Positions 1-64,000 of a stretch of DNA of 64,000 bases are shown here, one piece after another. Source of the DNA: Gracilariopsis chorda. Taxonomy: Eukaryota > Rhodophyta > Florideophyceae > Gracilariales > Gracilariaceae. Below the pieces are notes generated by a model. That model saw only the letters and a program-made list of their open reading frames with translations, was not told the origin of the DNA and did not search any database. The DNA is taken from assembly GCA_003194525.1 (NCBI GenBank), contig NBIV01000011.1, forward strand, positions 1 to 64,000, read 5' to 3'. Positions within the stretch are counted from its first letter, which is position 1, and each line of letters starts with the position of its first letter. The translations under genes were made by a program, and so were the position numbers.

Positions 1-498
1 TATAATGTCCCTTAGCAGGGTGTTCGGCGATAACTCCGACGTTGCCGTGCGCTGTCCTAGTGGCCGCTGCTCATGCGGGAAATATCCCTCAAGAGGGTAT
101 GTGGTGTCACGGTTTTCCCCGGCAAGTCATTCCCCATTGGGGTGTCGTTGTTCCCGTCTTCACGGTAGGCCAGGCGAAACGCCAACCGGCGGGGGACTTG
201 AACTCCGCATTCGCGGTTGAACTCACGAACCGCGAGTTTGCGGGAAGATGACCGCTCCTGCGGAATCGGCGTTTCCACGATCCCCTGGGGGGTCCCGTGC
301 GGCACGGTGGTTGGATGGCAAACCGCCTCCCTGCCAGGCGCACGAGCGCTCTGCACCGTACGTTCCGGCGGCGCCGTGGTGTCCCCGGCTACTGGGGGGT
401 TGCCTAAGGCTAACTCCGGTACACCGGTATTTTGGTCAAAATTCCCTTTGGGGGGTGCCGGGCAGGTGCCGATGACACCCTTTTCAGGGGCCTGGCCG
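1..498 (-). other. Non-coding 3' region of the gypsy element
   Basis: No credible coding frame. The stretch follows the pol stop codon in element orientation and should be 3' untranslated sequence leading to a 3' LTR outside the window. It is full of short perfect inverted repeats, for example CCCTTAGCAGGG (9-20), CCCTCAAGAGGG (86-97), CCGTCTTCACGG (154-165), CCGCATTCGCGG (205-216) and CCGCTCCTGCGG (252-263). Confidence 0.6.
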
Positions 499-3400
499 CT
501 AAGTGCGGTGCACCGTCTCCATGAGGAGGAGCAGCGTCCGGTACGACCGGTTTCGAGCGTGCGATGGCGCGCGTTTTTCCCGAGTTCCTCGGTTCTTCGC
601 CGCAGCGTTGCGGTAGTTGGCGCAAATTATTCCCCGGAACGGGGGCTTCGATTCCGTCTGCGACGGGGAGCGTTTCCGAGCGCTGCGCGCCAGGGCCTGA
701 AGCTTCGGATGCGGCTTGGCTACCCTTTTCCCCGATAGGGTGTGGGTATTTCCCAGCGGCGCTGGTGTATCTGGGCGCCTCTTCTCCGCGGGGCGCGGGT
801 CTGAGCGACCTGATTGAACCGCTCCCGCGGGGACTTCCGCCAATGGCGGCTTTGAGGCATCTCCCTGCTCAGGGGATTGAGGGCGATTGTCGCCGTACTC
901 CCGTATCGGGGATCCTTCCCTGACAGGGGTGTGCGGTAGCTGCGTTTCAGCTTCCCGTGTAACACGGTGTATTTGCCGCCTTTGCGGGACCTGTGCGTCT
1001 GGTTCCTGTTGCACAGCGCTGCCCGAGGACGGGGGATTAGTGTCGCGTGAGATACTCCGTGCTCCACGGTCAGTTGTCCGTATGGTACGGCGTGTTTCCC
1101 GTTGCGACGGCGATCTCATTCCTCGAAAACGAGTGTTCTCCTCCCCCTCCTGAGACGGAGCGGCGGGATAAGGGATAACATGCCCCGCCTGGCGGGTGTA
1201 GATTCGCGCCATAGGGGCGGGCACAGAGAGGCCCGAATTACCCGGCTGAGCCGGTGAGTCCGACAGGGTCGGTAGGTCTGAGAGTCCCCGGGAGGGGTGT
1301 GGTAGCACGGTAGGCCGTCTCACCACCGATGTATCGGATGCAGAGCCATATTCCAGCGTAGGGTCCAGCGTAGCTGGTGCAGCCTCAGTCGAGGGTGGCG
1401 GAGCTAGCACGATGCGATCGCGAGATAACCGCTCATGCGCGTCACCCATTTCCACAACCACTGTGTCCGTCGTGACGGAGATAACCTTGAAAGGACCATC
1501 CGCCACAGGCGAGAGCTTATGGTGCTTCTCCTTTTCAGGGTTGTAGTACTCCTTGCGGACGAATACGAAGTCCCCGGAGTTGATCTGTTCCGGTTTGCCT
1601 CCTCGCAAGCGAGCATCGAAATTCCGTTTGTAGACGGCTTGGGCGTGGTCCATCGCCTCCCGCGCTGCGGGTACCAGCTTGGTCAGCCATGCTTTCCACT
1701 TCTGGCGGTAATCCTTCACAGAAGGGAACGCGTCCAACGTAGGTTGGGATTCCAACGCCATTGGCGGGGGTGTCCGTGAAAGGACCAACTCGAAAGGGGA
1801 TATTCCGGTAGTCCGGTGTACCTGCGTATTGTACGCAAAGGTCACGGCATCCGTGTAGATATCCCAAGTCTTGGGGTGGTCAGCCGTGTAAGCACGGAGA
1901 GCTGCGAGCATTGTCCGGTTGAAACGCTCGACCTGCCCATTAGACTGGGGATGATACGTGGTCGTGAAGAGATTCTTCACGTCCAGTATCCGACAGACGT
2001 CCTGGAAAAATCGCGATGCGAACTGTTTCCCGTTGTCGGAAAGTAGCTCCAAAGGAGGTCCGTAGGCAAACACCCAATGCCGCACAAAGGCGTGAGCGAC
2101 CGTGTAGGCGGTAATCCTCTTTAGAGGGACTGTCCGAACTAATTTCGAGAACCTGTCCGTAATAACGAGTAGGAACTTGTTGCCTCTCCTGGTAGAGAGC
2201 AATGGTCCGAGAATGTCAATTGCGACAAACTCGAGCGGCGCCCTGGCGGGGAATAGCTTCATCCGTTTGGAGTGCTTCCGGAGTTTGACCCGGTTCTTCG
2301 CGCATTGCGTGCAAAACCGCACCGTAGCGTAGCAATCAACCGCCATGGCGGGCCAGTAGAAATCCCTGCGAAGGGTTAGATAAAGCTTCCTCCCACCGGA
2401 GTGTCCCCCGAGTTTCGGGTAATGCGAAAGGTGCAATATCCGCTTCTGTAGCGTGTGCGGTACCACAACTTGTGGGGTAGCCTCGACGGTCCTCACGAGG
2501 TAACCAATGTCGTTCACCCCGAAGGGGAGGTTCTCTCCGCCGTTGAGGCGTGCACGTATCCTTGTACAGAAGGGGTCCCCGAATTGTTCTCGGATCATTT
2601 CCTCGGTCTCAACCGGTACATAATTTCCCGGTATGGGTTTCTCAGAATCGTCTCGCGATGCGAGTAGGTAGTCGAAGTCAGCATCTTCGTCCCAGTTTTC
2701 TGGCTCAGCCTCGACGGCACATTCCGGATCATCCGGGTCCATTGCCATGAAACATGGGACTTCATCATCCTCCGTTGGGAGTGCCTCCCCACTTGTGGGT
2801 AAACGCGACAGAGCGTCGGCTTGGGTGTTCTGCGCGCCCTTTTTATAAATGACTTGGAAGTCATATTCCGCGAGGCGGAGTCTCCAGCGCATGAGGCGTC
2901 CCGACGGGTCGGAGATATTCATTAACCACCTCAGTGAGGAATGATCCGTGTACACGGTGAAATGGACTCCCATAAGGTAGGGGCGCAGAGTGGTCATCGC
3001 CCATACGACGGCGAGGCACTCTTTCTCCGATACGGAGTAGTTCCGCTCATGGACATTGAGCGAGCGCGACCAATAACCAATTGGGTGTCGTTCCCCCTCG
3101 GGGGTGGTTTGAAAAAGAGCACACCCGACTTGGTAGTCGCTCGAGTCCGTATCTACGGAGTATGGCAACCCAAGTTTTGGGAGATGTAGGATTGGTGCTG
3201 ATGTGACAGCCTCCTTCAAGGAGTTAAAGGCTTCCGATTGCTCGGGCGTAAATGTTCCCAGTTTTGGGGGGTTCCCCTTTCGCAACAACGCGTTCAGGGG
3301 CGCTGCAGTATCCGAAAAGTTCGGGATAAACCGTCGATAGACGTTGACCAGCCCCAGAAAGGAGCGCAGTTCCGTTTGAGTACGGGGTTCTTTCGCCTCA

Positions 3401-5319
3401 ACGAGGGATTTGACTCGAGCTTTCTCGATCGCTAACCGTCCAGGACGGATAATGTGACCCAGATACTTCACAGTATCTGTGAAAAACTCGCATTTCCTCA
3501 ACTTGAGGGTAATTCCCGCATCGCGGAGTACGGTCAGCACGTCTCGGACGTGAGTGAGATGGTCGTCCAACGAGTTGGAGAAGATGATAATATCATCAAG
3601 GTAGACCAGACAACTCCGCCATTTAAAGCGGTTGAGTAGAATATCTACTGCACGCTGAAAGGTGGCGGGGGCGTTGGTTAACCCAAATGGCATCCGCTTG
3701 AAGCGGTACGTTCCTGCATGGCAGGTGAATGCGGTTTTGTCGCGATCCTCCTGTCTGACAGGTACTTGCCAATATCCCCAATTGGCATCAAGGGCCGTGA
3801 ACACGGTGGCGTCTCCAAGGGAGTCAATGCACTCGTCCATACGAGGGATGGGGTACGTGTCCCTAACAGTCACGGCATTGAGCCGGCGGTAGTCGACACA
3901 GAACCTCCAGGTTCCGTCAGCCTTTAAAGCCAGTACAACTGGGGATGCCCAGGGCGATTGAGCGGGCTCAATCACACCTGCGCGGAGCATCTTGTCCACC
4001 TGGGACTGCTCCTCTTCCCGAGCTTTCGGACCTGCCCTGTAAGGGGGTTGTGCAACCGGTCGCGCACCGGGGATTAAATCGATCCGGTGTTCCGTTGCAT
4101 CAATCTCGCCAAGCGAGCCATCCCACATTGTGGTGAATTCCCGTAACATAGTACGGAGTTTGTTGCGGTGCGACTCTGGCACGTGGCTGAAGTCCAGCGC
4201 TTCAAGTGCTTTTTCCGGATCAATCCGGTCATTGCTCGATGGAGCATTGTCCTGTGGAACAGGTGTGGTTCGCAATTCCGAGTTACTCGGTATGTTCGAC
4301 GCTGAAGTAGCGGTTTCCTCCCCCTCCTTAGACTTGACGTCTTCGGACGGCGGGGTGAACTCCTCAGAAGAGGTGGTAACTCCGAGTACATCGGCGGCTG
4401 TCATCTTCGTTGGCAGCATTCCCATAGGATGGGGGGTTACACTCCCAATTACTTGGTGTTTGACCAGATACTGGGGGTGTTTGCCAAGGTTGGCAACCAA
4501 TATCCGGAAAGGAACATCCGGGGAAATGGAGACAATTCCATTAGCCAGCGCCAGCTGGGATTTCTCGTACAACGAGGCGAGGGGTTGTATAACCCGAAGA
4601 CCGTGTTGACGGGAATTTACCTGTACCCAGACTTGGGACTCAGCCGGTATAGAAACCGAGGCAGCGACGCGGAGCTTGGTGGACTCGCGGGACGCGGGCG
4701 GTGGTTCCTGCGCAGCAGGGAGCGGAACTTGTTTCCGAGAGGACCGCTTTAGCGGGCGGCGAACAATCGGAACCGACGATCCGTCGTCAAGTTCTACACG
4801 CCTGAGGCGGGGCCTGATTGCGTCGACAAATCTGTCGCAGTAATCACATCCCAGTATGACTGGTGCTGCCAGTGAACGGCAAACGATGAAGTCCAACTTC
4901 ACCACAGATGTACCAAGTCTCACGACGAGGTCCACTGTGCCCACCGTTTGTAACGGATTGTTGTTCGCATCCGAAATGTCGGGGACCGCGTCAGAGCGGA
5001 TACGCGACCGCACAAGCGGGGGTAACAATGATTCCACGACAAAGTTGGGGCCTGCACCTGTATCCAGGACGGTGAGAAACCTCACCATAAACTGGGGGTC
5101 AAGGCCAAGGTCGGCATAGACCTTATAATTGCGCTTGGCCAAGACCAAGACTCTACCGGGAATCCGGGGATTTTTACTCCGTATCCACGGGCGACGCAAC
5201 ACACCGAGGTGCGCAGAGTCCGCGTCAGCGGTGTCTTTCCTCGAGAGGACTTTCACCGGGGAGCGAGGCGAGGACGCCTCGGGCGCCAACAGCCTCGTTT
5301 TTGAGGACGCCTCTCCCAA
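499..5319 (-). CDS. pol: Ty3/gypsy Pol polyprotein (protease, RT, RNase H, integrase)
   Basis: 1606 codons, uninterrupted. Visible in order: an aspartic protease active site DTGAG at residues 86-90; a reverse transcriptase with the YPIPR entry motif and the catalytic YLDD box near residue 573; an RNase H domain with a VDTDSSDY motif; an integrase with an HHCC zinc-binding region (GGHSGG followed by CTQCAK) near residues 965-1000; then a DDE catalytic core with AIDILGP, LSDNGKQ and NGQVERFNR. About 330 residues follow that are rich in Ser, Pro and Arg, with no recognisable chromodomain. The ATG lies 17 bases past the gag stop and in a different frame, so Pol needs frameshifting, reinitiation or processing of a longer transcript. 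All catalytic motifs look intact. Confidence 0.95.
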   Translation of the reverse strand: MGEASSKTRLLAPEASSPRSPVKVLSRKDTADADSAHLGVLRRPWIRSKNPRIPGRVLVLAKRNYKVYADLGLDPQFMVRFLTVLDTGAGPNFVVESLLPPLVRSRIRSDAVPDISDANNNPLQTVGTVDLVVRLGTSVVKLDFIVCRSLAAPVILGCDYCDRFVDAIRPRLRRVELDDGSSVPIVRRPLKRSSRKQVPLPAAQEPPPASRESTKLRVAASVSIPAESQVWVQVNSRQHGLRVIQPLASLYEKSQLALANGIVSISPDVPFRILVANLGKHPQYLVKHQVIGSVTPHPMGMLPTKMTAADVLGVTTSSEEFTPPSEDVKSKEGEETATSASNIPSNSELRTTPVPQDNAPSSNDRIDPEKALEALDFSHVPESHRNKLRTMLREFTTMWDGSLGEIDATEHRIDLIPGARPVAQPPYRAGPKAREEEQSQVDKMLRAGVIEPAQSPWASPVVLALKADGTWRFCVDYRRLNAVTVRDTYPIPRMDECIDSLGDATVFTALDANWGYWQVPVRQEDRDKTAFTCHAGTYRFKRMPFGLTNAPATFQRAVDILLNRFKWRSCLVYLDDIIIFSNSLDDHLTHVRDVLTVLRDAGITLKLRKCEFFTDTVKYLGHIIRPGRLAIEKARVKSLVEAKEPRTQTELRSFLGLVNVYRRFIPNFSDTAAPLNALLRKGNPPKLGTFTPEQSEAFNSLKEAVTSAPILHLPKLGLPYSVDTDSSDYQVGCALFQTTPEGERHPIGYWSRSLNVHERNYSVSEKECLAVVWAMTTLRPYLMGVHFTVYTDHSSLRWLMNISDPSGRLMRWRLRLAEYDFQVIYKKGAQNTQADALSRLPTSGEALPTEDDEVPCFMAMDPDDPECAVEAEPENWDEDADFDYLLASRDDSEKPIPGNYVPVETEEMIREQFGDPFCTRIRARLNGGENLPFGVNDIGYLVRTVEATPQVVVPHTLQKRILHLSHYPKLGGHSGGRKLYLTLRRDFYWPAMAVDCYATVRFCTQCAKNRVKLRKHSKRMKLFPARAPLEFVAIDILGPLLSTRRGNKFLLVITDRFSKLVRTVPLKRITAYTVAHAFVRHWVFAYGPPLELLSDNGKQFASRFFQDVCRILDVKNLFTTTYHPQSNGQVERFNRTMLAALRAYTADHPKTWDIYTDAVTFAYNTQVHRTTGISPFELVLSRTPPPMALESQPTLDAFPSVKDYRQKWKAWLTKLVPAAREAMDHAQAVYKRNFDARLRGGKPEQINSGDFVFVRKEYYNPEKEKHHKLSPVADGPFKVISVTTDTVVVEMGDAHERLSRDRIVLAPPPSTEAAPATLDPTLEYGSASDTSVVRRPTVLPHPSRGLSDLPTLSDSPAQPGNSGLSVPAPMARIYTRQAGHVIPYPAAPSQEGEENTRFRGMRSPSQRETRRTIRTTDRGARSISRDTNPPSSGSAVQQEPDAQVPQRRQIHRVTREAETQLPHTPVREGSPIREYGDNRPQSPEQGDASKPPLAEVPAGAVQSGRSDPRPAEKRRPDTPAPLGNTHTLSGKRVAKPHPKLQALARSARKRSPSQTESKPPFRGIICANYRNAAAKNRGTREKRAPSHARNRSYRTLLLLMETVHRT

Positions 5320-5336
5320 AGGGGAGACTCCCTCAG

Positions 5337-7511
5337 TTAGTTTTCCGCCTTCGGCGGTGGGTTGGTTTCCTCGACAACGAGTGCTTCATCCCGTTGACGG
5401 GGGTTTCTATCCGCATAAGCGGGGGTTGCAACGGATGGTTGCGTGATCTCCCGAATCGGGGTGTATGAAGCTTGCCGCGCACGCGGGGTCTGTGGTAGGG
5501 CGTGAGAAAAGTCCGTTTTAGCACGGAGGTAGGAAGCCGTCGGGACGGAACGTTTCTCCTCTGGAGTGAGGGCCTCATAATTTGCCACCACCTTGGCCAT
5601 ATCCTTCAGTGAACAAATACACTGAGGAGAGGTATGGCCATGGGCATAGCACAGGTGGCAAATGAGAGCCAGCACCGCGACACGCGGATTATTATTCCGA
5701 GTATCGGAGAAGCGAACCGCAGGGCGGGTGTCAGTCCATCCAGGCCGTTGATAACGGGATTGACCGTTTGAAAACGGGAGTCGTTGGGGTTGAACCCGAC
5801 TGTTACCACCGTATAGAACGGGATCTTCTGTTCCCGTATCATGGGTCATCTCCGTCGTTGACGGTAACTCACTGGTGGGTATCGACACACCATCCCCCTG
5901 CGCTAAATGCACGGTATCAAATCCCTGTCCAGGGTTCCCATCCGCGGTGAGCGGGAGAGAGGAAGCTTCGCTTTCCAGCAACAACGCCTTGGCGGATTTA
6001 GACCGATTGTTCGGAGTTCTTGCACGAAGTGCATCCCCTTCCGCTCGAGCGTGTTGGACCAGCTCGAGGTAGGTGATCCTTCGCTTGTCCTCCCGATAAC
6101 GGTTAACTAAACTCCGGATTGCCGGGTCAAGACCATCAATGAACATGGTACTGCGCTCCCCAGCGGGGTATACGTTACCACATCTGTGGAAAGCCTTGTT
6201 AAGGCGCACCGAGTAATCGGTCTCGGTCTCTCCAGCACGCTGGCGTGTATCTCGCAAAGCGAGGATAGCCTGCTGAATAGCGGTGTTGGTGGCGTAGGAG
6301 CGCAGAAGATACTGCACAGCCTCCGGCCAGCAAGTAACTCCTCCCTCGGAGGCGCGAGAAGATCCTCGGACAGAGGTGTATTGGTCCTCGGCCACTCCCC
6401 GTAAGAAATACGGTAAAGCCAAATAGGCTTGTCCCTCATTCATACCGAGGATATCGGCCTCCGCTACAAAGCGGGATAGGAAATCCAGTACTAGGACTGG
6501 GTCCTCTCCAGTAAAATACTGGTTGCGGAGCGAGAGCTGCATTCGCTTAATGCATTCTCGCACCTTTCCCGTACCACGGGGCGTACGTCCAAGTGACGAA
6601 TCTTCAAGCCGGTAGTACCGGTATGATAAAAGCTTCCGATAATCCGGGTTTGTTGGTTTCAATTCCCGGAGACCGGGGTGTCTTCTCCCCTTCTGGCGGG
6701 TTCGGACCACACCTTCAGTGGCCGATGACCGCTTCGAGCGGGAGGAGTAGCCTCGCTTCTCGTCCTCCGAGTCGGAGTCCGAGGAGCTCGAGCTAACCGA
6801 ATGGTTTCGGGGTGAGTCCGACGATGTCGAAGAATCGGAGTCCGAATATTTTCGGTGATGTTTCCGTCGGTGACGGCGTTTCTTCTTCCCAGCAAGCTGG
6901 TCGTTGTGCGATGCCTCGTTTACCGGATCACCCGGGGATGGTTTGTCCATGAGGACGAACTGCTCCAGCGTCTCCAGGCGGGCACCAATCCGATCAAATC
7001 GGGCTTCAACTCCTTCGATGAAGGCGGCGGGTTGTCCCAAACTCTCCAACACGGAGTTGACGTCAGACCGTAAAATACGGAGCTCCTCGGCGACCTCCTT
7101 TACGGGGGTTGCCGAGACCACCTCTTGGAGGGATTTTAGTTCCCCTACAAGGGTGTCATGGGCAGTCCACAGAGCGCGGACCTGGGATTCCAGGGAAGTT
7201 CCCTGGGGGGTGTTATCACCCGTTCCACGGGGGCTTGAAGCCGCGACAGCGGGAGCAGGCCGGGGTGCCTGGGGCACTGCGGCAACAGCCGGAGTCGATG
7301 CTGCATTCCCCTGCGGGGGTGATAACGAGGGCAAAAGGAGGTTCCGGGGTTCCCGGTCGGGGGTATCATTCCGCGATGAAGCGGCGCCAGCAAGGCTGGA
7401 ACTTGTCCGTATAGGGATACGGGGTACGAACCGAACTTCGGAAGAGTCCGCGTTGTCGCGGGAGCGACTACGCGTAACCACTGGCTCCGCGTCGGAGGGA
7501 TTTCTCGACAT
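5337..7511 (-). CDS. gag: Ty3/gypsy Gag protein with CCHC zinc knuckle
   Basis: 724 codons. The N-terminal 200 residues are low complexity (Ser, Pro, Arg) with a helical segment; then comes a Lys/Arg/Ser-rich stretch with an SDSD-type acidic serine run. The middle (about residues 300-480) resembles the retrotransposon Gag capsid domain, with a YFTGEDP start and a conserved helical core. Near residue 613 there is a zinc knuckle of the form CX2CX4HX4C (CHLCYAHGHTSPQC), which binds element RNA in this family. It is upstream of pol and in a separate frame. The start was taken as the first Met of a frame that closes upstream. Confidence 0.9.
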   Translation of the reverse strand: MSRNPSDAEPVVTRSRSRDNADSSEVRFVPRIPIRTSSSLAGAASSRNDTPDREPRNLLLPSLSPPQGNAASTPAVAAVPQAPRPAPAVAASSPRGTGDNTPQGTSLESQVRALWTAHDTLVGELKSLQEVVSATPVKEVAEELRILRSDVNSVLESLGQPAAFIEGVEARFDRIGARLETLEQFVLMDKPSPGDPVNEASHNDQLAGKKKRRHRRKHHRKYSDSDSSTSSDSPRNHSVSSSSSDSDSEDEKRGYSSRSKRSSATEGVVRTRQKGRRHPGLRELKPTNPDYRKLLSYRYYRLEDSSLGRTPRGTGKVRECIKRMQLSLRNQYFTGEDPVLVLDFLSRFVAEADILGMNEGQAYLALPYFLRGVAEDQYTSVRGSSRASEGGVTCWPEAVQYLLRSYATNTAIQQAILALRDTRQRAGETETDYSVRLNKAFHRCGNVYPAGERSTMFIDGLDPAIRSLVNRYREDKRRITYLELVQHARAEGDALRARTPNNRSKSAKALLLESEASSLPLTADGNPGQGFDTVHLAQGDGVSIPTSELPSTTEMTHDTGTEDPVLYGGNSRVQPQRLPFSNGQSRYQRPGWTDTRPAVRFSDTRNNNPRVAVLALICHLCYAHGHTSPQCICSLKDMAKVVANYEALTPEEKRSVPTASYLRAKTDFSHALPQTPRARQASYTPIREITQPSVATPAYADRNPRQRDEALVVEETNPPPKAEN

Positions 7512-8411
7512 GAGAAAATACCGTTACGACGGGGAACGATCACGGAACTTCCGGTGAATGAAAACAAACCTCGTAAGAGGGAGAACAAAAACCGATTCTA
7601 GGTCGGGAGACCACTTTGTGGTGCAATGCCCCAAAGGGGAGAAACACCGAAAGACGTCCGGGATCTTCCTCTCACGAGGTGAACCCAGTTGGGTAGAGCC
7701 CTCCCAGAGGTGTCACGGCGAAGCCGGTTTGTAAGACCAGGGACACCTGTCGCGACTCGCGCAGGGAGGTGAAGGCGAAGAATCGGTATCCGCGTGAGCG
7801 GGGTGTGATCCTCAGTAGAGGTATGTTTCCACGTAAGTGGGGGTGTGTGAGCGGATGCGCACACGAGGGCCGCGGATAGCGGGAGGGGCTACCCTAAAAA
7901 GGGGAAAGAGGAAGGACGAGTGGGTCGCGAGAGCGACGAGTAGATACGGCAATGCCGGTGGACAGGACTCCCTATACAGGGCGAAACACCAATATGATTG
8001 GAACAATTAGTACTCCCAATGATGGGTCTCCTTTAGATGTGCAAGGGGGGTGAACTTCCGTACGCTACGGTGCTTCCCTCCAAGGAGGAGTTGAGAACAC
8101 GCGGAGGCGGTAAAGCTCAGAGCCAATTCCCCAGGTTGGGGTCCCTTGTTGGGGAAGGTTTACTGGTGCGACGGCAGTGCGCCGTCGCACTAAGTACTAG
8201 CTTCCCAGAAATGGGTGTGAAAATAATAAATAAAATTAACTAAAATACTCCACATTCCGTGGCAACATCCACTACTGTGGCCAACCGCCAATTGACCCAA
8301 AACCGTGTCCCACGTGTCCATACCCACCATTGTGGGGCGTAGTCCATATACACACTACACAACCGATAATATCGGGAAAGCGTTCAAGTACCCAGAATCC
8401 CTCCCTGAGGG
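7512..8411 (-). other. 5' leader and probable 5' LTR of the gypsy element
   Basis: No coding frame of interest. By position this holds the 5' LTR, primer-binding site and untranslated leader of the element. I could not place the LTR ends or primer-binding site with confidence. The segment is very rich in short hairpins and includes the strongest perfect palindrome of the element, a 10-bp stem with a 5-nt loop at 8,166-8,190 (arm GTGCGACGGC). Confidence 0.55.
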
Positions 8412-9287
8412 CGTTGCACTTCACAACCGCTTCAAACCTAACTTTATCACGCTCCGCCTTCTCCATTTCCCGCGCGACATGTTCGTCACGCGGCATAAGC
8501 GCAGCAGCCAAAGATTCCAATCCCGAAGAACTAATGCGACTGTTGTCAGGTCTTGCGCGTTTCGATCTAGACTGTGATACTGCGGGAGATCCAAAACCAT
8601 GCTGTGACACTTGTACACCAACTCCAGCTTCCTGTTTGAAATCACTTCGCAGCGCTCGAGTACAAAGCGGTTCCATAATTCGATGTAAACGAAGAAAAAA
8701 AAAGCATACATAATATAGATCTCACCGTCTGCGTAGCTAACAAAAGCTTCAAGATCTCCCTGACCTGATGCTTCGTACCTTGTTACACATGTTCCGTATA
8801 GACTTTTGAACTCCGCAAACTTGCGTTTAAGAATACCACCATCTCGTAAATGACTACGATTTGCTGGATTGATTGAACATATATCATCGCAAGTCACACC
8901 TCCACTTACTACGGAGATCGGCTCTGGCCGAAAATCAGGATCGTTGAATAGTGGGGCAATTGTTTCGGACCATGGGTCTTCCCTTTGCTTGTCGAGCTCT
9001 ACTCTTTTCATGCAATCCATGAGCTTTTCCCGAACGGAAACCATCCGAGCATCCACTAAAAAATGCAGTAGTCGACAGAAATCTACCGCCTCAAACGGCG
9101 GTCTACACTGAAGTTGAGAAACAGAAGCGGACTTTTCAGCTCCAAGCGGAGGTTCTCCAATAACGATTTCACCATCAATGAAAACAGGTATATCGCCCTT
9201 CACCCATATCACTTCCTCATGGTCGCGAGCATTGCGCTTGATTTGTACAGTTGTGTTTCGTAGTCCATTAACAAATGCGCAATCCAA
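8412..9287 (-). CDS. Uncharacterised protein, 3' part probably truncated by the retrotransposon
   Basis: Not recognised. The open frame from 9,287 runs to about 8,726, where an AGACG|GTGAG donor-like site occurs. An AG at 8,655-8,656 would rejoin the more protein-like downstream frame (ending in a charged, probably helical segment with EMEKAERDKVRFE), giving a 71-bp intron. If so, the native C-terminus is lost where the gypsy element begins (about 8,411) and the reading frame runs on into element sequence to 8,272. The protein has no signal peptide or membrane segment that I trust. The upstream part (9,416-9,694) may be another exon of the same gene. The intron model is inference. Confidence 0.4.
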
Positions 9288-9415
9288 GCTACTAGTGTCT
9301 CCACAACCATCAATTAGCTTAAAAATTGTCTATAAGCTTACCTTTCGTTGTACCATTTTCGTTGCTAGAACTTTGCGCTAAGTAGCCAGTTTTGCGTTTT
9401 GTGCGTCTACAATAT

Positions 9416-9694
9416 TCAAAATTTGAGGGAAAGCTTGCAGTGGACGTTATCAAAGTGGCATTGGTCTAGAATTTGGATGCCATGCTCTACAATTTTCGGT
9501 ATCGTTAGCGATTGTTCTGCGATGTCGGTTTTCTTTCCAGTAGTTGCTGTCTTGTCATCACTCGCTTGCTTTGGTGGGTCTTTATCGCCGTCATTTTGAG
9601 CGTCAGTTGTAGATAAGCGCGCGTGCGCTGGTGGGGAAAACGAGTTCATGTTCTTGAATGTCACGGAAAACGTGGCATTCACTATGGAAGACAA
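9416..9694 (-). CDS. Uncharacterised ORF, possible 5' exon of the 8.4-9.3 kb gene
   Basis: 92 codons; Asp/Lys/Thr-rich middle, no recognised domain. It lies in the same orientation just upstream of the 9,287 ORF. A consensus GTAAGC donor at 9,341 and CTAG acceptors at 9,292/9,289 lie between the two, but none of the combinations I tried keeps one frame open across the join. Either an exon was missed or the gene is broken. Low confidence that it is expressed. Confidence 0.3.
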   Translation of the reverse strand: MSSIVNATFSVTFKNMNSFSPPAHARLSTTDAQNDGDKDPPKQASDDKTATTGKKTDIAEQSLTIPKIVEHGIQILDQCHFDNVHCKLSLKF

Positions 9695-10170
9695 TTCGGA
9701 ACACGGTTTCCGTTTTGTGGGGACTGCAGGCGCTGGTGGGTTGCAGTCGGAAGCGGAAACTGGAAACGAACGTATTCAATGTGTGATCTTCTGATTGGGT
9801 ATCTACTGATTACCGATTTCGAGTTCAGAATTTCGTCAACTCATGGAACGCCCCTTATTCATGGTCTGTGCTTTCAAGAATTAGAGATTATGTGCCAGCC
9901 TTTTCTTTTTTGTCGACACTCTGTACAGAGCAAAATTATGTTCTCGACAGAGCAGTCTAATCTCCAAGATGGGTTTTTAAGGCTCTTAGTATCGACAGAT
10001 GTACGATTTTGAAGCTGTGTGGGGGTTAGAAGTAATTCACGACTTGATCTAGAAAACCCACATGCCGTGTAGACGAACGAAGTGTTGTGTTTGCCAGGGG
10101 AAGGATCTTGTGAAACGTTGTCCCGGCGCTCTAATATGGAACCAATCAGGACGAGTCTTCGAGACGATGA
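9695..10170. other. Intergenic stretch, nothing recognised
   Basis: Short overlapping ORFs on both strands without protein-like features; no RNA gene, repeat or element end seen. Confidence 0.5.
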
Positions 10171-10803
10171 TCACAACACAATTAGAAAGTGTTTCGTTGG
10201 GGGGTGGGGTTTGTCGGAACCGGGCGAATGATCTGGCGGTATTTTTGGTTCGGTCCCGGCACAACGACCTGGAAAATCTCTGGAATGGGGCGACGAGGGC
10301 TGGTTTTGAAAGGCTCGAAGGACAGGCTGGTTCACAGAAAACTTATCACAATATACGAAATGTCGATCAAATGGAGCTGGCCACCGACTGTTGCGGCCCC
10401 CGGTGGAGATGCTCTGAGCGAATCCAAAATTGTGGACTGAATTTTGATTTTGACGTTGCCCAAATGTAGAATGCGCCCTCGGTAGGACGTATTCGGACAA
10501 CTGACTCTTGAGGGTCTGTGACGGTACAAAGGGACATAGACTTAGTCAAGATTGTCCGTCCTGATAAGGTTGTAGCCGATCCCTCATCAGGTCATTTTCC
10601 TGCGTCACAGCAGTGAGACGGTGTCTTGAACATCCAAGATGTTCCTGTGCTATCCATAACGAAGTAAGTTGTTCATGAGTTGGCGTACGATTTTTCTGCG
10701 ATGCGTTGGTGATGTCAAACTGCTCTCCGAGGACGCATGGGCCCCTCAGCTGCCCTGAATCAGACGTCCACAATTCCGTCTGATTCATAACGGCATTCAA
10801 CAA
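10171..10803 (-). CDS. Possible low-complexity protein gene, structure unresolved
   Basis: Two successive minus-strand frames look somewhat protein-like: 10,546-10,803 (85 codons, Gln/Thr-rich, predicted helical) and 10,171-10,500 (Asn/Gln/Ser/Pro-rich). They would need an intron or a frameshift to join and I could not find a convincing splice pair. Function unknown. It may be a gene fragment or chance ORFs. Confidence 0.25.
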
Positions 10804-11019
10804 CGCCTATCAGCGCGAATGTGGAGTATATCGGCATATTGATGAACCAAGCCGAGTTTCACGCCATTCGGGAGGCTTGGGTGGGGCACTTCGTTTCAAT
10901 GCGGCATAATTATGAGATCTGAAACGCGAACACCATCCACTCAACTTCTTTGATCCACTTAACACTTGCTAACCGATCGTTTTCTTTCCGCCGTTGTACT
11001 CTTTTAGAATGCCGCCAAC

Positions 11020-11526
11020 ATGGCGCAGAGTAGCACCGGCTCAAAGTGGGTGACCACTAGGACGCATCTTCAAATCAGTCAATCACAAGTACTTCCAGTG
11101 ATATTCCGCTCTAAAAGAGTATCCAATCCGACCACATCACTGATGTCGCAATCTGGGCCCGCAGCTAACCACCACACACCCTCAGCATTCCCTCCAACCG
11201 AGCTGCAGTTTTCCGATTCTCTTCTCGTTCTCCAACAATGGCTTCTGGATCATATTGAGAGAATCTATCGCATTGGCTCGATGAACACCAAACCTGGCGC
11301 CTTGGAAACTGCTCAGGTCTTGATTGAATCAAACCGCCGATTCACCGTATGGTTTGAACCGACACACGCTTATTACTCACTTCTGCATCCCCGTGAGTCG
11401 TTTTACAAGGATAATCATTCAGATCGCAGACCAAGCATAGAAGAGGATCAAGGTAATGAATCGGACTTTGAAACGTATGCGACAACGCCGCAAACTCTCT
11501 ACGTAGTCGCTGAAACAACTGAGTGA
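11020..11526 (+). CDS. Uncharacterised 168-residue protein
   Basis: The ATG has a favourable context (A at -3, G at +4). The N-terminal 60 residues are Ser/Thr/Pro-rich and look disordered. Residues 65-130 look folded, with a helical leucine-rich segment (SDSLLVLQQWLLDHIERIY) and an aromatic stretch. The C-terminal 40 residues are acidic. No family recognised. It is convergent with the isomerase gene that ends at 11,605. It could lack an additional 5' exon. Confidence 0.5.
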   Translation: MAQSSTGSKWVTTRTHLQISQSQVLPVIFRSKRVSNPTTSLMSQSGPAANHHTPSAFPPTELQFSDSLLVLQQWLLDHIERIYRIGSMNTKPGALETAQVLIESNRRFTVWFEPTHAYYSLLHPRESFYKDNHSDRRPSIEEDQGNESDFETYATTPQTLYVVAETTE

Positions 11527-11604
11527 AATGGAAATGTGTGTACTGCTGGTTTACTACAACGAGACTTGCTTATGTTTTTTGTTGCGGTACCGCACGTTAA
11601 AGAG

Positions 11605-12900
11605 TTAGATCTGCTTCTGATTTATACTTGCTCGAAACAACACAAGTTCTGGTGATGCAGCACCTGAGACGGCTGAGTCGCACGCCTCAACCTGCACTGA
11701 GATACCGTCTGCGACATAATAGATACGTCCTGCTGAGAGTGCGTACTTCACATGTTTTTCTTTCTCAACGCTCTTGCGTGTCACCGCAATCCATCCATGC
11801 CCATCCATACACAAGATGATACTTGCTCCCTTCAGTCCTGGCAAGACTTGTTTCTTACCAGTCGGAATGACACTCTTAATAAGTTGAAATTCTTCCACGG
11901 GCGGTTCATAAAGCATGGAAAACTCATCGAGGGCATCACCATTCATGATGGTCGGATACGCATCCTGGTAGGTAAGCATATCAACCAAAGTAGAAACATC
12001 CTTGAATTTGGGCGTAAGACCCGCTCGCACAACGTTGTCACTGCGTGCCATAATTTCCACACACTGACCTGCAAGGTATGCGTGCGGTTCATTGGCCGCC
12101 ATAAAGAAAGCCTGACCCGGTTGAATTTGCACGTAGTTCAGCAGGTACGCCGCAAAGCAGCCCACATCTCCCGGGTAATACTGCACCAAACGCAGGAAAA
12201 GCCTATCTGCATCCGTTTGCACTTTACGTGATTTGCGATCTTCTTCAATGCTGACGAGCGTTTCTTGAACGGAGTCGGCGGAGGCTGTCATCAACGTGGA
12301 AAATAAATGGCGAATGGCCTTCTTTCGGGAGATGGCATCTGTTGAAGTTGATAGAATAGAGTTCACGGATTCGGCATCACAAAGTTGGGCCATGTCTGGA
12401 AGCGCTTCCAAATGGGCTTTGATCTCTTCGATGGGTCTGAAGTTACACATTCCTTCGAACTGAGAAAGAGCAACACACATTTCCGGTTTATGATTATCAT
12501 CTTTGTAAGCAGACGGGTTTCTAGCGTGTAGTTCAGCAGCAAGCGTCTTATCCGGATGCGCCTGTATACTAAGCGGCTTCGCCACACTGAGAACTTTGAG
12601 AAGATATGGAATATCTGGCAGATCGTTCTTGCTCAGAAATTCGGACAATGACATGGGGGTCGATGAGATTAATTCAGCTGGTCCGTTTGGGTGTGTGCCG
12701 ATCCATAGTTCTGCGTATGGTTTCACCGTGGACACGGCCTCTCCAGAGTTGAGAGAGTGCAACCTCGCAACGAGGCTGTTAGCGCTAGAAGGTAGTCCCC
12801 AAGCATAATTTTGCACGGCGGCACGCAAGGGGATGAGTTTTTGGTCTTCAGGGATGGCGGCCATTTCGAAACGACAGAACCGGAACGGATGGACGGGCAC
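11605..12900 (-). CDS. PMI: Mannose-6-phosphate isomerase
   Basis: Type I phosphomannose isomerase, which interconverts fructose-6-phosphate and mannose-6-phosphate and feeds GDP-mannose synthesis for glycans, cell-wall polymers and low-molecular-weight carbohydrates. Diagnostic stretches are all present: QNYAWG near the N-terminus, AELWIGTHPNGP, the zinc-binding SIQAHPDK, the KPEM element and the EPHAY segment that supplies another metal ligand, followed by SDNVVRAGLTPKFKDV. 431 codons from the first ATG; an inner Met (MAAIPEDQK, ATG at 12,864) is at least as likely a start because homology begins just after it. Cytosolic by absence of a targeting signal. Intronless. Confidence 0.95.
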   Translation of the reverse strand: MPVHPFRFCRFEMAAIPEDQKLIPLRAAVQNYAWGLPSSANSLVARLHSLNSGEAVSTVKPYAELWIGTHPNGPAELISSTPMSLSEFLSKNDLPDIPYLLKVLSVAKPLSIQAHPDKTLAAELHARNPSAYKDDNHKPEMCVALSQFEGMCNFRPIEEIKAHLEALPDMAQLCDAESVNSILSTSTDAISRKKAIRHLFSTLMTASADSVQETLVSIEEDRKSRKVQTDADRLFLRLVQYYPGDVGCFAAYLLNYVQIQPGQAFFMAANEPHAYLAGQCVEIMARSDNVVRAGLTPKFKDVSTLVDMLTYQDAYPTIMNGDALDEFSMLYEPPVEEFQLIKSVIPTGKKQVLPGLKGASIILCMDGHGWIAVTRKSVEKEKHVKYALSAGRIYYVADGISVQVEACDSAVSGAASPELVLFRASINQKQI

Positions 12901-13045
12901 TCGGACAGGGCTTGGTCGACGAGGAAGACGGAAACGTCAGGATGGCAAAGCGGTAAGTGCGGTAGGTGCGGCAAGGTTATTGTTATTGCTGACGGTGCGG
13001 GAAGCAATACCATGTGTGATGCGATTGAAGAATCACACGTACGCA

Positions 13046-14227
13046 CTACGTGTAAAAGGCCATCTCACTACGACGAGTTTCCCAGGCGTCCATGCGCCGT
13101 CTCCACGGCGCCAGACATTCAGACGTGTCGCTGCGATCCAACTGGTCTATCGGCTCGCACTTGCTCACCTCCGCATCAATGGTACGATGCAGCTGCGCGA
13201 CATCACGATACAAGTTGTGAAACTCGAGAGGCGGGGGAGAAAGCGTGTTGACGAAGGTTTGCTCAAACCAGCGCACCATGAGCATCGTCTCCTTCAACAA
13301 CGCTTCACTCCGATGCACACGAAACGTGGCGCAACCTTCAGTAGAAAAGAGCACCACGTCAGCGAAGTGCACATCGCTCACCGCCGCGGCGAGCAGCGCC
13401 TCCAGAAAGAGCCTTGCAGGTAGTCGAGAAGGAAGATGCATAGCACCCGTCTGGCAACGACCGCCTCCTAAGCGACGAAACTCCGGAAGTGCATGCACTA
13501 ATAAAACGCTGTTCATTTCTTTTCTCCAATTCCAAAAGTCATGCTCATCACGTTGCAAAACCGAAGCAACAGGCGTGGCAAACAAACGTTGATAAAGGCC
13601 GTCACCAAGCACAATTCCCTGTTCAAACAGTCGCACCGCAAGCGTCTCTCGCACAGAAAGATGTGCTACGCTTCTCCACATCTTTTGGCGCATGTGCAGA
13701 TAAAGAAAGATTCCATTCGACAGCCTTGCCAACTGAAATCGAGTTGAGTAGTCCCTCTTCGCAGCTGTCTCTTCCGCCGCGCCTACCGCACGTCTCCACG
13801 CGCGCAGGGAAGCTTGATGCGCTTTATGTCGTTCCGCTCCGCCGAGATACGTCCACACATCGCTTGCACGCAAATGCAACAAACGCATAGCAGACTGACG
13901 AGCTTCACTTTCTGGACGCAACCGACGCAAGTCATACACAGAGTTCACTTGTACGCTTGCGGCTGGAGGCAGTGCCATAAAAGCATTATGCGCCCGTGCA
14001 TAGCGCATTGGAATGCCCTTCCAGTAAGGGTTGCGTCTTGACAAAGTGCCCCTTTCAACGGTCACTTTCGCTTCGCTGTTCTCTGGCTGTATCTGGCTTT
14101 CACTTTCTTTCTTGGGACGTCGGCCTTCTCTCTTGACCCGCGCGCGCGGGCTCGCTGAAGATCTCGCATCCCATCGCGCACCGCATGTACGCGACACCAC
14201 TGCCACGCCTGTTACAAAGCTGGCCAT
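13046..14227 (-). CDS. Uncharacterised, probably plastid-targeted protein
   Basis: Not recognised. The frame is open from 14,341, but the Met at 14,227 (MASFVTGVAVVSR) begins a Ser/Ala/Arg-rich leader with few acidic residues that resembles a plastid transit peptide, so I choose it. It is followed by a basic, Lys/Glu-rich linker and about 270 residues of predicted mainly helical sequence (for example LFLEALLAAAVSDVHFADVVLF), with many Arg and no membrane span I would rely on. It is divergent from VPS18 with a gap of about 270 bp, which could be a shared promoter. No catalytic motif seen. Confidence 0.7.
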   Translation of the reverse strand: MASFVTGVAVVSRTCGARWDARSSASPRARVKREGRRPKKESESQIQPENSEAKVTVERGTLSRRNPYWKGIPMRYARAHNAFMALPPAASVQVNSVYDLRRLRPESEARQSAMRLLHLRASDVWTYLGGAERHKAHQASLRAWRRAVGAAEETAAKRDYSTRFQLARLSNGIFLYLHMRQKMWRSVAHLSVRETLAVRLFEQGIVLGDGLYQRLFATPVASVLQRDEHDFWNWRKEMNSVLLVHALPEFRRLGGGRCQTGAMHLPSRLPARLFLEALLAAAVSDVHFADVVLFSTEGCATFRVHRSEALLKETMLMVRWFEQTFVNTLSPPPLEFHNLYRDVAQLHRTIDAEVSKCEPIDQLDRSDTSECLAPWRRRMDAWETRRSEMAFYT

Positions 14228-14496
14228 GCTTCGTTCCCCCACGTCGAGCGTGATCCCATCTGATGGGTCTGTGATCATCAGAACCATCGCTAAATTCAGC
14301 ACGCAACAAGCAACAGAAAAACCGCTCCACGTGGCGAACAACGGCTGGCTGGGGCATCTCAGCGCTACGTGTCGCGCCGCGCTTCCGCTATAACTACCCA
14401 GTTAACAAATGTGACCAAGGAGCGCGACGTCATACACTTCACGCCATCGCCATCGCCTCTTGCCAAAGACGAAAGCGCACAAGCGCCTTTACCGCA

Positions 14497-17400
14497 ATGC
14501 CGTCCGTCTTCCGTTTAGAGCCGTCTTCAACGCGTCTCCAACTTGCCCCGGACGACGTCGTCACCTGCGTAGCCGCCACAGCAGGCTTACTATGGGTCGG
14601 AACTAGTTCCGGTCGTCTCCTCAGGCACCGCACTCAAACCGATCACACCGACGAAGTGCGTGGCCGTCTCGGCGTTGGTCGTCTTGACAACCCCGTCGAG
14701 CGCATCTTCGCAGACCCCCACTCCCACGCCGCTCTCATCCTACTTAAAAACGCCTACGGATACTACGCACACCCCACCGCGCCCTTACGACCCCGCTGGC
14801 TCGCCAAGTTACGAGGGCTGCGATGCGTTTCCGCTGCTTGGGTTCGCCTGCAGCCTACTGCTAAAACACAGCTTCATAGTGTCGCTTTGTTGGGTACAGC
14901 TTATGGCGCTTTGTTTTCTCTCTCCATAGATGACAAATACGAACGCGATGACTCGCTCGCAAAGCTGTGGTCAGCGCCTAACGGACAGCGTATCGACGGC
15001 ATTCGCGTCGAAAACGTCGCTTCCAAGTTCGTTGGAACAGTTGCTACAACCACTGCACTCTACCTCTTCTCCGACGCAGACACCCTTCCAGACCTGTTTC
15101 ATCCCTCCCGCATGACCGTTCTCTCCCGACCGGATATGCCGCCCTCCGCCTCTGCGGAGCAGATCGTCCTTCCGTCCGAGCTGCAGTTCATGACCGGTTC
15201 GTCCGGTCTCGCCTCGCGCCGTTTTGTGTGGGCCGGCTCGCAGGGCGTCACCCATGCGCAACTCGCCGTTCGCCGCCGTCCCACACAGCGTGTTGCAAAA
15301 AGTGAAGAAAAGCACAGTGCTCCGCTTCCAAAGTCCACTGTCATTGCCTCCATTGTCGATACAGAGAGCATTTCCTGGGCGACTCTCCAGAGCGCATCAC
15401 TCTCTTCCGTCCCGCTAGCCTGTAATCTATCCGCCTTCCACGTCCTCGTCTTGTACCCGGGTAGCGTTTACGCCTTCAATCATATTTCAGGACGCCTCAC
15501 TCAAAGGGTCATTTTATGGACCCCCGAACCGCCATCGCCCGTCTCGCAACCCGCACAAACAGAGCGCAAATTCAACGCATCGCGATCAACAACTCGCGCC
15601 GCGTCACCACCACCCGAGCTGTCACGAAACAGTCGGGAAGAAACTCAACCCGTAAAATATCTCTCTTCACCTGCAGCCGGTTTCGCACGCGACGTACTTA
15701 CAGATACTCTATGGGTGTATACAACAGACGGCGAATTCACGCGTCTGGTCGCATCCAACGAGGAGTACACCGAAGCCTGGAAGGCTGCAAAGAGCATGGG
15801 TAAATTTGAATTAGCAATGGCACTTGCCCCGCATGTGTCCAGCGGCTTGTCGGATGATTCGGCAACGCTTCAAACGCAGGAGGCCGTGCGCGAAGCGCAA
15901 GCGGACCATGAAGTCGAGAAGGGAAACTGGGACATTGCTGCCCAATTGCTTGCCAAGACGAAGCGACCTGTCGAGTCGGTGTTGCTTAGCATTGTTGAAG
16001 CTAATGCCGCGTCGACGGTTTCCCGGACGAAAAGTACGGTGAAGGGGGAGGTGAAGCTGGATAATCTTGGCATCGGACAGAAAAGAGAGATGGCCAAGCA
16101 TATGATTACTTATCTGGTACGTCGACTCGATCGCATGGACTCGACGCAGCCGATGCAACGCGCCATCATTGCTACGATGCTGGTGCAGCTGTACTCGTTG
16201 CGACTGTCATCCGAGACGGATGAGGGCGTTCGAGAGGAAGTACGAAAAGATTTTGGACACTTTCTAGCAGACCGCCACCAGGACTTGGACACGGGCACAG
16301 CCCTAGACGTGCTGAACCGCAACGCGTGTCACGAGGAAGCGTGCAAGCTCGCAGAGCTGTCAGGTGACGTGGTGCAAGCATGCAAATTGCTGTCTCGACG
16401 AGGCAAAGTGGATCAAGCTCTGGCTCTACTGAAACACCATAGCGTTGTGAGCGACAATGACACTTTAAGCCAGCTAATCGTGAGCATGTCAAACTGTTTA
16501 ATTGGCATAGCGCCGCAAAAAGTGACCAACGCCATCTCACGCGCGCTGAAAAAAGACTGGCAGCAACACATCAACTATATGACGGTGGTACAAGCGCTGG
16601 CGCGCGTGGCACGCGAAGCGCAGCAAGCTGAAAGGTGCAAAGAGGCGTATGTTGCGGCTGTAGGCTTTCTGTACGAGCTGTTACACGATTGGAGGGATGT
16701 AAGCGACGGTGACAAAGCGGCGGAGGTTGGAGTTAACGGAACGAGCCGACATGAAGAATGGTACAACGTGGTGACATTGCTGTTTCAGTTGCACGCTGAA
16801 TTTGGAAGTGAGAGTGAGGCACAGCGATCGTACGAGCACTTGGTGGCGGGGCGCGTTGAGAGCGGTTCTCGAGGGCAGCAGGTTGAGCGGGCTGTGGGAG
16901 CGATTGTGAGGTGCGCTCAGAATGCGGGGTTCCGGCGGTTGTGCGTGTACGTGTACCAGGCGCTAGGGCTGCACGAGACGGCGATAGAGCAGGCGGTGGA
17001 CATAGACGTGGAGCTGGCCGAATGCAAAGTGGCACAACTGGGTGCAAGTGAGATCGGAGAGAAGAAGCATAAGTGGCTGTGGTGTCTGGTGGCGGGGCGG
17101 AGCGAGGACGCGGTGGGGGTAGTGGAACGTAGCAAGGGGGTGCTTCACATTGAGGACGTGCTAACGAGCATGGGCCAGTTCGAAAGCGCGAGTGAGCGGG
17201 TGAAAATGGCGGTGGCGGACTCGCTGGAGGAGCACAAACGGGCGGCGAATTCGGCGAAGAGCGAGGCGACGGCGGCGTTGGAGGTGATCAACAGCGTGAG
17301 GGAGGACGTGAAGAGGGCGCGCGCTTGGCAGCAGGCGCGCGTGATCCAGCGGCACCGACAGCGCTATCGCGCGTTCAGCTGCGGGCACAAGGCACGGGTG

Positions 17401-17541
17401 AATAACGACGGCGGCGGCGGCGGCGGTGGCGGCACACGCCACCACGAGTGTCATCTGTGCGGGGTGCAGGCGATTGAGCTGATCGACAGGCCGTTTGACA
17501 GCGGGTTGTGCTTGCCGCTGCTACGTGACGAGAGCGAGTGA
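14497..17541 (+). CDS. VPS18: Vacuolar protein sorting-associated protein 18 (HOPS/CORVET core)
   Basis: 1014 codons without introns, close to the usual length of Vps18/Pep3. Vps18 is a core subunit of the HOPS and CORVET tethering complexes that drive fusion at late endosomes and vacuoles. The first 400 residues show beta-propeller-type sequence as in the Pep3/Vps18 family, followed by a Ser-rich linker, then a long helical solenoid (about 430-900) like clathrin-heavy-chain repeats. The C-terminus has a partial RING-like zinc region: SCGHKAR, a run of eight glycines encoded by GGC repeats, then HHECHLCG. The glycine run sits inside the metal-binding region, which is odd. Assigned on overall architecture. 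Confidence 0.85.
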   Translation: MPSVFRLEPSSTRLQLAPDDVVTCVAATAGLLWVGTSSGRLLRHRTQTDHTDEVRGRLGVGRLDNPVERIFADPHSHAALILLKNAYGYYAHPTAPLRPRWLAKLRGLRCVSAAWVRLQPTAKTQLHSVALLGTAYGALFSLSIDDKYERDDSLAKLWSAPNGQRIDGIRVENVASKFVGTVATTTALYLFSDADTLPDLFHPSRMTVLSRPDMPPSASAEQIVLPSELQFMTGSSGLASRRFVWAGSQGVTHAQLAVRRRPTQRVAKSEEKHSAPLPKSTVIASIVDTESISWATLQSASLSSVPLACNLSAFHVLVLYPGSVYAFNHISGRLTQRVILWTPEPPSPVSQPAQTERKFNASRSTTRAASPPPELSRNSREETQPVKYLSSPAAGFARDVLTDTLWVYTTDGEFTRLVASNEEYTEAWKAAKSMGKFELAMALAPHVSSGLSDDSATLQTQEAVREAQADHEVEKGNWDIAAQLLAKTKRPVESVLLSIVEANAASTVSRTKSTVKGEVKLDNLGIGQKREMAKHMITYLVRRLDRMDSTQPMQRAIIATMLVQLYSLRLSSETDEGVREEVRKDFGHFLADRHQDLDTGTALDVLNRNACHEEACKLAELSGDVVQACKLLSRRGKVDQALALLKHHSVVSDNDTLSQLIVSMSNCLIGIAPQKVTNAISRALKKDWQQHINYMTVVQALARVAREAQQAERCKEAYVAAVGFLYELLHDWRDVSDGDKAAEVGVNGTSRHEEWYNVVTLLFQLHAEFGSESEAQRSYEHLVAGRVESGSRGQQVERAVGAIVRCAQNAGFRRLCVYVYQALGLHETAIEQAVDIDVELAECKVAQLGASEIGEKKHKWLWCLVAGRSEDAVGVVERSKGVLHIEDVLTSMGQFESASERVKMAVADSLEEHKRAANSAKSEATAALEVINSVREDVKRARAWQQARVIQRHRQRYRAFSCGHKARVNNDGGGGGGGGTRHHECHLCGVQAIELIDRPFDSGLCLPLLRDESE

Positions 17542-17604
17542 GCATTTTTTTTCTTTTTTCCTTTTTTTCCTTGTGTGTGTGCAACGCTATGCATGAGGTG
17601 GATC

Positions 17605-17632
17605 GGGGGGGGGGGGGGGGGGGGGGGGGGGG
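17605..17632 (+). repeat. Poly-G homopolymer, 28 G
   Basis: An uninterrupted run of G between the VPS18 stop (17,541) and the convergent bZIP-like gene stop (17,637). The length may be unreliable in the assembly. Confidence 0.8.
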
Positions 17633-17636
17633 CGGG

Positions 17637-18341
17637 TTACGGGGAGTGATTGGTGGACAACGTAACCTGTGAGGTGTCTCGAGGTTCATGAAACGGTGGG
17701 AGACCGAGACGTTTCGGAGATGGCAGCGGCGCTTGCGGCGCTTGTATTGAGGTGAAGGACGGCAACGAAGGAAGAGGTGGGGCCGCGGACGGTGGCGGCG
17801 CAAACGGGTACGGGCTGATGGCGGGCAGGTTAGTGGTAGTAGCAGCGGCAGCGGCAGCGGCAGCGGCAGCGGCAGCGGCCGCAGTAGCAGTAGCAAGCGT
17901 TGCAGTAGAGGCGGTGGTAGTACTGGTAGTGATGGACATAGAGTTGTGCAAGATGTTGACCTTGCGTTGAATGTCGGCAAGCGCGATGGAAAAGTTCTTG
18001 ACGCGGCCTTTGAGTTGGTCGTTGACCTTTGTGCGCAGCTCGAGTTCGGCCTCGAGCTTCTTCTCGTAGAGGGCGCTCTTTCGACGCGACACAATTGCGG
18101 AGCGCACTTTACGGCGCTTCTTGAGGACGGCGCGTTGCTTGGGGTCTGTGATGGAGTCGGGCAGGTTGTGCAGTGGGGAGTAGGTGTCGTCGTACTCCTT
18201 CTCGGCTTGCAGCTTGGACTCCTCTTCGAAGGAGCGTAGATTTATCATGACTGTTGTGTCGGGGGACGGTTGCGACTTGATGAGGGGGGAGGGGGGGCAG
18301 TGGGAGGCGGGCAGAATGGCGGGGAGGTAGTTGGCTGCCAT
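17637..18341 (-). CDS. Putative bZIP transcription factor with poly-Ala tract
   Basis: 234 codons. Residues about 68-95 form a basic region (KKRRKVRSAIVSRRKSA) of bZIP type (arginine-rich, with the SxxSRRKxxY-like pattern), followed by a helical segment to about residue 132 with hydrophobic heptad positions (LEAELELRTKVNDQLKGRV). A Ser/Thr patch, an Ala run of about 14 residues and a Pro-rich C-terminus follow, typical of activation regions. The Ala run is encoded by a GCAGCG hexamer repeat. The canonical basic-region Asn is replaced, so DNA specificity may be unusual. The gene starts at the edge of a GC-rich island. Confidence 0.65.
   Translation of the reverse strand: MAANYLPAILPASHCPPSPLIKSQPSPDTTVMINLRSFEEESKLQAEKEYDDTYSPLHNLPDSITDPKQRAVLKKRRKVRSAIVSRRKSALYEKKLEAELELRTKVNDQLKGRVKNFSIALADIQRKVNILHNSMSITTSTTTASTATLATATAAAAAAAAAAAAAATTTNLPAISPYPFAPPPSAAPPLPSLPSFTSIQAPQAPLPSPKRLGLPPFHEPRDTSQVTLSTNHSP
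17841..17880 (+). repeat. Hexanucleotide microsatellite (GCAGCG)n
   Basis: About six tandem copies inside the bZIP-like gene, encoding alanines on the minus strand. Likely to vary in length between strains. Confidence 0.85.
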
Positions 18342-19236
18342 GTCTTGGGGGTTTTGGGGGGTTTGGTGGGTGGGTGGATGGGTGGTGGTGGTAGCGGGGG
18401 AGGGGTGGGGAGGGAGGGGCGGGGAGGGAGGGGCGGAGGGAGAGGAGGGGAAAGTAATTTAGGGTGGATTCGGGAGTTCGGCAAAGAGGTTGCGGAGGAG
18501 GTGCACACGGGGGGGGGGGGGGGGTGGTGGTGGTTGGGAGTTGGCTGCAGCAGGCAACGAGGGGGCTAGAAAACGAGGCGCGCGTCGAAAGCGCGGCGCA
18601 CGCACAGGCGGGCGCACGGGTGGTGAGCATGCGGTGGCTTTGCCTTGTTGCCACTTTCCGTGCCGCGCCGCACGCGCCGCGCTGTAAGCGCAGTGCGCGC
18701 CCGTGGCGGCGGCGGGCGGGCGGGCGGGCGGATCTATCTGCGCGAGCCGTTTCTCGCGCGCGCGCCAGGGGCGCTTGCATTGTTTCCTCATGCGCGCGCG
18801 CGGCCAGCGGTGCCGGCGCGCGTGCGGCGCCTCGCTGCGCCGCGCGCCTCGTTGGCGTCGCGCCGCGCGCGCCAATCAGTGCGTCGCGTCCGCCGCCGCG
18901 CTCGCCCTTGTTGCCCCCTCCAACGCAACAAATATCTCCCTTCCCTCTGCACCGCCATCTGCCGTCAGCACAAATTTTCTGCCCGCTTTTACACCTGTAC
19001 ACCGCGCCACCTGTACACGTGTCACTCGTCTTACACTGTATCCGCCTACAGCTCGCCCCGTCCCCCCACCTTCGCCTCGTCTGCGCCACACCCCCCGCCG
19101 CAACTGTCTTCGTGCACCAGTCCCCCCCTCCACCGCCAACCCCCACCCCCCCCCCTTTCCCTTCCCCACCCCCACCCCCCCCTCTACCCCTGTACCCTGC
19201 CCGCAAACACCGCACCCCCAAACATATCACAAAAAC
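18342..19236. promoter_or_regulatory. GC-rich CpG island-like region between divergent bZIP and UBC13 genes
   Basis: Very GC- and CpG-rich, with purine/pyrimidine-skewed blocks (G-rich 18,341-18,550, C-rich 18,960-19,200), a 16-G run at 18,509-18,524 and GGGC tandem repeats near 18,717. Long ORFs through it on both strands are composition artefacts: low complexity and no homology-like segments. By position it is the shared 5' region of two divergent genes. Confidence 0.6.
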
Positions 19237-19780
19237 ATGGCTTCCCTACCGAAGCGCATCATGAAAGTACGTTCCGTTCCCTCCGTTCCCCCCACCCCCC
19301 CTTTCCCAACACACCCGCACGTCCTCATGCTGACCACTTGAACGAACCAAAAAAAAGGAGACGGAGAGGCTCCAATCCGAACCCGTCCCCGGCATAAGCG
19401 CCGTTCCCAGCGATTCCAACGCCCGCCTCTTCTCCGTCGTCATCATAGGTCCCGAGGAGTCTCCCTACGCCACCGGCCGCTTCAAACTGGAGCTCTTTCT
19501 TCCGGAGGACTACCCAATGGCCCCCCCCAAGGTGCGCTTCCTCACCCGAATCTACCACCCCAACATCGACCGTCTAGGCCGAATCTGCCTCGACATCCTC
19601 AAGGACAAGTGGAGTCCAGCCCTCCAGATTCGCACCGTCTTGCTCTCAATCCAGGCCTTGTTGTCCGCCCCAAACCCTGACGACCCGCTCAACAACGAAG
19701 CCGCAGAGCTTTGGAAGAACAACGAACCGCGTGCCATGCAAACCGCCCGAGACTGGACCAAGCAATACGCCCAGCAATAG
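19237..19780 (+). CDS. UBC13: Ubiquitin-conjugating enzyme E2 N (Ubc13)
   Basis: Two exons: 19,237-19,266 and 19,358-19,780; the 91-bp intron has a GTACGT donor and an A-rich AAAAG acceptor and falls after [10 protein letters not shown]. The product is 150 residues, matching UBE2N/Ubc13, which with an Mms2/Uev partner builds Lys63-linked ubiquitin chains for DNA damage tolerance. Diagnostic features: [19 protein letters not shown], the HPN motif in IYHPNID, and the active-site Cys in [19 protein letters not shown]. The C-terminal WTKQYAQQ helix is also present. The intron placed right after codon 10 hides the start codon from a simple ORF view. Confidence 0.97.
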
Positions 19781-20077
19781 CTTTCGTTTCCAAACCACTG
19801 CAATTCCCCAACCCACCCCTCCCCCGCCTCCCGCTGCTTCTACTCTACCGCTCATTTCGCCACTTTTCACCTGCTGCACTACTTGCGCCCCTGTCGCCCC
19901 ACCTGTGCAACTCCTAAAAAGCCTTTTATGCTCTACGCCTAGTACGCACATTCCCCGTTTCGTCGCGCTTCACCCTGTATCCCGCTATGCATTCACCATC
20001 ACGTCGCCCCCCTGTCATTTCTTGAGTGCGCTTTTCATAATTCATATATGTGTAACAACATGCTTTCGTGTACTCTC

Positions 20078-21713
20078 CTACTTATCTCCACTTTCTACAA
20101 AATTCTCTTCGCCACTCGTCATTCGCACCGACACCACCTCATCCCCCACCTCAATCTGCTTCAAAAACTCCTTGCCCCTTTCAATGTATCCAAAAGTGGA
20201 CAAGCTCCCCGTCAGAATACTGCCCCCAAATGACCGCGCCTGGTACGAATTGGGGTCAAGCATGAACATGTAGAACTGCGAAGAAGCGTCATTAGCATTT
20301 TCCACGCTGTGAACCATAGCCATCGCCCCAAACGCCGACACCGGCAACACCGGCTGCAAATCGCCAATTCCAGCCTCATCCAACGTGGCGCCGTACGTGG
20401 GCGAAGGCTCGCCATCCACCAGGATTTCCAGCGGGATTTGGCGACGCCCTCCGCTCTTGGCGTCCTTGAAACCGTCCATGTTGTCGTCCTCCCGTTCCCC
20501 CAGCTGAACGAAGAACTCCCTCTGCGCTGCTAGGATTCGCGTGTTGTCGTAGTACCCACTTTGAGCAATGTCTATGAAATTTGCACACGTGATTGGAGCG
20601 GAGAATCCGTCCAAAATAGCCGTTAAACTCACATCTCTTCCTACATCTTGTACTGAGTCTGCATCCTTCCACTGCCCATCTCCGTGCTTCCGGAGCTTGA
20701 TTTCCACGCTCGCTCGTCCTACAAGGCGCGGAAAGCTGCACGCAATGCATTTCGCCACAGGCAAAAGGTTAGAACTGTCGTTCGGACAATGCCAAAAAAA
20801 GAAAAACAACATGCACTGTTGTGCTGCAACTCATTCACCTACTTGTTGTAGCGGCGGGGTATCTTGAACGGCAAACCTACACCTTCAACAGCCAACTGTT
20901 CAATGTCATACACATGTCGCAGAGCCTCTTGTCGTAATTGCTCCACCAAAACGGCTATCAACCACTTGTCAAAAACGCGTCATCAGTGCTCCAGTCGATT
21001 CCAGAAACAAACGGAGAACACGTACCGTCAAAGTTGGTCTTTTTAGACAAGGAGTTTCGACGCTCAAACGCATCGGACAAAGTTTGTTGCATTGCTGAAA
21101 GCTGAGGTGGAAACAAGGAAGAAGTTACAGGAGTGGAAGCGACACCCATTTCGGACTCAACAGCGGCGAGACATTTCTCCAGCGCGGATAGTGATTGTGC
21201 TGCTACTTGACGTTTCATGGCTGGCACGTCCAAAAGCACATCCAGTCTGGAGGTTGATAACAGATCTGAAAGCTTTTGCAAATCTCGTCTTCCGGAGATC
21301 AAGGCGGCGGCCCCTCTTGAACGCAAATCGACACCGAGACGTTCTAACTGCTCTTGTATGCGGCGGATTGGAATTGGATCTTTGGCGTAGCGTTCGCTTG
21401 GAATGGGAAGCGAGTAGCGTAGAATGGCGCTTGAATCGGTGATCAAGTAGCGACGGAAGATGGTGTTAGTGGATAGTAGACCTTTTGCTAGCGACTGTGC
21501 GGGGGGAAGTAAAATTAGGCTCGCGGCGAGTGCTGCTGCTGCTGCTGCTGCTGCCGATGCTGCGATTGCAGGTTTGTTGCGGGGCGGCGTGGAGGAGCAA
21601 GATGGGACAGTGAAGGAGCAGCGCTTCGGAGAGCGCGGGCGCTTTGGCATCGAGACGGGAAAGCGAGAAAGGAAGGCGACGGTGGAGGCGTGAGGATGCG
21701 CTGCGCTGGCCAT
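20078..21713 (-). CDS. Thylakoid-lumen cyclophilin-type PPIase, CYP37/CYP38 (TLP40) family
   Basis: Three exons: 21,026-21,713, 20,843-20,954 and 20,078-20,735; introns of 71 and 107 bp with GTACGT and GTAGGT donors. The join restores one continuous frame (..NFD|AVLVEQ.. and ..RYN|NFPRLVGRASVE..). The N-terminus has a transit-peptide region, then an Ala-rich hydrophobic segment ending in PPAQSLA, a thylakoid-transfer signal. Next is the helical domain typical of CYP37/38 (SSAILRYSLPI, IRRIQEQLERL) and a divergent cyclophilin domain with FSAPITCANFIDI. CYP38 aids photosystem II assembly in plants; the lumen location is inferred from the signals. A TATATA box lies about 75 bp upstream of the ATG. 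The Ala run is encoded by a CTG-type triplet repeat. Confidence 0.88.
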
Positions 21714-21942
21714 TTTGGTGATGGCAAAGACGCTCCGTGGCTGTGCGGATGATGCGCTCGCTTTCGTAGCCTCCGAGGCCCCGCCTCTATATATCTTCTT
21801 CGCGGAGATTGTCTATCTAGCAAGTTGCTGGTAGCAACCTACACACGGGTTGGGTGGACGATGTGCAGAGCTGGTGAACACGTGTTTTGGTCGCACATCA
21901 TCAACCATGTTTAATAAACTTTGCGAGAGAGTCTACGATCAG

Positions 21943-21949
21943 CGAAGAG
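21943..21949 (+). other. Leader arm CGAAGAG of the permuted tRNA precursor
   Basis: Exact reverse complement of CTCTTCG at 22,041-22,047, downstream of the 5' tRNA half. Pairing would extend the anticodon stem in the precursor and place both cleavage sites in one internal loop, as the tRNA splicing endonuclease needs. Seen directly; function inferred. Confidence 0.75.
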
Positions 21950-21969
21950 CGATGTCAGCTGAGGTTCCG

Positions 21970-21980
21970 GGTTCGATTCC
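21970..21980 (+). promoter_or_regulatory. Pol III B box (GGTTCGATTCC)
   Basis: Perfect match to the GGTTCGANTCC consensus inside the 3' half; it precedes the A box here because the gene is permuted. Confidence 0.9.
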
Positions 21981-22003
21981 CGGCGGGCGTATGCAGGCGC
22001 CTG

Positions 22004-22014
22004 TAGTCAAATGG
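22004..22014 (+). promoter_or_regulatory. Pol III A box (TAGTCAAATGG)
   Basis: Matches TRGYNNARNGG inside the 5' half; located 24 bp downstream of the B box, the reverse of the usual A-then-B order. Confidence 0.85.
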
Positions 22015-22051
22015 TATGATATCAGCCTTCCACGAAGGCACTCTTCGGTTC

Positions 22052-22065
22052 TTTTTACTTTTTTT
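22052..22065 (+). terminator. Pol III poly-T terminator
   Basis: T5 (22,052-22,056) then T7 (22,059-22,065) five bases after the trailer arm of the permuted tRNA, as expected for RNA polymerase III termination. Confidence 0.85.
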
Positions 22066-22167
22066 GTGGCTTTCATTGATTCCCTACGTTTAATGTTCAA
22101 ATGTGATAGGGTTCCTTTTTACCATCTCCGTGTAGTCAAGCTACATGGAGTCGTCTCGTTCTTCATC

Positions 22168-23496
22168 ATGCAGCTCGAAGAAGCCGTGCGGGACGACGTA
22201 GCCGAATGGCGCGCAGGGGGTCCAGCCTGGGGTGGCCTAGATCATCTCCTTCGCAACGCTGGCCCCCTTTCCACAGATCTAAACCCCGAAGCGGCTGACG
22301 CCACCCAAACTTTTCTACGCCAGCATTGCAAGATACTCATCATCGGTGCCGGCGGTTTGGGATGCGAGCTTCTCAAAGACGTGGCCTTGTCAGGTTTCCG
22401 TCACATTAACGTGATTGATCTCGATACCATCGATGTATCGAACCTCAACAGACAATTCCTCTTCACCGAAGCAGACATAGGCAAATCAAAGGCTCACGTC
22501 GCCGCGCAGTACATCAATTCTAGAATACCTGGCTGCCGCGTCGTTCCCCACCATGCCAATATTATGAGCTTTGATGCTCAGTTTTATCAACAGTTCAATA
22601 TCGTCATCGCTGGTCTTGATTCCGTGGAGGCGCGCCGATGGTTGAATGCCATGCTAGTCAGTCTTGTACAGTTTAATCCTGATGGGTCCGTTGATCGATC
22701 TTCAGTTATTCCTCTGATTGATGGAGGTACTGAAGGATTTCAAGGACAAGCGCGTATCATATATCCACGCTTCACATCTTGCTTCGAATGTACATTGAGT
22801 CTATTCCCGCCACAACAGAACTATCCATTTTGCACCATTGCAAATACTCCGCGTTTACCAGAACATTGTATCGAGTATGCGCACGTTATTCTATGGGACA
22901 AACTTAAACCGTTCGGGGACGTCAAGCTAAACATGGATAATGCAGAGCACACCAAGTGGTTGTATGAAACTGCAAAGGCAAGATCCGAACACTTTGGGAT
23001 TCAAGGAGTCACACTGCGACTAACACAAGGTGTAGCAAAGAATATAATCCCAGCAGTCGCCTCAACAAATGCAATTGTAGCAGCAGCGTGCGCAAACGAA
23101 GCCCTAAAGATGATATCTGCTATCGCCGCAAATATGGATAACTACATGATGTACAACGGCAAATCCGGCGTCTACACCTATACATACAAGAACGAGAAGA
23201 AGCCGGACTGTCCGGTGTGTGGTACCCCGCAACCGAAGACATTCCAAGTATCCCCCAAGGACTCACTTGCAGAGTTTCTAGAGCAAATAGCAATAGATCC
23301 CGACATTCGCTCGAAGAAGCCTTTCTTACGCTCCAGTACTGGCAAAACAATCTATGCCTCCACTTCCCCTCTTCGAGAGGCCACTCAAAGTAATCTAAAG
23401 AAGAAGCTTGGTGAACTCATCACATCTGGTACGGAGTTAACCTTGGCAGACAAGGACTTGCCTTTCATTCGAACGCTTATTATCAACTACAAGTAG
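22168..23496 (+). CDS. UBA3: NEDD8-activating enzyme E1 catalytic subunit
   Basis: 442 residues from MQLEEAVRDD. The frame is open further upstream, but that part runs through the permuted tRNA gene and has no homology-like sequence, so 22,168 is chosen. UBA3 with its partner NAE1/APPBP1 adenylates NEDD8 and passes it to UBC12 to activate cullin-RING ligases. Visible: nucleotide-binding IGAGGLGCELLKD, the DLDTIDVSNLNRQFLF motif, the catalytic Cys in PFCTIANTPRLPEHC, a zinc Cys pair (CPVCG) near residue 349, and a C-terminal ubiquitin-fold domain that binds the E2. Length agrees with other UBA3 proteins. No intron. Confidence 0.96.
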   Translation: MQLEEAVRDDVAEWRAGGPAWGGLDHLLRNAGPLSTDLNPEAADATQTFLRQHCKILIIGAGGLGCELLKDVALSGFRHINVIDLDTIDVSNLNRQFLFTEADIGKSKAHVAAQYINSRIPGCRVVPHHANIMSFDAQFYQQFNIVIAGLDSVEARRWLNAMLVSLVQFNPDGSVDRSSVIPLIDGGTEGFQGQARIIYPRFTSCFECTLSLFPPQQNYPFCTIANTPRLPEHCIEYAHVILWDKLKPFGDVKLNMDNAEHTKWLYETAKARSEHFGIQGVTLRLTQGVAKNIIPAVASTNAIVAAACANEALKMISAIAANMDNYMMYNGKSGVYTYTYKNEKKPDCPVCGTPQPKTFQVSPKDSLAEFLEQIAIDPDIRSKKPFLRSSTGKTIYASTSPLREATQSNLKKKLGELITSGTELTLADKDLPFIRTLIINYK

Positions 23497-23630
23497 CTAC
23501 TCTGTACTACGATCAAGTTAGATGGAAATAAACCTCTCTGTTCTACTCTACTCAGCGTTTGTGTTCGCACTGGTTGTACCCGAAGTGACTTGTTCACAAG
23601 TTATCACCATGCCCTCAAACTTAAAACCCC

Positions 23631-26551
23631 TCAGATAAGGGATTCGGTCAAGTTTACTGACACTTTTGGAGCCGTAGTAGTGGACGATCCTTCTGCTTCG
23701 ATAGGATCACTATCGAAATCAATTAGACTGGGTTGATCGTCTTTTGTCTGTGCCACCCCACCGTTCGTCTTACTCTTTGGTCCGCTCTTGCCTTCCTTCT
23801 TCTTCTTCCTCTTCCTCTTCTTGCGCTTCTCCACTTTGGAAGCTGTGGCTTTCTGCGGTTGGTCAAATGCACCTTCAAAAGCAGCATCGTACCTTTCAGT
23901 ACCCTCTGCCGACACTTTGTGTGTTCTCTCTTCGTCGCTCAAGTCCAGTCCAAGTGGATTCTCCTCGGATATCACTACCGCGGCTTCAGTTGATACTTTT
24001 CCTGCCTCATATTTGAATCGAGTCTCTTCCTCGAGGCCACTAGGCACTGCCTTGTTCGCCATTCTTTCCTTCTCCTTGGCAGTCGACGAACCAAGGTAGA
24101 AGGGACTATCTGTCTTGTCGTGAGCACCAGGTAAGTTGTTCAGCAAAGTGGTTTGTGCAGAACTAGTTGCTCCTGTTGCTAAACCTATTGGTCTCTCTGA
24201 AAGACTCAGTGTGACACTTCCGAAAGCAAATTCCTTGAAGAGATCACTATCATCATCTCCCACTTCCACCTCGTCTTCCGGCGTACCAATAGTTTTAAGC
24301 AGGTATGTATACAGCGAGTCGCTCCCTGTGTCCAGCAGAGGGGTGTCAAGGTCCAGATCAGGTGAGACCGGCACTTTGGACTGAGCCCTGTAGTCAACTG
24401 GTATTAGCTTGCCCTCGAATAACGGAGCCAGCATGTTCCTCTCAGACCCCTCCACTTCTGTCAATATGGCTTTGAAGAAACAAGCGCGCTCTTGTACCTC
24501 GGCAAATTGACTGCTCAGTAAAGACTTTGTGTAGTTAAGAACAACAGGTCGCAAATCATCGACCGCATCGTCTGAACATGAGACGTAGACCTTGATAGAT
24601 GCTGTCAAAACGCGGACTTGGGCTGCAGCGTCCAGGTGCTTCTTCGGGAACTCAGTTACAATTCTGCATGCTCTAACATGGTTTTCGATTAGTTCAGCAT
24701 ATTCCCCGGCAACCCACGCGGCATTTCCAGCGAGGTTTGCTGATAGAACTGGCTTGGATGAGAAAGCGCTTGGCTTCTTACTTTGGGTCTTCTCTCCTTC
24801 CGACACTGTTTCGTCATTGTCTGTATTACTATCATGGTCCGACTCGTCGTGCTCCGTATGATCTTCCTCCAGAGCTCGTTTCAGATCAGCGCTGTCTGCA
24901 GATCCAGTTCGCATCTCTAAGAGTGCAAGAGCAATTTTCACGCATACGGGTCGAATTGCTTCTACTCTAGACGTTATCTCCAAGAGCTGTTCGCCAACAA
25001 TATCCCGGATATCAGGGGGTAGCATCGGAATCTCGGCAAGTCCACCAAGAATGACATTCACGTACCATGCAAAGTCATCACCAGTTGACAACATTTCATA
25101 GCCTCGTTTTCCAGGATCAGACGACCTTCTAAATTCGCCAACCTTCAGCAGTTCCTTTGCTAATGCACTTCGGTAAGGAGCTTCACGACCACGTGCAGAA
25201 GACAATAGCAGTTTTTCCAGATCATCCACACTGCTGTTGTTACCACTTTCGAGTCCCTCGCCAACAGCGAACTCGTCCGAACAGGACTTTCGAAGTTTCC
25301 TCAACAAAATACGCGACACATCTCTCAGTGTTCGTTTTGTTATGAATTCCGATACCAGTTCCAGAGCCCGCATACGAATACCAATATCCTCATCATCAAG
25401 ACAATCAATGATGTTATCTCTATGTTCTAGAGCCACCTGAGGATGCTCCTGGATAAGCCTTCGCATTGAAAGCAATCCGAGGTACTTGAGATTCTGATCT
25501 CTGTCATTCATGAATTCCCCAAGTCTTTGTGCACACAGTTCGACAGCTTCGGGATATGACAAAAGACCAAGAGTAACTGTGCAGCAACATTCGTATAATA
25601 GACTCTTAGCTCTTGTCGAGCGCATCAAAGTAGTTAAAGGTTCAACCAATTTCTTCCCCAATCTCGGCTCAAGTGGAGTGAGCACACCCATGAGTTTTAC
25701 GATCTTGATAAGCATCCAGTTGCTGCTGTCCTTACTCATGAGCAGTTGATATAGCACTGGTGCAAGTGAGAGAAAGCTTCGTGGTGATGCCCGCGCTAGT
25801 TCACAAGTTACAGTGACTGCGGCGCAGATAACACTTGGATCCTTGTCGGTGAGTCGCTCCTTGAAGCGTGCGCTTACAACGGGAAGCGTATCCGGATGCA
25901 CCATGATGAGGCGATAAAGAACTAGCAACGCTTTCTTCCGAATATATGGTCGAGGACTATTGAGAAGAAGGGAAACATCACTCTCAAGATCACGGCCAAG
26001 TTCTTCAGTCACCAGTTTCGCCAAACACGTGAGAGCCTGAGAGCAATCCTGCATCTTGACGCTCGTCATGTCTTTCTTGAACTGGTTTGTCGTAAGCAAC
26101 AGTACATCGGTGGTTGGAGAAAAAGATTGTGCGGCGGCGAGATAGCCAATTCGCTTCGAGAAAAAGTCGGAACTGCTCATCACCTCAATAATGTGGAATG
26201 ATGCGAACGCAATACTATGGCCCATCATTTGAAGCTACGCATATGAGGTGAAACGACGGTGAGCATGTCAGATACGGTTTACATGAACCAGAGGTATTCG
26301 ACGCTTTTTGCGTAAGAATCGTTCGTCTACCTCAGTAACCAAAGGTGAAGCAGATCGCTTAAAAAGATGGATGTACGTACATGTGTGAGTTTCAACACGG
26401 CGGTTGCCTTTTTCGCATGGTCGGCGCTTCGGCATTCCTCTGCAATTTCCGCCACCTTTGTGCGCACGTATTCGTCTTCATCTCTTCGGTGTGCTCGAAT
26501 GCCCTTGACTAGATCTTGGAGTGACTGCTGGAAAAGAGTGCCATTGAACAT
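23631..26551 (-). CDS. AP3D1: AP-3 complex subunit delta
   Basis: Two exons: 26,381-26,551 and 23,631-26,234, with a 146-bp intron (GTACGT donor; TAG acceptor). The join KLTH|LQMMGH reproduces the family sequence at this point and keeps the frame; total 924 residues. The delta subunit is a large adaptin of the AP-3 coat, sorting cargo from endosomes or Golgi to lysosome-like organelles. Family signatures: LQDLVKGIRAHRRDE, HIIEVMSSSDF, KRIGYLAAAQSF, RPYIRKKALLVLYR, NWMLIKIVKLMG and TPLEPRLGKKLVEPL. The N-terminal 560 residues form a HEAT/ARM solenoid; an acidic hinge and a Lys-rich run near residue 870 follow. Confidence 0.95.
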
Positions 26552-27096
26552 GGTTAAAGCGTTGGTCCTTCAACAAATCACCTGTGGATGAAAGTCGCAT
26601 ATCCTGGCGTACGCTGTATCAGGCACAAAACTGGAAACAAACAACTGCCCTTCGACGGACTGGACTACCAACCGTACCGCTAGATAGTTTCGAGTAGATC
26701 GTTGTAGGGATGCACACCGAAAGCAAATTCTTTGAAGCAACTTCATTTGCGATGTGGCACCGTTATGGTTTACACTATAAGCAAATCTTCTTTTTTTTGC
26801 CTATTTTCTCACAGCCCTCTATGAGCTTGAAGAATTATCGCAAAGATGACGAACCCGAAGCACGCCTCGAAGAACGCCTCGAGGGCGGGACGAGTCATCT
26901 GCCCGCCGAACCAAATTTTCTTCGGGGCTTTCTTCATCTTCAACTTATCTCCGGAGAAGCTCTCCCGGCGGCTTCAGACGTGGATCGAAGAAGACTGTCT
27001 CGACTACTGATACTGAATTTTCGTTTTTCTTTCAGAGAGACCGTGCGGAAGACATCAACAGAGGTACTTCTATCGGTTGGATTCAGCAAACCGAAC

Positions 27097-27267
27097 ATGG
27101 CGAAGGGCAAGACTGTTCTAATCCGCTTAATGTCGCACGCTGGTACTGGTTACTTTTATGTGAAGAGAAAGAATCCGAAAACGATGCTGCACAAGCTGGA
27201 ACTCATGAAGTACGATCCGATTGTTAACAAACACGTTCTATTCTCCGAACAAAAGTTTAAGAAGTAA
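27097..27267 (+). CDS. MRPL33: Large ribosomal subunit protein bL33, probably mitochondrial
   Basis: 56 residues, the normal size of mitochondrial/bacterial-type L33: [19 protein letters not shown], then a YVKRKNP segment, [18 protein letters not shown] and a basic end. The frame is open upstream to 26,710, but that part is not protein-like. A pyrimidine tract with CTTTCAG at about 27,030-27,040 could be the acceptor of a 5'UTR intron. No zinc Cys ribbon, as in mitochondrial L33. In a plastid-bearing cell a plastid role cannot be excluded, but plastid L33 usually resembles the cyanobacterial type. Confidence 0.88.
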
Positions 27268-27359
27268 TCGCGAAAGGCAAGCTACGTGCTTTTATGAATA
27301 TTTTCACCTGCTCAGCGATGGTGGAGTCACCGTCAAGCCTTTTGGATGACCTTGTTCAA

Positions 27360-27965
27360 TCACTTGCTCTTGTACAGTTCTCTTGGATCCATTGAAACCT
27401 CCGCGATGATTTCTTCGTCACCTTTCGGTGGCCTGAACGCCTTGTAAAAGCACGATCGCCTCCCAGTGTGGCATGCAACCCCCAACTGGTCTACCTTTAG
27501 CAAAATCGTATCACCGTCACAATCCAGCAACACATCACGAAGTACCTGGATCTGTCCGGAAGTGTCTCCTTTTCGCCATAGCTCCTTTCGAGATCGCGAA
27601 TAGTAAACTGCTCTACCTCCTCTCATAGTTGCTCTGATGGATTCTTCGTTCATCCAAGCCATCATTAGTACTTCGCTCGTGTCCCATTGCTGCGCAATGG
27701 CGGGAACCAACCCGGCATCATTAAACCTCACGTTCCTGATGAGGTTCTCCGGTTCTATGTGCTCCCCGACCCATGTATTTGCTGGAAGTTTCGATTGCTT
27801 CGGTTCTCGTAAAGTCATCTTCACTGCGAACTCACTTCGACCACTGACACGCCGTGTTGAAGAGGAGGGCAGCGAGATCGACTTTGAGAGAAATCTGGTG
27901 TGTTCAATGCTTGTGGTAGATTGTTTTGCAATGTATGGAGCAACTAACCAAGCAGGACAATCCAT
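27360..27965 (-). CDS. hisI: Phosphoribosyl-AMP cyclohydrolase (HisI), stand-alone, probably plastid-targeted
   Basis: 201 residues. It opens the purine ring of phosphoribosyl-AMP in histidine biosynthesis. An N-terminal leader of about 60 residues (Ser/Arg-rich) looks like an organelle transit peptide. The enzyme domain follows: GLVPAIAQQWDTSEVLMMAW, a YYSRSRKELWRKGDTSGQ block, the metal-binding DCDGDT and the Cys-containing CHTGRRSCFY. The protein ends soon after, leaving no room for the HisE pyrophosphohydrolase domain with which HisI is fused in land plants. Intronless. Confidence 0.93.
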   Translation of the reverse strand: MDCPAWLVAPYIAKQSTTSIEHTRFLSKSISLPSSSTRRVSGRSEFAVKMTLREPKQSKLPANTWVGEHIEPENLIRNVRFNDAGLVPAIAQQWDTSEVLMMAWMNEESIRATMRGGRAVYYSRSRKELWRKGDTSGQIQVLRDVLLDCDGDTILLKVDQLGVACHTGRRSCFYKAFRPPKGDEEIIAEVSMDPRELYKSK

Positions 27966-28204
27966 GTTACCGAAGGTTCTTCAACACACGTCCTGTTCTA
28001 TCTGCTAAGGCAAGAGCGCTGCTCAAAGACATCAAGTCTAATGACCTATGAATCCTTAAACAACCCCCGTCAAAGCAAAGGGTACAGAATCTGTACTACA
28101 GATAGTAGTTTCATCCGAGATTTGAACAAATTTTCAAATTTTGCACGAACCTGGAGCAACTTCTTGCAAGCACCCGTGGTAAACGGTTACTCAGCAACCC
28201 TACT

Positions 28205-29056
28205 CTAGTAGTCCTGAGGGATGGCTTCAACAAGACCCGCGTTCTTCCATTCGATGACACCATCTGTGCTATGTCTTAGAGCAGGAGGTGCTTCCGCATT
28301 TCTCTTTAGCTTCTTGACTGCGTCTCTTACCCGGACCCAGTTTCCAGAATTCCCTGGAACAGCCCCACGAACATAGATAAGATTACGATCGGCATCAATT
28401 CTGTACACCATTAGATTTTGAACCGTTACCTTCTCATTGCCCATTCGGCCTGCCATCTTCTTTCCTTTGAACACCCGCCCCGGCTTTGTAGACATCCCAA
28501 TAGAACCACCCTTTCTGTGGGCTTTACTCGTTCCATGGGTTGCAGGCGCTCCAGAAAACCCCCATCGTTTCATGACACCCTGAGTACCTTTACCAATTGA
28601 AGTACCGGTGACATCGACGAATTGTCCCGGAGCAAAATGGCTGGCACGGAGTTCAGTGCCGATCGGCAATTTGAACATCTCGTGCACTCCAAACTCAGCC
28701 AGCTTTTGTTTTGGTTCAACGCCAGCCTTGGCACAGTGATATCTGTGAGCTTTTTTCGTTTTGTAAGGGCGCTTCGGACCAGCACCCACTTGGATTCGCC
28801 ATCGGTCGCGATGGTCGTTAGGATTCGGAGGTGCAATGCTGATTACGTGACAGCGGTCCACGCAGAGAACTGTGATAGGATGCCTTTGCCCCTCGTCATC
28901 CCACAGATTCATCATTCCTACCTTACGGGCCAGTACGCCACATGGCCGGAACTCCCCACTGAAGCCCGGTAGCGTCCTAATGGATTGAGCCGTGTCAGAC
29001 ACGGACGTGCAGAAAGAACGACTCAGCTGTCGTAATCTCGCAAGGGATCGCAGCAT
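28205..29056 (-). CDS. MRPL3: Large ribosomal subunit protein uL3, mitochondrial type
   Basis: The frame is open from 29,131, but the Met at 29,056 (MLRSLARLRQLSRSFC) starts a basic amphipathic presequence typical of mitochondrial import and is preferred. The body matches the bacterial/organellar L3 family: GVLARKVGMMNLWDDEGQRH, HPITVLCVDRCHVI, VDVTGTSIGKGTQGVMKRWG, a GSIGMSTKPGRVFKGKKMAG block and the basic tail. About 283 residues. uL3 is an early-assembling large-subunit protein near the peptidyl transferase centre. Confidence 0.93.
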   Translation of the reverse strand: MLRSLARLRQLSRSFCTSVSDTAQSIRTLPGFSGEFRPCGVLARKVGMMNLWDDEGQRHPITVLCVDRCHVISIAPPNPNDHRDRWRIQVGAGPKRPYKTKKAHRYHCAKAGVEPKQKLAEFGVHEMFKLPIGTELRASHFAPGQFVDVTGTSIGKGTQGVMKRWGFSGAPATHGTSKAHRKGGSIGMSTKPGRVFKGKKMAGRMGNEKVTVQNLMVYRIDADRNLIYVRGAVPGNSGNWVRVRDAVKKLKRNAEAPPALRHSTDGVIEWKNAGLVEAIPQDY

Positions 29057-29267
29057 CGGTGACCCGTGATAGCAGTATGACGAGGTTTCGTCGGCCTTCG
29101 AGTTACAAAAATGATTCCCGTGGACGATCAAGAACGGGCAGGCTTATGGGAAAGACAAACAGACGTTTGTTGAAGCAGAACTTCTGCCAGTGTTGCTGGA
29201 TGCGCGCGAACAAATGTTTCCGTCAGCAATAGACAACTGAGCGCTAGCAATACCAAGGGTACTAAAG

Positions 29268-29329
29268 TTAACCCTTCACCCCGCTTGGGAAGATGACGTA
29301 AAGGGTTAAAGGTTAGATGGCTAACCTTT
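29268..29329 (+). repeat. Two adjacent 9-bp-stem hairpins
   Basis: TTAACCCTT (29,268-29,276) pairs with AAGGGTTAA (29,301-29,309); immediately next, AAAGGTTAG (29,308-29,316) pairs with CTAACCTTT (29,321-29,329) over a 4-nt loop. A weaker GGTTACC/GGGTAGCC pair follows to about 29,353. They lie between the divergent uL3m and CDV3-like genes. Confidence 0.7.
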
Positions 29330-29719
29330 TACCCCGGGTTACCATCGGGTAGCCTTTTTCGTAAGCCGCTTTTGGGAATTCGGGTTCGGGATTCGTAATT
29401 TATACCTTTTTTTTGGCTTCCTTCTGTTGGCTCCCCTATAAACCACGATACGTGTCCACCGAAGAGAGCAGTGTTCGCAGGCGCGTGCCAAGACAGGATT
29501 GCGCAACTCTCCACGGTCCGCTACCTACTCCATATACAAATAAGCGCACGACTCGATAGACCTGAATCCACCGAAGGTATCTCACACAGGCTACTTCAGC
29601 AAAGTTCAGATTTTGGAAGGGAGCGCCATTTCAAATTTTCGCGAAGGATCGCTCCCGGTTTCTAGAACAGCGTTGACGGGTATAAGCTGACCCGACGTTC
29701 CTTCTTCATCTGAGATACA

Positions 29720-30441
29720 ATGTCCGACCTTAACGATTTCTTCGCAAAGAAAGACCGTAAGAAGAAGAAGGCAGCAGCCAAATCTGCTCAGGCTGCCGCT
29801 GCAAAAGCTGTTACACCATTGGAGACTCCTTCCGATACTACACCGCCACCTCCCCAGAAACAGCCAGATGACGGATGGATAGAAATTGAGGATGTGCGAG
29901 GTTCCCAGGTTAACACTGGCGGTCGAACCATTGTTCAGCTCAAGCGGTATGATGACCACCCATCCCAGGCCATTTCGCGCGTCCTTTCTTCGGCCTACTG
30001 ACGTTCTCCCTAACTTTTCTGTTATTACAGCGGAGCTGAAGAAAAAGAAACCAGCGTTGATGGCAGTGCTACAGTGGAGAAATTCAGTGGATGGGCGAAG
30101 ACAGATGCAGATCCCCCAACTTGTACGTTGCCGTTCATCTGTACTTATGTTGACAAGAGTACATGTTTAACAGTTCCATCCGACTATATGTGAGCATTTA
30201 CTTACTTCTATCACACTACGTTCATGCAGCAGACGCTCCAGATGAAACTGCTCAAGCTCCTAGTAGCGCTTTCCCTTCTCTTGCCGACGCTGCAAAGGTG
30301 AAGAAAGTCCCCCCGTCGAAGTCAGCTACCAAGGAAGGCCCACCTGTTCGACGCCCAAGGATGAGCCTTGCAGAAAGAGAGAAGCTGATTCAAGCATTGA
30401 CCGCCAACAGAGAACCAATGAAGCCCACTAACAGACCATAG
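29720..30441 (+). CDS. CDV3-like protein
   Basis: Three exons: 29,720-29,946, 30,031-30,122 and 30,230-30,441; introns of 84 and 107 bp with GTATGA and GTACGT donors and TACAG/GCAG acceptors. The summed length is 177 codons in frame. The N-terminus SDLNDFFAKKDRKKKKAAAK matches the DFFAK(R/K)DRKKKK signature of the CDV3 (carnitine deficiency-associated 3) family; a DGWIEIED acidic-aromatic segment, a GWAKTD segment and an AFPSLADAAK motif follow, in the family order. CDV3 proteins are largely disordered and poorly understood, so no activity is claimed. Confidence 0.85.
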
Positions 30442-30585
30442 CGAGTTAAAGCTGAACGAATATAGATCAAACGGCTCAAGAATGGCGTGTCGTCAGATCC
30501 GGAGTTGCAAAGCATTGCGTACAGGGACTAGTCATGCGTACCTGCATCCTCGTCTTTCACGATTCGACATATGCACCGCGTCCGA

Positions 30586-31897
30586 CTACGCCTTGGAGTG
30601 TCTCCTGCGTTTACCTTGCTCCATCTCTTGACGCTCTCGCAGCAGAGCTTCTCGTGCCTCTGCTACATCGCCAAATGTACTTCTCAACACTTGGAATACT
30701 CGCCGCTGAGTCATCTTTGTCTCACTTGATAGCAAGCGAACATTGCGTCGAATAAAATCTTTTGCCTTATCGGCCCGCTTCTCAATCTGCCTTCCCAACG
30801 TTCCACGCTTCTGATTCTGTTTAGGGGGCGGCCCTTTTGCCCTCTGTTCCAAGTGTGGCGGGTGGCTTTTGCCTTCTCTTTTGCCATAATACGGTTCTAT
30901 TTCATCCTCATCTATATCCGAAGGCGATGTCAATGGCCTTCTCACAACGTAGTTGTTAGCTTTTTGTTCCACAGTGTGCCTGTTTTCGAGCTCCTGAGAC
31001 CGAGTACTCTGCAGTTTCTCGGCTCTCTCGCGACATTCGTCTGCACCGCGATTCTCAGGCAAAAGTCCTTGCTTCTCGAGGTCCTCCCACGCCTCTATTG
31101 GGGACAACTTCGTAGCACTCACTCCAGTCTTAGAAAACTTTCGCCGAACCTTGGCGCAGAGTCGAATGATTGTGTTGTCTTCAACCATAGTCCACCTATG
31201 GCCAGCGTGTTTAGGGCATGCAGTTTCCAACTCATTTCGTTCCCGCTTAATCTTATGTTTGACCTTTTGAGCTGATTCATCGATAGGACCATTGACGTCG
31301 TCGGCGTTTGCAATTGGCTCTATTGCATCATGGTCGTTTTCAAAGCTCTTCGGTTTTGAATGATATTGATCCTGTTTCACCGCAACACGACTCTTTTTAC
31401 GGCTTCTTTCTATGTGGTGTGCCTTCCTTTGTCGTTTTCGGCTATGGCGACCATTTCCATTTTCATCCGAGTCTTCGAGGCGTTCTGTACCGGCCTCCTC
31501 ATATTTCTCATGACCGTTCTGTTTGGCATAGCCCCTTTGATGAGAAGCAGACATAGCTTGATTGATTCTTTGCTGTCGAGAAGAGGGCCAGCGCAATGAT
31601 GCAGCTTTCCTACTGGGGACAATGCCATTTCTGGGTGAAACGCGAAAATCTTCCAGCTCCAGCAGCTTACCGGCATCTATACAGCTCTGAACGTATTCAA
31701 TTGAATGCAGAGCATAACCTCTTGGTGATGGCCTTGAAAGCGGGTCTATAAGTGATATGATATGTGAGCCGGGATTGCCAGGATGTGAAACTGTTTTTTC
31801 CGCCATGCTTGGTTATCAAACGCTCGGTTGCAACCCGTCCTACCTTGTTAAGGCTGATATAGAAGTATAATGGACGGGGAATATGCCGGTTCTGGTA
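30586..31897 (-). CDS. RAP1: Rap1-like telomere protein (BRCT, Myb, RCT-like), frame break in the BRCT
   Basis: Within the 406-codon frame starting at 31,806 are the second half of a BRCT domain (HIISLIDPLSR, then HSIEYVQSCIDAGKLLELEDFRV), a Rap1-type Myb domain (GHRWTMVEDNTIIRLCAKV, then a W in EAWEDLEKQG) and a C-terminal helical segment (RRVFQVLRSTFGDVAEAREAL) like the RCT domain. The first half of the BRCT (YFYISLNK, then ERLITKHGG) lies just upstream in another frame; the two meet at a run of six T at 31,794-31,799 (plus strand). One base fewer there would join them. A possible acceptor (ACCAG) near 31,897 suggests a further 5' exon. The role in telomere binding is inferred from domain order. 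Confidence 0.75.
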
Positions 31898-34800
31898 CGT
31901 GATCGGCCGGGTGAAAAGATGAGATAGATTCTTCATGATAATGCACAAAGAGTATGAACCGGGCACATATGGGAAGCAGAGATGCGCAATGCTAACTACA
32001 CAAGTTTCCGGATTCGTCTTTTGGCTTCTGGCTCCTCGATCAGAAGGGTAGAGTGGTTCAGCTACAAAGAGGTGTAAACCAGGATACAGGCAACCATTAC
32101 CGGATGCACTTTCTTTCCCGCTGGGGCAAGCTGAGGGTGCGTTGACAAAAAGGGCGATATGCGGAGAGTTCAATGCTTCGGACAAGAAGGCAGGGCGTTC
32201 ATCTTCTGACTGAGAAGACTTCGAGTGGAGATGGTATTCATTCTCCAAGATAGGTTGGCATCATATATGTGCTGTAGCACATGTTGGGGCGTTTTCGGTT
32301 CGAGCGCACGACTGGCGGGAAGTTGTATTTCACTCCCGCACTGTCTGTTTGAATACGATGTGCACAAAGAGTGGAACTTTCGAATAATGAGCAGAGAACC
32401 AACAACGTGCTGTATTTTTTGGAAAAAGAATGGAAGGTAGATTTTAGTTGTCTTTTGCAGATTTTTTGAGACTACCTCTGTATATGGATAGTAGATTGCT
32501 TGATGCCATTGAACGTTGAGGTCAAACGATTCCTCCTTGTCGGAGGGAGCGCACGCGCCGTCGTGCATGTATGAGAATAGGATGTTTGTTCATATCAATG
32601 CTGAAGTCAATTATCTTATCAGCATCGAGAAAGCCCTCTAGTTCTGTCTAAAGCAGTGTGTTCTTTCAATAAGACGAGTGGTTTGCAGAAACGCTACACG
32701 GTACCTAATACAGCTTGCTGTGACGTTCTTCGACGAAATGTGCTTTCTCTCTAGCAACAGAATCCACAGCTGCAGCAAGACAAGAAGCCCCTTGTCACTC
32801 TCTGATAAGGGTTTTGTCATCAGCCATTTTGCCGAAATAATCTACGATGACGATGGTGATTCAATGCTACAAACAGGGACCTGCGAGTGACATTTCTCTC
32901 TCTTTTTACAGAGTATAGGTGCCTATTTGTAATTCCTACACAGCGCAGATCGTTTCCGTTCAAAGAAACGTTCTCTCACAAGGTAGACCAACAGAAATAT
33001 ATTGGTCTCCTGTGGAGATCCAACCACAGATCCGTTTCGCTTTCCTAAAGAGAAGGGAAGTCATGCACCCCACGTGAAGGCGGATCGCATGGGCTCCAGT
33101 GACATTTGAAAGCGTAGCGTTTCGAAAGGATCTGAAGATGAACAAAAGCGAGTTGCACTGAGAGGTAGAATATGTTTTCATGCGTGAGCACTCTCAGATT
33201 TGATTCAAGTGTCTTAAGATTATCCCAGAAAGGGAGAATAGGAGGTCAAGTTTTAGAGGCTTTGAACATGTGGGCTAAGAACCGGTTGTTACACACAGCT
33301 TTTAAGGGATATCCTCATAAGAGACTCCCACAGCGTTGAAAATTCAGGTCCTCGTAGACACATGCGTTTCCTTCGACGTAGTGCGCTTTAGTCCTGCTTG
33401 TGTAAACCGGAGAGAATTATAATCAGTTATTCAGTCTGCCCAAGGAAACTCAGCCTTCAGAGCAGAGAAGAGACCCGACGGAGACCAGAATAAGTGTAGT
33501 AATTGGACACAAAGTGCCCAACATAAGGAAGAAAAAGGAGCCTGTTTCCAAAGTATGAAGAAGTAAAGCCATCTTGTCTTTGCCCTTTTAAGAAGCGACG
33601 TGTGTATCAGGCACCTGCACCATCTCGCCTTTTTCGAAGTCTATCTGACTTATGCTCCCGATCGGATCGCATTAGATGCTCCCAGTTGCACGTCTGATAT
33701 GTAGCTTGGAATTGTGGAAGCCCCTGTGCAATGAATTGGAACGGCCACTGATTATATCCGTAAGACTTGGCGAGATGCGCTTCGCGGTCGATCCAATCGC
33801 GGCTGTTCGCCTGCACGGGATACCTACTGTTTAGTTGAATATCAAGCGATAAGAAATATCCACCCAGCCATCGATATGATACGCATGCAAAGCAGAGTTC
33901 TTTCACGACAGAGGGTGCATGGTATGTACGTTGCCATTAGAATAGCATATTGCGTTGCCCATTCTTTCTTTGTGTCGCAAGATATGAATCGCATACCCGA
34001 ATTGGTACCTATAAAGCATTTTCATATGATGCACCCAACATCGAAGGAATGCAAGGTTTGCCGAGATATCAAATCGAAGTGCGTTGTCTCAACGATCATG
34101 AGACCGACGCGAGATGGGTTCGCCAGTTTTCGAAGTGCTATGCTTTTGAACAAGATTCCACATACCTTTGGATAGAACAGCGGGCGTAAAATGCAAATCT
34201 CCCCGCGCTCTGGTATACTACGTTTGTTAATGAAACGTCTCGTGAAACACAAGTGTGAGTAGACCAATTTGGGAAATGCTTTCACACAGAATCACTCAGA
34301 CAACGACGAGAATGGCATCGAGTTTATGAGGCTGGAGTATAGCTGTATCGTCAGGGGACGAGTTTCTTGACAACCAACGGATAGGTAGCAAAGCTGCACG
34401 TAAAGCGCCTCTAAGGTTTGCATGGTGTGGAAGAGGTATGAAACCTTTTCGAATTCAAAAATCCGCGCCAGTGCGCCATATTTTACTGTATTTTCTTCGC
34501 GTGCAAAAGGCGTCCCACGCCTCCTTACAGACGGCTGCCACGTCCTCGGGAGCATGCGCCGTGACTTGGTTGGCCCAGTGGTCCGTTACCATTCCCCCGC
34601 ACCCAATCTGTTCACATCCCACTAACCGCTGGTACGTTCATTTCTTCCTCTCCGTCCTGCGCTGAGAGTTGAAACTACTGCCAGTCAAAGGATATGTCCT
34701 TCCATTATGCGTCGACCCTGTGCCTAGTAACCACGTTTTTGAACACAAACCAAGCACTTTCATGCAACCAATATACGTACAACAAGGAAGCACGCGATCT

Positions 34801-36854
34801 TCTTCCCTCGTGATAAGAAACGTGTGCACGATTACATGAAAATCTCCTTCCAAGCGTCCAGATCCAGATATGCAACGTTGTTAGTCCTTCACATCAAGTT
34901 CCGTTAAAACTCTTGAGCTCTTCCATTTCTGAGAAGCACTTGTCGATTACAGCAGTCATGCTGTGACGCTTCCTTCAGCTTTTCTTCTCTAATTTTTCAA
35001 ACAACATGAAATTAGATGCCATTTCTTCGGAAGGCGTCTCGTTTTTCGACTCTGCTATCAACATGTGGGCCTTTGCAAATCGCACGAACCGGTTCCTGCC
35101 CTACAGTCGAGCCACCAACCACTTCTGTCCATGTACATCTTGTGAAGCTCTTTCATAGATCTTGCAAGCTTTTTACGGAATCCAGGAATGCAAATATGTG
35201 TGGCTAGCACCAGAAGTAGAGATTTCAATATCGACTTTCATCAAATCCGAAGTGTTTCACCCCGACAATATCAGTTTAGAGCATGACGAGGAAAAAACAT
35301 CAAATCCGACCTGATTCCGAGCTTTCCAACATCGTTCCACAAACAAAAGGTCCAAAACCTCATTTCCAGCATCTTTTCATGGCCATGCTCTTTTGAAGTG
35401 GAATGTAGGAGTAAGTACAAGCCACAAAATAACAATTCGTCTGAATACTAGATATTCAGCGCTTGTTCTCGTGCCTTCAAGTCTTGTGATATACAAAATC
35501 TTTGCCATTTTCTGTTCTGCTGCTTTCATGAGCTGTTTTTCATGCATCATGATTTAATACGCTGAGAACTGATGCAGAAAGAACCATTGGTTCACTACCA
35601 ACCGTACAAAAAGAAGCTTGAGCTGCTTTTTTTCTGTACCCACTGCACAGTATGCATGTTTGGGGTCTCCGGAAGTTTGATCACTGCCATGGGAACCGCG
35701 CTCATCTTATGTACAACAATAAGAAACTCCAAGAGCGTTTAATGTGCTTATGACGTTATAAACTAAATCAGGAAGAAAAGAACTTTTCAAATCTGCTAAG
35801 CATTGCGAGCATGACCAGTCAGAGATTCAACTGCTCTCATAAAAATCATGCAGAGATAAGTATGTTTCATAGACGTGCTCCTTTTTCGGAGCTTTTGAAT
35901 GTTCCAGATATAGCTTCACTCGCTGCTCGGTGAATGCGCCAGTGCAAGTCCTGGTTACGATACCAGAGCACATGGGCTACCTCATAGATGTAGAACTTGC
36001 ATCTCAACGCTCTGTTGTAAATGATATACTGTGGACGAGGCCATGCTGTCCCAAACCAGCGCAGTTATTCTCGAACAACAACATCTTTAACTCGAAGGTT
36101 TTCATATCCAGCCGTATTATGGACGCCATACTGGCTCTCATGTCACGAAGAAAATTTTCCACTCCCTAGTAATAGTCTGGCTGTAACTGACGCGACGTTT
36201 GGCTGTATTGGAGTATTTGTCTTCAATGCTCACGGGACGCCGCCAGGATCCACGCACAAAGAAGTGAGTCACAAGCTTGAGAAAGAGCTTTTTGGAAACT
36301 TGTGACTCGAATCAGCTGAGCGGAAGGGGCCCATGTAGTAGTTCCAGTTTTGATACTCTGATTGGGACCTCTGAAAGGCTTAAGCATTCAAAGACAAGAA
36401 ATGGAATTGGTCTGACTTTAGGTTGAGATCGTTACTGTTTCCATCCGTTCCATTCGGAGCGAGTAGAAAAATCAGATATATGCGTTTGCTCAGAGTGAAG
36501 GATGCCATTATCCGCATGAATGAAGGCATCGTCTGTCACTATAAGTGCTGGGCTTGTCGTTATGTATATTGCAAATCTCTTGCATCGTTTCTCTATTCAT
36601 GAGTTGCAGAACACTATTTATTTTCGTGGGTCACAACGAGAACGATATGGCTGATATCAACAAGCTTCACAAAAGGAATTGACTCGAATTACAAGAATAC
36701 AAGACTGTTCTAATCTCTCCTAGAAGAGATCTGCATGGGATTGCATTCAACGACACGCAAGTGGTTGAAGACACGTAAGGCAAATTCGTTGGCTACGATT
36801 GCCTCATGATGCACCCTCTAGGCGGGGATGCGAACTGCAATCGGTAATGAATGG
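31898..36854. other. Long gene-poor, AT-richer stretch
   Basis: Only short ORFs on both strands. The 31,697-32,248 minus ORF may hold a 5' exon of the Rap1-like gene (a GTGTAG donor near 32,003). Weak protein-like segments occur at 33,607-33,906 (minus), 33,950-34,189 (plus) and 36,021-36,305 (plus), but I recognise no domain. They may be old element debris. No RNA gene seen. Confidence 0.5.
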
Positions 36855-37708
36855 TTACGGTGCCACCTTGTGAACAACGGTTGTGTGACGTTGCAAATGG
36901 CTTTTCTTTTTGAAACTTGCAGGACATCTTGTGCATTCGAATGGGCGGTCGTCTGAGTGCTTCATTCTTTGGTGCTCAGTGAGCCCATTGCGGAATGGAA
37001 AAGAAGCGGGACACTGATCGCACAGGAAATTGCGCTCTTTTCTGTGAATGCTTCTAACGTGTTTGTTCAGATTTCCACGCTGTAGCCAAAAAGAAAGAGC
37101 GGGTTGTTAGAATGGTTGTGGAGTGGGGTGGTAGTCGTGCACATTCAAGAGGTGTAAGACACGCATGAAACATACCTCTCCAAACGACAGGCTGCACTCT
37201 TCGCAATGAAAATCTCTCGCCTTCTCATGTACCGTCTTCTTATGCTTTCGGACATCTGCCCGCTGGGTAAACCTACAGGGAACACGTGAAAAGAAATAGC
37301 GGTCAAGTCGAAGTCAGTGGGCGGTCAAAACGGCCATGGGCATATGCGTGGGGGGAAAAAAAGGCCTGTATACCTTTTAAAGCACTGCTCGCACTCGAAC
37401 AACTTGATTTGTGGGGTGGAAGAGCTAGGGCGACCGGGTTCTCGAATGGGATCATTGAGCAAGGACGGGATAGCGATTCGTTGGTTGGAGTTAGCCACAG
37501 CCATGGTTGGTTCGCGCTTAATTGGAGGGATCCAGTCGGAGGAGTTGGAGTGTGAGTGTGAGATTTCGCGGGGTGATTGCTTGCGCGGAATATTGTCAAA
37601 AGACGAAAGCGGTGGAAGGGGGTTGATGTTCAGGGGGGCGCGACGCGGCCTTGTAGAAGAGCTGGGTTGGTCGAAGGAGGAAGAATGAGAAGAGGATGGA
37701 CGGTACAT
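36855..37708 (-). CDS. C2H2 zinc-finger protein with four fingers
   Basis: Three exons not visible as one ORF: 37,374-37,708, 37,176-37,272 and 36,855-37,079; introns of 101 and 96 bp with GTATAC and GTATGT donors and GTAG/ACAG acceptors. The splice joins fall inside fingers 1 and 2 and keep the frame; 218 residues from the Met at 37,708 (245 if the in-frame Met at 37,789 is used). Fingers begin CEQC, CEEC, CDQC and CTRC, each with the CX2CX12HX3-4H spacing. The N-terminal half is Ser/Pro-rich, low complexity. Probably a nuclear DNA-binding regulator; target unknown. Its upstream side is a GC-rich island. Confidence 0.85.
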
Positions 37709-37829
37709 GGCGAGGAGAGGTTGGACCTTAAATAGGAAAGTAGGACAGGAATGACGAGAGAATAGTGAGGCAACGCAGTTGTGTTGCATGAAGTGTCATG
37801 ATTGATAGGGATCGTGTGTGTTTTTATGT

Positions 37830-38640
37830 GCGAAATGTGGAAGGAGGAAGAGGAAACATGGAGGCGGGAGGTGGAGATAAGTGCGGGGGGGTGGAGGTCG
37901 AACGTGGGGAAACAGTATGGCGGGGGGGCCTCGAGGGAAGAGGCAAAGAGCTTTCAATGAAAGCCAACTGGTTTTGCTGCGTGGACTGGGGAGATGGCGC
38001 TGGCTGTGGTATGTGAGCGAAAGGCGGGGTGGTGGGTGGCGGGATATGCACCGCGGGAAGGCGCATCGTGGTTGGCGCGGCGGCGCTGCGAGCGTAGCGT
38101 AGGTGCGCGCAGTCGGTGAAAGCCAGTTGCAGGAGCGCCATCGCGCCGCCAGCCGCCAGGCCACGGGGCACGCGGCGCGCAGCTGCGCCAGCCAGCAGCG
38201 CGTGCGCCGCGCGCGCCACCACCTTACACTGGTCCACTGCCCCGCTGTAAGCCGCGAGCGCAGATGCATTCGCTCGTTTCACGCGCGTGCGACAACAAGG
38301 CACGCGTTTCTCTCTGCGCCCGCGTGGTGTGGTCCGCACGCAGACGGGCGTGCGTACACACCTGCTCAAGCCTCGTCCGCCCCGGCCGCCCCTCCCCCCC
38401 CCCCCCCCCACCCCGCCGCAAGAGCAGGAGAAAAGGGTGCTCCATCCAGTCCGCAGCTTTCTTCTCTCGGCCCCTCTCGTGCGTGCGCCTTCTTGCTTCA
38501 ATCTTGACGCGCTGGCTTCCACCTGCTCCTCCTCCACACTCTCGACGCTGTCCCAACCTCGTTCCATTCTGCGTCGACTTAGACACCAACCGCTGGCTTG
38601 GCGCGAGACTGACATCATGTATGTATGTGCCCAATCCACG
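37830..38640. promoter_or_regulatory. GC-rich CpG island-like region upstream of the zinc-finger gene
   Basis: CpG-dense sequence with GCGCGC blocks (about 38,150-38,240), a run of about 16 C at 38,394-38,409 and G-rich to C-rich polarity. Overlapping long ORFs on both strands are Arg/Pro/Ala-rich composition artefacts. It resembles the island at 18,342-19,236 in composition. A gene in the plus direction may start here, but I recognise none. Confidence 0.5.
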
Positions 38641-41265
38641 CTACGGCTGAACAAGAATAGTCTCAGTTGTTTTCACCCCCCCCTCCGCCCCCTGCGTACA
38701 GACCTCCTTCTTGCAGCGTCCATCAACGATATCGACACGTGCAGTTGCACCCTTGGCCCCTCACTCCGTGGTGGAGTCCAAGTTCATTTTCCACCAAGAA
38801 CTGCTCCAATTCACAACGTAGTTGCCAGTTCTGGCTGCGTTCCCGATCTTTGCCCTTTTCGCGTTCGATGTGTGTCAGCCATCGGTTACGCTCCGTGAAC
38901 TAAAGCTTCTTACTGCGAGACTCGTCCCGCATTGAGAGAGCCGCGAGCGCATTTTCAACGTTCAACGTAGTACAACACACACCCGCGATGCCCGTCTCGT
39001 TTTTAGATGACACTAACGGGAAACAAGCAAAATATATTACCGCTTGAGTCGGAGTTACAAACCCACCCTTCTATAGAGAAACAACTTGTTCTAGGCAACA
39101 GAAACAGTCATACAGCTAACAGTTCTTCTCCTTCCTACAAAACTAAATCTTTCTAACCTTCCGCTCTCCTTCTTCCTCCCACCCTCACCACTAGTCCACT
39201 CATCTGTGCTCTGAATACATGAACTCTCACAATATTCATTCATGCCATTTTTCATGGGTTCCATGTTCATAGCTTGGCTTGTACGCGACCAAGAAGGTAC
39301 CCTTCTTGAGATTCTTCAGCATTATTGACCATGGAAGCGTACAGCGATCAATATTGACTTCTCCCTTGTTGGTTACACCTCGTTTGTTCCATTTCGTGGC
39401 CTGACTCACATGGAATGGACGGCTACCACGGGTACCTACTATTTTATTTCCAAGTCCAAAATATGCGTCACGTGCTACACTCCAGAGGCTTGAACTTGCC
39501 TGCCACAAAGACATGTCTAAAAGCTAACCCTCTTGTTCTCTCTGTTCCGCAGACTATCCCCCCCGTACACCGGCCTATGAATCTTTCATCTTGCTCCAGT
39601 TTTATAGAATTTTGCCACTCCTTGATGCACGGAATGGTGTTTGCCCTAGGCAGGAGTCGTCGGCGATTCCGGCGTGGCTGCGACAACTACTTGGCGGAGA
39701 TGCAAAAGGTTACAAACACAAAAAATAGAGTTTTCGAATTCAAGTTTTCAAAGGTCGTGGTAGTGAACGACCGTACCACATATGAGGACATCTCATGAGA
39801 CATTCTCTCCCCATACAGCTATCGACCTGTTCAAAATTAAACATCCTGCAGAAGAATGAAGAGATACTTCACACTTGCTCACTTACTGGCTCAGTGATCC
39901 CTTACCGCAATGATGAGTATGAAATTGCAGTTCCAGATAGGTTACGAACGCTATAAAATTATCAACAAGATGTGGTGGCGTTAACTTATGCACAAAAAAA
40001 GCTCACATAGGTCCACCTTTCAGAGCATCCTTTACGCCAAAATCTATTTTGTAAGTTTTAGCGATAGCATGAAAAAGGCGTCCCCAGTCTGTGTCAGACC
40101 ACACACTCACAGTGCGGCCGGCGGCAAGCGCACAAAGGATTTACTACCATATCTACCGGTTGAGAAAAGAAGAATTAAATTACTAATTAGATGATTTAGT
40201 CTTTTTGTGCTTGCCCCACCGGTGTGTTTTTTGTGGGTCGAAGGTCCTACCTCTTCTTTACTTGTTGTGCTGCTTGTTTGGTTTTTATGTCTTATCTCCT
40301 CTGTAAAGCTGTTTGGATTTTGAAGGGCGGAATGTAGCATTCTTCGTGATGCTGCTGTTTGACAGTTCCCTGTTGCTGCATTGCTATGCACTAGAAGAGG
40401 TTAAGGTGACTAACAAACGTCGGTGCGGTTTGTGGAATGGATGTCCGTAAAGCAATGGCATTAGGATATCTCCTACAATTTGTTTCATAGATATGCTGTA
40501 GCGGCTATACTGATTAAAATAACTTACTTTTGTATTTGGATATATTATTATATAATAATATGACGGAACGGACAGGTTGATTGTTGTTGAAAGAGGATGA
40601 AGATGGGGGCCCCCGAGGTCTGAGAAAGGTCTGAAGTTCGAACTTGGTCGCCCTTGTGTCTCTCGTCTGAGAGAGAAGGTTTTTATAGACCTTTTCTTTA
40701 TTGAAAGTGGACGCTCTGTAGAGATAGCAGTAAACGTAGTATTCATCTATAGAACTACAATAAAACATTCCTTATCATTGTTCATTTGAAGCCAAATTCC
40801 TGGACAAATTACCATTCGAAGCCAAATTCTTACCCAAATTACCGACTATCTTCGTCGATGTTCTACATATGCGGTGAAGTTTTATGGTATTCTAGATTTG
40901 GTTTGTACCTAGTGACATGTTATATAGGGACATGTTTTCCTCGCCACATCATGCCAAAAATTGTATTTAAAAATAGCGTTTTGGGGTTCATCCTCCAAGT
41001 ATGTGTCATCAAGCCGTGATACACTCCGCGAAATTTAAATAAGTCCAGGTGAATTGCGGCCCAGCTCGCTAAGAGTAAGGCAAGTCAAAGTCGAAAAAGT
41101 AGCTCATAGACGGTGAAATAGAGTAGCATTCAAATTGATAGTTGAGTATTTACGCAGTCGGTTTTCAGGGACATTTCACGAAGATTTCTCGTGTACTCCT
41201 TACAGTACTGGTACACATTGTGAGCTGAATAGAAATGGCAAACGGGCATCACATGTGCCTATTTT
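38641..41265. other. Gene-poor stretch; possible solo-LTR-like segment
   Basis: No protein gene recognised. On the minus strand 40,560-40,770 has a TATAAAA box followed by a pyrimidine-rich, structured segment, which could be the promoter half of a solo LTR; no terminal repeats were found to prove it. Confidence 0.35.
40786..40845 (+). repeat. Two-copy 30-bp tandem repeat
   Basis: Two adjacent units of the form TxGAAGCCAAATTC..ACAAATTACC (40,786-40,815 and 40,816-40,845) differing at a few bases. Confidence 0.8.
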
Positions 41266-42286
41266 GTGAAGCGATTTCACAAAGATTTTGCGATGAAAAG
41301 TGGCCATGAAATCTACAGAAATGGCGGGAAGTGCACTACAAACTGCTACCATAGCAGTTTCTTATACCAAACGGCTGGGAACATACCGGAATTTTCTTTT
41401 CTTCCCACCTATATGTCTACAGTTTTAACGTCCACTTCACCGCTGACCTCGCCCTCTGAGATGGTTACGAACGAGCTCCCTTGCACATCCTGTTCTCTAT
41501 CAGCCTTGAAATCTTTTAACACTCCCAAAGCAAAATTGTACCACTTCTCTGCCACTGACGACCTCATCATCTTAAATAAAACAGCAGCGACGAAGGCGCA
41601 CATTGCTCCTTACAGCAAGATCGCGGCAGCGTTTGCAATGGCGTCTCAAAAAACGAACGATAATGAGGCGGTAACTGTCAAGACAAGCAACAAAAGCATG
41701 AAAAATCGTTACGAGAAAGTACAAGATATCTTTGACAAGAAAAATGCGCAAGAGCGCGTGATATCCGGAGTTGGTAGTAAGGTTACCGAAATGGATGAGT
41801 TGTTTGGTGCGATGGTGGACGCTAGGGAGGTTATTCAACGTGACAAGAGCACCGAGAAGAACAAAAAGCGTCTCCAGGAGTCTGAAAAGGACAGGATGGG
41901 GAAGAAGATGGGTGCGAGCTCGTTGGTTAGGAAAAGCAAGGATGGTCCGGATTTTTAAGGCGAAGCCAATAGTTAAATTGAAGAACAAGGCCAATCTCGA
42001 AGAAGAGGCATTTTATTTGCAGGCTGAGATGGTAATGGCAACGGAGCGGTCTTCGTTCGGACAAGCTGTATAGGAGAAGGAGATCCTGTGTGTCCAAGTC
42101 AAACGAGAAAGCCTGGTTCTAGAGCAAGATCGGCTGAAGGAACAGCAAACGAAGCAAGACAAGGAGAGAGAGCTCTACCACGAGTATCGCGAAGCGCGCA
42201 ATGACCTGAAAATGGAAACATTTAAGCTAATGTTGGAAATGTTTGCAACCACACGTGAGCAGGTATTCGGCTGCTCATCGACTTAA
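41266..42286 (+). pseudogene. Harbinger-associated Myb/SANT-like protein, broken
   Basis: The frame from 41,266 carries FSATDDLIILNKTAA, a Myb-like first helix, then KSMKNRYEKVQDIFDK, matching the K-(S/N)-x(2)-R-(Y/F) part of Myb-like proteins encoded by Harbinger elements, and a charged helical tail. The frame stops at 41,958; the continuation is in another frame with an in-frame TAG at 42,071, and ends in a coiled-coil segment (ERELYHEYREARNDLKMET) at 42,284-42,286. Thus one frameshift and one stop. Function as the transposase partner is by analogy. Confidence 0.6.
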
Positions 42287-42398
42287 AAGAATCCACTTTG
42301 GCGATTCTGAAGAGCTAAGCCAGCGTAGAACGGCGTGCAGGATCTCAGATTTTCCATCTTTTCTAGAAGCCCGAAGAGCGAAGACTAATGCTTTACGT

Positions 42399-43641
42399 TC
42401 AACTACTTTTGTGTTCGATGTATGCATCTAGCGTTGGAGGGTCCCATTTGAAGTACTTTGCTATATTTTTCGGGTATAAGCAGGCTCGCAGGTTCGTTAG
42501 CAGTAACGCAGCTAGATACAAAGCTCCAACTGGCGATTCCGACAGGCAAAGTTTCCTCTTAAAGTCCACAGTTGTCCAGCACAACTTAACATCCTTGACA
42601 AGCCACTGCAACGTCACTTTTGCCACGTACATGGGTTTGTTGAAGGACCTTTGCGCTGCAAGAAGATTCAACCCTGGAAACGGAATTTCCATAAACGACC
42701 TGAGGTTGTATCCCGCGTCACCGTAGATGTCATACTGGTCTCCACCTATGACCAGAAGCTCCGATAGTTGTTCTTCCAGTCCGCTACAAGCATATAACGC
42801 CCAGTCGTAAAGACGTCCTTCAATTGGACCAGCAGCATCGAAAATGAGGGCGTGTGGAGTAGTGACAACTTGGTACTTCAGTGCATGTTTCCACTTATGT
42901 CCATTGTACATCACAAGTTGTTCCGTGCTCTCTCTTGAACGCGAGATTTCAAGAACCGTTACGTCTATGAAACCCACGCAATTATCCAGTGCAACAGTCT
43001 TCTCATGAACCGCTCTAGAATACATCTCAGCGCGCTCATTCATGTATTCCGGTGAGCTGTTGTGGCGACGAGCGTTTAGAAACGCTTCTATGCCCTCCCA
43101 GGACAACTCGGATAGTTGCAAACAGTACTTTGCCAAATAGAAGTTCTAGGTCAAACCATCTTGCAGGAGATGGTATTCAACGTAACACCACGCAGGTCAA
43201 CAGCAACTGATTACAAGAATATCTGTTTCTAGACGTCACTCTTGACGTGGTAGGCCATCCAAGGGCTAGTACCATACTAGAAATGTCGTTCTTCTGAAAC
43301 CTGAACAGCGAAAGGCATGTAGCATCAGTAAAGCTTTCGAACTTGAAAGAGAAGAAGTTAGTTGACACATGTCGCTTGCGCATTTCGTAGTTCTCTATTT
43401 CTTTTATTTCAGATACATACTCAGCGGCAATCGTGAAAATGACGTTGGAAGAAGTGGAAGGCATAACTGGACATGTCCGTCTGCGACGCGCAATGAAAGG
43501 TAGTATAGTTGCCCACAATACATGTTGTGCTTTGTTCTGGGATTGGGAATGGTCATACTGCATATCGAGAGGCACCTTTGGGAAAGGGGTAGTGTTTTTA
43601 GGGTAAGGGAGAGGTTGGTTGGTAATACTCACAACTCTCAC
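42399..43641 (-). pseudogene. PIF/Harbinger DDE transposase, broken
   Basis: Catalytic core at 42,399-43,136: GFIDVTVLEISR with the first Asp, MYNGHKWKHALKYQ, the second Asp in IYGDAGYNLR, and a C-terminal KYFKWDPP segment where nuclease-family proteins end. The N-terminal helical region (FTDATCLSLFRFQKNDI, RVTSRNRYSC) lies at 43,177-43,641 in another frame, and the bridging segment RWFDLELLFGK lies in a third. At least two frame breaks or one intron plus a break; probably inactive. Confidence 0.7.
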
Positions 43642-44743
43642 AACTCAAACTGATTTCTTACTGCGTAAAGAGTCGTCGGTGATTTCATCATATTTGCAGG
43701 TCCCGCCTTTTCTGATTTTCTGGCTTACAGCTATCGTCATATCTGGTTGTGCATTTTTCACTTCGTAAAGCCTAAATTACCGAAGTAACACTCAAACAAA
43801 GAACCATTTTAGGCTTTAAAATGTGAAAATAACCATAAACCCACGAAATTCACTAATTCCAAAAAGCACTTGTTAGCTAAAACCACACATTTAATAGCCT
43901 GATGACCCACCAATTGCGTGTAGCACGAACAGTAGACATTTATTGATATAATTGTAAAGAATCCTGTGGAGCAAAACCCCTGAGGGTTGTAGTTCTGAAG
44001 GGGTCCGAATCCTTGCTCCCTATGGAGGGTAGACTCAGCGGACGAGCCCTTTACTCCACACGAGTTTCGGGTGTACATCCAACTGCGAATGCTGGCTATA
44101 CCTGTAGAGGTGAACACGAAGAATCCTGAGATAAACGAGATCAGAGAAGAACCCGAGTGAGGGGAAGTAGACAGCGTACACAGCAAGAGTATCCCAAAGG
44201 GGAAAGAGGACAAGCCCGAAAAGGGGCGAGGGCCGTGCTCACAGCGGCAACAGACCGGAGATCCAAAGGGGAAAATAGTTTAAATAACCAAAGAACAACC
44301 CAATACTGGGGGGAAGATATGTCCTGCAACAGGATACACAAAACAAAACCCACACGGTTAGAATCACAGTCAGTGTACTTACACAGAAGTCCTAAATGGT
44401 CCTGAGGGGGTAGTCGTACTGAAACCAAACGTGGTTACTGTCCAGATGGAGTCATGAACCTACGAAGGCAGTTGCAACCAGAGCCAACACTCTAGTTAGA
44501 GGGCGAACCTCCGTCGAGTTTACTTGATGGTGACGACGATGAGGTCAGCTTCACCTAAGTAGGTTCTACAGTAATTAACTAGAACAATTAACTAAAGTAG
44601 TGCAAACCTGCAGAGGTCCATACACGTGGAGAAGCCACTGTCAGAGTCCACAGGTGCCACTCGCTCAAGGCGTATATCCATAATCGAATCCAACTTCTGT
44701 ACAGGCGTATCACGCATACTGCCCAATTGAGGTTATTCATGAA
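43642..44743. other. Non-coding stretch, probably element debris
   Basis: No gene recognised. Contains several short palindromes (for example CCCTATGGAGGG near 44,018) and the first copy of a direct repeat at 44,296-44,326. Confidence 0.45.
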
Positions 44744-44817
44744 TTAACCTGCGAGGTGAAACCCCATTCGTAATCCACCAGAATTCAACCCAATTTTGGG
44801 GGAAAGATCATGACCTG
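44296..44817 (+). repeat. Imperfect direct repeat, two copies about 490 bp apart
   Basis: CAACCCAATACTGGGGGGAA.. (44,296-44,326) recurs as CAACCCAATTTTGGGGGAAA.. (44,786-44,817), both followed by GAT(C)AT and CCTG. The second copy lies at the 3' side of the Tc1/mariner relic. Origin unresolved. Confidence 0.5.
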
Positions 44818-44819
44818 AG

Positions 44820-45760
44820 AGGCGTTTAGCCACGGCATTGCCACATCCCATGAGAAGGATCATCACTGATATAAAGTCATCGCGTTGCTCCAGAACTCCG
44901 TACAAAAGCTTCTTCGATATAATTCTGAACTGGTTCAATCTTTGCACCCAGCTGTTCTACAGTGTCAAAGTGCTCCAAACAGTAGTACACATCTCGAACC
45001 ATAGTACCCCAGACATATTCGATCATATTTCAGTCCAAACTATGAGCAGGCCATCGCCAAATATTCATTTTGATGCGTGTTATCTACATTTTTGTGACCA
45101 TATATCTATGAAAGTAAACCCAATCATCAACCAAACTCCAATTTTTACCAGTTTCACCGCGGCTAATGGCAAAAGGTTTTCTTCAATTAGCTTTAAATAG
45201 TCATTGGAGTTGTGATTACCGTTTAGTTTCAATACCTTAAAAGCACCGTCGTAAGAAATTTGTTCGCAAGCCATGAACGACCGTGCTTCCATGTTGCGTT
45301 TAGAACACAACCTTGGCTTAGTGCGTAAATCATGTCAGTACATGAAATGTATATCGCGTCCATCTAGATTAAACTTTTTGTATCGGTAAAAAAGTATTCT
45401 TCCAGTTAGTCGCTTCTGATTCAAGGTACTTCCCGGCACATTCCGTTCATCGAATTTTTTGTGAAGCCTTCATGTATGGACTCTTCATTGCTTTTTTTAA
45501 CTTAGGTGAGGTAAATTGTGAAGTATCGGCTGAATAAGACGGACTGTGACGGATTGTTGCATTTCACGACTTATGTAATTGGCTCTAAACTCATGAGTCA
45601 GGGCTTTGCGAATAATACAGCGCTCTTCTTCTCGTAAGCTTACGGCTGTTAGCTCTTGAATACTTGCGTTTGGATTTGTTTTAGATATTCTGAACATTTT
45701 GAACAGCTCCATTACACCGCCGAACAGCATCAGCAATTTCTCGCTCGCTGATTTGTTCAT
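44820..45760 (-). pseudogene. Tc1/mariner-type transposase relic
   Basis: Scattered minus-strand frames show the family's features: an N-terminal HTH-like part (45,497-45,760), the catalytic-domain stretch SYDGAFKVLKLNGNHNSNDY (45,080-45,310), then NMIEYVWGTMV after a WRWPAHSLD-like segment (near 45,020), and a C-terminal ISKKLLYGVLEQRDDF (44,890). Frames change several times and stops intervene, so it is dead. Terminal repeats were not found. Confidence 0.7.
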
Positions 45761-45769
45761 GTTTTAAGG

Positions 45770-47689
45770 CTAGAATGACGCCTTTTTTCTCTCAGTTAGG
45801 GCTTTACAGCGAAGTCTTATTTGCAACGTTGTTTTAAAGTTCTACTTCAAGAACTGTTTATCATGGCTTTGTTCACATACGAAAAAAGAGGCGCAAATAC
45901 ACAGTTAAGAACTTTTCGGATTTTTTAAATGTCGTAGATCTATTTCATATTTCACGTACAAATGTGTGTACAAGTGTCTTCTACAGTTTAAGTTGCATGC
46001 TTGAACTTTTCTGTTACGTAACCTACACCAGTCTATATGCGGTACCGCACTAATCCCTCCTCCACCGGCCTTGCTCTTCACGAGGAAGGTAGGCGGATTG
46101 ATGGATTTACATGAATATCGAGAATAGTATGCAAAGTGTTGCTCAAAATGTATTCATTATCTTACGGTAAGACCTTTTGGGAATAAACTCGGTTAAAGCT
46201 GGATATGGTTGTATGGGAGGACTTTCCTCCGGAGTGCACGAACCCGGGAACAAAGAGCGATTCAATCCCTGGGAATTTATCCTTCGCTTCCGCGCGTCGG
46301 TTGGGTCACGGCCTAGTTTATTGTATAGTAAAGTAAAATGCTCGATGTGTCCTGTCTCAGCAGCGCGAGCAGCGCGCTAATCAGAATGAGCTGCGTCTGA
46401 GTATTATGCAATCGTAGCGATAGGACGGTCTAGTAAAACAGGCTGTTACACCCCCTTCTTTATGGGGAAGGGGGTAGAACTTTGCAGGCACAAACGCCCA
46501 GAAATTTATGCAGTTCTCACAGAAAAACCCTGTTAAAATAACAATGCGGCTCAAAAGGAAGAGGCCACAGTGAAAATTTGAAGTATGGTGAGCCTTGACC
46601 AACACGGCACCGCAGTGCGAACTATATATAAGAAACCTCCGCAGCCAGCATCGAGTATAATAGCAGTTTCGGCGGCTACGTCAATGACTAGCCCAATACT
46701 TGAGTAACTAGGAGGGTCTTGGAGGCGTTGCGGTGAAACTTGGCGTCCATATCATAGAAAAGCGAGTGCAGCATACCATCCCAGAGCAATCACGACGTAA
46801 CAGGGGTAAGAAGAACAGCAGAAGCGATACGAGGCAGCAGAGTGACATTGAAGCGCATGATACAGAGAAAAACTTGCTGGCACAGTGTGCGACTTGAATT
46901 ACTTGAGGAATTGGGAAAAGTTCGAACATTCATGGCGACAGCTGCCAGAGACCATAGCATGGTGGTGTTTTATGACCATCACGATAATGGCTAATCGAGG
47001 CGCACGTGTACACGAGGATTGGACGGAAAATGGATCATGAAAGAAGTAATTAGGATTGCAATACAAGAATGGAATGGACAAGAAACATGCTAGAGCATAC
47101 TTGTGGCAACCGTTGCCTAATCAGAATAGTAAAACCCCTAAAATCCCCTAAAATCCGCCGAAGAAGGGATCTATGCTTGCAGGCATCATTGGTTGATGGC
47201 ATTTCAAACACAATTGGTCACGAATACGCTCCGGAGGTGATGCTCAGCGGAAATATTCCAGTCATGATTTCATTTACCAGTGCAAGCAAATGGATCAACT
47301 ACAAGGCAAAAATGGTGGCACTGAGCAGTTTATGCATCAGGAAAGAGTGATTGGTGAACAGAGTTGGTTGGTTGTTGGACCAAACCAACGGAATGTTCTT
47401 TTTTCGACTGCGTGGAAAGAATTTGGGTCATGATGTCTGTGTTGATGCGAATATGAGACAGATCTTAGATGCTGTCGGATAATATCCGCTTAAGCTGAGA
47501 AAGGAATCGTTGAGATTCTGTGTAGAAAATGCCAGAAATATCGAGAATGAACTCTAGATACGCATGATAGTGGACCGAATGGAGTCTCACTGGAAGAGTA
47601 GGAATAGTTCATCAAGGCGAATGCAAAAGAGACTAGGAGATAGCGATAGATCTTAAACAAAATACTACAAGACCTCACATTTAGGTAGT
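45770..47689. other. Intergenic stretch, nothing recognised
   Basis: Short ORFs only, without recognisable domains; no RNA gene or repeat structure that I can support. Confidence 0.45.
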
Positions 47690-49518
47690 TTAGACAAACG
47701 TTTCCAATGCTTCTGGAATGGATCTTTCCGTCATCGATTGGTTCAAGTACTTGAAAGCGTGAGGGTGGACCTTCGTCAATGCCTCAGCTAGGTTCAAATT
47801 TCCTGGTATCCATATCAACTTGTGGATGCTGTTTGATTCATATGATTCACGTAGTCGAGCGACCGTGGGTCTCAATCGAAAGTTCTTTTGCTCGTGAAGA
47901 GTCAAAATTGTGGTGAAAAGATCACTTGAGTCGACCCGGAGTGTGAGATGAGAGCGTAGTGGATCTCCATTCATTGAGATAATGTAGGACATTGTTTCAG
48001 ACATGTGAACTGTCCGATCATCTGTGTACGCAGCAGCCAGAATTTCTACCTCACACCATGAAAATGAAACACGGCTTTGCTTTTAGCTGCGCCAATCCAT
48101 ATGGAGTTAAAGGATGCCATTCTTCGATTTAAATATTATACCAGTTAGCAAACCGGTTTTGCAATACGAAGACGTTCCAGAGGTTGCATCACTCAAGCTG
48201 AGTACTTGAAGTAGCTCAGGTTGGTTTATAAGGGGTTCTTTCAAAACCTTGAAGTTGAGGTGAGGTTTTGGGTAACGAATGTAAGTCAGAGCAACGTTAT
48301 ATTTGCGACTGTTTGAAATTTTCATTATCGAGACAAAATTCTGCATACTGCCAGCAACAAGAAACGCATGCAAGAGTATGCCATTTCCCTGGGACTTCCT
48401 TTTGCGAGTACGTCTCTGATATTTCCTGTTTTCTTGTAGGGTGCAAGGGTTGTCCTGTTGTTTCTTGCGCGAAGGTTTGAAATCAATACGGTTCATTGAG
48501 CCCAGCAATTTATCCATATTGATGGAAACCAAGACGTATAGGTGTTGTCGAATAAAAAAAGGTTAAAGACGATGTCTGACTCAGAGCCAAATCTTCCAAC
48601 ATCAAACTCCGCAGATGTGGACTTCTGGAATAGTTAGATGGCTTCAGGCGTTTCAGGGATGATCATGTCATCAACAAATTTGGCAAGAATAAGGGTTAGC
48701 TTACGTCTACTCCACAGGAGAGAGAACTGAGAAACAACAGAAGCATCGAGCAATCCTTGCGCAGAGAGCCAGTTGTCGACACAGATTTGCCAAAGCCGGC
48801 CTAATTCTACAAGGCCGTGGGCTCAGTCTAGAAGTTTCGACACCTCATCGACACTTTTGGTACATCCTCGTAGGGGTTTCATGTTAATACCCATGTTTAG
48901 TTTTCCAGTTTTACGATATGTATATTTTACATCAAGGGCAGCGAGCGTGAAGTGAAACAAAGTCGCAAGAGATAGAAGCAATATACGTGTAGGAAACTGT
49001 TTCATTGAAGAATCAGAGCCCAAATCGTGCTTTTGCTTGTTCTTGTTGCCATAAGTAACAAGACTACACTTCATTTTCAACTGTTTGCGCTCCCTATCGT
49101 GCTTGAATACGAAGAAATGGTTTGAAGAAATCAAGCTGGAATTAAGGGGAAGAAAGCATATGGAAATGGATACATAGGCCTTCCGCTCGGCATATGACTT
49201 CTTTTGCTTTTCGACAGCCTCATCTAGCAACCAACGTGGAGCGTATTGAAGTTTATCCTGCGACAAAGGATCGTTGCCGAGACATTGATAAAAGTTTTGG
49301 AGTATCTTCTGCGTTGTGGAAGTCAAGGTCGTGGATTTCTGCACGGTACTGTTGACCAAGGCGTATTCAACGATATTCTTCAACGGGTGGTTGACTGGTA
49401 TGACCAATGCGCTTTGAGAAAAATAAGCAGCACTAGAGAGGTGATCATTGCAATGGGCATAGTCGGTTTGACTGAGGTGGGTATCGAATGGAAACAGACT
49501 CTGTAGGTCATCTGACAC
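47690..49518 (-). mobile_element. Ty1/copia retrotransposon relic (RT and RNase H)
   Basis: The minus strand carries a decayed copia-type pol. At 48,823-49,518 is reverse-transcriptase N-terminal sequence (KHDRERKQLKMKCSLVTYG, then LAALDVKYTY). At 48,107-48,532 is late RT/RNase H (LQVLSLSDATSGTSSYCKTG). At 47,690-48,004 is the end of RNase H with IWIPGNLNLAEALTK, close to the copia ADALTK motif. Frames differ and stops interrupt, so it is inactive. LTRs were not identified. Confidence 0.7.
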
Positions 49519-50580
49519 TCTCAGTCACTTGTTCTGTCGTGCACTGGTGGTGCCATTGGATTTGCTGAGGTTGGTTTTGTGGCCCGGTCAGGGACAAGTT
49601 CATTCCAACCAAGTTCTATTTGTTGCTCCTCGCGAAGTAGGTTTTACTTGAATGGGAGGCACAAGTCCTCTTACGCTACCTTATGACTGTATTCTTTGAT
49701 ATTTCCTGTAGTGGATAAGATTACCTAGTGTTCATTCACTCCCTTGACCAGTCCAGAATACCATTGTCCCCGTTTGGTTTCCTTCTTTAAGAAGTACACA
49801 TGTGTGGTAAGCTTAAGAAGATTTCGTTCGACACGGTTCACATTCCTCGAACGAATGAAACGATGAAGTGCGCGGCGAGCAGTTTTTTCATAATATGCGG
49901 AGAGAAATTGCTTTTTGAAAGGTCACTGATCGATTCCCGACAATTCTGGACGATATATACGCCCAAGTCCAAACTTTGAAATGAGTCTCCAGCCTACGAC
50001 ACTGTTCTTGAGGAACGCAGCTTCAGCAACTTTCTGTTGATCAGATTGAGCTGGGAGATCGTTAGCAGCAGCGAGGTCGCCTTCTATAATGATCCTTTGA
50101 GCAACATATCGAATAGGTTCATGGGACCATTCTGCAATTCCTACTTTGTTGTATCGTCGTACAGATTGAGGTTTGCACCAGATGTAGTGTGGGGCACATA
50201 TCGTGAAGACTTTGTAATTGAAGAACTCGGGGTCTGCTGATAGTTCAACGGGTGGTACGAGTAAGCCTCACTTAGCAGGGTTTCCAAGGTTCTGGTTAGC
50301 GCTACTGCAGGGGTACAGATTCCCTTCATGTCTCTAGAATGGAAGTGTGTGTAGAGTTAGAAACGCTTCATAAAACGTTCCTCATTCTCGAAGAGCTTCT
50401 TGGCAGAATGACCTGTCCTGGGTTGAGCCAACATCGACCTTACGGAAGTTTTGCAAGAAGTAACGAGCAGGATATGCATTCATTTATTCAAGTCCCGTCC
50501 ACTGTGATAAGTTGGTAAAACAACCGGGACAGAGTTCGAAACAGTTCCTGCTGGGGGTTTCATCTATTATTGGTCGCTGA
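49519..50580. other. Intergenic stretch, nothing recognised
   Basis: No convincing coding frame; possibly upstream (gag-side) remains of the copia relic. Confidence 0.4.
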
Positions 50581-50913
50581 TTATGTCGCATTTTGAAAGA
50601 ACGTGAAGTACAATGAGCAAAGGGCCGGTTCCTTTAATGACGTAGAAATGGGTGGAAAAAGTTCTTCTCTCTCCTCACTGCTGTGAAGAGTCCACTTCGC
50701 GAACGTTGGTTTGGCATCTACGCAGTTATTGCCGGAAAACCATGGAGCAAAAGCGAAAGGCTGTCGTTCCAACACCTGTCCGTTCTCGTCGAATCGAGGC
50801 ACCTGCATCGTAAATTGATCGACATGCACGACCATGAACAGCTTTTCATTGACCAAAGCAGGATGCAGTGTGTCCAAAATAACCATAACTGCCACTTCAA
50901 TCTTCAAAACCAA
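50581..50913 (-). CDS. Uncharacterised ORF
   Basis: 110 codons with a protein-like composition (KLFMVVHVDQFTMQVPRF; FAFAPWFSGNN). No family recognised; may be part of a decayed element. Low confidence. Confidence 0.25.
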   Translation of the reverse strand: MVLKIEVAVMVILDTLHPALVNEKLFMVVHVDQFTMQVPRFDENGQVLERQPFAFAPWFSGNNCVDAKPTFAKWTLHSSEEREELFPPISTSLKEPALCSLYFTFFQNAT

Positions 50914-51291
50914 GCTCTGAGGCGATACTACAGTAGACGTTTACTGATATACAAACTCGGAAACGATAGAAATGGAAGTTTCGGACTCCGGGTTCCTTCC
51001 ACGATAAGATTATACAGTCGTCGCTGATGGAAGAGAGAAGCAATCACCGTGAAACAGATCTAGGGCTGCCACATCATGTTCATTGAATGACTGGTTTGTG
51101 GACGCTATGAGCATTTTGCTTAGATCCATATACTCCTTGTGTCACGTTGTGAGCCACATCCACAGGAGTACGTACCCAGTTTGCATGTCACCGATACATT
51201 TGAGTAGTATTGGAGCACTTTTGGACATTGTGTTGCGTGCAATGGAACTTAACAGCGATGCAAATGCCAAATCATTGGCTTGGCGTACTTG

Positions 51292-51651
51292 TTAGGTGCA
51301 GTACAGCATTTGAACATAGCGAAATATCCATAGACCAATCTTCCATGGCAATTCGTTGACAATTTTTGTATACAATCGTCCCACATTCCCACTCGGCTCA
51401 GCCTCTATGTATGCTTGCAGCACAACCTGAAGCAGTTGGGAGTAGTCGATGGGTGAAACGATGGCCAAACCCCCAAATGGAGGCGAGTTTCTGATTCCTC
51501 TGCAGCGACGATCTTTGAGAAACGCTTCCATGAGTTCAAAGAGCTTTCCAGAGAGCATGATTGGCTCATACAAGACTGTAGAAGAATGAATATTGGGCAA
51601 ATGAGGTAATGTGAAGGAACCAGGGGCCTGAGCTGACAGAGTTCGGATCAT
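51292..51651 (-). pseudogene. Possible PIF1-type helicase fragment
   Basis: 119 codons. The segment EPIMLSGKLFELMEAFLKD followed by PPFGGLAIVSPIDYSQLLQVV resembles the Walker B to motif III stretch of PIF1 helicases (S-x-LF-x(n)-FGG-x(4)-GDF-x-QLPPV), with the catalytic GDF degraded. Helitrons and PIF1 gene copies both carry such domains; Rep or Helitron ends were not seen. Confidence 0.4.
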
Positions 51652-51957
51652 TCCTGGTTCGTCTGCTCCACGTGGCCAAGTGCGGTGCTGATGGAGAAGA
51701 TACCATGTAACCTGCCAAGTTCCAAGGTACTCTGGTCTCAGGTTTATTTGTGTAGTAATTCTAAATAATTTTTTAGGGTAGTTCCCGGAGGTCAGAGCGC
51801 GTCATCGACTATACAGTTTGGCTTGAGTGCCGTAAACCTCCAAATAATAAATAAAAGCACCATCGCAGTCTTCTTCTACCGTATGCAGCTAGTAGAGGCC
51901 AACAACCTCCAATTCATAGCAACCATTTTCCCGCCCTGTAGGGACTTGAGTGTTAGG

Positions 51958-52290
51958 AAAAGAGGTGCAACGGTTTGGTATAGTTGGAAGTCAATGGTGG
52001 TGGTCCGAGCTGAAGTTCGGAGCATACATCGGGGTTTACACAGAGTGTGTAGCACGGTTTTATCAGTGCCACTATTCATTGAGATATCGTCCGATTTTAA
52101 CGGCATTATGCATGGTCTTCTCGTTGGCCTCCATGCGTGGGTGGTTTGTTTCAAGCGAGGTAGACATATCAAATAGGTAATCATTCTCTTCGAGAGATGG
52201 AGTAGAATGAAAGTAAGAAGTGTAAACACGTTATAACTGATGATGGAGCCAACTATACTCAAACAAAGGTAAATTTATAACTAAATGTAC
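51958..52290 (+). repeat. Single internally deleted arm of the foldback-like element
   Basis: Resembles the arm of the 56.3-57.9 kb inverted repeat from its outer end (GGAAGTC..CGGAGCATACATCGGGG..) to its inner end (CAACTATACTCAAACAAAGG), but lacks the middle of the arm, joining at about 52,150. Diverged, with many substitutions. Confidence 0.65.
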
Positions 52291-53040
52291 CATCACCCTC
52301 CCCTAACCGTAGAGTCGACCCGACTCGTAAGCATTCATAACAAAGATTTCCTTATACTCGCACAAACCCATATTCCGGAGAAACTGGGAACAGGTCTTGT
52401 TGGGAGTCAGGTGTCAAGGTGAATGGGACTTGACCTTCATCCTCCAAACTGTTTAAAATTTCACCACTTTCCTTCAAAAAACCTCGTTCATTAGTGAGGC
52501 GTCCGCAACGTGCGACCAGGTAGTATAAAAGATGCAATTCAAATGTATCGCATAAAATCGTCCAAATTCCGCCATCGTAGTTGACGATAAGTCAGTACTG
52601 AAGCATGTCGCTTTGGTCGGTGTACAAAGGTCCACAATGTTGGGCGATTGAGAAGTATATATGGCAGGCTGCCCAGCAAAAGCGTAGTCTAATAGCTTCG
52701 ATGCTAGTGATTTCACCCATCCAGTTATATATTGATCTTTCTCCAAGGTTGATGTTGTTATAGAACTCCCTTGCGTCTTGAATATAGGTGTGCTGATTCA
52801 TCCTGAGGGTTGGATAATACTGGAATGCTTAGTTTCTTCTTGGTATGATTCCGTCCGTCTATTTACACTGCTGGAGAAATGCTTTGCAGATTGTGAGGTC
52901 TTTCTCATTCATCCAAATGTTCTCATGACTTGGATATCTGAACCATTTGAAAAGGAATTCAAATCGTCTGGCCTCGTTTCTGTTGTTGACAATAGATTCC
53001 ACTTCATACTGTTCTGTACCATCCTTCAATGTTAATGGGG
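52291..53040. other. Stretch without a recognised gene
   Basis: Minus-strand ORFs at 52,474-52,801 show no domain I recognise; may belong to adjacent element debris. Confidence 0.4.
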
Positions 53041-55700
53041 CTGGATGAGCTTACTTTGGGCGAATTGAATTGTCTTTTTGGTACGGTTCGAGACCACTCG
53101 CGTGAACCACATCATGAATCTTTGACTTCAGTGTATGGTTTAAGTCTACACAAAGTGTTAGTGGGCCAAGTTTTTCTACTATCTTGAATGGCCCATAGTA
53201 TCGGATTCAAAGCTTGGAATTCTTTCCCTTGTGATCTGCATTGAGGTTTTTTGTGGACAACATTACTTTTTGCCAAACTTTTGATGGGCGAGGGGATTGG
53301 TTCTTGTCGGTGTATGACTTGGAGTAACGATTCTGTCTTTCAATCTGTGGTTTTGCTTTTCTTAGTGCTTGCTTGCTTCATGCTTTTTACGAAATTGAGA
53401 GCTGCATCATTCTCTACCATTAGTGTTTCGAGCAGTAGTACTCTTTGGTGGTCACCATACGTAAGGAAGAATGGTTTAAAATTTGTATTTGAGTTCTCTG
53501 ACGAGTTTTATGTGACTTTGACCTCTATGAGGTGCTCATCGCAATTGGATTGCTCGAGATTGGCGTATGCTCTAATCATTTCTTCGATGTTCCTGTTCAT
53601 TACTTCGATTTGACCATCTGTAAGTGGATGATATGCTCCTGACGTCCTTTTCTTAGTACCAATGAGACGGAATAGTTCTTTGCAAGAGTTGCTCATAAAA
53701 CTCTTGTCCCTGTCGGAGATAATAACTTCGGAAAGTCCATGATGTCTGTGTATGTGTATAAAATATAGGTTTGGAGTCTGATTGGCAGTGAAATCCGATT
53801 TATTTTGAATTATTCTAATCTACTTAGATAGTCGGTCTACTACAACGTACAATACGATTTTCCCATTTTCGTTTTAGGAAGCGGTGTGACGAAGTCCATT
53901 TTAATTTTTGCGCACTCTCTTTTCAGCGGAGGTAATGCTTGTAGCTGACCCTGCGGTTTTGTGGATCATGTTTACGTTTCTTGGAATTCTAGACATGAGT
54001 CAACGTATAGTTCAATCGATTTGGCGTAACCATTTCCAGCGGTAGAGCCCCTAAATCTTTTCGTACGTATTTTCGAGTGCTAGGTGTCTCGAGGCAGGTT
54101 GATCGAGGTGGTCTTGTAGTATCTTCAGTCGGACTTGGCCATTTGGTACGCAGAGTTATCTTTCTCTATACAAGAATCTGTTTCGTTCATGAAATGGGCC
54201 TTATGGACATTTGCATAAGTTTTTGAACGCTTTGTCGTTTAGATATCCGTTGATGAATGCGCGCATATCTTTTTTGGATACGTCAATAAGCTGGGATACC
54301 ACATTGACTTTCGAAGTTTGGAAAGCTGCTTCGTGGAGTAATGAAAAGTTCAGCAACTCAGGTTTTTCAGCATATTTTGGGTATCTTGAAAGGGCGTCTG
54401 CGACATCGTTAGATTTCCCTTTGAAAGGCTGAAAAGAAAAGTCAAATTCCACGAGTTTTTTCAGCCAGTGTACCTGTCTTTGAGAAAGCGTTGGCAGACA
54501 TTCAAGATACTTCTAAGGGTAGTCGTCTGTACATACTATGTAAGTTTGGCCATGAAGGTACACTCTCCATACACTTCGCCTGTCTATGACTGCCAAGATT
54601 GTTCTCTCATGGGCAGCAAAAAGTTGTTCTGCTGCGTTCAGTGTTTTTGACGAAAATGCTACAAGTCTTTCAATACTTTTTGCAACCTGTTCCATGACAG
54701 CTCCAATGGCGTATTGAGAACCGTCAGTGCTAACGATAATGGGTAGTTTTGGGTCAGAGTGTCTGAGTACTGGGGTTCTCGTAGTAGCTTTCTTCCGAGA
54801 ATCAAAACTCTCAATTTGTTCTTGAGTCCATTCAAACTCAGATTTTCCGCATAGTTTGTTCAAAGGTCATGATACTGCAGACCAGTTATTAATAAATCTT
54901 CAGTATTAGTTTACTGGCCCAAGAAATTCCTGGACGTCAGCTTTGGTTTTTGTGTGCTCTAAATCAATATTGCATCAACTTTCTGCGCATGGACGGATAT
55001 ACCTTCTGCACTCACAATTTGTCCTAGGTACTTGACTTTCTTTTTCATGCACTCATATTTTGAAAGCTTCCCATAAAGTTTGTGCTTGCGCAGTGTTTGC
55101 AGTGCACATCTAAGATGCTTGAGATATTTCTCCTCGTTTGTACTATAGGTAAGGATTTAATCTAAATATACTAGGTCGAACGTGTCTAAGTACTCTCGTA
55201 GTATGCTATTCATCAGGCTCATGAACGAAGCTGGCGCATTGATAAGACTAAAGGGAAGTACAAGGAACTAAAACTGACCATATCTTGTACGAAAGGCTGT
55301 TCTAGGAACCCACTGCTCAGAAAGCCATATTTGATGACAATCTGAACGGAGATCTGTTTTGGAGAATATTCTAGCTCAACTTACCTGATCGAATATGTCG
55401 TCAACCCTAGGTATGGGATAGCTGTTTTCACCATCAACATTTTCAAGCCCCGGTAGTCTATGCATAGCATTAATGACCCATCTTTCTTCGCGACGAATAT
55501 TACGAGTGCACCCCAAGAACTTGAGCCCGATTGGATGAAACTCTGTTAAAGTAGATCGTCAAATTTCTTACGCGATTCTGTAAGCTCTTATTCGACATTT
55601 GATATAGTACTTTCTTTATTATTGTAAAATCAGGTAGTAGGTCGATGTTTAAGTCTTGTTCTCGCTCCGACGAAGTCGGAGTGTATGCTTCCTCTGGCGC
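53041..55700 (-). mobile_element. Decayed Ty3/gypsy retrotransposon (second copy)
   Basis: Minus-strand pol remains in the expected order. RT at about 55,380-55,560 (AKKDGS, IDYRGLK, then SYPIPRVDDIFDQ in another frame), RNase H at 54,513-54,863 (STDGSQYAIGAV) and its end at 54,201-54,452 (SNDVADALSRYP), integrase DDE end at 53,508-53,696 (SGAYHPLTDGQIEVMNR), and integrase C-terminus at about 53,080-53,280 (RYYGPFKIVEKLGP). Many frameshifts and stops. A different lineage from the element at 1-8,411, judged by sequence. No LTRs identified. Confidence 0.8.
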
Positions 55701-56294
55701 AGGATACGACCGTTTGTTACAAGTTAAAGGGTGATGTTTCCCGCTTCACTGATCGGCAAGACACGTTGGCGGTTTTGATTCCCTGAGTCGCAGAGCTTGA
55801 CGAATACGCTCCTTCACCGTGTGGAAGCTTGCAGTTTTGTCCACAACGGATGCTGGTTGACGTTACTGTAGAGCTTCTGGGTCTTTTCAACTGTCTCTGG
55901 AGACGGTGGTTGACTCCGAGGTTTCCAGGGTTCAAGCGAATTGAGGTAATCGAATAGTTCAGGTGACGGCTTCATGGTTAGAACGAGAGGTTACGGTCAG
56001 CTACGGGGGCTCCAGCGTCGGCGAGGTCCGTGGGTGGCGGTGGCAGTGTTGACGGTGGTTCAGATGATACGTCGGTGTTGGTGTACACCGATGGTGAAGG
56101 AGGCATTGACCTGGGTTGGAGTATTGAGCTCACTGAAAACACACAATTGGTCAGAAATCAACAGTCATTATGACCTGAATCTCTGTGGCTAGTCCAAACT
56201 TGGGCGATTTGGTGTTGCAAAATCCATGAACGCTGGTTGGTCACGAGTTTCAGGTCAGTGAAATACTTACTCGCGAATGCTACCAAGGTTTGGG
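55701..56294. other. Stretch without a recognised gene
   Basis: Short ORFs only. May include gag-side remains of the gypsy copy at 53.0-55.7 kb. Confidence 0.4.
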
Positions 56295-57870
56295 ACAGAG
56301 ATGGAATGGTTGAGAATGGTTGAAAGTCGATTTTCAACATCCGAGTTGACATTCGGAGCATCCATCGGGGTTTATATAGAAGGTCTAGCCTAGTTTTGTC
56401 AGTGCAACCAGTCAATGAGATAATGTCCGAGTTTAACGGCCCTATGCTTTGTCTTCTCTTTGGCCTTCATATGTGGATGTTTTACGGGGCTCAATGCCAG
56501 ATCTAGCCGTTTGATGAATTTGCGAATTTCCCAGATGATGACTTGTTTTATGACTTGGCAAGGATCAGCAACAGGCCAGTTTTTGATGACCTGGCATGAC
56601 CCTAATGAGCTCATTATGACTTGGCACGGATCTCACCGGAACCTTCTATGACGGTTTGATCATTGCTGTACCGTGTGAGGTGTTTTTCAACTTGGTAAGT
56701 AGTAGGAGACCTGTATGTCGGAGCCGACGTTGTGCACGTGGTCAGTTGGGGCTTTTCTGGCATAGGCATGCTGTCGTTTCATATCGACAGTATGTCACAA
56801 AAGATGTCAATTGTGCTTTGAGGCCAAATGGACATGTCAAATAGGGAGCCGAGCTCTTCAGGAGATCGAGTGAAATAAATCTAGGAAACGTAGACACGTT
56901 AGACCTTATGCAGAAGCCAGCTATACTCAAAAAGGGAAAAACAGGAACTAAATCTAACACTAAGGCCGTTTTACCGATGAGAATCAAGGTAGGTACGCCC
57001 CGTATATTGTGAAAAAATTCTAGGTTAAACAAAATGCCACTTTTCCGCTTCATGTTCTGCAAAAGTGACCAGAGCCCATTTTCACTCAACCCAAACCAAT
57101 GGTACGTTTCTTTCGCATTGCACTTTCAGCAGTTCGTATACAGCGGTGTTATTCATCTTACACCAACTCACTGGCTCTGAACGAATTGTTCACCAAGATA
57201 TTGTAAGATTTAGTTACTATGTTACGTTTGTTTGAGTATACTTGGTTCCAGCAACAGTTCTAACGTGTCAAATTTTCCTATTCTTATTCAAATCGATATT
57301 CCAAAGAGATCGGTTACCTACTTGACATGTCCACTTGGCCTCAAAGCACAGTTGACATGTTTTGTGACATACTGTCGATATGGAACGACAGCATGCTTAT
57401 GTCAGAAAAGCCCCAACCAACCACGTGCACAAAGTTGGCTCCGACATACAGGTCTCCTACTACTTACCACGTTGAAAAACACCTCACACGGTACAGCAAT
57501 GATCAAACAGTCATAAACGCTTCCGGTGAGATCCGTGCCAAGTCATCATGAGTACATTAGGGCCATTCCAGACCATCAAGAACACGCCTGTTGCTCATCC
57601 TTGCCAAGTAGTAGAACAAGTCATCAGCTGGGAAATTCTCAAATTCATCAAACGGCTAGATCGGGCATTGAACCCGGTAAACCACCCACATATGGAGGCC
57701 AAGGAGAAGAGAAAGCATAAGGCCGTTAAACTCGGACAATATCTCACTGTCTGATGGCACTGATAGAACTATGTTAGACCTTCTATATAAACCCCGATGG
57801 ATGCTCCGAACTTCAAATCGGATAATCACCGTCGACTTCCAACCATTTTTGACCATTGCACCTTTGTTTC
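56295..57870. mobile_element. Foldback-like element with long diverged inverted repeats
   Basis: The left arm (about 56,295-56,957) is the imperfect reverse complement of the right arm (about 57,203-57,870), around a unique centre of about 245 bp. Shared anchors from outside in: CATCGGGGTTTATAT (mirrored as ATATAAACCCCGATG), GCCTTCATATGTGG/CCACATATGGAGGC, AGTAGTAGGAGACCTGTATG/CATACAGGTCTCCTACTACT, and GAGGCCAA/TTGGCCTC. No transposase is encoded. It fits a non-autonomous long-TIR or foldback transposon; ends and target duplications are not determined. Confidence 0.75.
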
Positions 57871-58700
57871 TAACACCTAAAAAAAAATTTTGGAATTATA
57901 GTACGGCATTTGGGTCCTTCATAGCTGCTGTGGATGACCCTCGGAATCTAAACGGATGGCATCCGGGGATCTCAGAATCTCTGTTCGTGGCATAGATTCG
58001 AGGTGTCAAAATGACGGTTTCACGTAGGGGGAGTGGTATGCAGATCGAGTTTTGGCCGTAGAATTTCCATTGAGTTTAAAATTTAACTACACTCCTTTGA
58101 TAGCAGCCACGCTCCGTTTGCAATCAGAACAACACCAAAAAATGACCACCTTGCAATTCTTGGGGGCGGAAATGTCCATTTGGATGATACATGTAGTTCT
58201 GCATTAACGCAACCGGATTGTGAGACACTTGAATATTGCACTCTGACTGCACTAATCAAAGTGCAAAAAGGTGTTGTAGGGTTTTTTAGAGAATGAGGAG
58301 CCAAATTCTGAATCATAGCCCAAGTGAAGGAAGATGGCAGGGAAACTTGGGATGTTGTGCGCGTTTGTGGCCCAGAAAGAGTTTTTGCTTGTGTGCAATT
58401 GTCGTAGGCTGGATGCCGTCGGATGTACTGAGAAGCCGAGTGATTGTCTGTATAAAAGGGGTTCAGAGTGTTCCCCTGTCTGAATACACCCTGCTATGTA
58501 CTGCTACGTACGAGGTGATGGCAACGCACTGCAACCCATGCATTGGGTTGACAAGCCCAAACTGAGTGAATGGCAAGGTCCCAAAATGGCAGTGGTTGCG
58601 TAGCATCCACTACACTCCTCTCTCTCAAAAACGAAGCTCCTTACGTGCTCTGACAGCACATTCTGGTGGTGTGTTCTTTCAGCGCAGTAGTTTCAAGACA
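57871..58700. other. Stretch without a recognised gene
   Basis: No protein-like frame on either strand that I can support. Confidence 0.45.
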
Positions 58701-58899
58701 ATTTTTGGATCATCTTCGTACTGTCGATGTAGTGGTTCAAATTGAAACTCTTTTTCAGATTAATTTCGAGAGGAGTTCCTGCTTTTGAACCACTATCTTC
58801 AACAGTCGCAGAACGGGAATCACAGGCTCATAATAGAGCACATGTGACAGGATAGCTTCGCTGTCCAAGGATAAGTCATGGTAGAATTAAGTCTCGTGC

Positions 58900-61852
58900 C
58901 GTGTACATTTTTTACAGCACCATTTCGAAGATCCTGAACTCGAAATACGTAATTGGAAAGGGCCTGTACGATGCAAAGCGGACTTTGCCAACGAAGTGCT
59001 AATTTCTCACTGATTAAGAACTCTTCACGAGTGACTTACACAGAATTGCTGACTGCAAAGTCAATCATATGTCCCATCGAGGCATGATAGTGAGACCGGT
59101 CCCGATTCTGATGGAGGGCACCATGTACGACAGTGTGTAACTGTACACACTTCGCCTTCAATGCTTTGTTGTTAATGCATCGTTCCCGTTGTGCGACAGT
59201 AAGCGTGAGTGAAGAGACTCTGGAGAAGCGCAGAAATGTCGAGATCGGTGGCGTTTGTTCCATGCCGATAAAGGCAGTGAAGGGTGCAGTATTGTTGCAG
59301 CTCTGTGATGGAGCGTTATGCAGTGCGCTCTGAACGATCAGAAGTGGGTCTGGCCACTCTTTGAGTTATCTTCAAAATTTGGACACCATAGCACAAGGCG
59401 TTCCAACAACCTCTTTGCCAAGAGACTGTACTGCACCATTACTCTAGGGTGAGTAGGGAAGAGTGAAATGGTGGGAGACTGGAAGATATTTTGTGACGAG
59501 GCGCACGGGGTATTCTTGAAATGTGTTGGCCCATTGGACATTAACCCTTACGGAACACTTAGGGCTGCGCACCAATCGATTATCACGACGGCTGCGTTCT
59601 CAGCTGCCGTTCCGGGCGTGGATAAGAACCATTTATAGTCTGAATGGTCATCGTGCAACATGAGAAGGCGCTTCTGGCCAGTGCCCCTGGGACCTATTTC
59701 GATGTAGTCAAACTGCAACAAATCATTCGAATGCGTCCCATGAACGGCTGGTCCAAATGGTCTCGGTACTTTCTGGCGTCCAAGCGTGGAGATGAAGTGT
59801 AAGTATGCTTTGAAGAACGTGTAAACATAAAAAGAAATTGTGCTGCAAAAGTAGTGTTTCGCCAGATTCTGCAATGATAATTATTGACATCGGTGTCCGG
59901 CTGGACCAGTGTGCACTAAGATACAAATTCGGAGTTGGATATCTGTTGCTTCATCAGGAATCTAAATTGCATTTTCAGCAGTGATCCGTATGCAATCGAC
60001 TTGATTCATATTCTCGGGGCGGTTGACTGGGTGGCTGGACTGGAGTATCGCGATTTCTTCAGCGGATGGCCAGCAAAATGAATCCGACGCAGTAGGTTGT
60101 AGCACGGGAATCTGATTTAAACGACCAACTATATTGGGCGCGGACCAGCAGGTTAGCATGTCAGCCCAAACGTTGTTCAAAACCCTGATGTGAAGGCAGG
60201 TAGTAAGTGTATGCACTGAGGAGAACGGCCTGTCGAAGGACCTTTGAAGTGGAAGGCTGGCTGAGATATGGCACCAATGACAATGGGTCGAACATGAAAA
60301 TGAGATTTTTGTGATCTGTGTAAAGGTCGAGTCTGGCTGCTGTCGCCGCCATCCAGTGCATTCGATCGCAAGTTGCCAGAATGGCGTAGCCTTCTTTCTC
60401 CTATATAGACCATCCTAGCTGTGTAGCATTGAATCTCCCTAAACAGAACGCGAGAGGACTGTGTCGCTGATTCTTGTGATCTTTTGCCAAATCCTCGTGT
60501 GGAAGCTGAGTCACAACGCCAGACCAAACTGCCTCAAATGCATCTGTGTATATGTAAAGCCGCTATTTTCATCGCAATGCGCCAGGGTAGAGAGTTGTGT
60601 CAGGGCCGTCTTACAACATTGGACTGTTTTCAATTCCTTTTCATCCCATCCTAATGTTTCGAGCAGAATTGGGGCCACAGCACGTTTGGTTCGCTTCCCG
60701 GCTTGGTCGTAGACTCATTCCATGAACCTCTGTAGTGGGGAGATAAGGTTTAAGATATCAGGGGCGCCTATTTTCAGCTATTGAGCTGTGCAGTGGAACT
60801 GCTGCAGATGTGCACCAGTTGTTGGTGGTTCCATGTTTACCAGTCCATCAAGCTGCCGTGGTTCATGACGAACGCCATCGGCTGAAACGATTCTACCATG
60901 CCAGCAAACGAAGGTGGGAAAACAGAATGCACTTCTTGGGGTGCAAGTGGACTGAGAATCTTGGACATGTCTGAAAAAGGATGCTAATAGTTTCGAAAAA
61001 TCCTTGGATGGTAGCGTTATGGATTACCTTATCATCTAACCTGTAGGGTAGGTATTAGAAGAGGTCCTTGGGCAGATTTTTGGCTAGCACTTATTGTAGG
61101 TAGGTCATTGCGTTTGTGGTGCCATGGAGGACTCTGGTTGGTGTGAACTCGCCATCAAACTTGACAAATGACTGTAGCTCTTGAGATGCCTCATCCAGAG
61201 GAAATTGCCAGTATCCATGCGAGAGATCGAAAGTAGCATAGAAACAGGAGCTTGCAAGCTTCAAAAGTTCTTGCTCTATATTGAGCATCGGGTACTGATG
61301 CGTCAAAGCGTAGCGATTGATAGGTCAAAGGTCGGCCGTGAAACGAAAACGCACGCGCCTTGGTTTGGGAAAGATGAGAGTTGCAGCTGTGTTTGGGGAG
61401 GAGGGGTTGGGATAGGCCATCCCAGCCTTAATGAGACTCGAAATACAGTTGTCTAGGAACATTGTCTGGTCTTGCGAGTACTTAGGCAGACGTGGGCATA
61501 CTGGGCGTACATCAGCTGTGAGTTGGATCTTCAATGGCGTGACCTGCGCTGGAGGCCCAGTGGACAAGAAAGTTCGGAAGATGATGATGTGATCGCGAAC
61601 GATGGTCCTGAGTTGAGATGCATCTTTGTTGTCGATTCCGTTCTCCACTGCTGGTTCAACCATACCGTTTGGCGACTCAAAAATGTGTTCATGCGGGGCG
61701 GTGTCGATCGGGTCAAGTAGAAAATGGGCAGGAAATGGATGGAAGTCATGACGGGCTGTATGGTAGTTAACTCTATCCCTAGCTGGTGGTAGCTGATCCT
61801 GTCCCAATGTGTTCAAAGGGCCGTTTACCGTTTCCATCATGAGAAGACTCAC
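58900..61852 (-). mobile_element. Decayed Ty3/gypsy retrotransposon (third copy)
   Basis: Minus-strand pol relic. RT: RFRFTADL at 61,325-61,852 runs on to YPMLNIEQELLKL and FYATFDLSHGYWQFPLD at 61,091-61,306. RNase H: LYTDHKNLIFMFDP at 60,161-60,361. Integrase: DYIEIGPRGTGQKRLL and DDHSDY at 59,548-59,874, SNGPTHFKN at 59,338-59,541, and a C-terminal MEQTPPIS stretch at 59,036-59,263. Frames change between blocks and stops intervene, so it is inactive. Divergent from the copy at 53-55.7 kb. Confidence 0.75.
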
Positions 61853-61859
61853 CTATCCT

Positions 61860-64000
61860 TTAGGAGGAGCAGCGGTTGGGTTCCCCACTTATAAGCAGTC
61901 CAAAGCATTAAGAGCAAACCGATTATTGTCCAACAGGGTGTAGGTGTCTACCCGTAGATTTTGCAACACAGGTCTTCCATTGAGTACGTGTTCACAAGCA
62001 AGGTCATCTTTGGCAACAAGGAAGGAGATTTTCATGAGCGCCAGGTTTCAGGAGTCGAGATAGAGGATATTTCATGGTGCAACCCACTTTCTGAAGAACG
62101 TGAAAGCATGCGCGAAGTTCAAATTTCGTTCCTTCAGAGCAACGGCCAATGAAACTTTGTCAATGGGTGATATTGTGCCAATTCCCTTAGCTGCTGCAGA
62201 TTTGGCCAACGAGGATGAGACAGTGCTGTCTTCATTGCCGTCGTCGCACTATCTGCTGGAGTCTAAAGACATGATGCCCTTTGACACGGTGACAGAAAAC
62301 TAAGATTCGGCTGCAGGATGGAGACGTCCCACTGTTCCGGAAGTGTCATGGTTCTGCTTTTTTCTTTGTCAGCGTGTTGATCGCGATGGCCCATCAGCCG
62401 CCTTCATAAAAGTGATGGTTGCCTTTAAAGCTTCTTTCTATGCATCAGTGGACAGCGTACAATCGTCCATTTACTGGCGCTTTTCCTCACGTTTTCATGG
62501 CGGATGGGGACAGAAAGGTGGTAACTTGCGTGACCTGGATCTCTGAGTTACTGATTTTGTAGAGGCTGCTGAGCTGGCTCACTAAGTTTAACTATGACTT
62601 CGAGCTGTCTGATTATTTGTAGCGTGCGGGATGCCTCGAGTCTTTTTGCATCTCGTTTTCGACGAAGGTATATTGTCAATGATCTGAAAAGCCTTGGCTA
62701 CAGTTATAGGAGGCTTCATAAAACCTTTGAATTGAGAATTGAGAGATCCATATACCAGTTCAAAGTCATTCTGAAGATTTTGCCTCAAAAGGAGTGGCTT
62801 AATGGCTGCAAAGAGGTGTCCGGCTGCGAATTTTGGGATGTTTCTTTACGACCCATGTAAGTCCATTCAGTCGTAAGACACACAGATAGATAAGTAATGA
62901 AAAGATGTTTCATTCGATAGCGTGAACACGTATCCGTCATATCCATTGCTACTTCTTGGCGGATGATGGCTTTGGTGGCAGCAATGGTCATCAAGTATTT
63001 GTGTTCTTCGGATTCGGTTTCTAAATAAGCTTGTAGTTTCTTTTCTGCTAGCTCATCGATGTTTTGTAACTTCAGAGATGTATTGTAAATCAATTCAACA
63101 CTGGCACCATTCTGCGTTGACGTAGTATGACAAATTGACTGGGCTAAACGGCTCTGTTATCCTTGATTCGATAACTGCCGGTTAAAGTGCTCGAGTTGTG
63201 ATTTCTTTAACATACTGGTCAGTTTAGTACACCAGCGGCGACCGACAAATTCCGTAAGGTTAGGGCTAAGGAGCGTAAAAGGTGGTCACCTAAGGGGGGG
63301 TACACTGGGCGGACGATAAGCCTACAGGCACCGCTATGGTATGCGCTGGCTATTGGCTGCCTAGAAACGCACCTAAAAAAGTATTGATGAGTAAAACTGA
63401 AGGATAGGGTCACAAGCCCAACTTCACGGTGAAAAACTACCCTCGAGGGTGCTTGGTATACTTCCCCTGACGGTGGAGCTCAAGCGGAAGACTATATGCC
63501 TCTCCGCAAGCTGCGCTCCTCAAAGCTATCTACTGAAAGTGCTAAAATATGTACCGTAGGCTACAACTGATTAAAATAAAATTATAAGTTAATCCAGTGC
63601 CAGCTCTGAGGGTTGTACTCCCCATGGCGCACTAATCCAGATAGATACATCCACCTTAGGTATTTCCTATCGCTTTTTTATAGCAATTCACCCTACTAAA
63701 TACCCCGTTTCCTAAATGACACCACACCCTCGTGGTGCTTCTCACGGCGGTGTTCTTCACGTCCCCACCAGTGCTCTATCATCCCATTCTCTCGGTGAAG
63801 TTTTGCGTCGGGGCTATGAAGATACGCCCTTAGGATAGTTAAACCTGCTGCTCCTCATATTTTCGAGAAAGAGAATAGAACGGCTGCAGGAGAGCTGTTC
63901 GAGATACAACAGACCGCGTGGGGGCCCCTCCCTCTTTCCTAAACGGGAAACGCCTAGACGAGTAGAATACTTCGAAGAGGTGCTGCGATTCCGCTGCAGT
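61860..64000. other. Stretch without a recognised gene; possible element debris
   Basis: Minus-strand ORFs at 62,588-62,788 and 62,785-63,093 (Glu/Lys-rich, helical) may be gag remains of the neighbouring gypsy copy; not recognised. From 63,400 on there are several short palindromes (TTCACGGTGAA 63,424-63,434; CCCTCGAGGG near 63,442; CACCAC..GTGGTG near 63,722-63,739), somewhat like the left-end element, but density is lower. Confidence 0.4.

What the first reader, a model, noticed from the sequence alone, without database searches (positions are those of the whole stretch)
1..8411. A whole gypsy retrotransposon saturated with short perfect inverted repeats about every 24 bp
Seen directly: between 3,025 and 3,649 (inside pol) I count about 25 perfect inverted repeats, with centres roughly 3031, 3053, 3080, 3098, 3132, 3152, 3175, 3203, 3217, 3239, 3262, 3318, 3378, 3401, 3421, 3442, 3469/3475, 3502, 3521, 3545, 3572, 3590, 3617, 3642; mean spacing near 24 bp. 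Ten have stems of 6-7 bp (for example CCGTCCAGGACGG 3436-3448, CCTCAACTTGAGG 3496-3508, CACGTC-TCG-GACGTG 3538-3552), where about one is expected by chance. The same density and spacing occur in the non-coding left end (14, 31, 71, 91, 105, 137, 159, 178, 210, 229, 257), in gag, and in the leader. It stops at about 8,411. In VPS18 (15,901-16,250) I found no stem of 6 bp or more, and the gypsy relics at 53-62 kb do not show it. So the signal belongs to this element and is independent of reading frame. Possible causes (inference): selected RNA folding for packaging or for escaping silencing, a dimeric DNA-binding protein reading regularly spaced palindromes, or template switching by the reverse transcriptase that perfects quasi-palindromes. 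I know of no described retroelement like this.
Basis: partly seen in the sequence, partly recalled or inferred. Interest (0 to 1): 0.93.

Follow-up and report, generated by a model that had tools for sequence, protein, structure and literature searches.

The report
Retrotransposon built from evenly spaced hairpins
A family of mobile elements in a red seaweed carries a short, perfectly base-paired hairpin about every 20 to 23 letters along its whole length, genes included, and evolution keeps the pairing while letting the letters change, which points to an unknown structural code laid over a whole genome parasite.

Summary
The minus-strand Ty3/gypsy element (window 1-8423) holds about 290 non-overlapping short inverted repeats of 11-14 nt with 4-5 bp stems. 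They are spread evenly through 3' UTR, pol, gag and leader/LTR and stop at the element's end. Counts exceed synonymous-codon shuffles by 8 to 26 SD. Modal spacing is 20-23 nt. All 20 copies examined show it, as do three diverged host families and one foreign contig; nine other gypsy groups, five Copia and five DDE loci do not, bar one weak excess (L047). Between two copies 313 substitutions apart hairpins number 119 and 123, where random change leaves 73. Private mutations do not create hairpins above chance, so selection fits better than mutation bias. Internal pairs are strictly Watson-Crick: G:U is no better than A:C. That argues against one-strand RNA-stability selection and suggests that both strands, or DNA, must fold. 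My best guess is one docking site per Gag in the particle, needed in RNA and cDNA; RNAi evasion is the main rival. Function is inferred, not shown.

The parts
1..8423 (-). Ty3/gypsy element (family F1), cut at the left by the contig start; the hairpin array covers all of it
   Evidence: Right end: of 41 other scored matches to window 7500-8700, 39 that cover the query start end at 8423-8427, one at 8432, and one partial match ends at 8423. Density 7-11 hairpins per 250 nt from 1 to 8250, 6 in the bin that holds the end, then 0-4
7512..8423 (-). Leader with 5' LTR; the sense strand starts TG at 8423. A partial second match begins at 7897, so the LTR may be about 7897-8423; its inner end is unresolved
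   Evidence: 33 hairpins, 36.2 per kb
5337..7511 (-). gag, 724 aa, SR-rich stretch and a CX2CX4HX4C zinc knuckle (motif read by eye)
   Evidence: 76 hairpins, 34.9 per kb
499..5319 (-). pol, 1606 aa: RT (466-624), RNase H (690-819), integrase H2C2 (953-1010) and core (1027-1124)
   Evidence: 166 hairpins, 34.4 per kb
1..498 (-). 3' non-coding region (a 3' LTR would lie beyond the contig end)
   Evidence: 14 hairpins, 28.1 per kb; CC..GG stems >=4: 11 vs 1.5 expected
3436..3448 (.). Example 13-nt unit, CC NNN n3 NNN GG
   Evidence: span 13 is the commonest, 86 vs about 8.5 per span at spans 19-40
538..550 (.). Example unit in the 3' part of pol (CCGGT acg ACCGG)
1057..1090 (.). Two neighbouring units 21 nt apart (CCGTG ctc CACGG; CCGTA tgg TACGG)

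Best explanation
Shown: the element is a continuous array of small self-complementary units (4-5 Watson-Crick pairs, 11-14 nt long, mostly with a loop of at least 3 nt) at a modal pitch of 20-23 nt, and descent with modification keeps the units while letters change. Inferred from that: natural selection acts on pairing in single-stranded nucleic acid, and on both strands (or on DNA), because a G:U pair in one strand is an A:C mismatch in the other and both are rejected inside stems. Inferred, mechanism: each unit is a docking and condensing site for one Gag/nucleocapsid subunit inside the particle. The array would have to fold in the packaged RNA (sense) and again in the minus-strand cDNA (antisense) that replaces it, which would explain strict Watson-Crick pairing, near-constant unit size, even spacing, indifference to reading frame, and restriction to one clade of elements (which presumably share a Gag type; not tested).
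For: Array, pitch and uniformity. Beyond coding constraint. Clade trait: families F1-F4 lie in one RT clade (contig L061 was too short for the tree); signal in F1 20/20 loci, F2 4/4, F3 1/1, F4 1/1 and L061 from another assembly. Preferred letters differ (F1 CC..GG, F2-F4 leaning to GCNG..CNGC) while size and pitch stay. Selection: 119 and 123 hairpins across 313 substitutions, null 73.3 +- 5.6, max 88 of 200; per-site change, both directions summed, is 3.8% in stems (79 of 2066) and 2.9% in the adjoining base (13 of 454) vs 8.2% outside (505 of 6138); private mutations near neutral. Both strands or DNA: in CC-N9-GG frames with two inner pairs matched, the third is Watson-Crick in 171 of 189 cells, G:U in 4, A:C in 4; pooled over five families, single internal mismatches sit at chance (G:U 0.92-0.96x, A:C 1.04-1.10x) against Watson-Crick 3.6-5.1x. 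In the A/B comparison broken pairs are sense G:U in 10 and A:C in 14 single changes. Hairpin geometry in F1: pairing inside a 3-nt loop is at chance and a 4-bp stem with a 2-nt loop is not favoured. [quoted passage not shown]
Against: No binding or structure data. The Ty3 figure is from a distant relative and could be coincidence; 21-22 nt is also the size of red-algal small RNAs. On the one 300-nt piece folded, the RNA fold is only modestly better than shuffles (z -2.6 sense, -1.6 antisense). Enrichment rises with the number of G:C pairs, but nearest-neighbour stacking, RNA or DNA, adds nothing in the expected direction (fitted signs were negative or near zero), which simple helix stability does not predict. 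Five-bp stems with one G:U at any position are enriched modestly (1.2-1.7x sense, 1.5-2.2x antisense, for stable bins) although not when the G:U is internal. Avoidance of longer stems is mixed: A:T and T:A flanks of F1 CC..GG units are avoided (8 vs 28.2), C:G flanks are not (13 vs 15.4), and at F1 span 12 flanks pair slightly more than expected (0.30 vs 0.25). The foreign contig L061 differs: odd spans favoured and palindromes with a 1-nt loop enriched (24 vs 7.9). Hairpin positions are only weakly shared between F1 and F2 (12 of 52, 7.2 expected) and not clearly between F1 and F3 or F4, so no single site seems essential. A strict RNA-helix-reading protein could also reject G:U without any role for the second strand.
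Confidence: 0.35

Rival explanations
1. Evasion of RNA interference: both sense and antisense transcripts, and the small RNAs cut from them, fold on themselves, so that sense and antisense anneal poorly, Dicer lacks long duplex, and guide strands are self-structured.
For: Needs both strands, so strict Watson-Crick pairing follows. Modal pitch of 20-23 nt is close to red-algal small RNA size: most Chondrus small RNAs are 22 then 21 nt (PMC4872230, passages read). The host has two long Piwi-domain frames and two frames with paired RNase III domains.
Against: Maximal protection would favour hairpins as dense as possible, yet spacing below 16 nt is avoided. The other gypsy groups and Copia loci examined in the same genome lack it. 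No RdRP was found (that search had no positive control).
Confidence: 0.25
2. A DNA-only function: hairpins in single-stranded cDNA, or in chromosomal DNA when it is single-stranded, protect against nucleases or suppress recombination between copies.
For: Internal G:U rejected like A:C, as expected if G:T is a mismatch in DNA; the stem is the same on both strands.
Against: Confined, among the loci examined, to one retroelement clade; adjoining bases lean to A on the sense strand in F1 and F2, so the strands are not fully equal; 4-bp DNA hairpins are weak (general knowledge).
Confidence: 0.2
3. Ordinary genome-wide RNA structure of the sense transcript (as in GORS-type RNA viruses), selected for stability.
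For: Excess of stems; enrichment rises with G:C pairs, 0.6x at none to 6.0x at four; sense fold z -2.6 in the one 300-nt piece folded; 5-bp stems with one G:U have a modest sense excess of 1.2-1.7x in stable bins.
Against: For 4-bp stems with one G:U at -4 to -2 kcal/mol, 79 were seen and 77.7 expected, against about 4.5x for Watson-Crick stems of the same energy. Internal G:U is at 0.92-0.96x. Stems over 5 bp are less common than chance extension of 5-bp stems would give in F1 (my reading).
Confidence: 0.08
4. Mutation drive: reverse-transcriptase or polymerase template switching perfects quasi-palindromes.
For: Explains perfect complementarity and lack of G:U.
Against: Private changes do not gain hairpins above chance (8 vs 5.3 +- 2.3); hairpins are conserved, not turned over, between subfamilies (10 lost vs 53.5); of 64 changed stem pairs (both directions summed) 49 are single changes and 9 are double Watson-Crick changes, where a drive would make doubles common; even spacing unexplained.
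Confidence: 0.07
5. Binding sites of a dimeric DNA-binding (for example anti-silencing) protein.
For: F1 has a strong outer CC..GG preference.
Against: Inner bases vary but pair with each other: given two inner pairs in CC-N9-GG, the third is Watson-Crick in 171 of 189 cells against 50 expected from composition; a duplex-reading protein cannot demand that of arbitrary letters.
Confidence: 0.03

Closest known systems
Dispersed packaging signals of ssRNA viruses (Twarock and colleagues, PMC6281560; abstract and outline read)
   Same: Many small RNA motifs spread through a genome, sequence-degenerate, proposed to bind the coat protein
   Different: Here about 290 units tile the whole element at a modal 20-23 nt, near-constant in size and strictly Watson-Crick inside; protein binding untested
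Genome-scale ordered RNA structure (GORS) of RNA viruses (recalled; only a search listing seen)
   Same: Pervasive base pairing across a whole genome, frame-independent
   Different: GORS is, as I recall, an RNA-stability feature; here internal G:U is not tolerated and the excess sits in 4-5 bp stems
VANDAL/VANC anti-silencing motifs of Arabidopsis (PMC5735166, start of abstract seen in the listing)
   Same: Dense short motifs in a transposon that co-evolve with it
   Different: A sequence-specific motif read by a protein (abstract and recall); here the letters vary and only complementarity is kept
Ty3 and other Ty3/gypsy (Metaviridae) elements
   Same: Gag with zinc knuckle, RT-RNase H-integrase order; Ty3 packs about 20 nt of RNA per Gag (PMC6525542, passages)
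   Different: No array of this kind in nine other gypsy groups examined in this genome, though L047 has a weak excess (1.75x)

Membership tests
Ty3/gypsy LTR retrotransposon | RT, RNase H, integrase in this order in one pol frame | tested here: met
Ty3/gypsy LTR retrotransposon | gag with CCHC knuckle upstream of pol | tested here: met
   Frame 5337-7511; CX2CX4HX4C read by eye in the translation; no Pfam gag model hit
Ty3/gypsy LTR retrotransposon | Two LTRs | tested here: inconclusive
   Right end starts TG and is shared by the scored copies; a left LTR would lie off the contig
Chromovirus | C-terminal chromodomain | tested here: not met
   No Chromo hit in pol at E 0.001, though many relatives carry PF00385
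GORS-type RNA structure | Pairing that tolerates G:U as RNA helices do | tested here: not met
   one search agrees for 4-bp stems and shows a modest excess (1.2-1.7x sense) for 5-bp stems
GORS-type RNA structure | Fold energy clearly below shuffles along the genome | tested here: inconclusive
   One 300-nt piece only, z -2.61 sense, -1.59 antisense
Dispersed packaging signals | Recurrent hairpins with a shared recognition motif | tested here: inconclusive
   Recurrent hairpins yes; shared letters within a family only
Dispersed packaging signals | Binding by coat/Gag protein | not testable with these tools
   No binding data in reach
Quasi-palindrome mutation drive | New mutations preferentially perfect palindromes | tested here: not met
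   8 gained vs 5.3 +- 2.3 expected among private changes of 20 copies

The most novel reading that the evidence does not exclude
A retroelement clade carries a second, structural code laid over its whole genome: some 300 or more equal hairpin beads, about one per Gag subunit, written so that they fold the same way in the RNA and in the DNA copied from it. Many letters will do as long as they pair, so the protein code and the bead code evolve together in the same bases.
Probability: 0.3. Interest if true: 0.95.

Novelty: categorically new. Interest (0 to 1): 0.9.

Why it matters
No element that I know of, or found in the searches named here, is tiled end to end by near-equal, evenly spaced, strictly Watson-Crick hairpins kept by selection across coding and non-coding sequence. 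If they are Gag docking sites, this gives a readable packaging code in a reverse-transcribing element and a direct test of genome condensation in particles. If they blunt RNA interference, it is a new whole-genome way of escaping silencing. Either way it shows a dense constraint that codon-based analyses of transposon genes would miss, and it may offer a way to recognise this clade in metagenomes from DNA alone.

Tried and rejected
Looked for the array in related DNA outside the host: three scans of IMG/VR gave no close relative (the two weak loci were not examined further), phages none and plasmids three distant records; genome contigs gave nine loci, of which L061 alone shows it. Rfam found nothing in 1-9000 at gathering thresholds, ARAGORN no tRNA in 1-20000.

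Rejected or disfavoured: dimer binding sites, mutation drive, plain RNA stability, positional conservation of individual hairpins over long times. Nearest-neighbour stacking in RNA or DNA did not explain which stems are favoured beyond counting G:C pairs; I cannot yet explain this. A McDonald-Kreitman style comparison of singletons and fixed changes was equivocal: the deficit of fixed stem changes is clear, but in subfamily B singletons are also fewer in stems. An early mismatch count over all positions mixed stem edges with stem cores; refine it.
Full report
WHAT IS THERE. The window is the start of contig C11 of a 91.3-Mb genome. The host is a red alga near the Gracilariales: the window's adaptin is 69% identical to proteins of Gracilaria domingensis and Agarophyton chilense and 62% to one of Chondrus crispus. 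The element runs on the minus strand from 8423 to beyond position 1. It has gag (5337-7511), then pol (499-5319) with RT, RNase H and integrase, and a right end beginning TG that is shared by the scored copies.

THE ARRAY. Counting pairs of exactly reverse-complementary 5-mers by their outer distance, the element has 39, 36, 86 and 39 at spans 11, 12, 13 and 14, 20 and 18 at spans 15 and 16, and about 8.5 per span at 19-40; the rest of the window is flat. In this family the unit behaves like a hairpin rather than any palindrome: pairing inside a 3-nt loop is at chance and a 4-bp stem with a 2-nt loop is not favoured. Many units read CC-NNN-n3-NNN-GG or shorter. Within CC-N9-GG frames, if two of the three inner pairs match, the third is Watson-Crick in 171 of 189 cells against 50 expected from composition. 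A non-overlapping set holds 290 units, 28-36 per kb in 3' UTR, pol, gag and leader, falling to 8.4 per kb in 8424-9500. Centres are rare below 16 nt from each other, peak at 18-23, dip at 28-33 and rise weakly again around 36-46, a short-range order with a mode of 20 nt. Synonymous shuffles exclude a coding by-product.

WHO HAS IT. The RT search returned 86 scored matches out of 5007 candidates; I examined the 20 that were cut out, and all 20 show ratios of 5.9-7.1. A Pfam RNase H model gave 150 scored matches of 3091 candidates and 30 loci in ten groups: nine have ratios of 0.76-1.55, and the tenth (L046) has 3.6. L046 led to further families: F2 (L051, L052, L053, L055), F3 (L054) and F4 (L046), with ratios of 3.0-4.6. 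They share one RT clade with F1 and many metagenome proteins. A contig in a bacterial MAG (L061; 69% identical over 164 residues) also has it, at a ratio of 2.7; the other eight loci of that scan do not. Five Copia and five DDE transposon loci range over 0.72-1.36. By that second count 14 loci of the nine other gypsy groups range over 0.59-1.75; the highest, L047, is a possible weak case. Preferred letters differ between families, but modal spacings are 20, 21, 22.5, 22.5 and 23 nt.

SELECTION. F1 has subfamilies A and B. Two real copies (L001, L005) differ at 313 sites of the aligned 4.5 kb, yet have 119 and 123 hairpins. Placing the same kinds of change at random leaves 73.3 +- 5.6, maximum 88 of 200. 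Losses are 10 against 53.5 expected and gains 14 against 6.2. Some units were rebuilt with other letters, for example CCAAC..GTTGG to CCAAG..CTTGG. Stems change at 3.8% per site and the adjoining base at 2.9%, loops at 6.4%, against 8.2% outside (both directions summed). In contrast, private changes of the 20 copies lose 33 hairpins (null 44 +- 6.5) and gain 8 (null 5.3 +- 2.3). So mutations hit hairpins nearly as expected, and the filter acts on lineages that go on spreading. Over longer times individual positions are mostly not kept: 12 of 52 F1 hairpins coincide with F2 hairpins against 7.2 expected, 7 with F3 (6.8) and 9 with F4 (6.5); F2 with F3 10 of 29 against 3.9. Density and spacing are what persists.

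WHAT IS SENSED. Enrichment rises with the number of G:C pairs, from 0.6x with none to 6.0x with four in 4-bp stems, so base pairing matters. But nearest-neighbour stacking energies add nothing in the expected direction beyond that count. At equal predicted RNA energy, 4-bp stems with one G:U are not enriched on the sense strand (79 vs 77.7 at -4 to -2 kcal/mol), while 5-bp stems with one G:U show 1.2-1.7x in stable bins against 3-6x for Watson-Crick. On the antisense strand some bins are higher (93 against 32.7 in one). I read these excesses as stem edges, because for internal positions pooled over five families all mismatch classes are at chance (0.92-1.10x) against 3.6-5.1x for Watson-Crick, and flanking C and A of F1 units show no excess joint occurrence (36 vs 41.7). 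A requirement on both strands, or on DNA, predicts this most simply; a protein that reads RNA helix geometry strictly is not excluded. A:T and T:A flanks of F1 units are avoided (8 against 28.2), C:G flanks are not (13 against 15.4), and across families flank pairing ranges from 0.13 to 0.48 against 0.25, so a cap on stem length is likely in F1 and F3 but not general. L061 departs further: odd spans and 1-nt loops are enriched.

HOW IT MAY WORK. I prefer a model in which each unit holds one Gag/nucleocapsid subunit in the particle, first on RNA and then on minus-strand cDNA. It would explain both-strand pairing, unit size, pitch, indifference to frame and restriction to one clade. Ty3 packs about 20 nt of RNA per Gag (PMC6525542). 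None of this is shown here, and the number could be a coincidence: red-algal small RNAs of 21-22 nt (PMC4872230) give the RNA-interference model nearly the same figure, and the host has Argonaute and Dicer-like frames. My odds: array real, above 0.95; kept by selection, about 0.9; both strands or DNA, about 0.8; Gag docking, about 0.35.

NOVELTY. Searches of open-licence papers for hairpin-tiled or evenly spaced self-complementary retroelements found no description (listings only). The nearest ideas are dispersed packaging signals and genome-scale ordered RNA structure; it resembles both in spread but fails the G:U test of the latter, and Gag binding, which would define the former, is untested.

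Noticed in passing
G000 contigs C483, C648 (L067), C777, C944, C882, C626, C317, C345, C785, C143: Besides two long Argonaute frames there are 44 more Piwi-domain matches (43 over the cut-off), many as oppositely oriented pairs a few hundred bases apart, several in units repeated every 7,980-8,008 bp. In L067 one frame matches Piwi (E 2e-11), an 83-nt inverted repeat (88%) has one arm inside that frame, and a DHHC-domain frame sits in the same unit. Could be a repeat that makes hairpin RNA against Argonaute.
   Followed up: partly
G000: C573, C819, C883, C998, C1001 (about 5,680-bp steps); C225, C509 (about 6,350); C468, C582, C530 (6,044, Copia): Several other LTR element families sit in head-to-tail arrays with a constant step (seen in the tables).
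   Followed up: no
L036, L038, L040, L041, L042, L044, L050: Loci of a hairpin-free gypsy clade show more 4-bp stems at odd spans (11, 13) than even ones (12, 14), for example 15, 4, 12, 6 in L050; L043 of the same clade does not. The foreign contig L061 also prefers odd spans. Perhaps a faint or older version of the trait.
   Followed up: no
L047: Another gypsy locus with a weak excess (65 vs 37.2 expected); its close relative L049 is at 48 vs 40.8.
   Followed up: no
L061 (JALZUP010000409.1): Contig filed under a Robiginitomaculum MAG encodes a gypsy element related to this clade, probably contamination from a eukaryotic host (inference).
   Followed up: partly
G000 whole genome: Two frames with paired RNase III domains (C249, C12) but no PF05183 RNA-dependent RNA polymerase hit; that search had no positive control.
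   Followed up: partly
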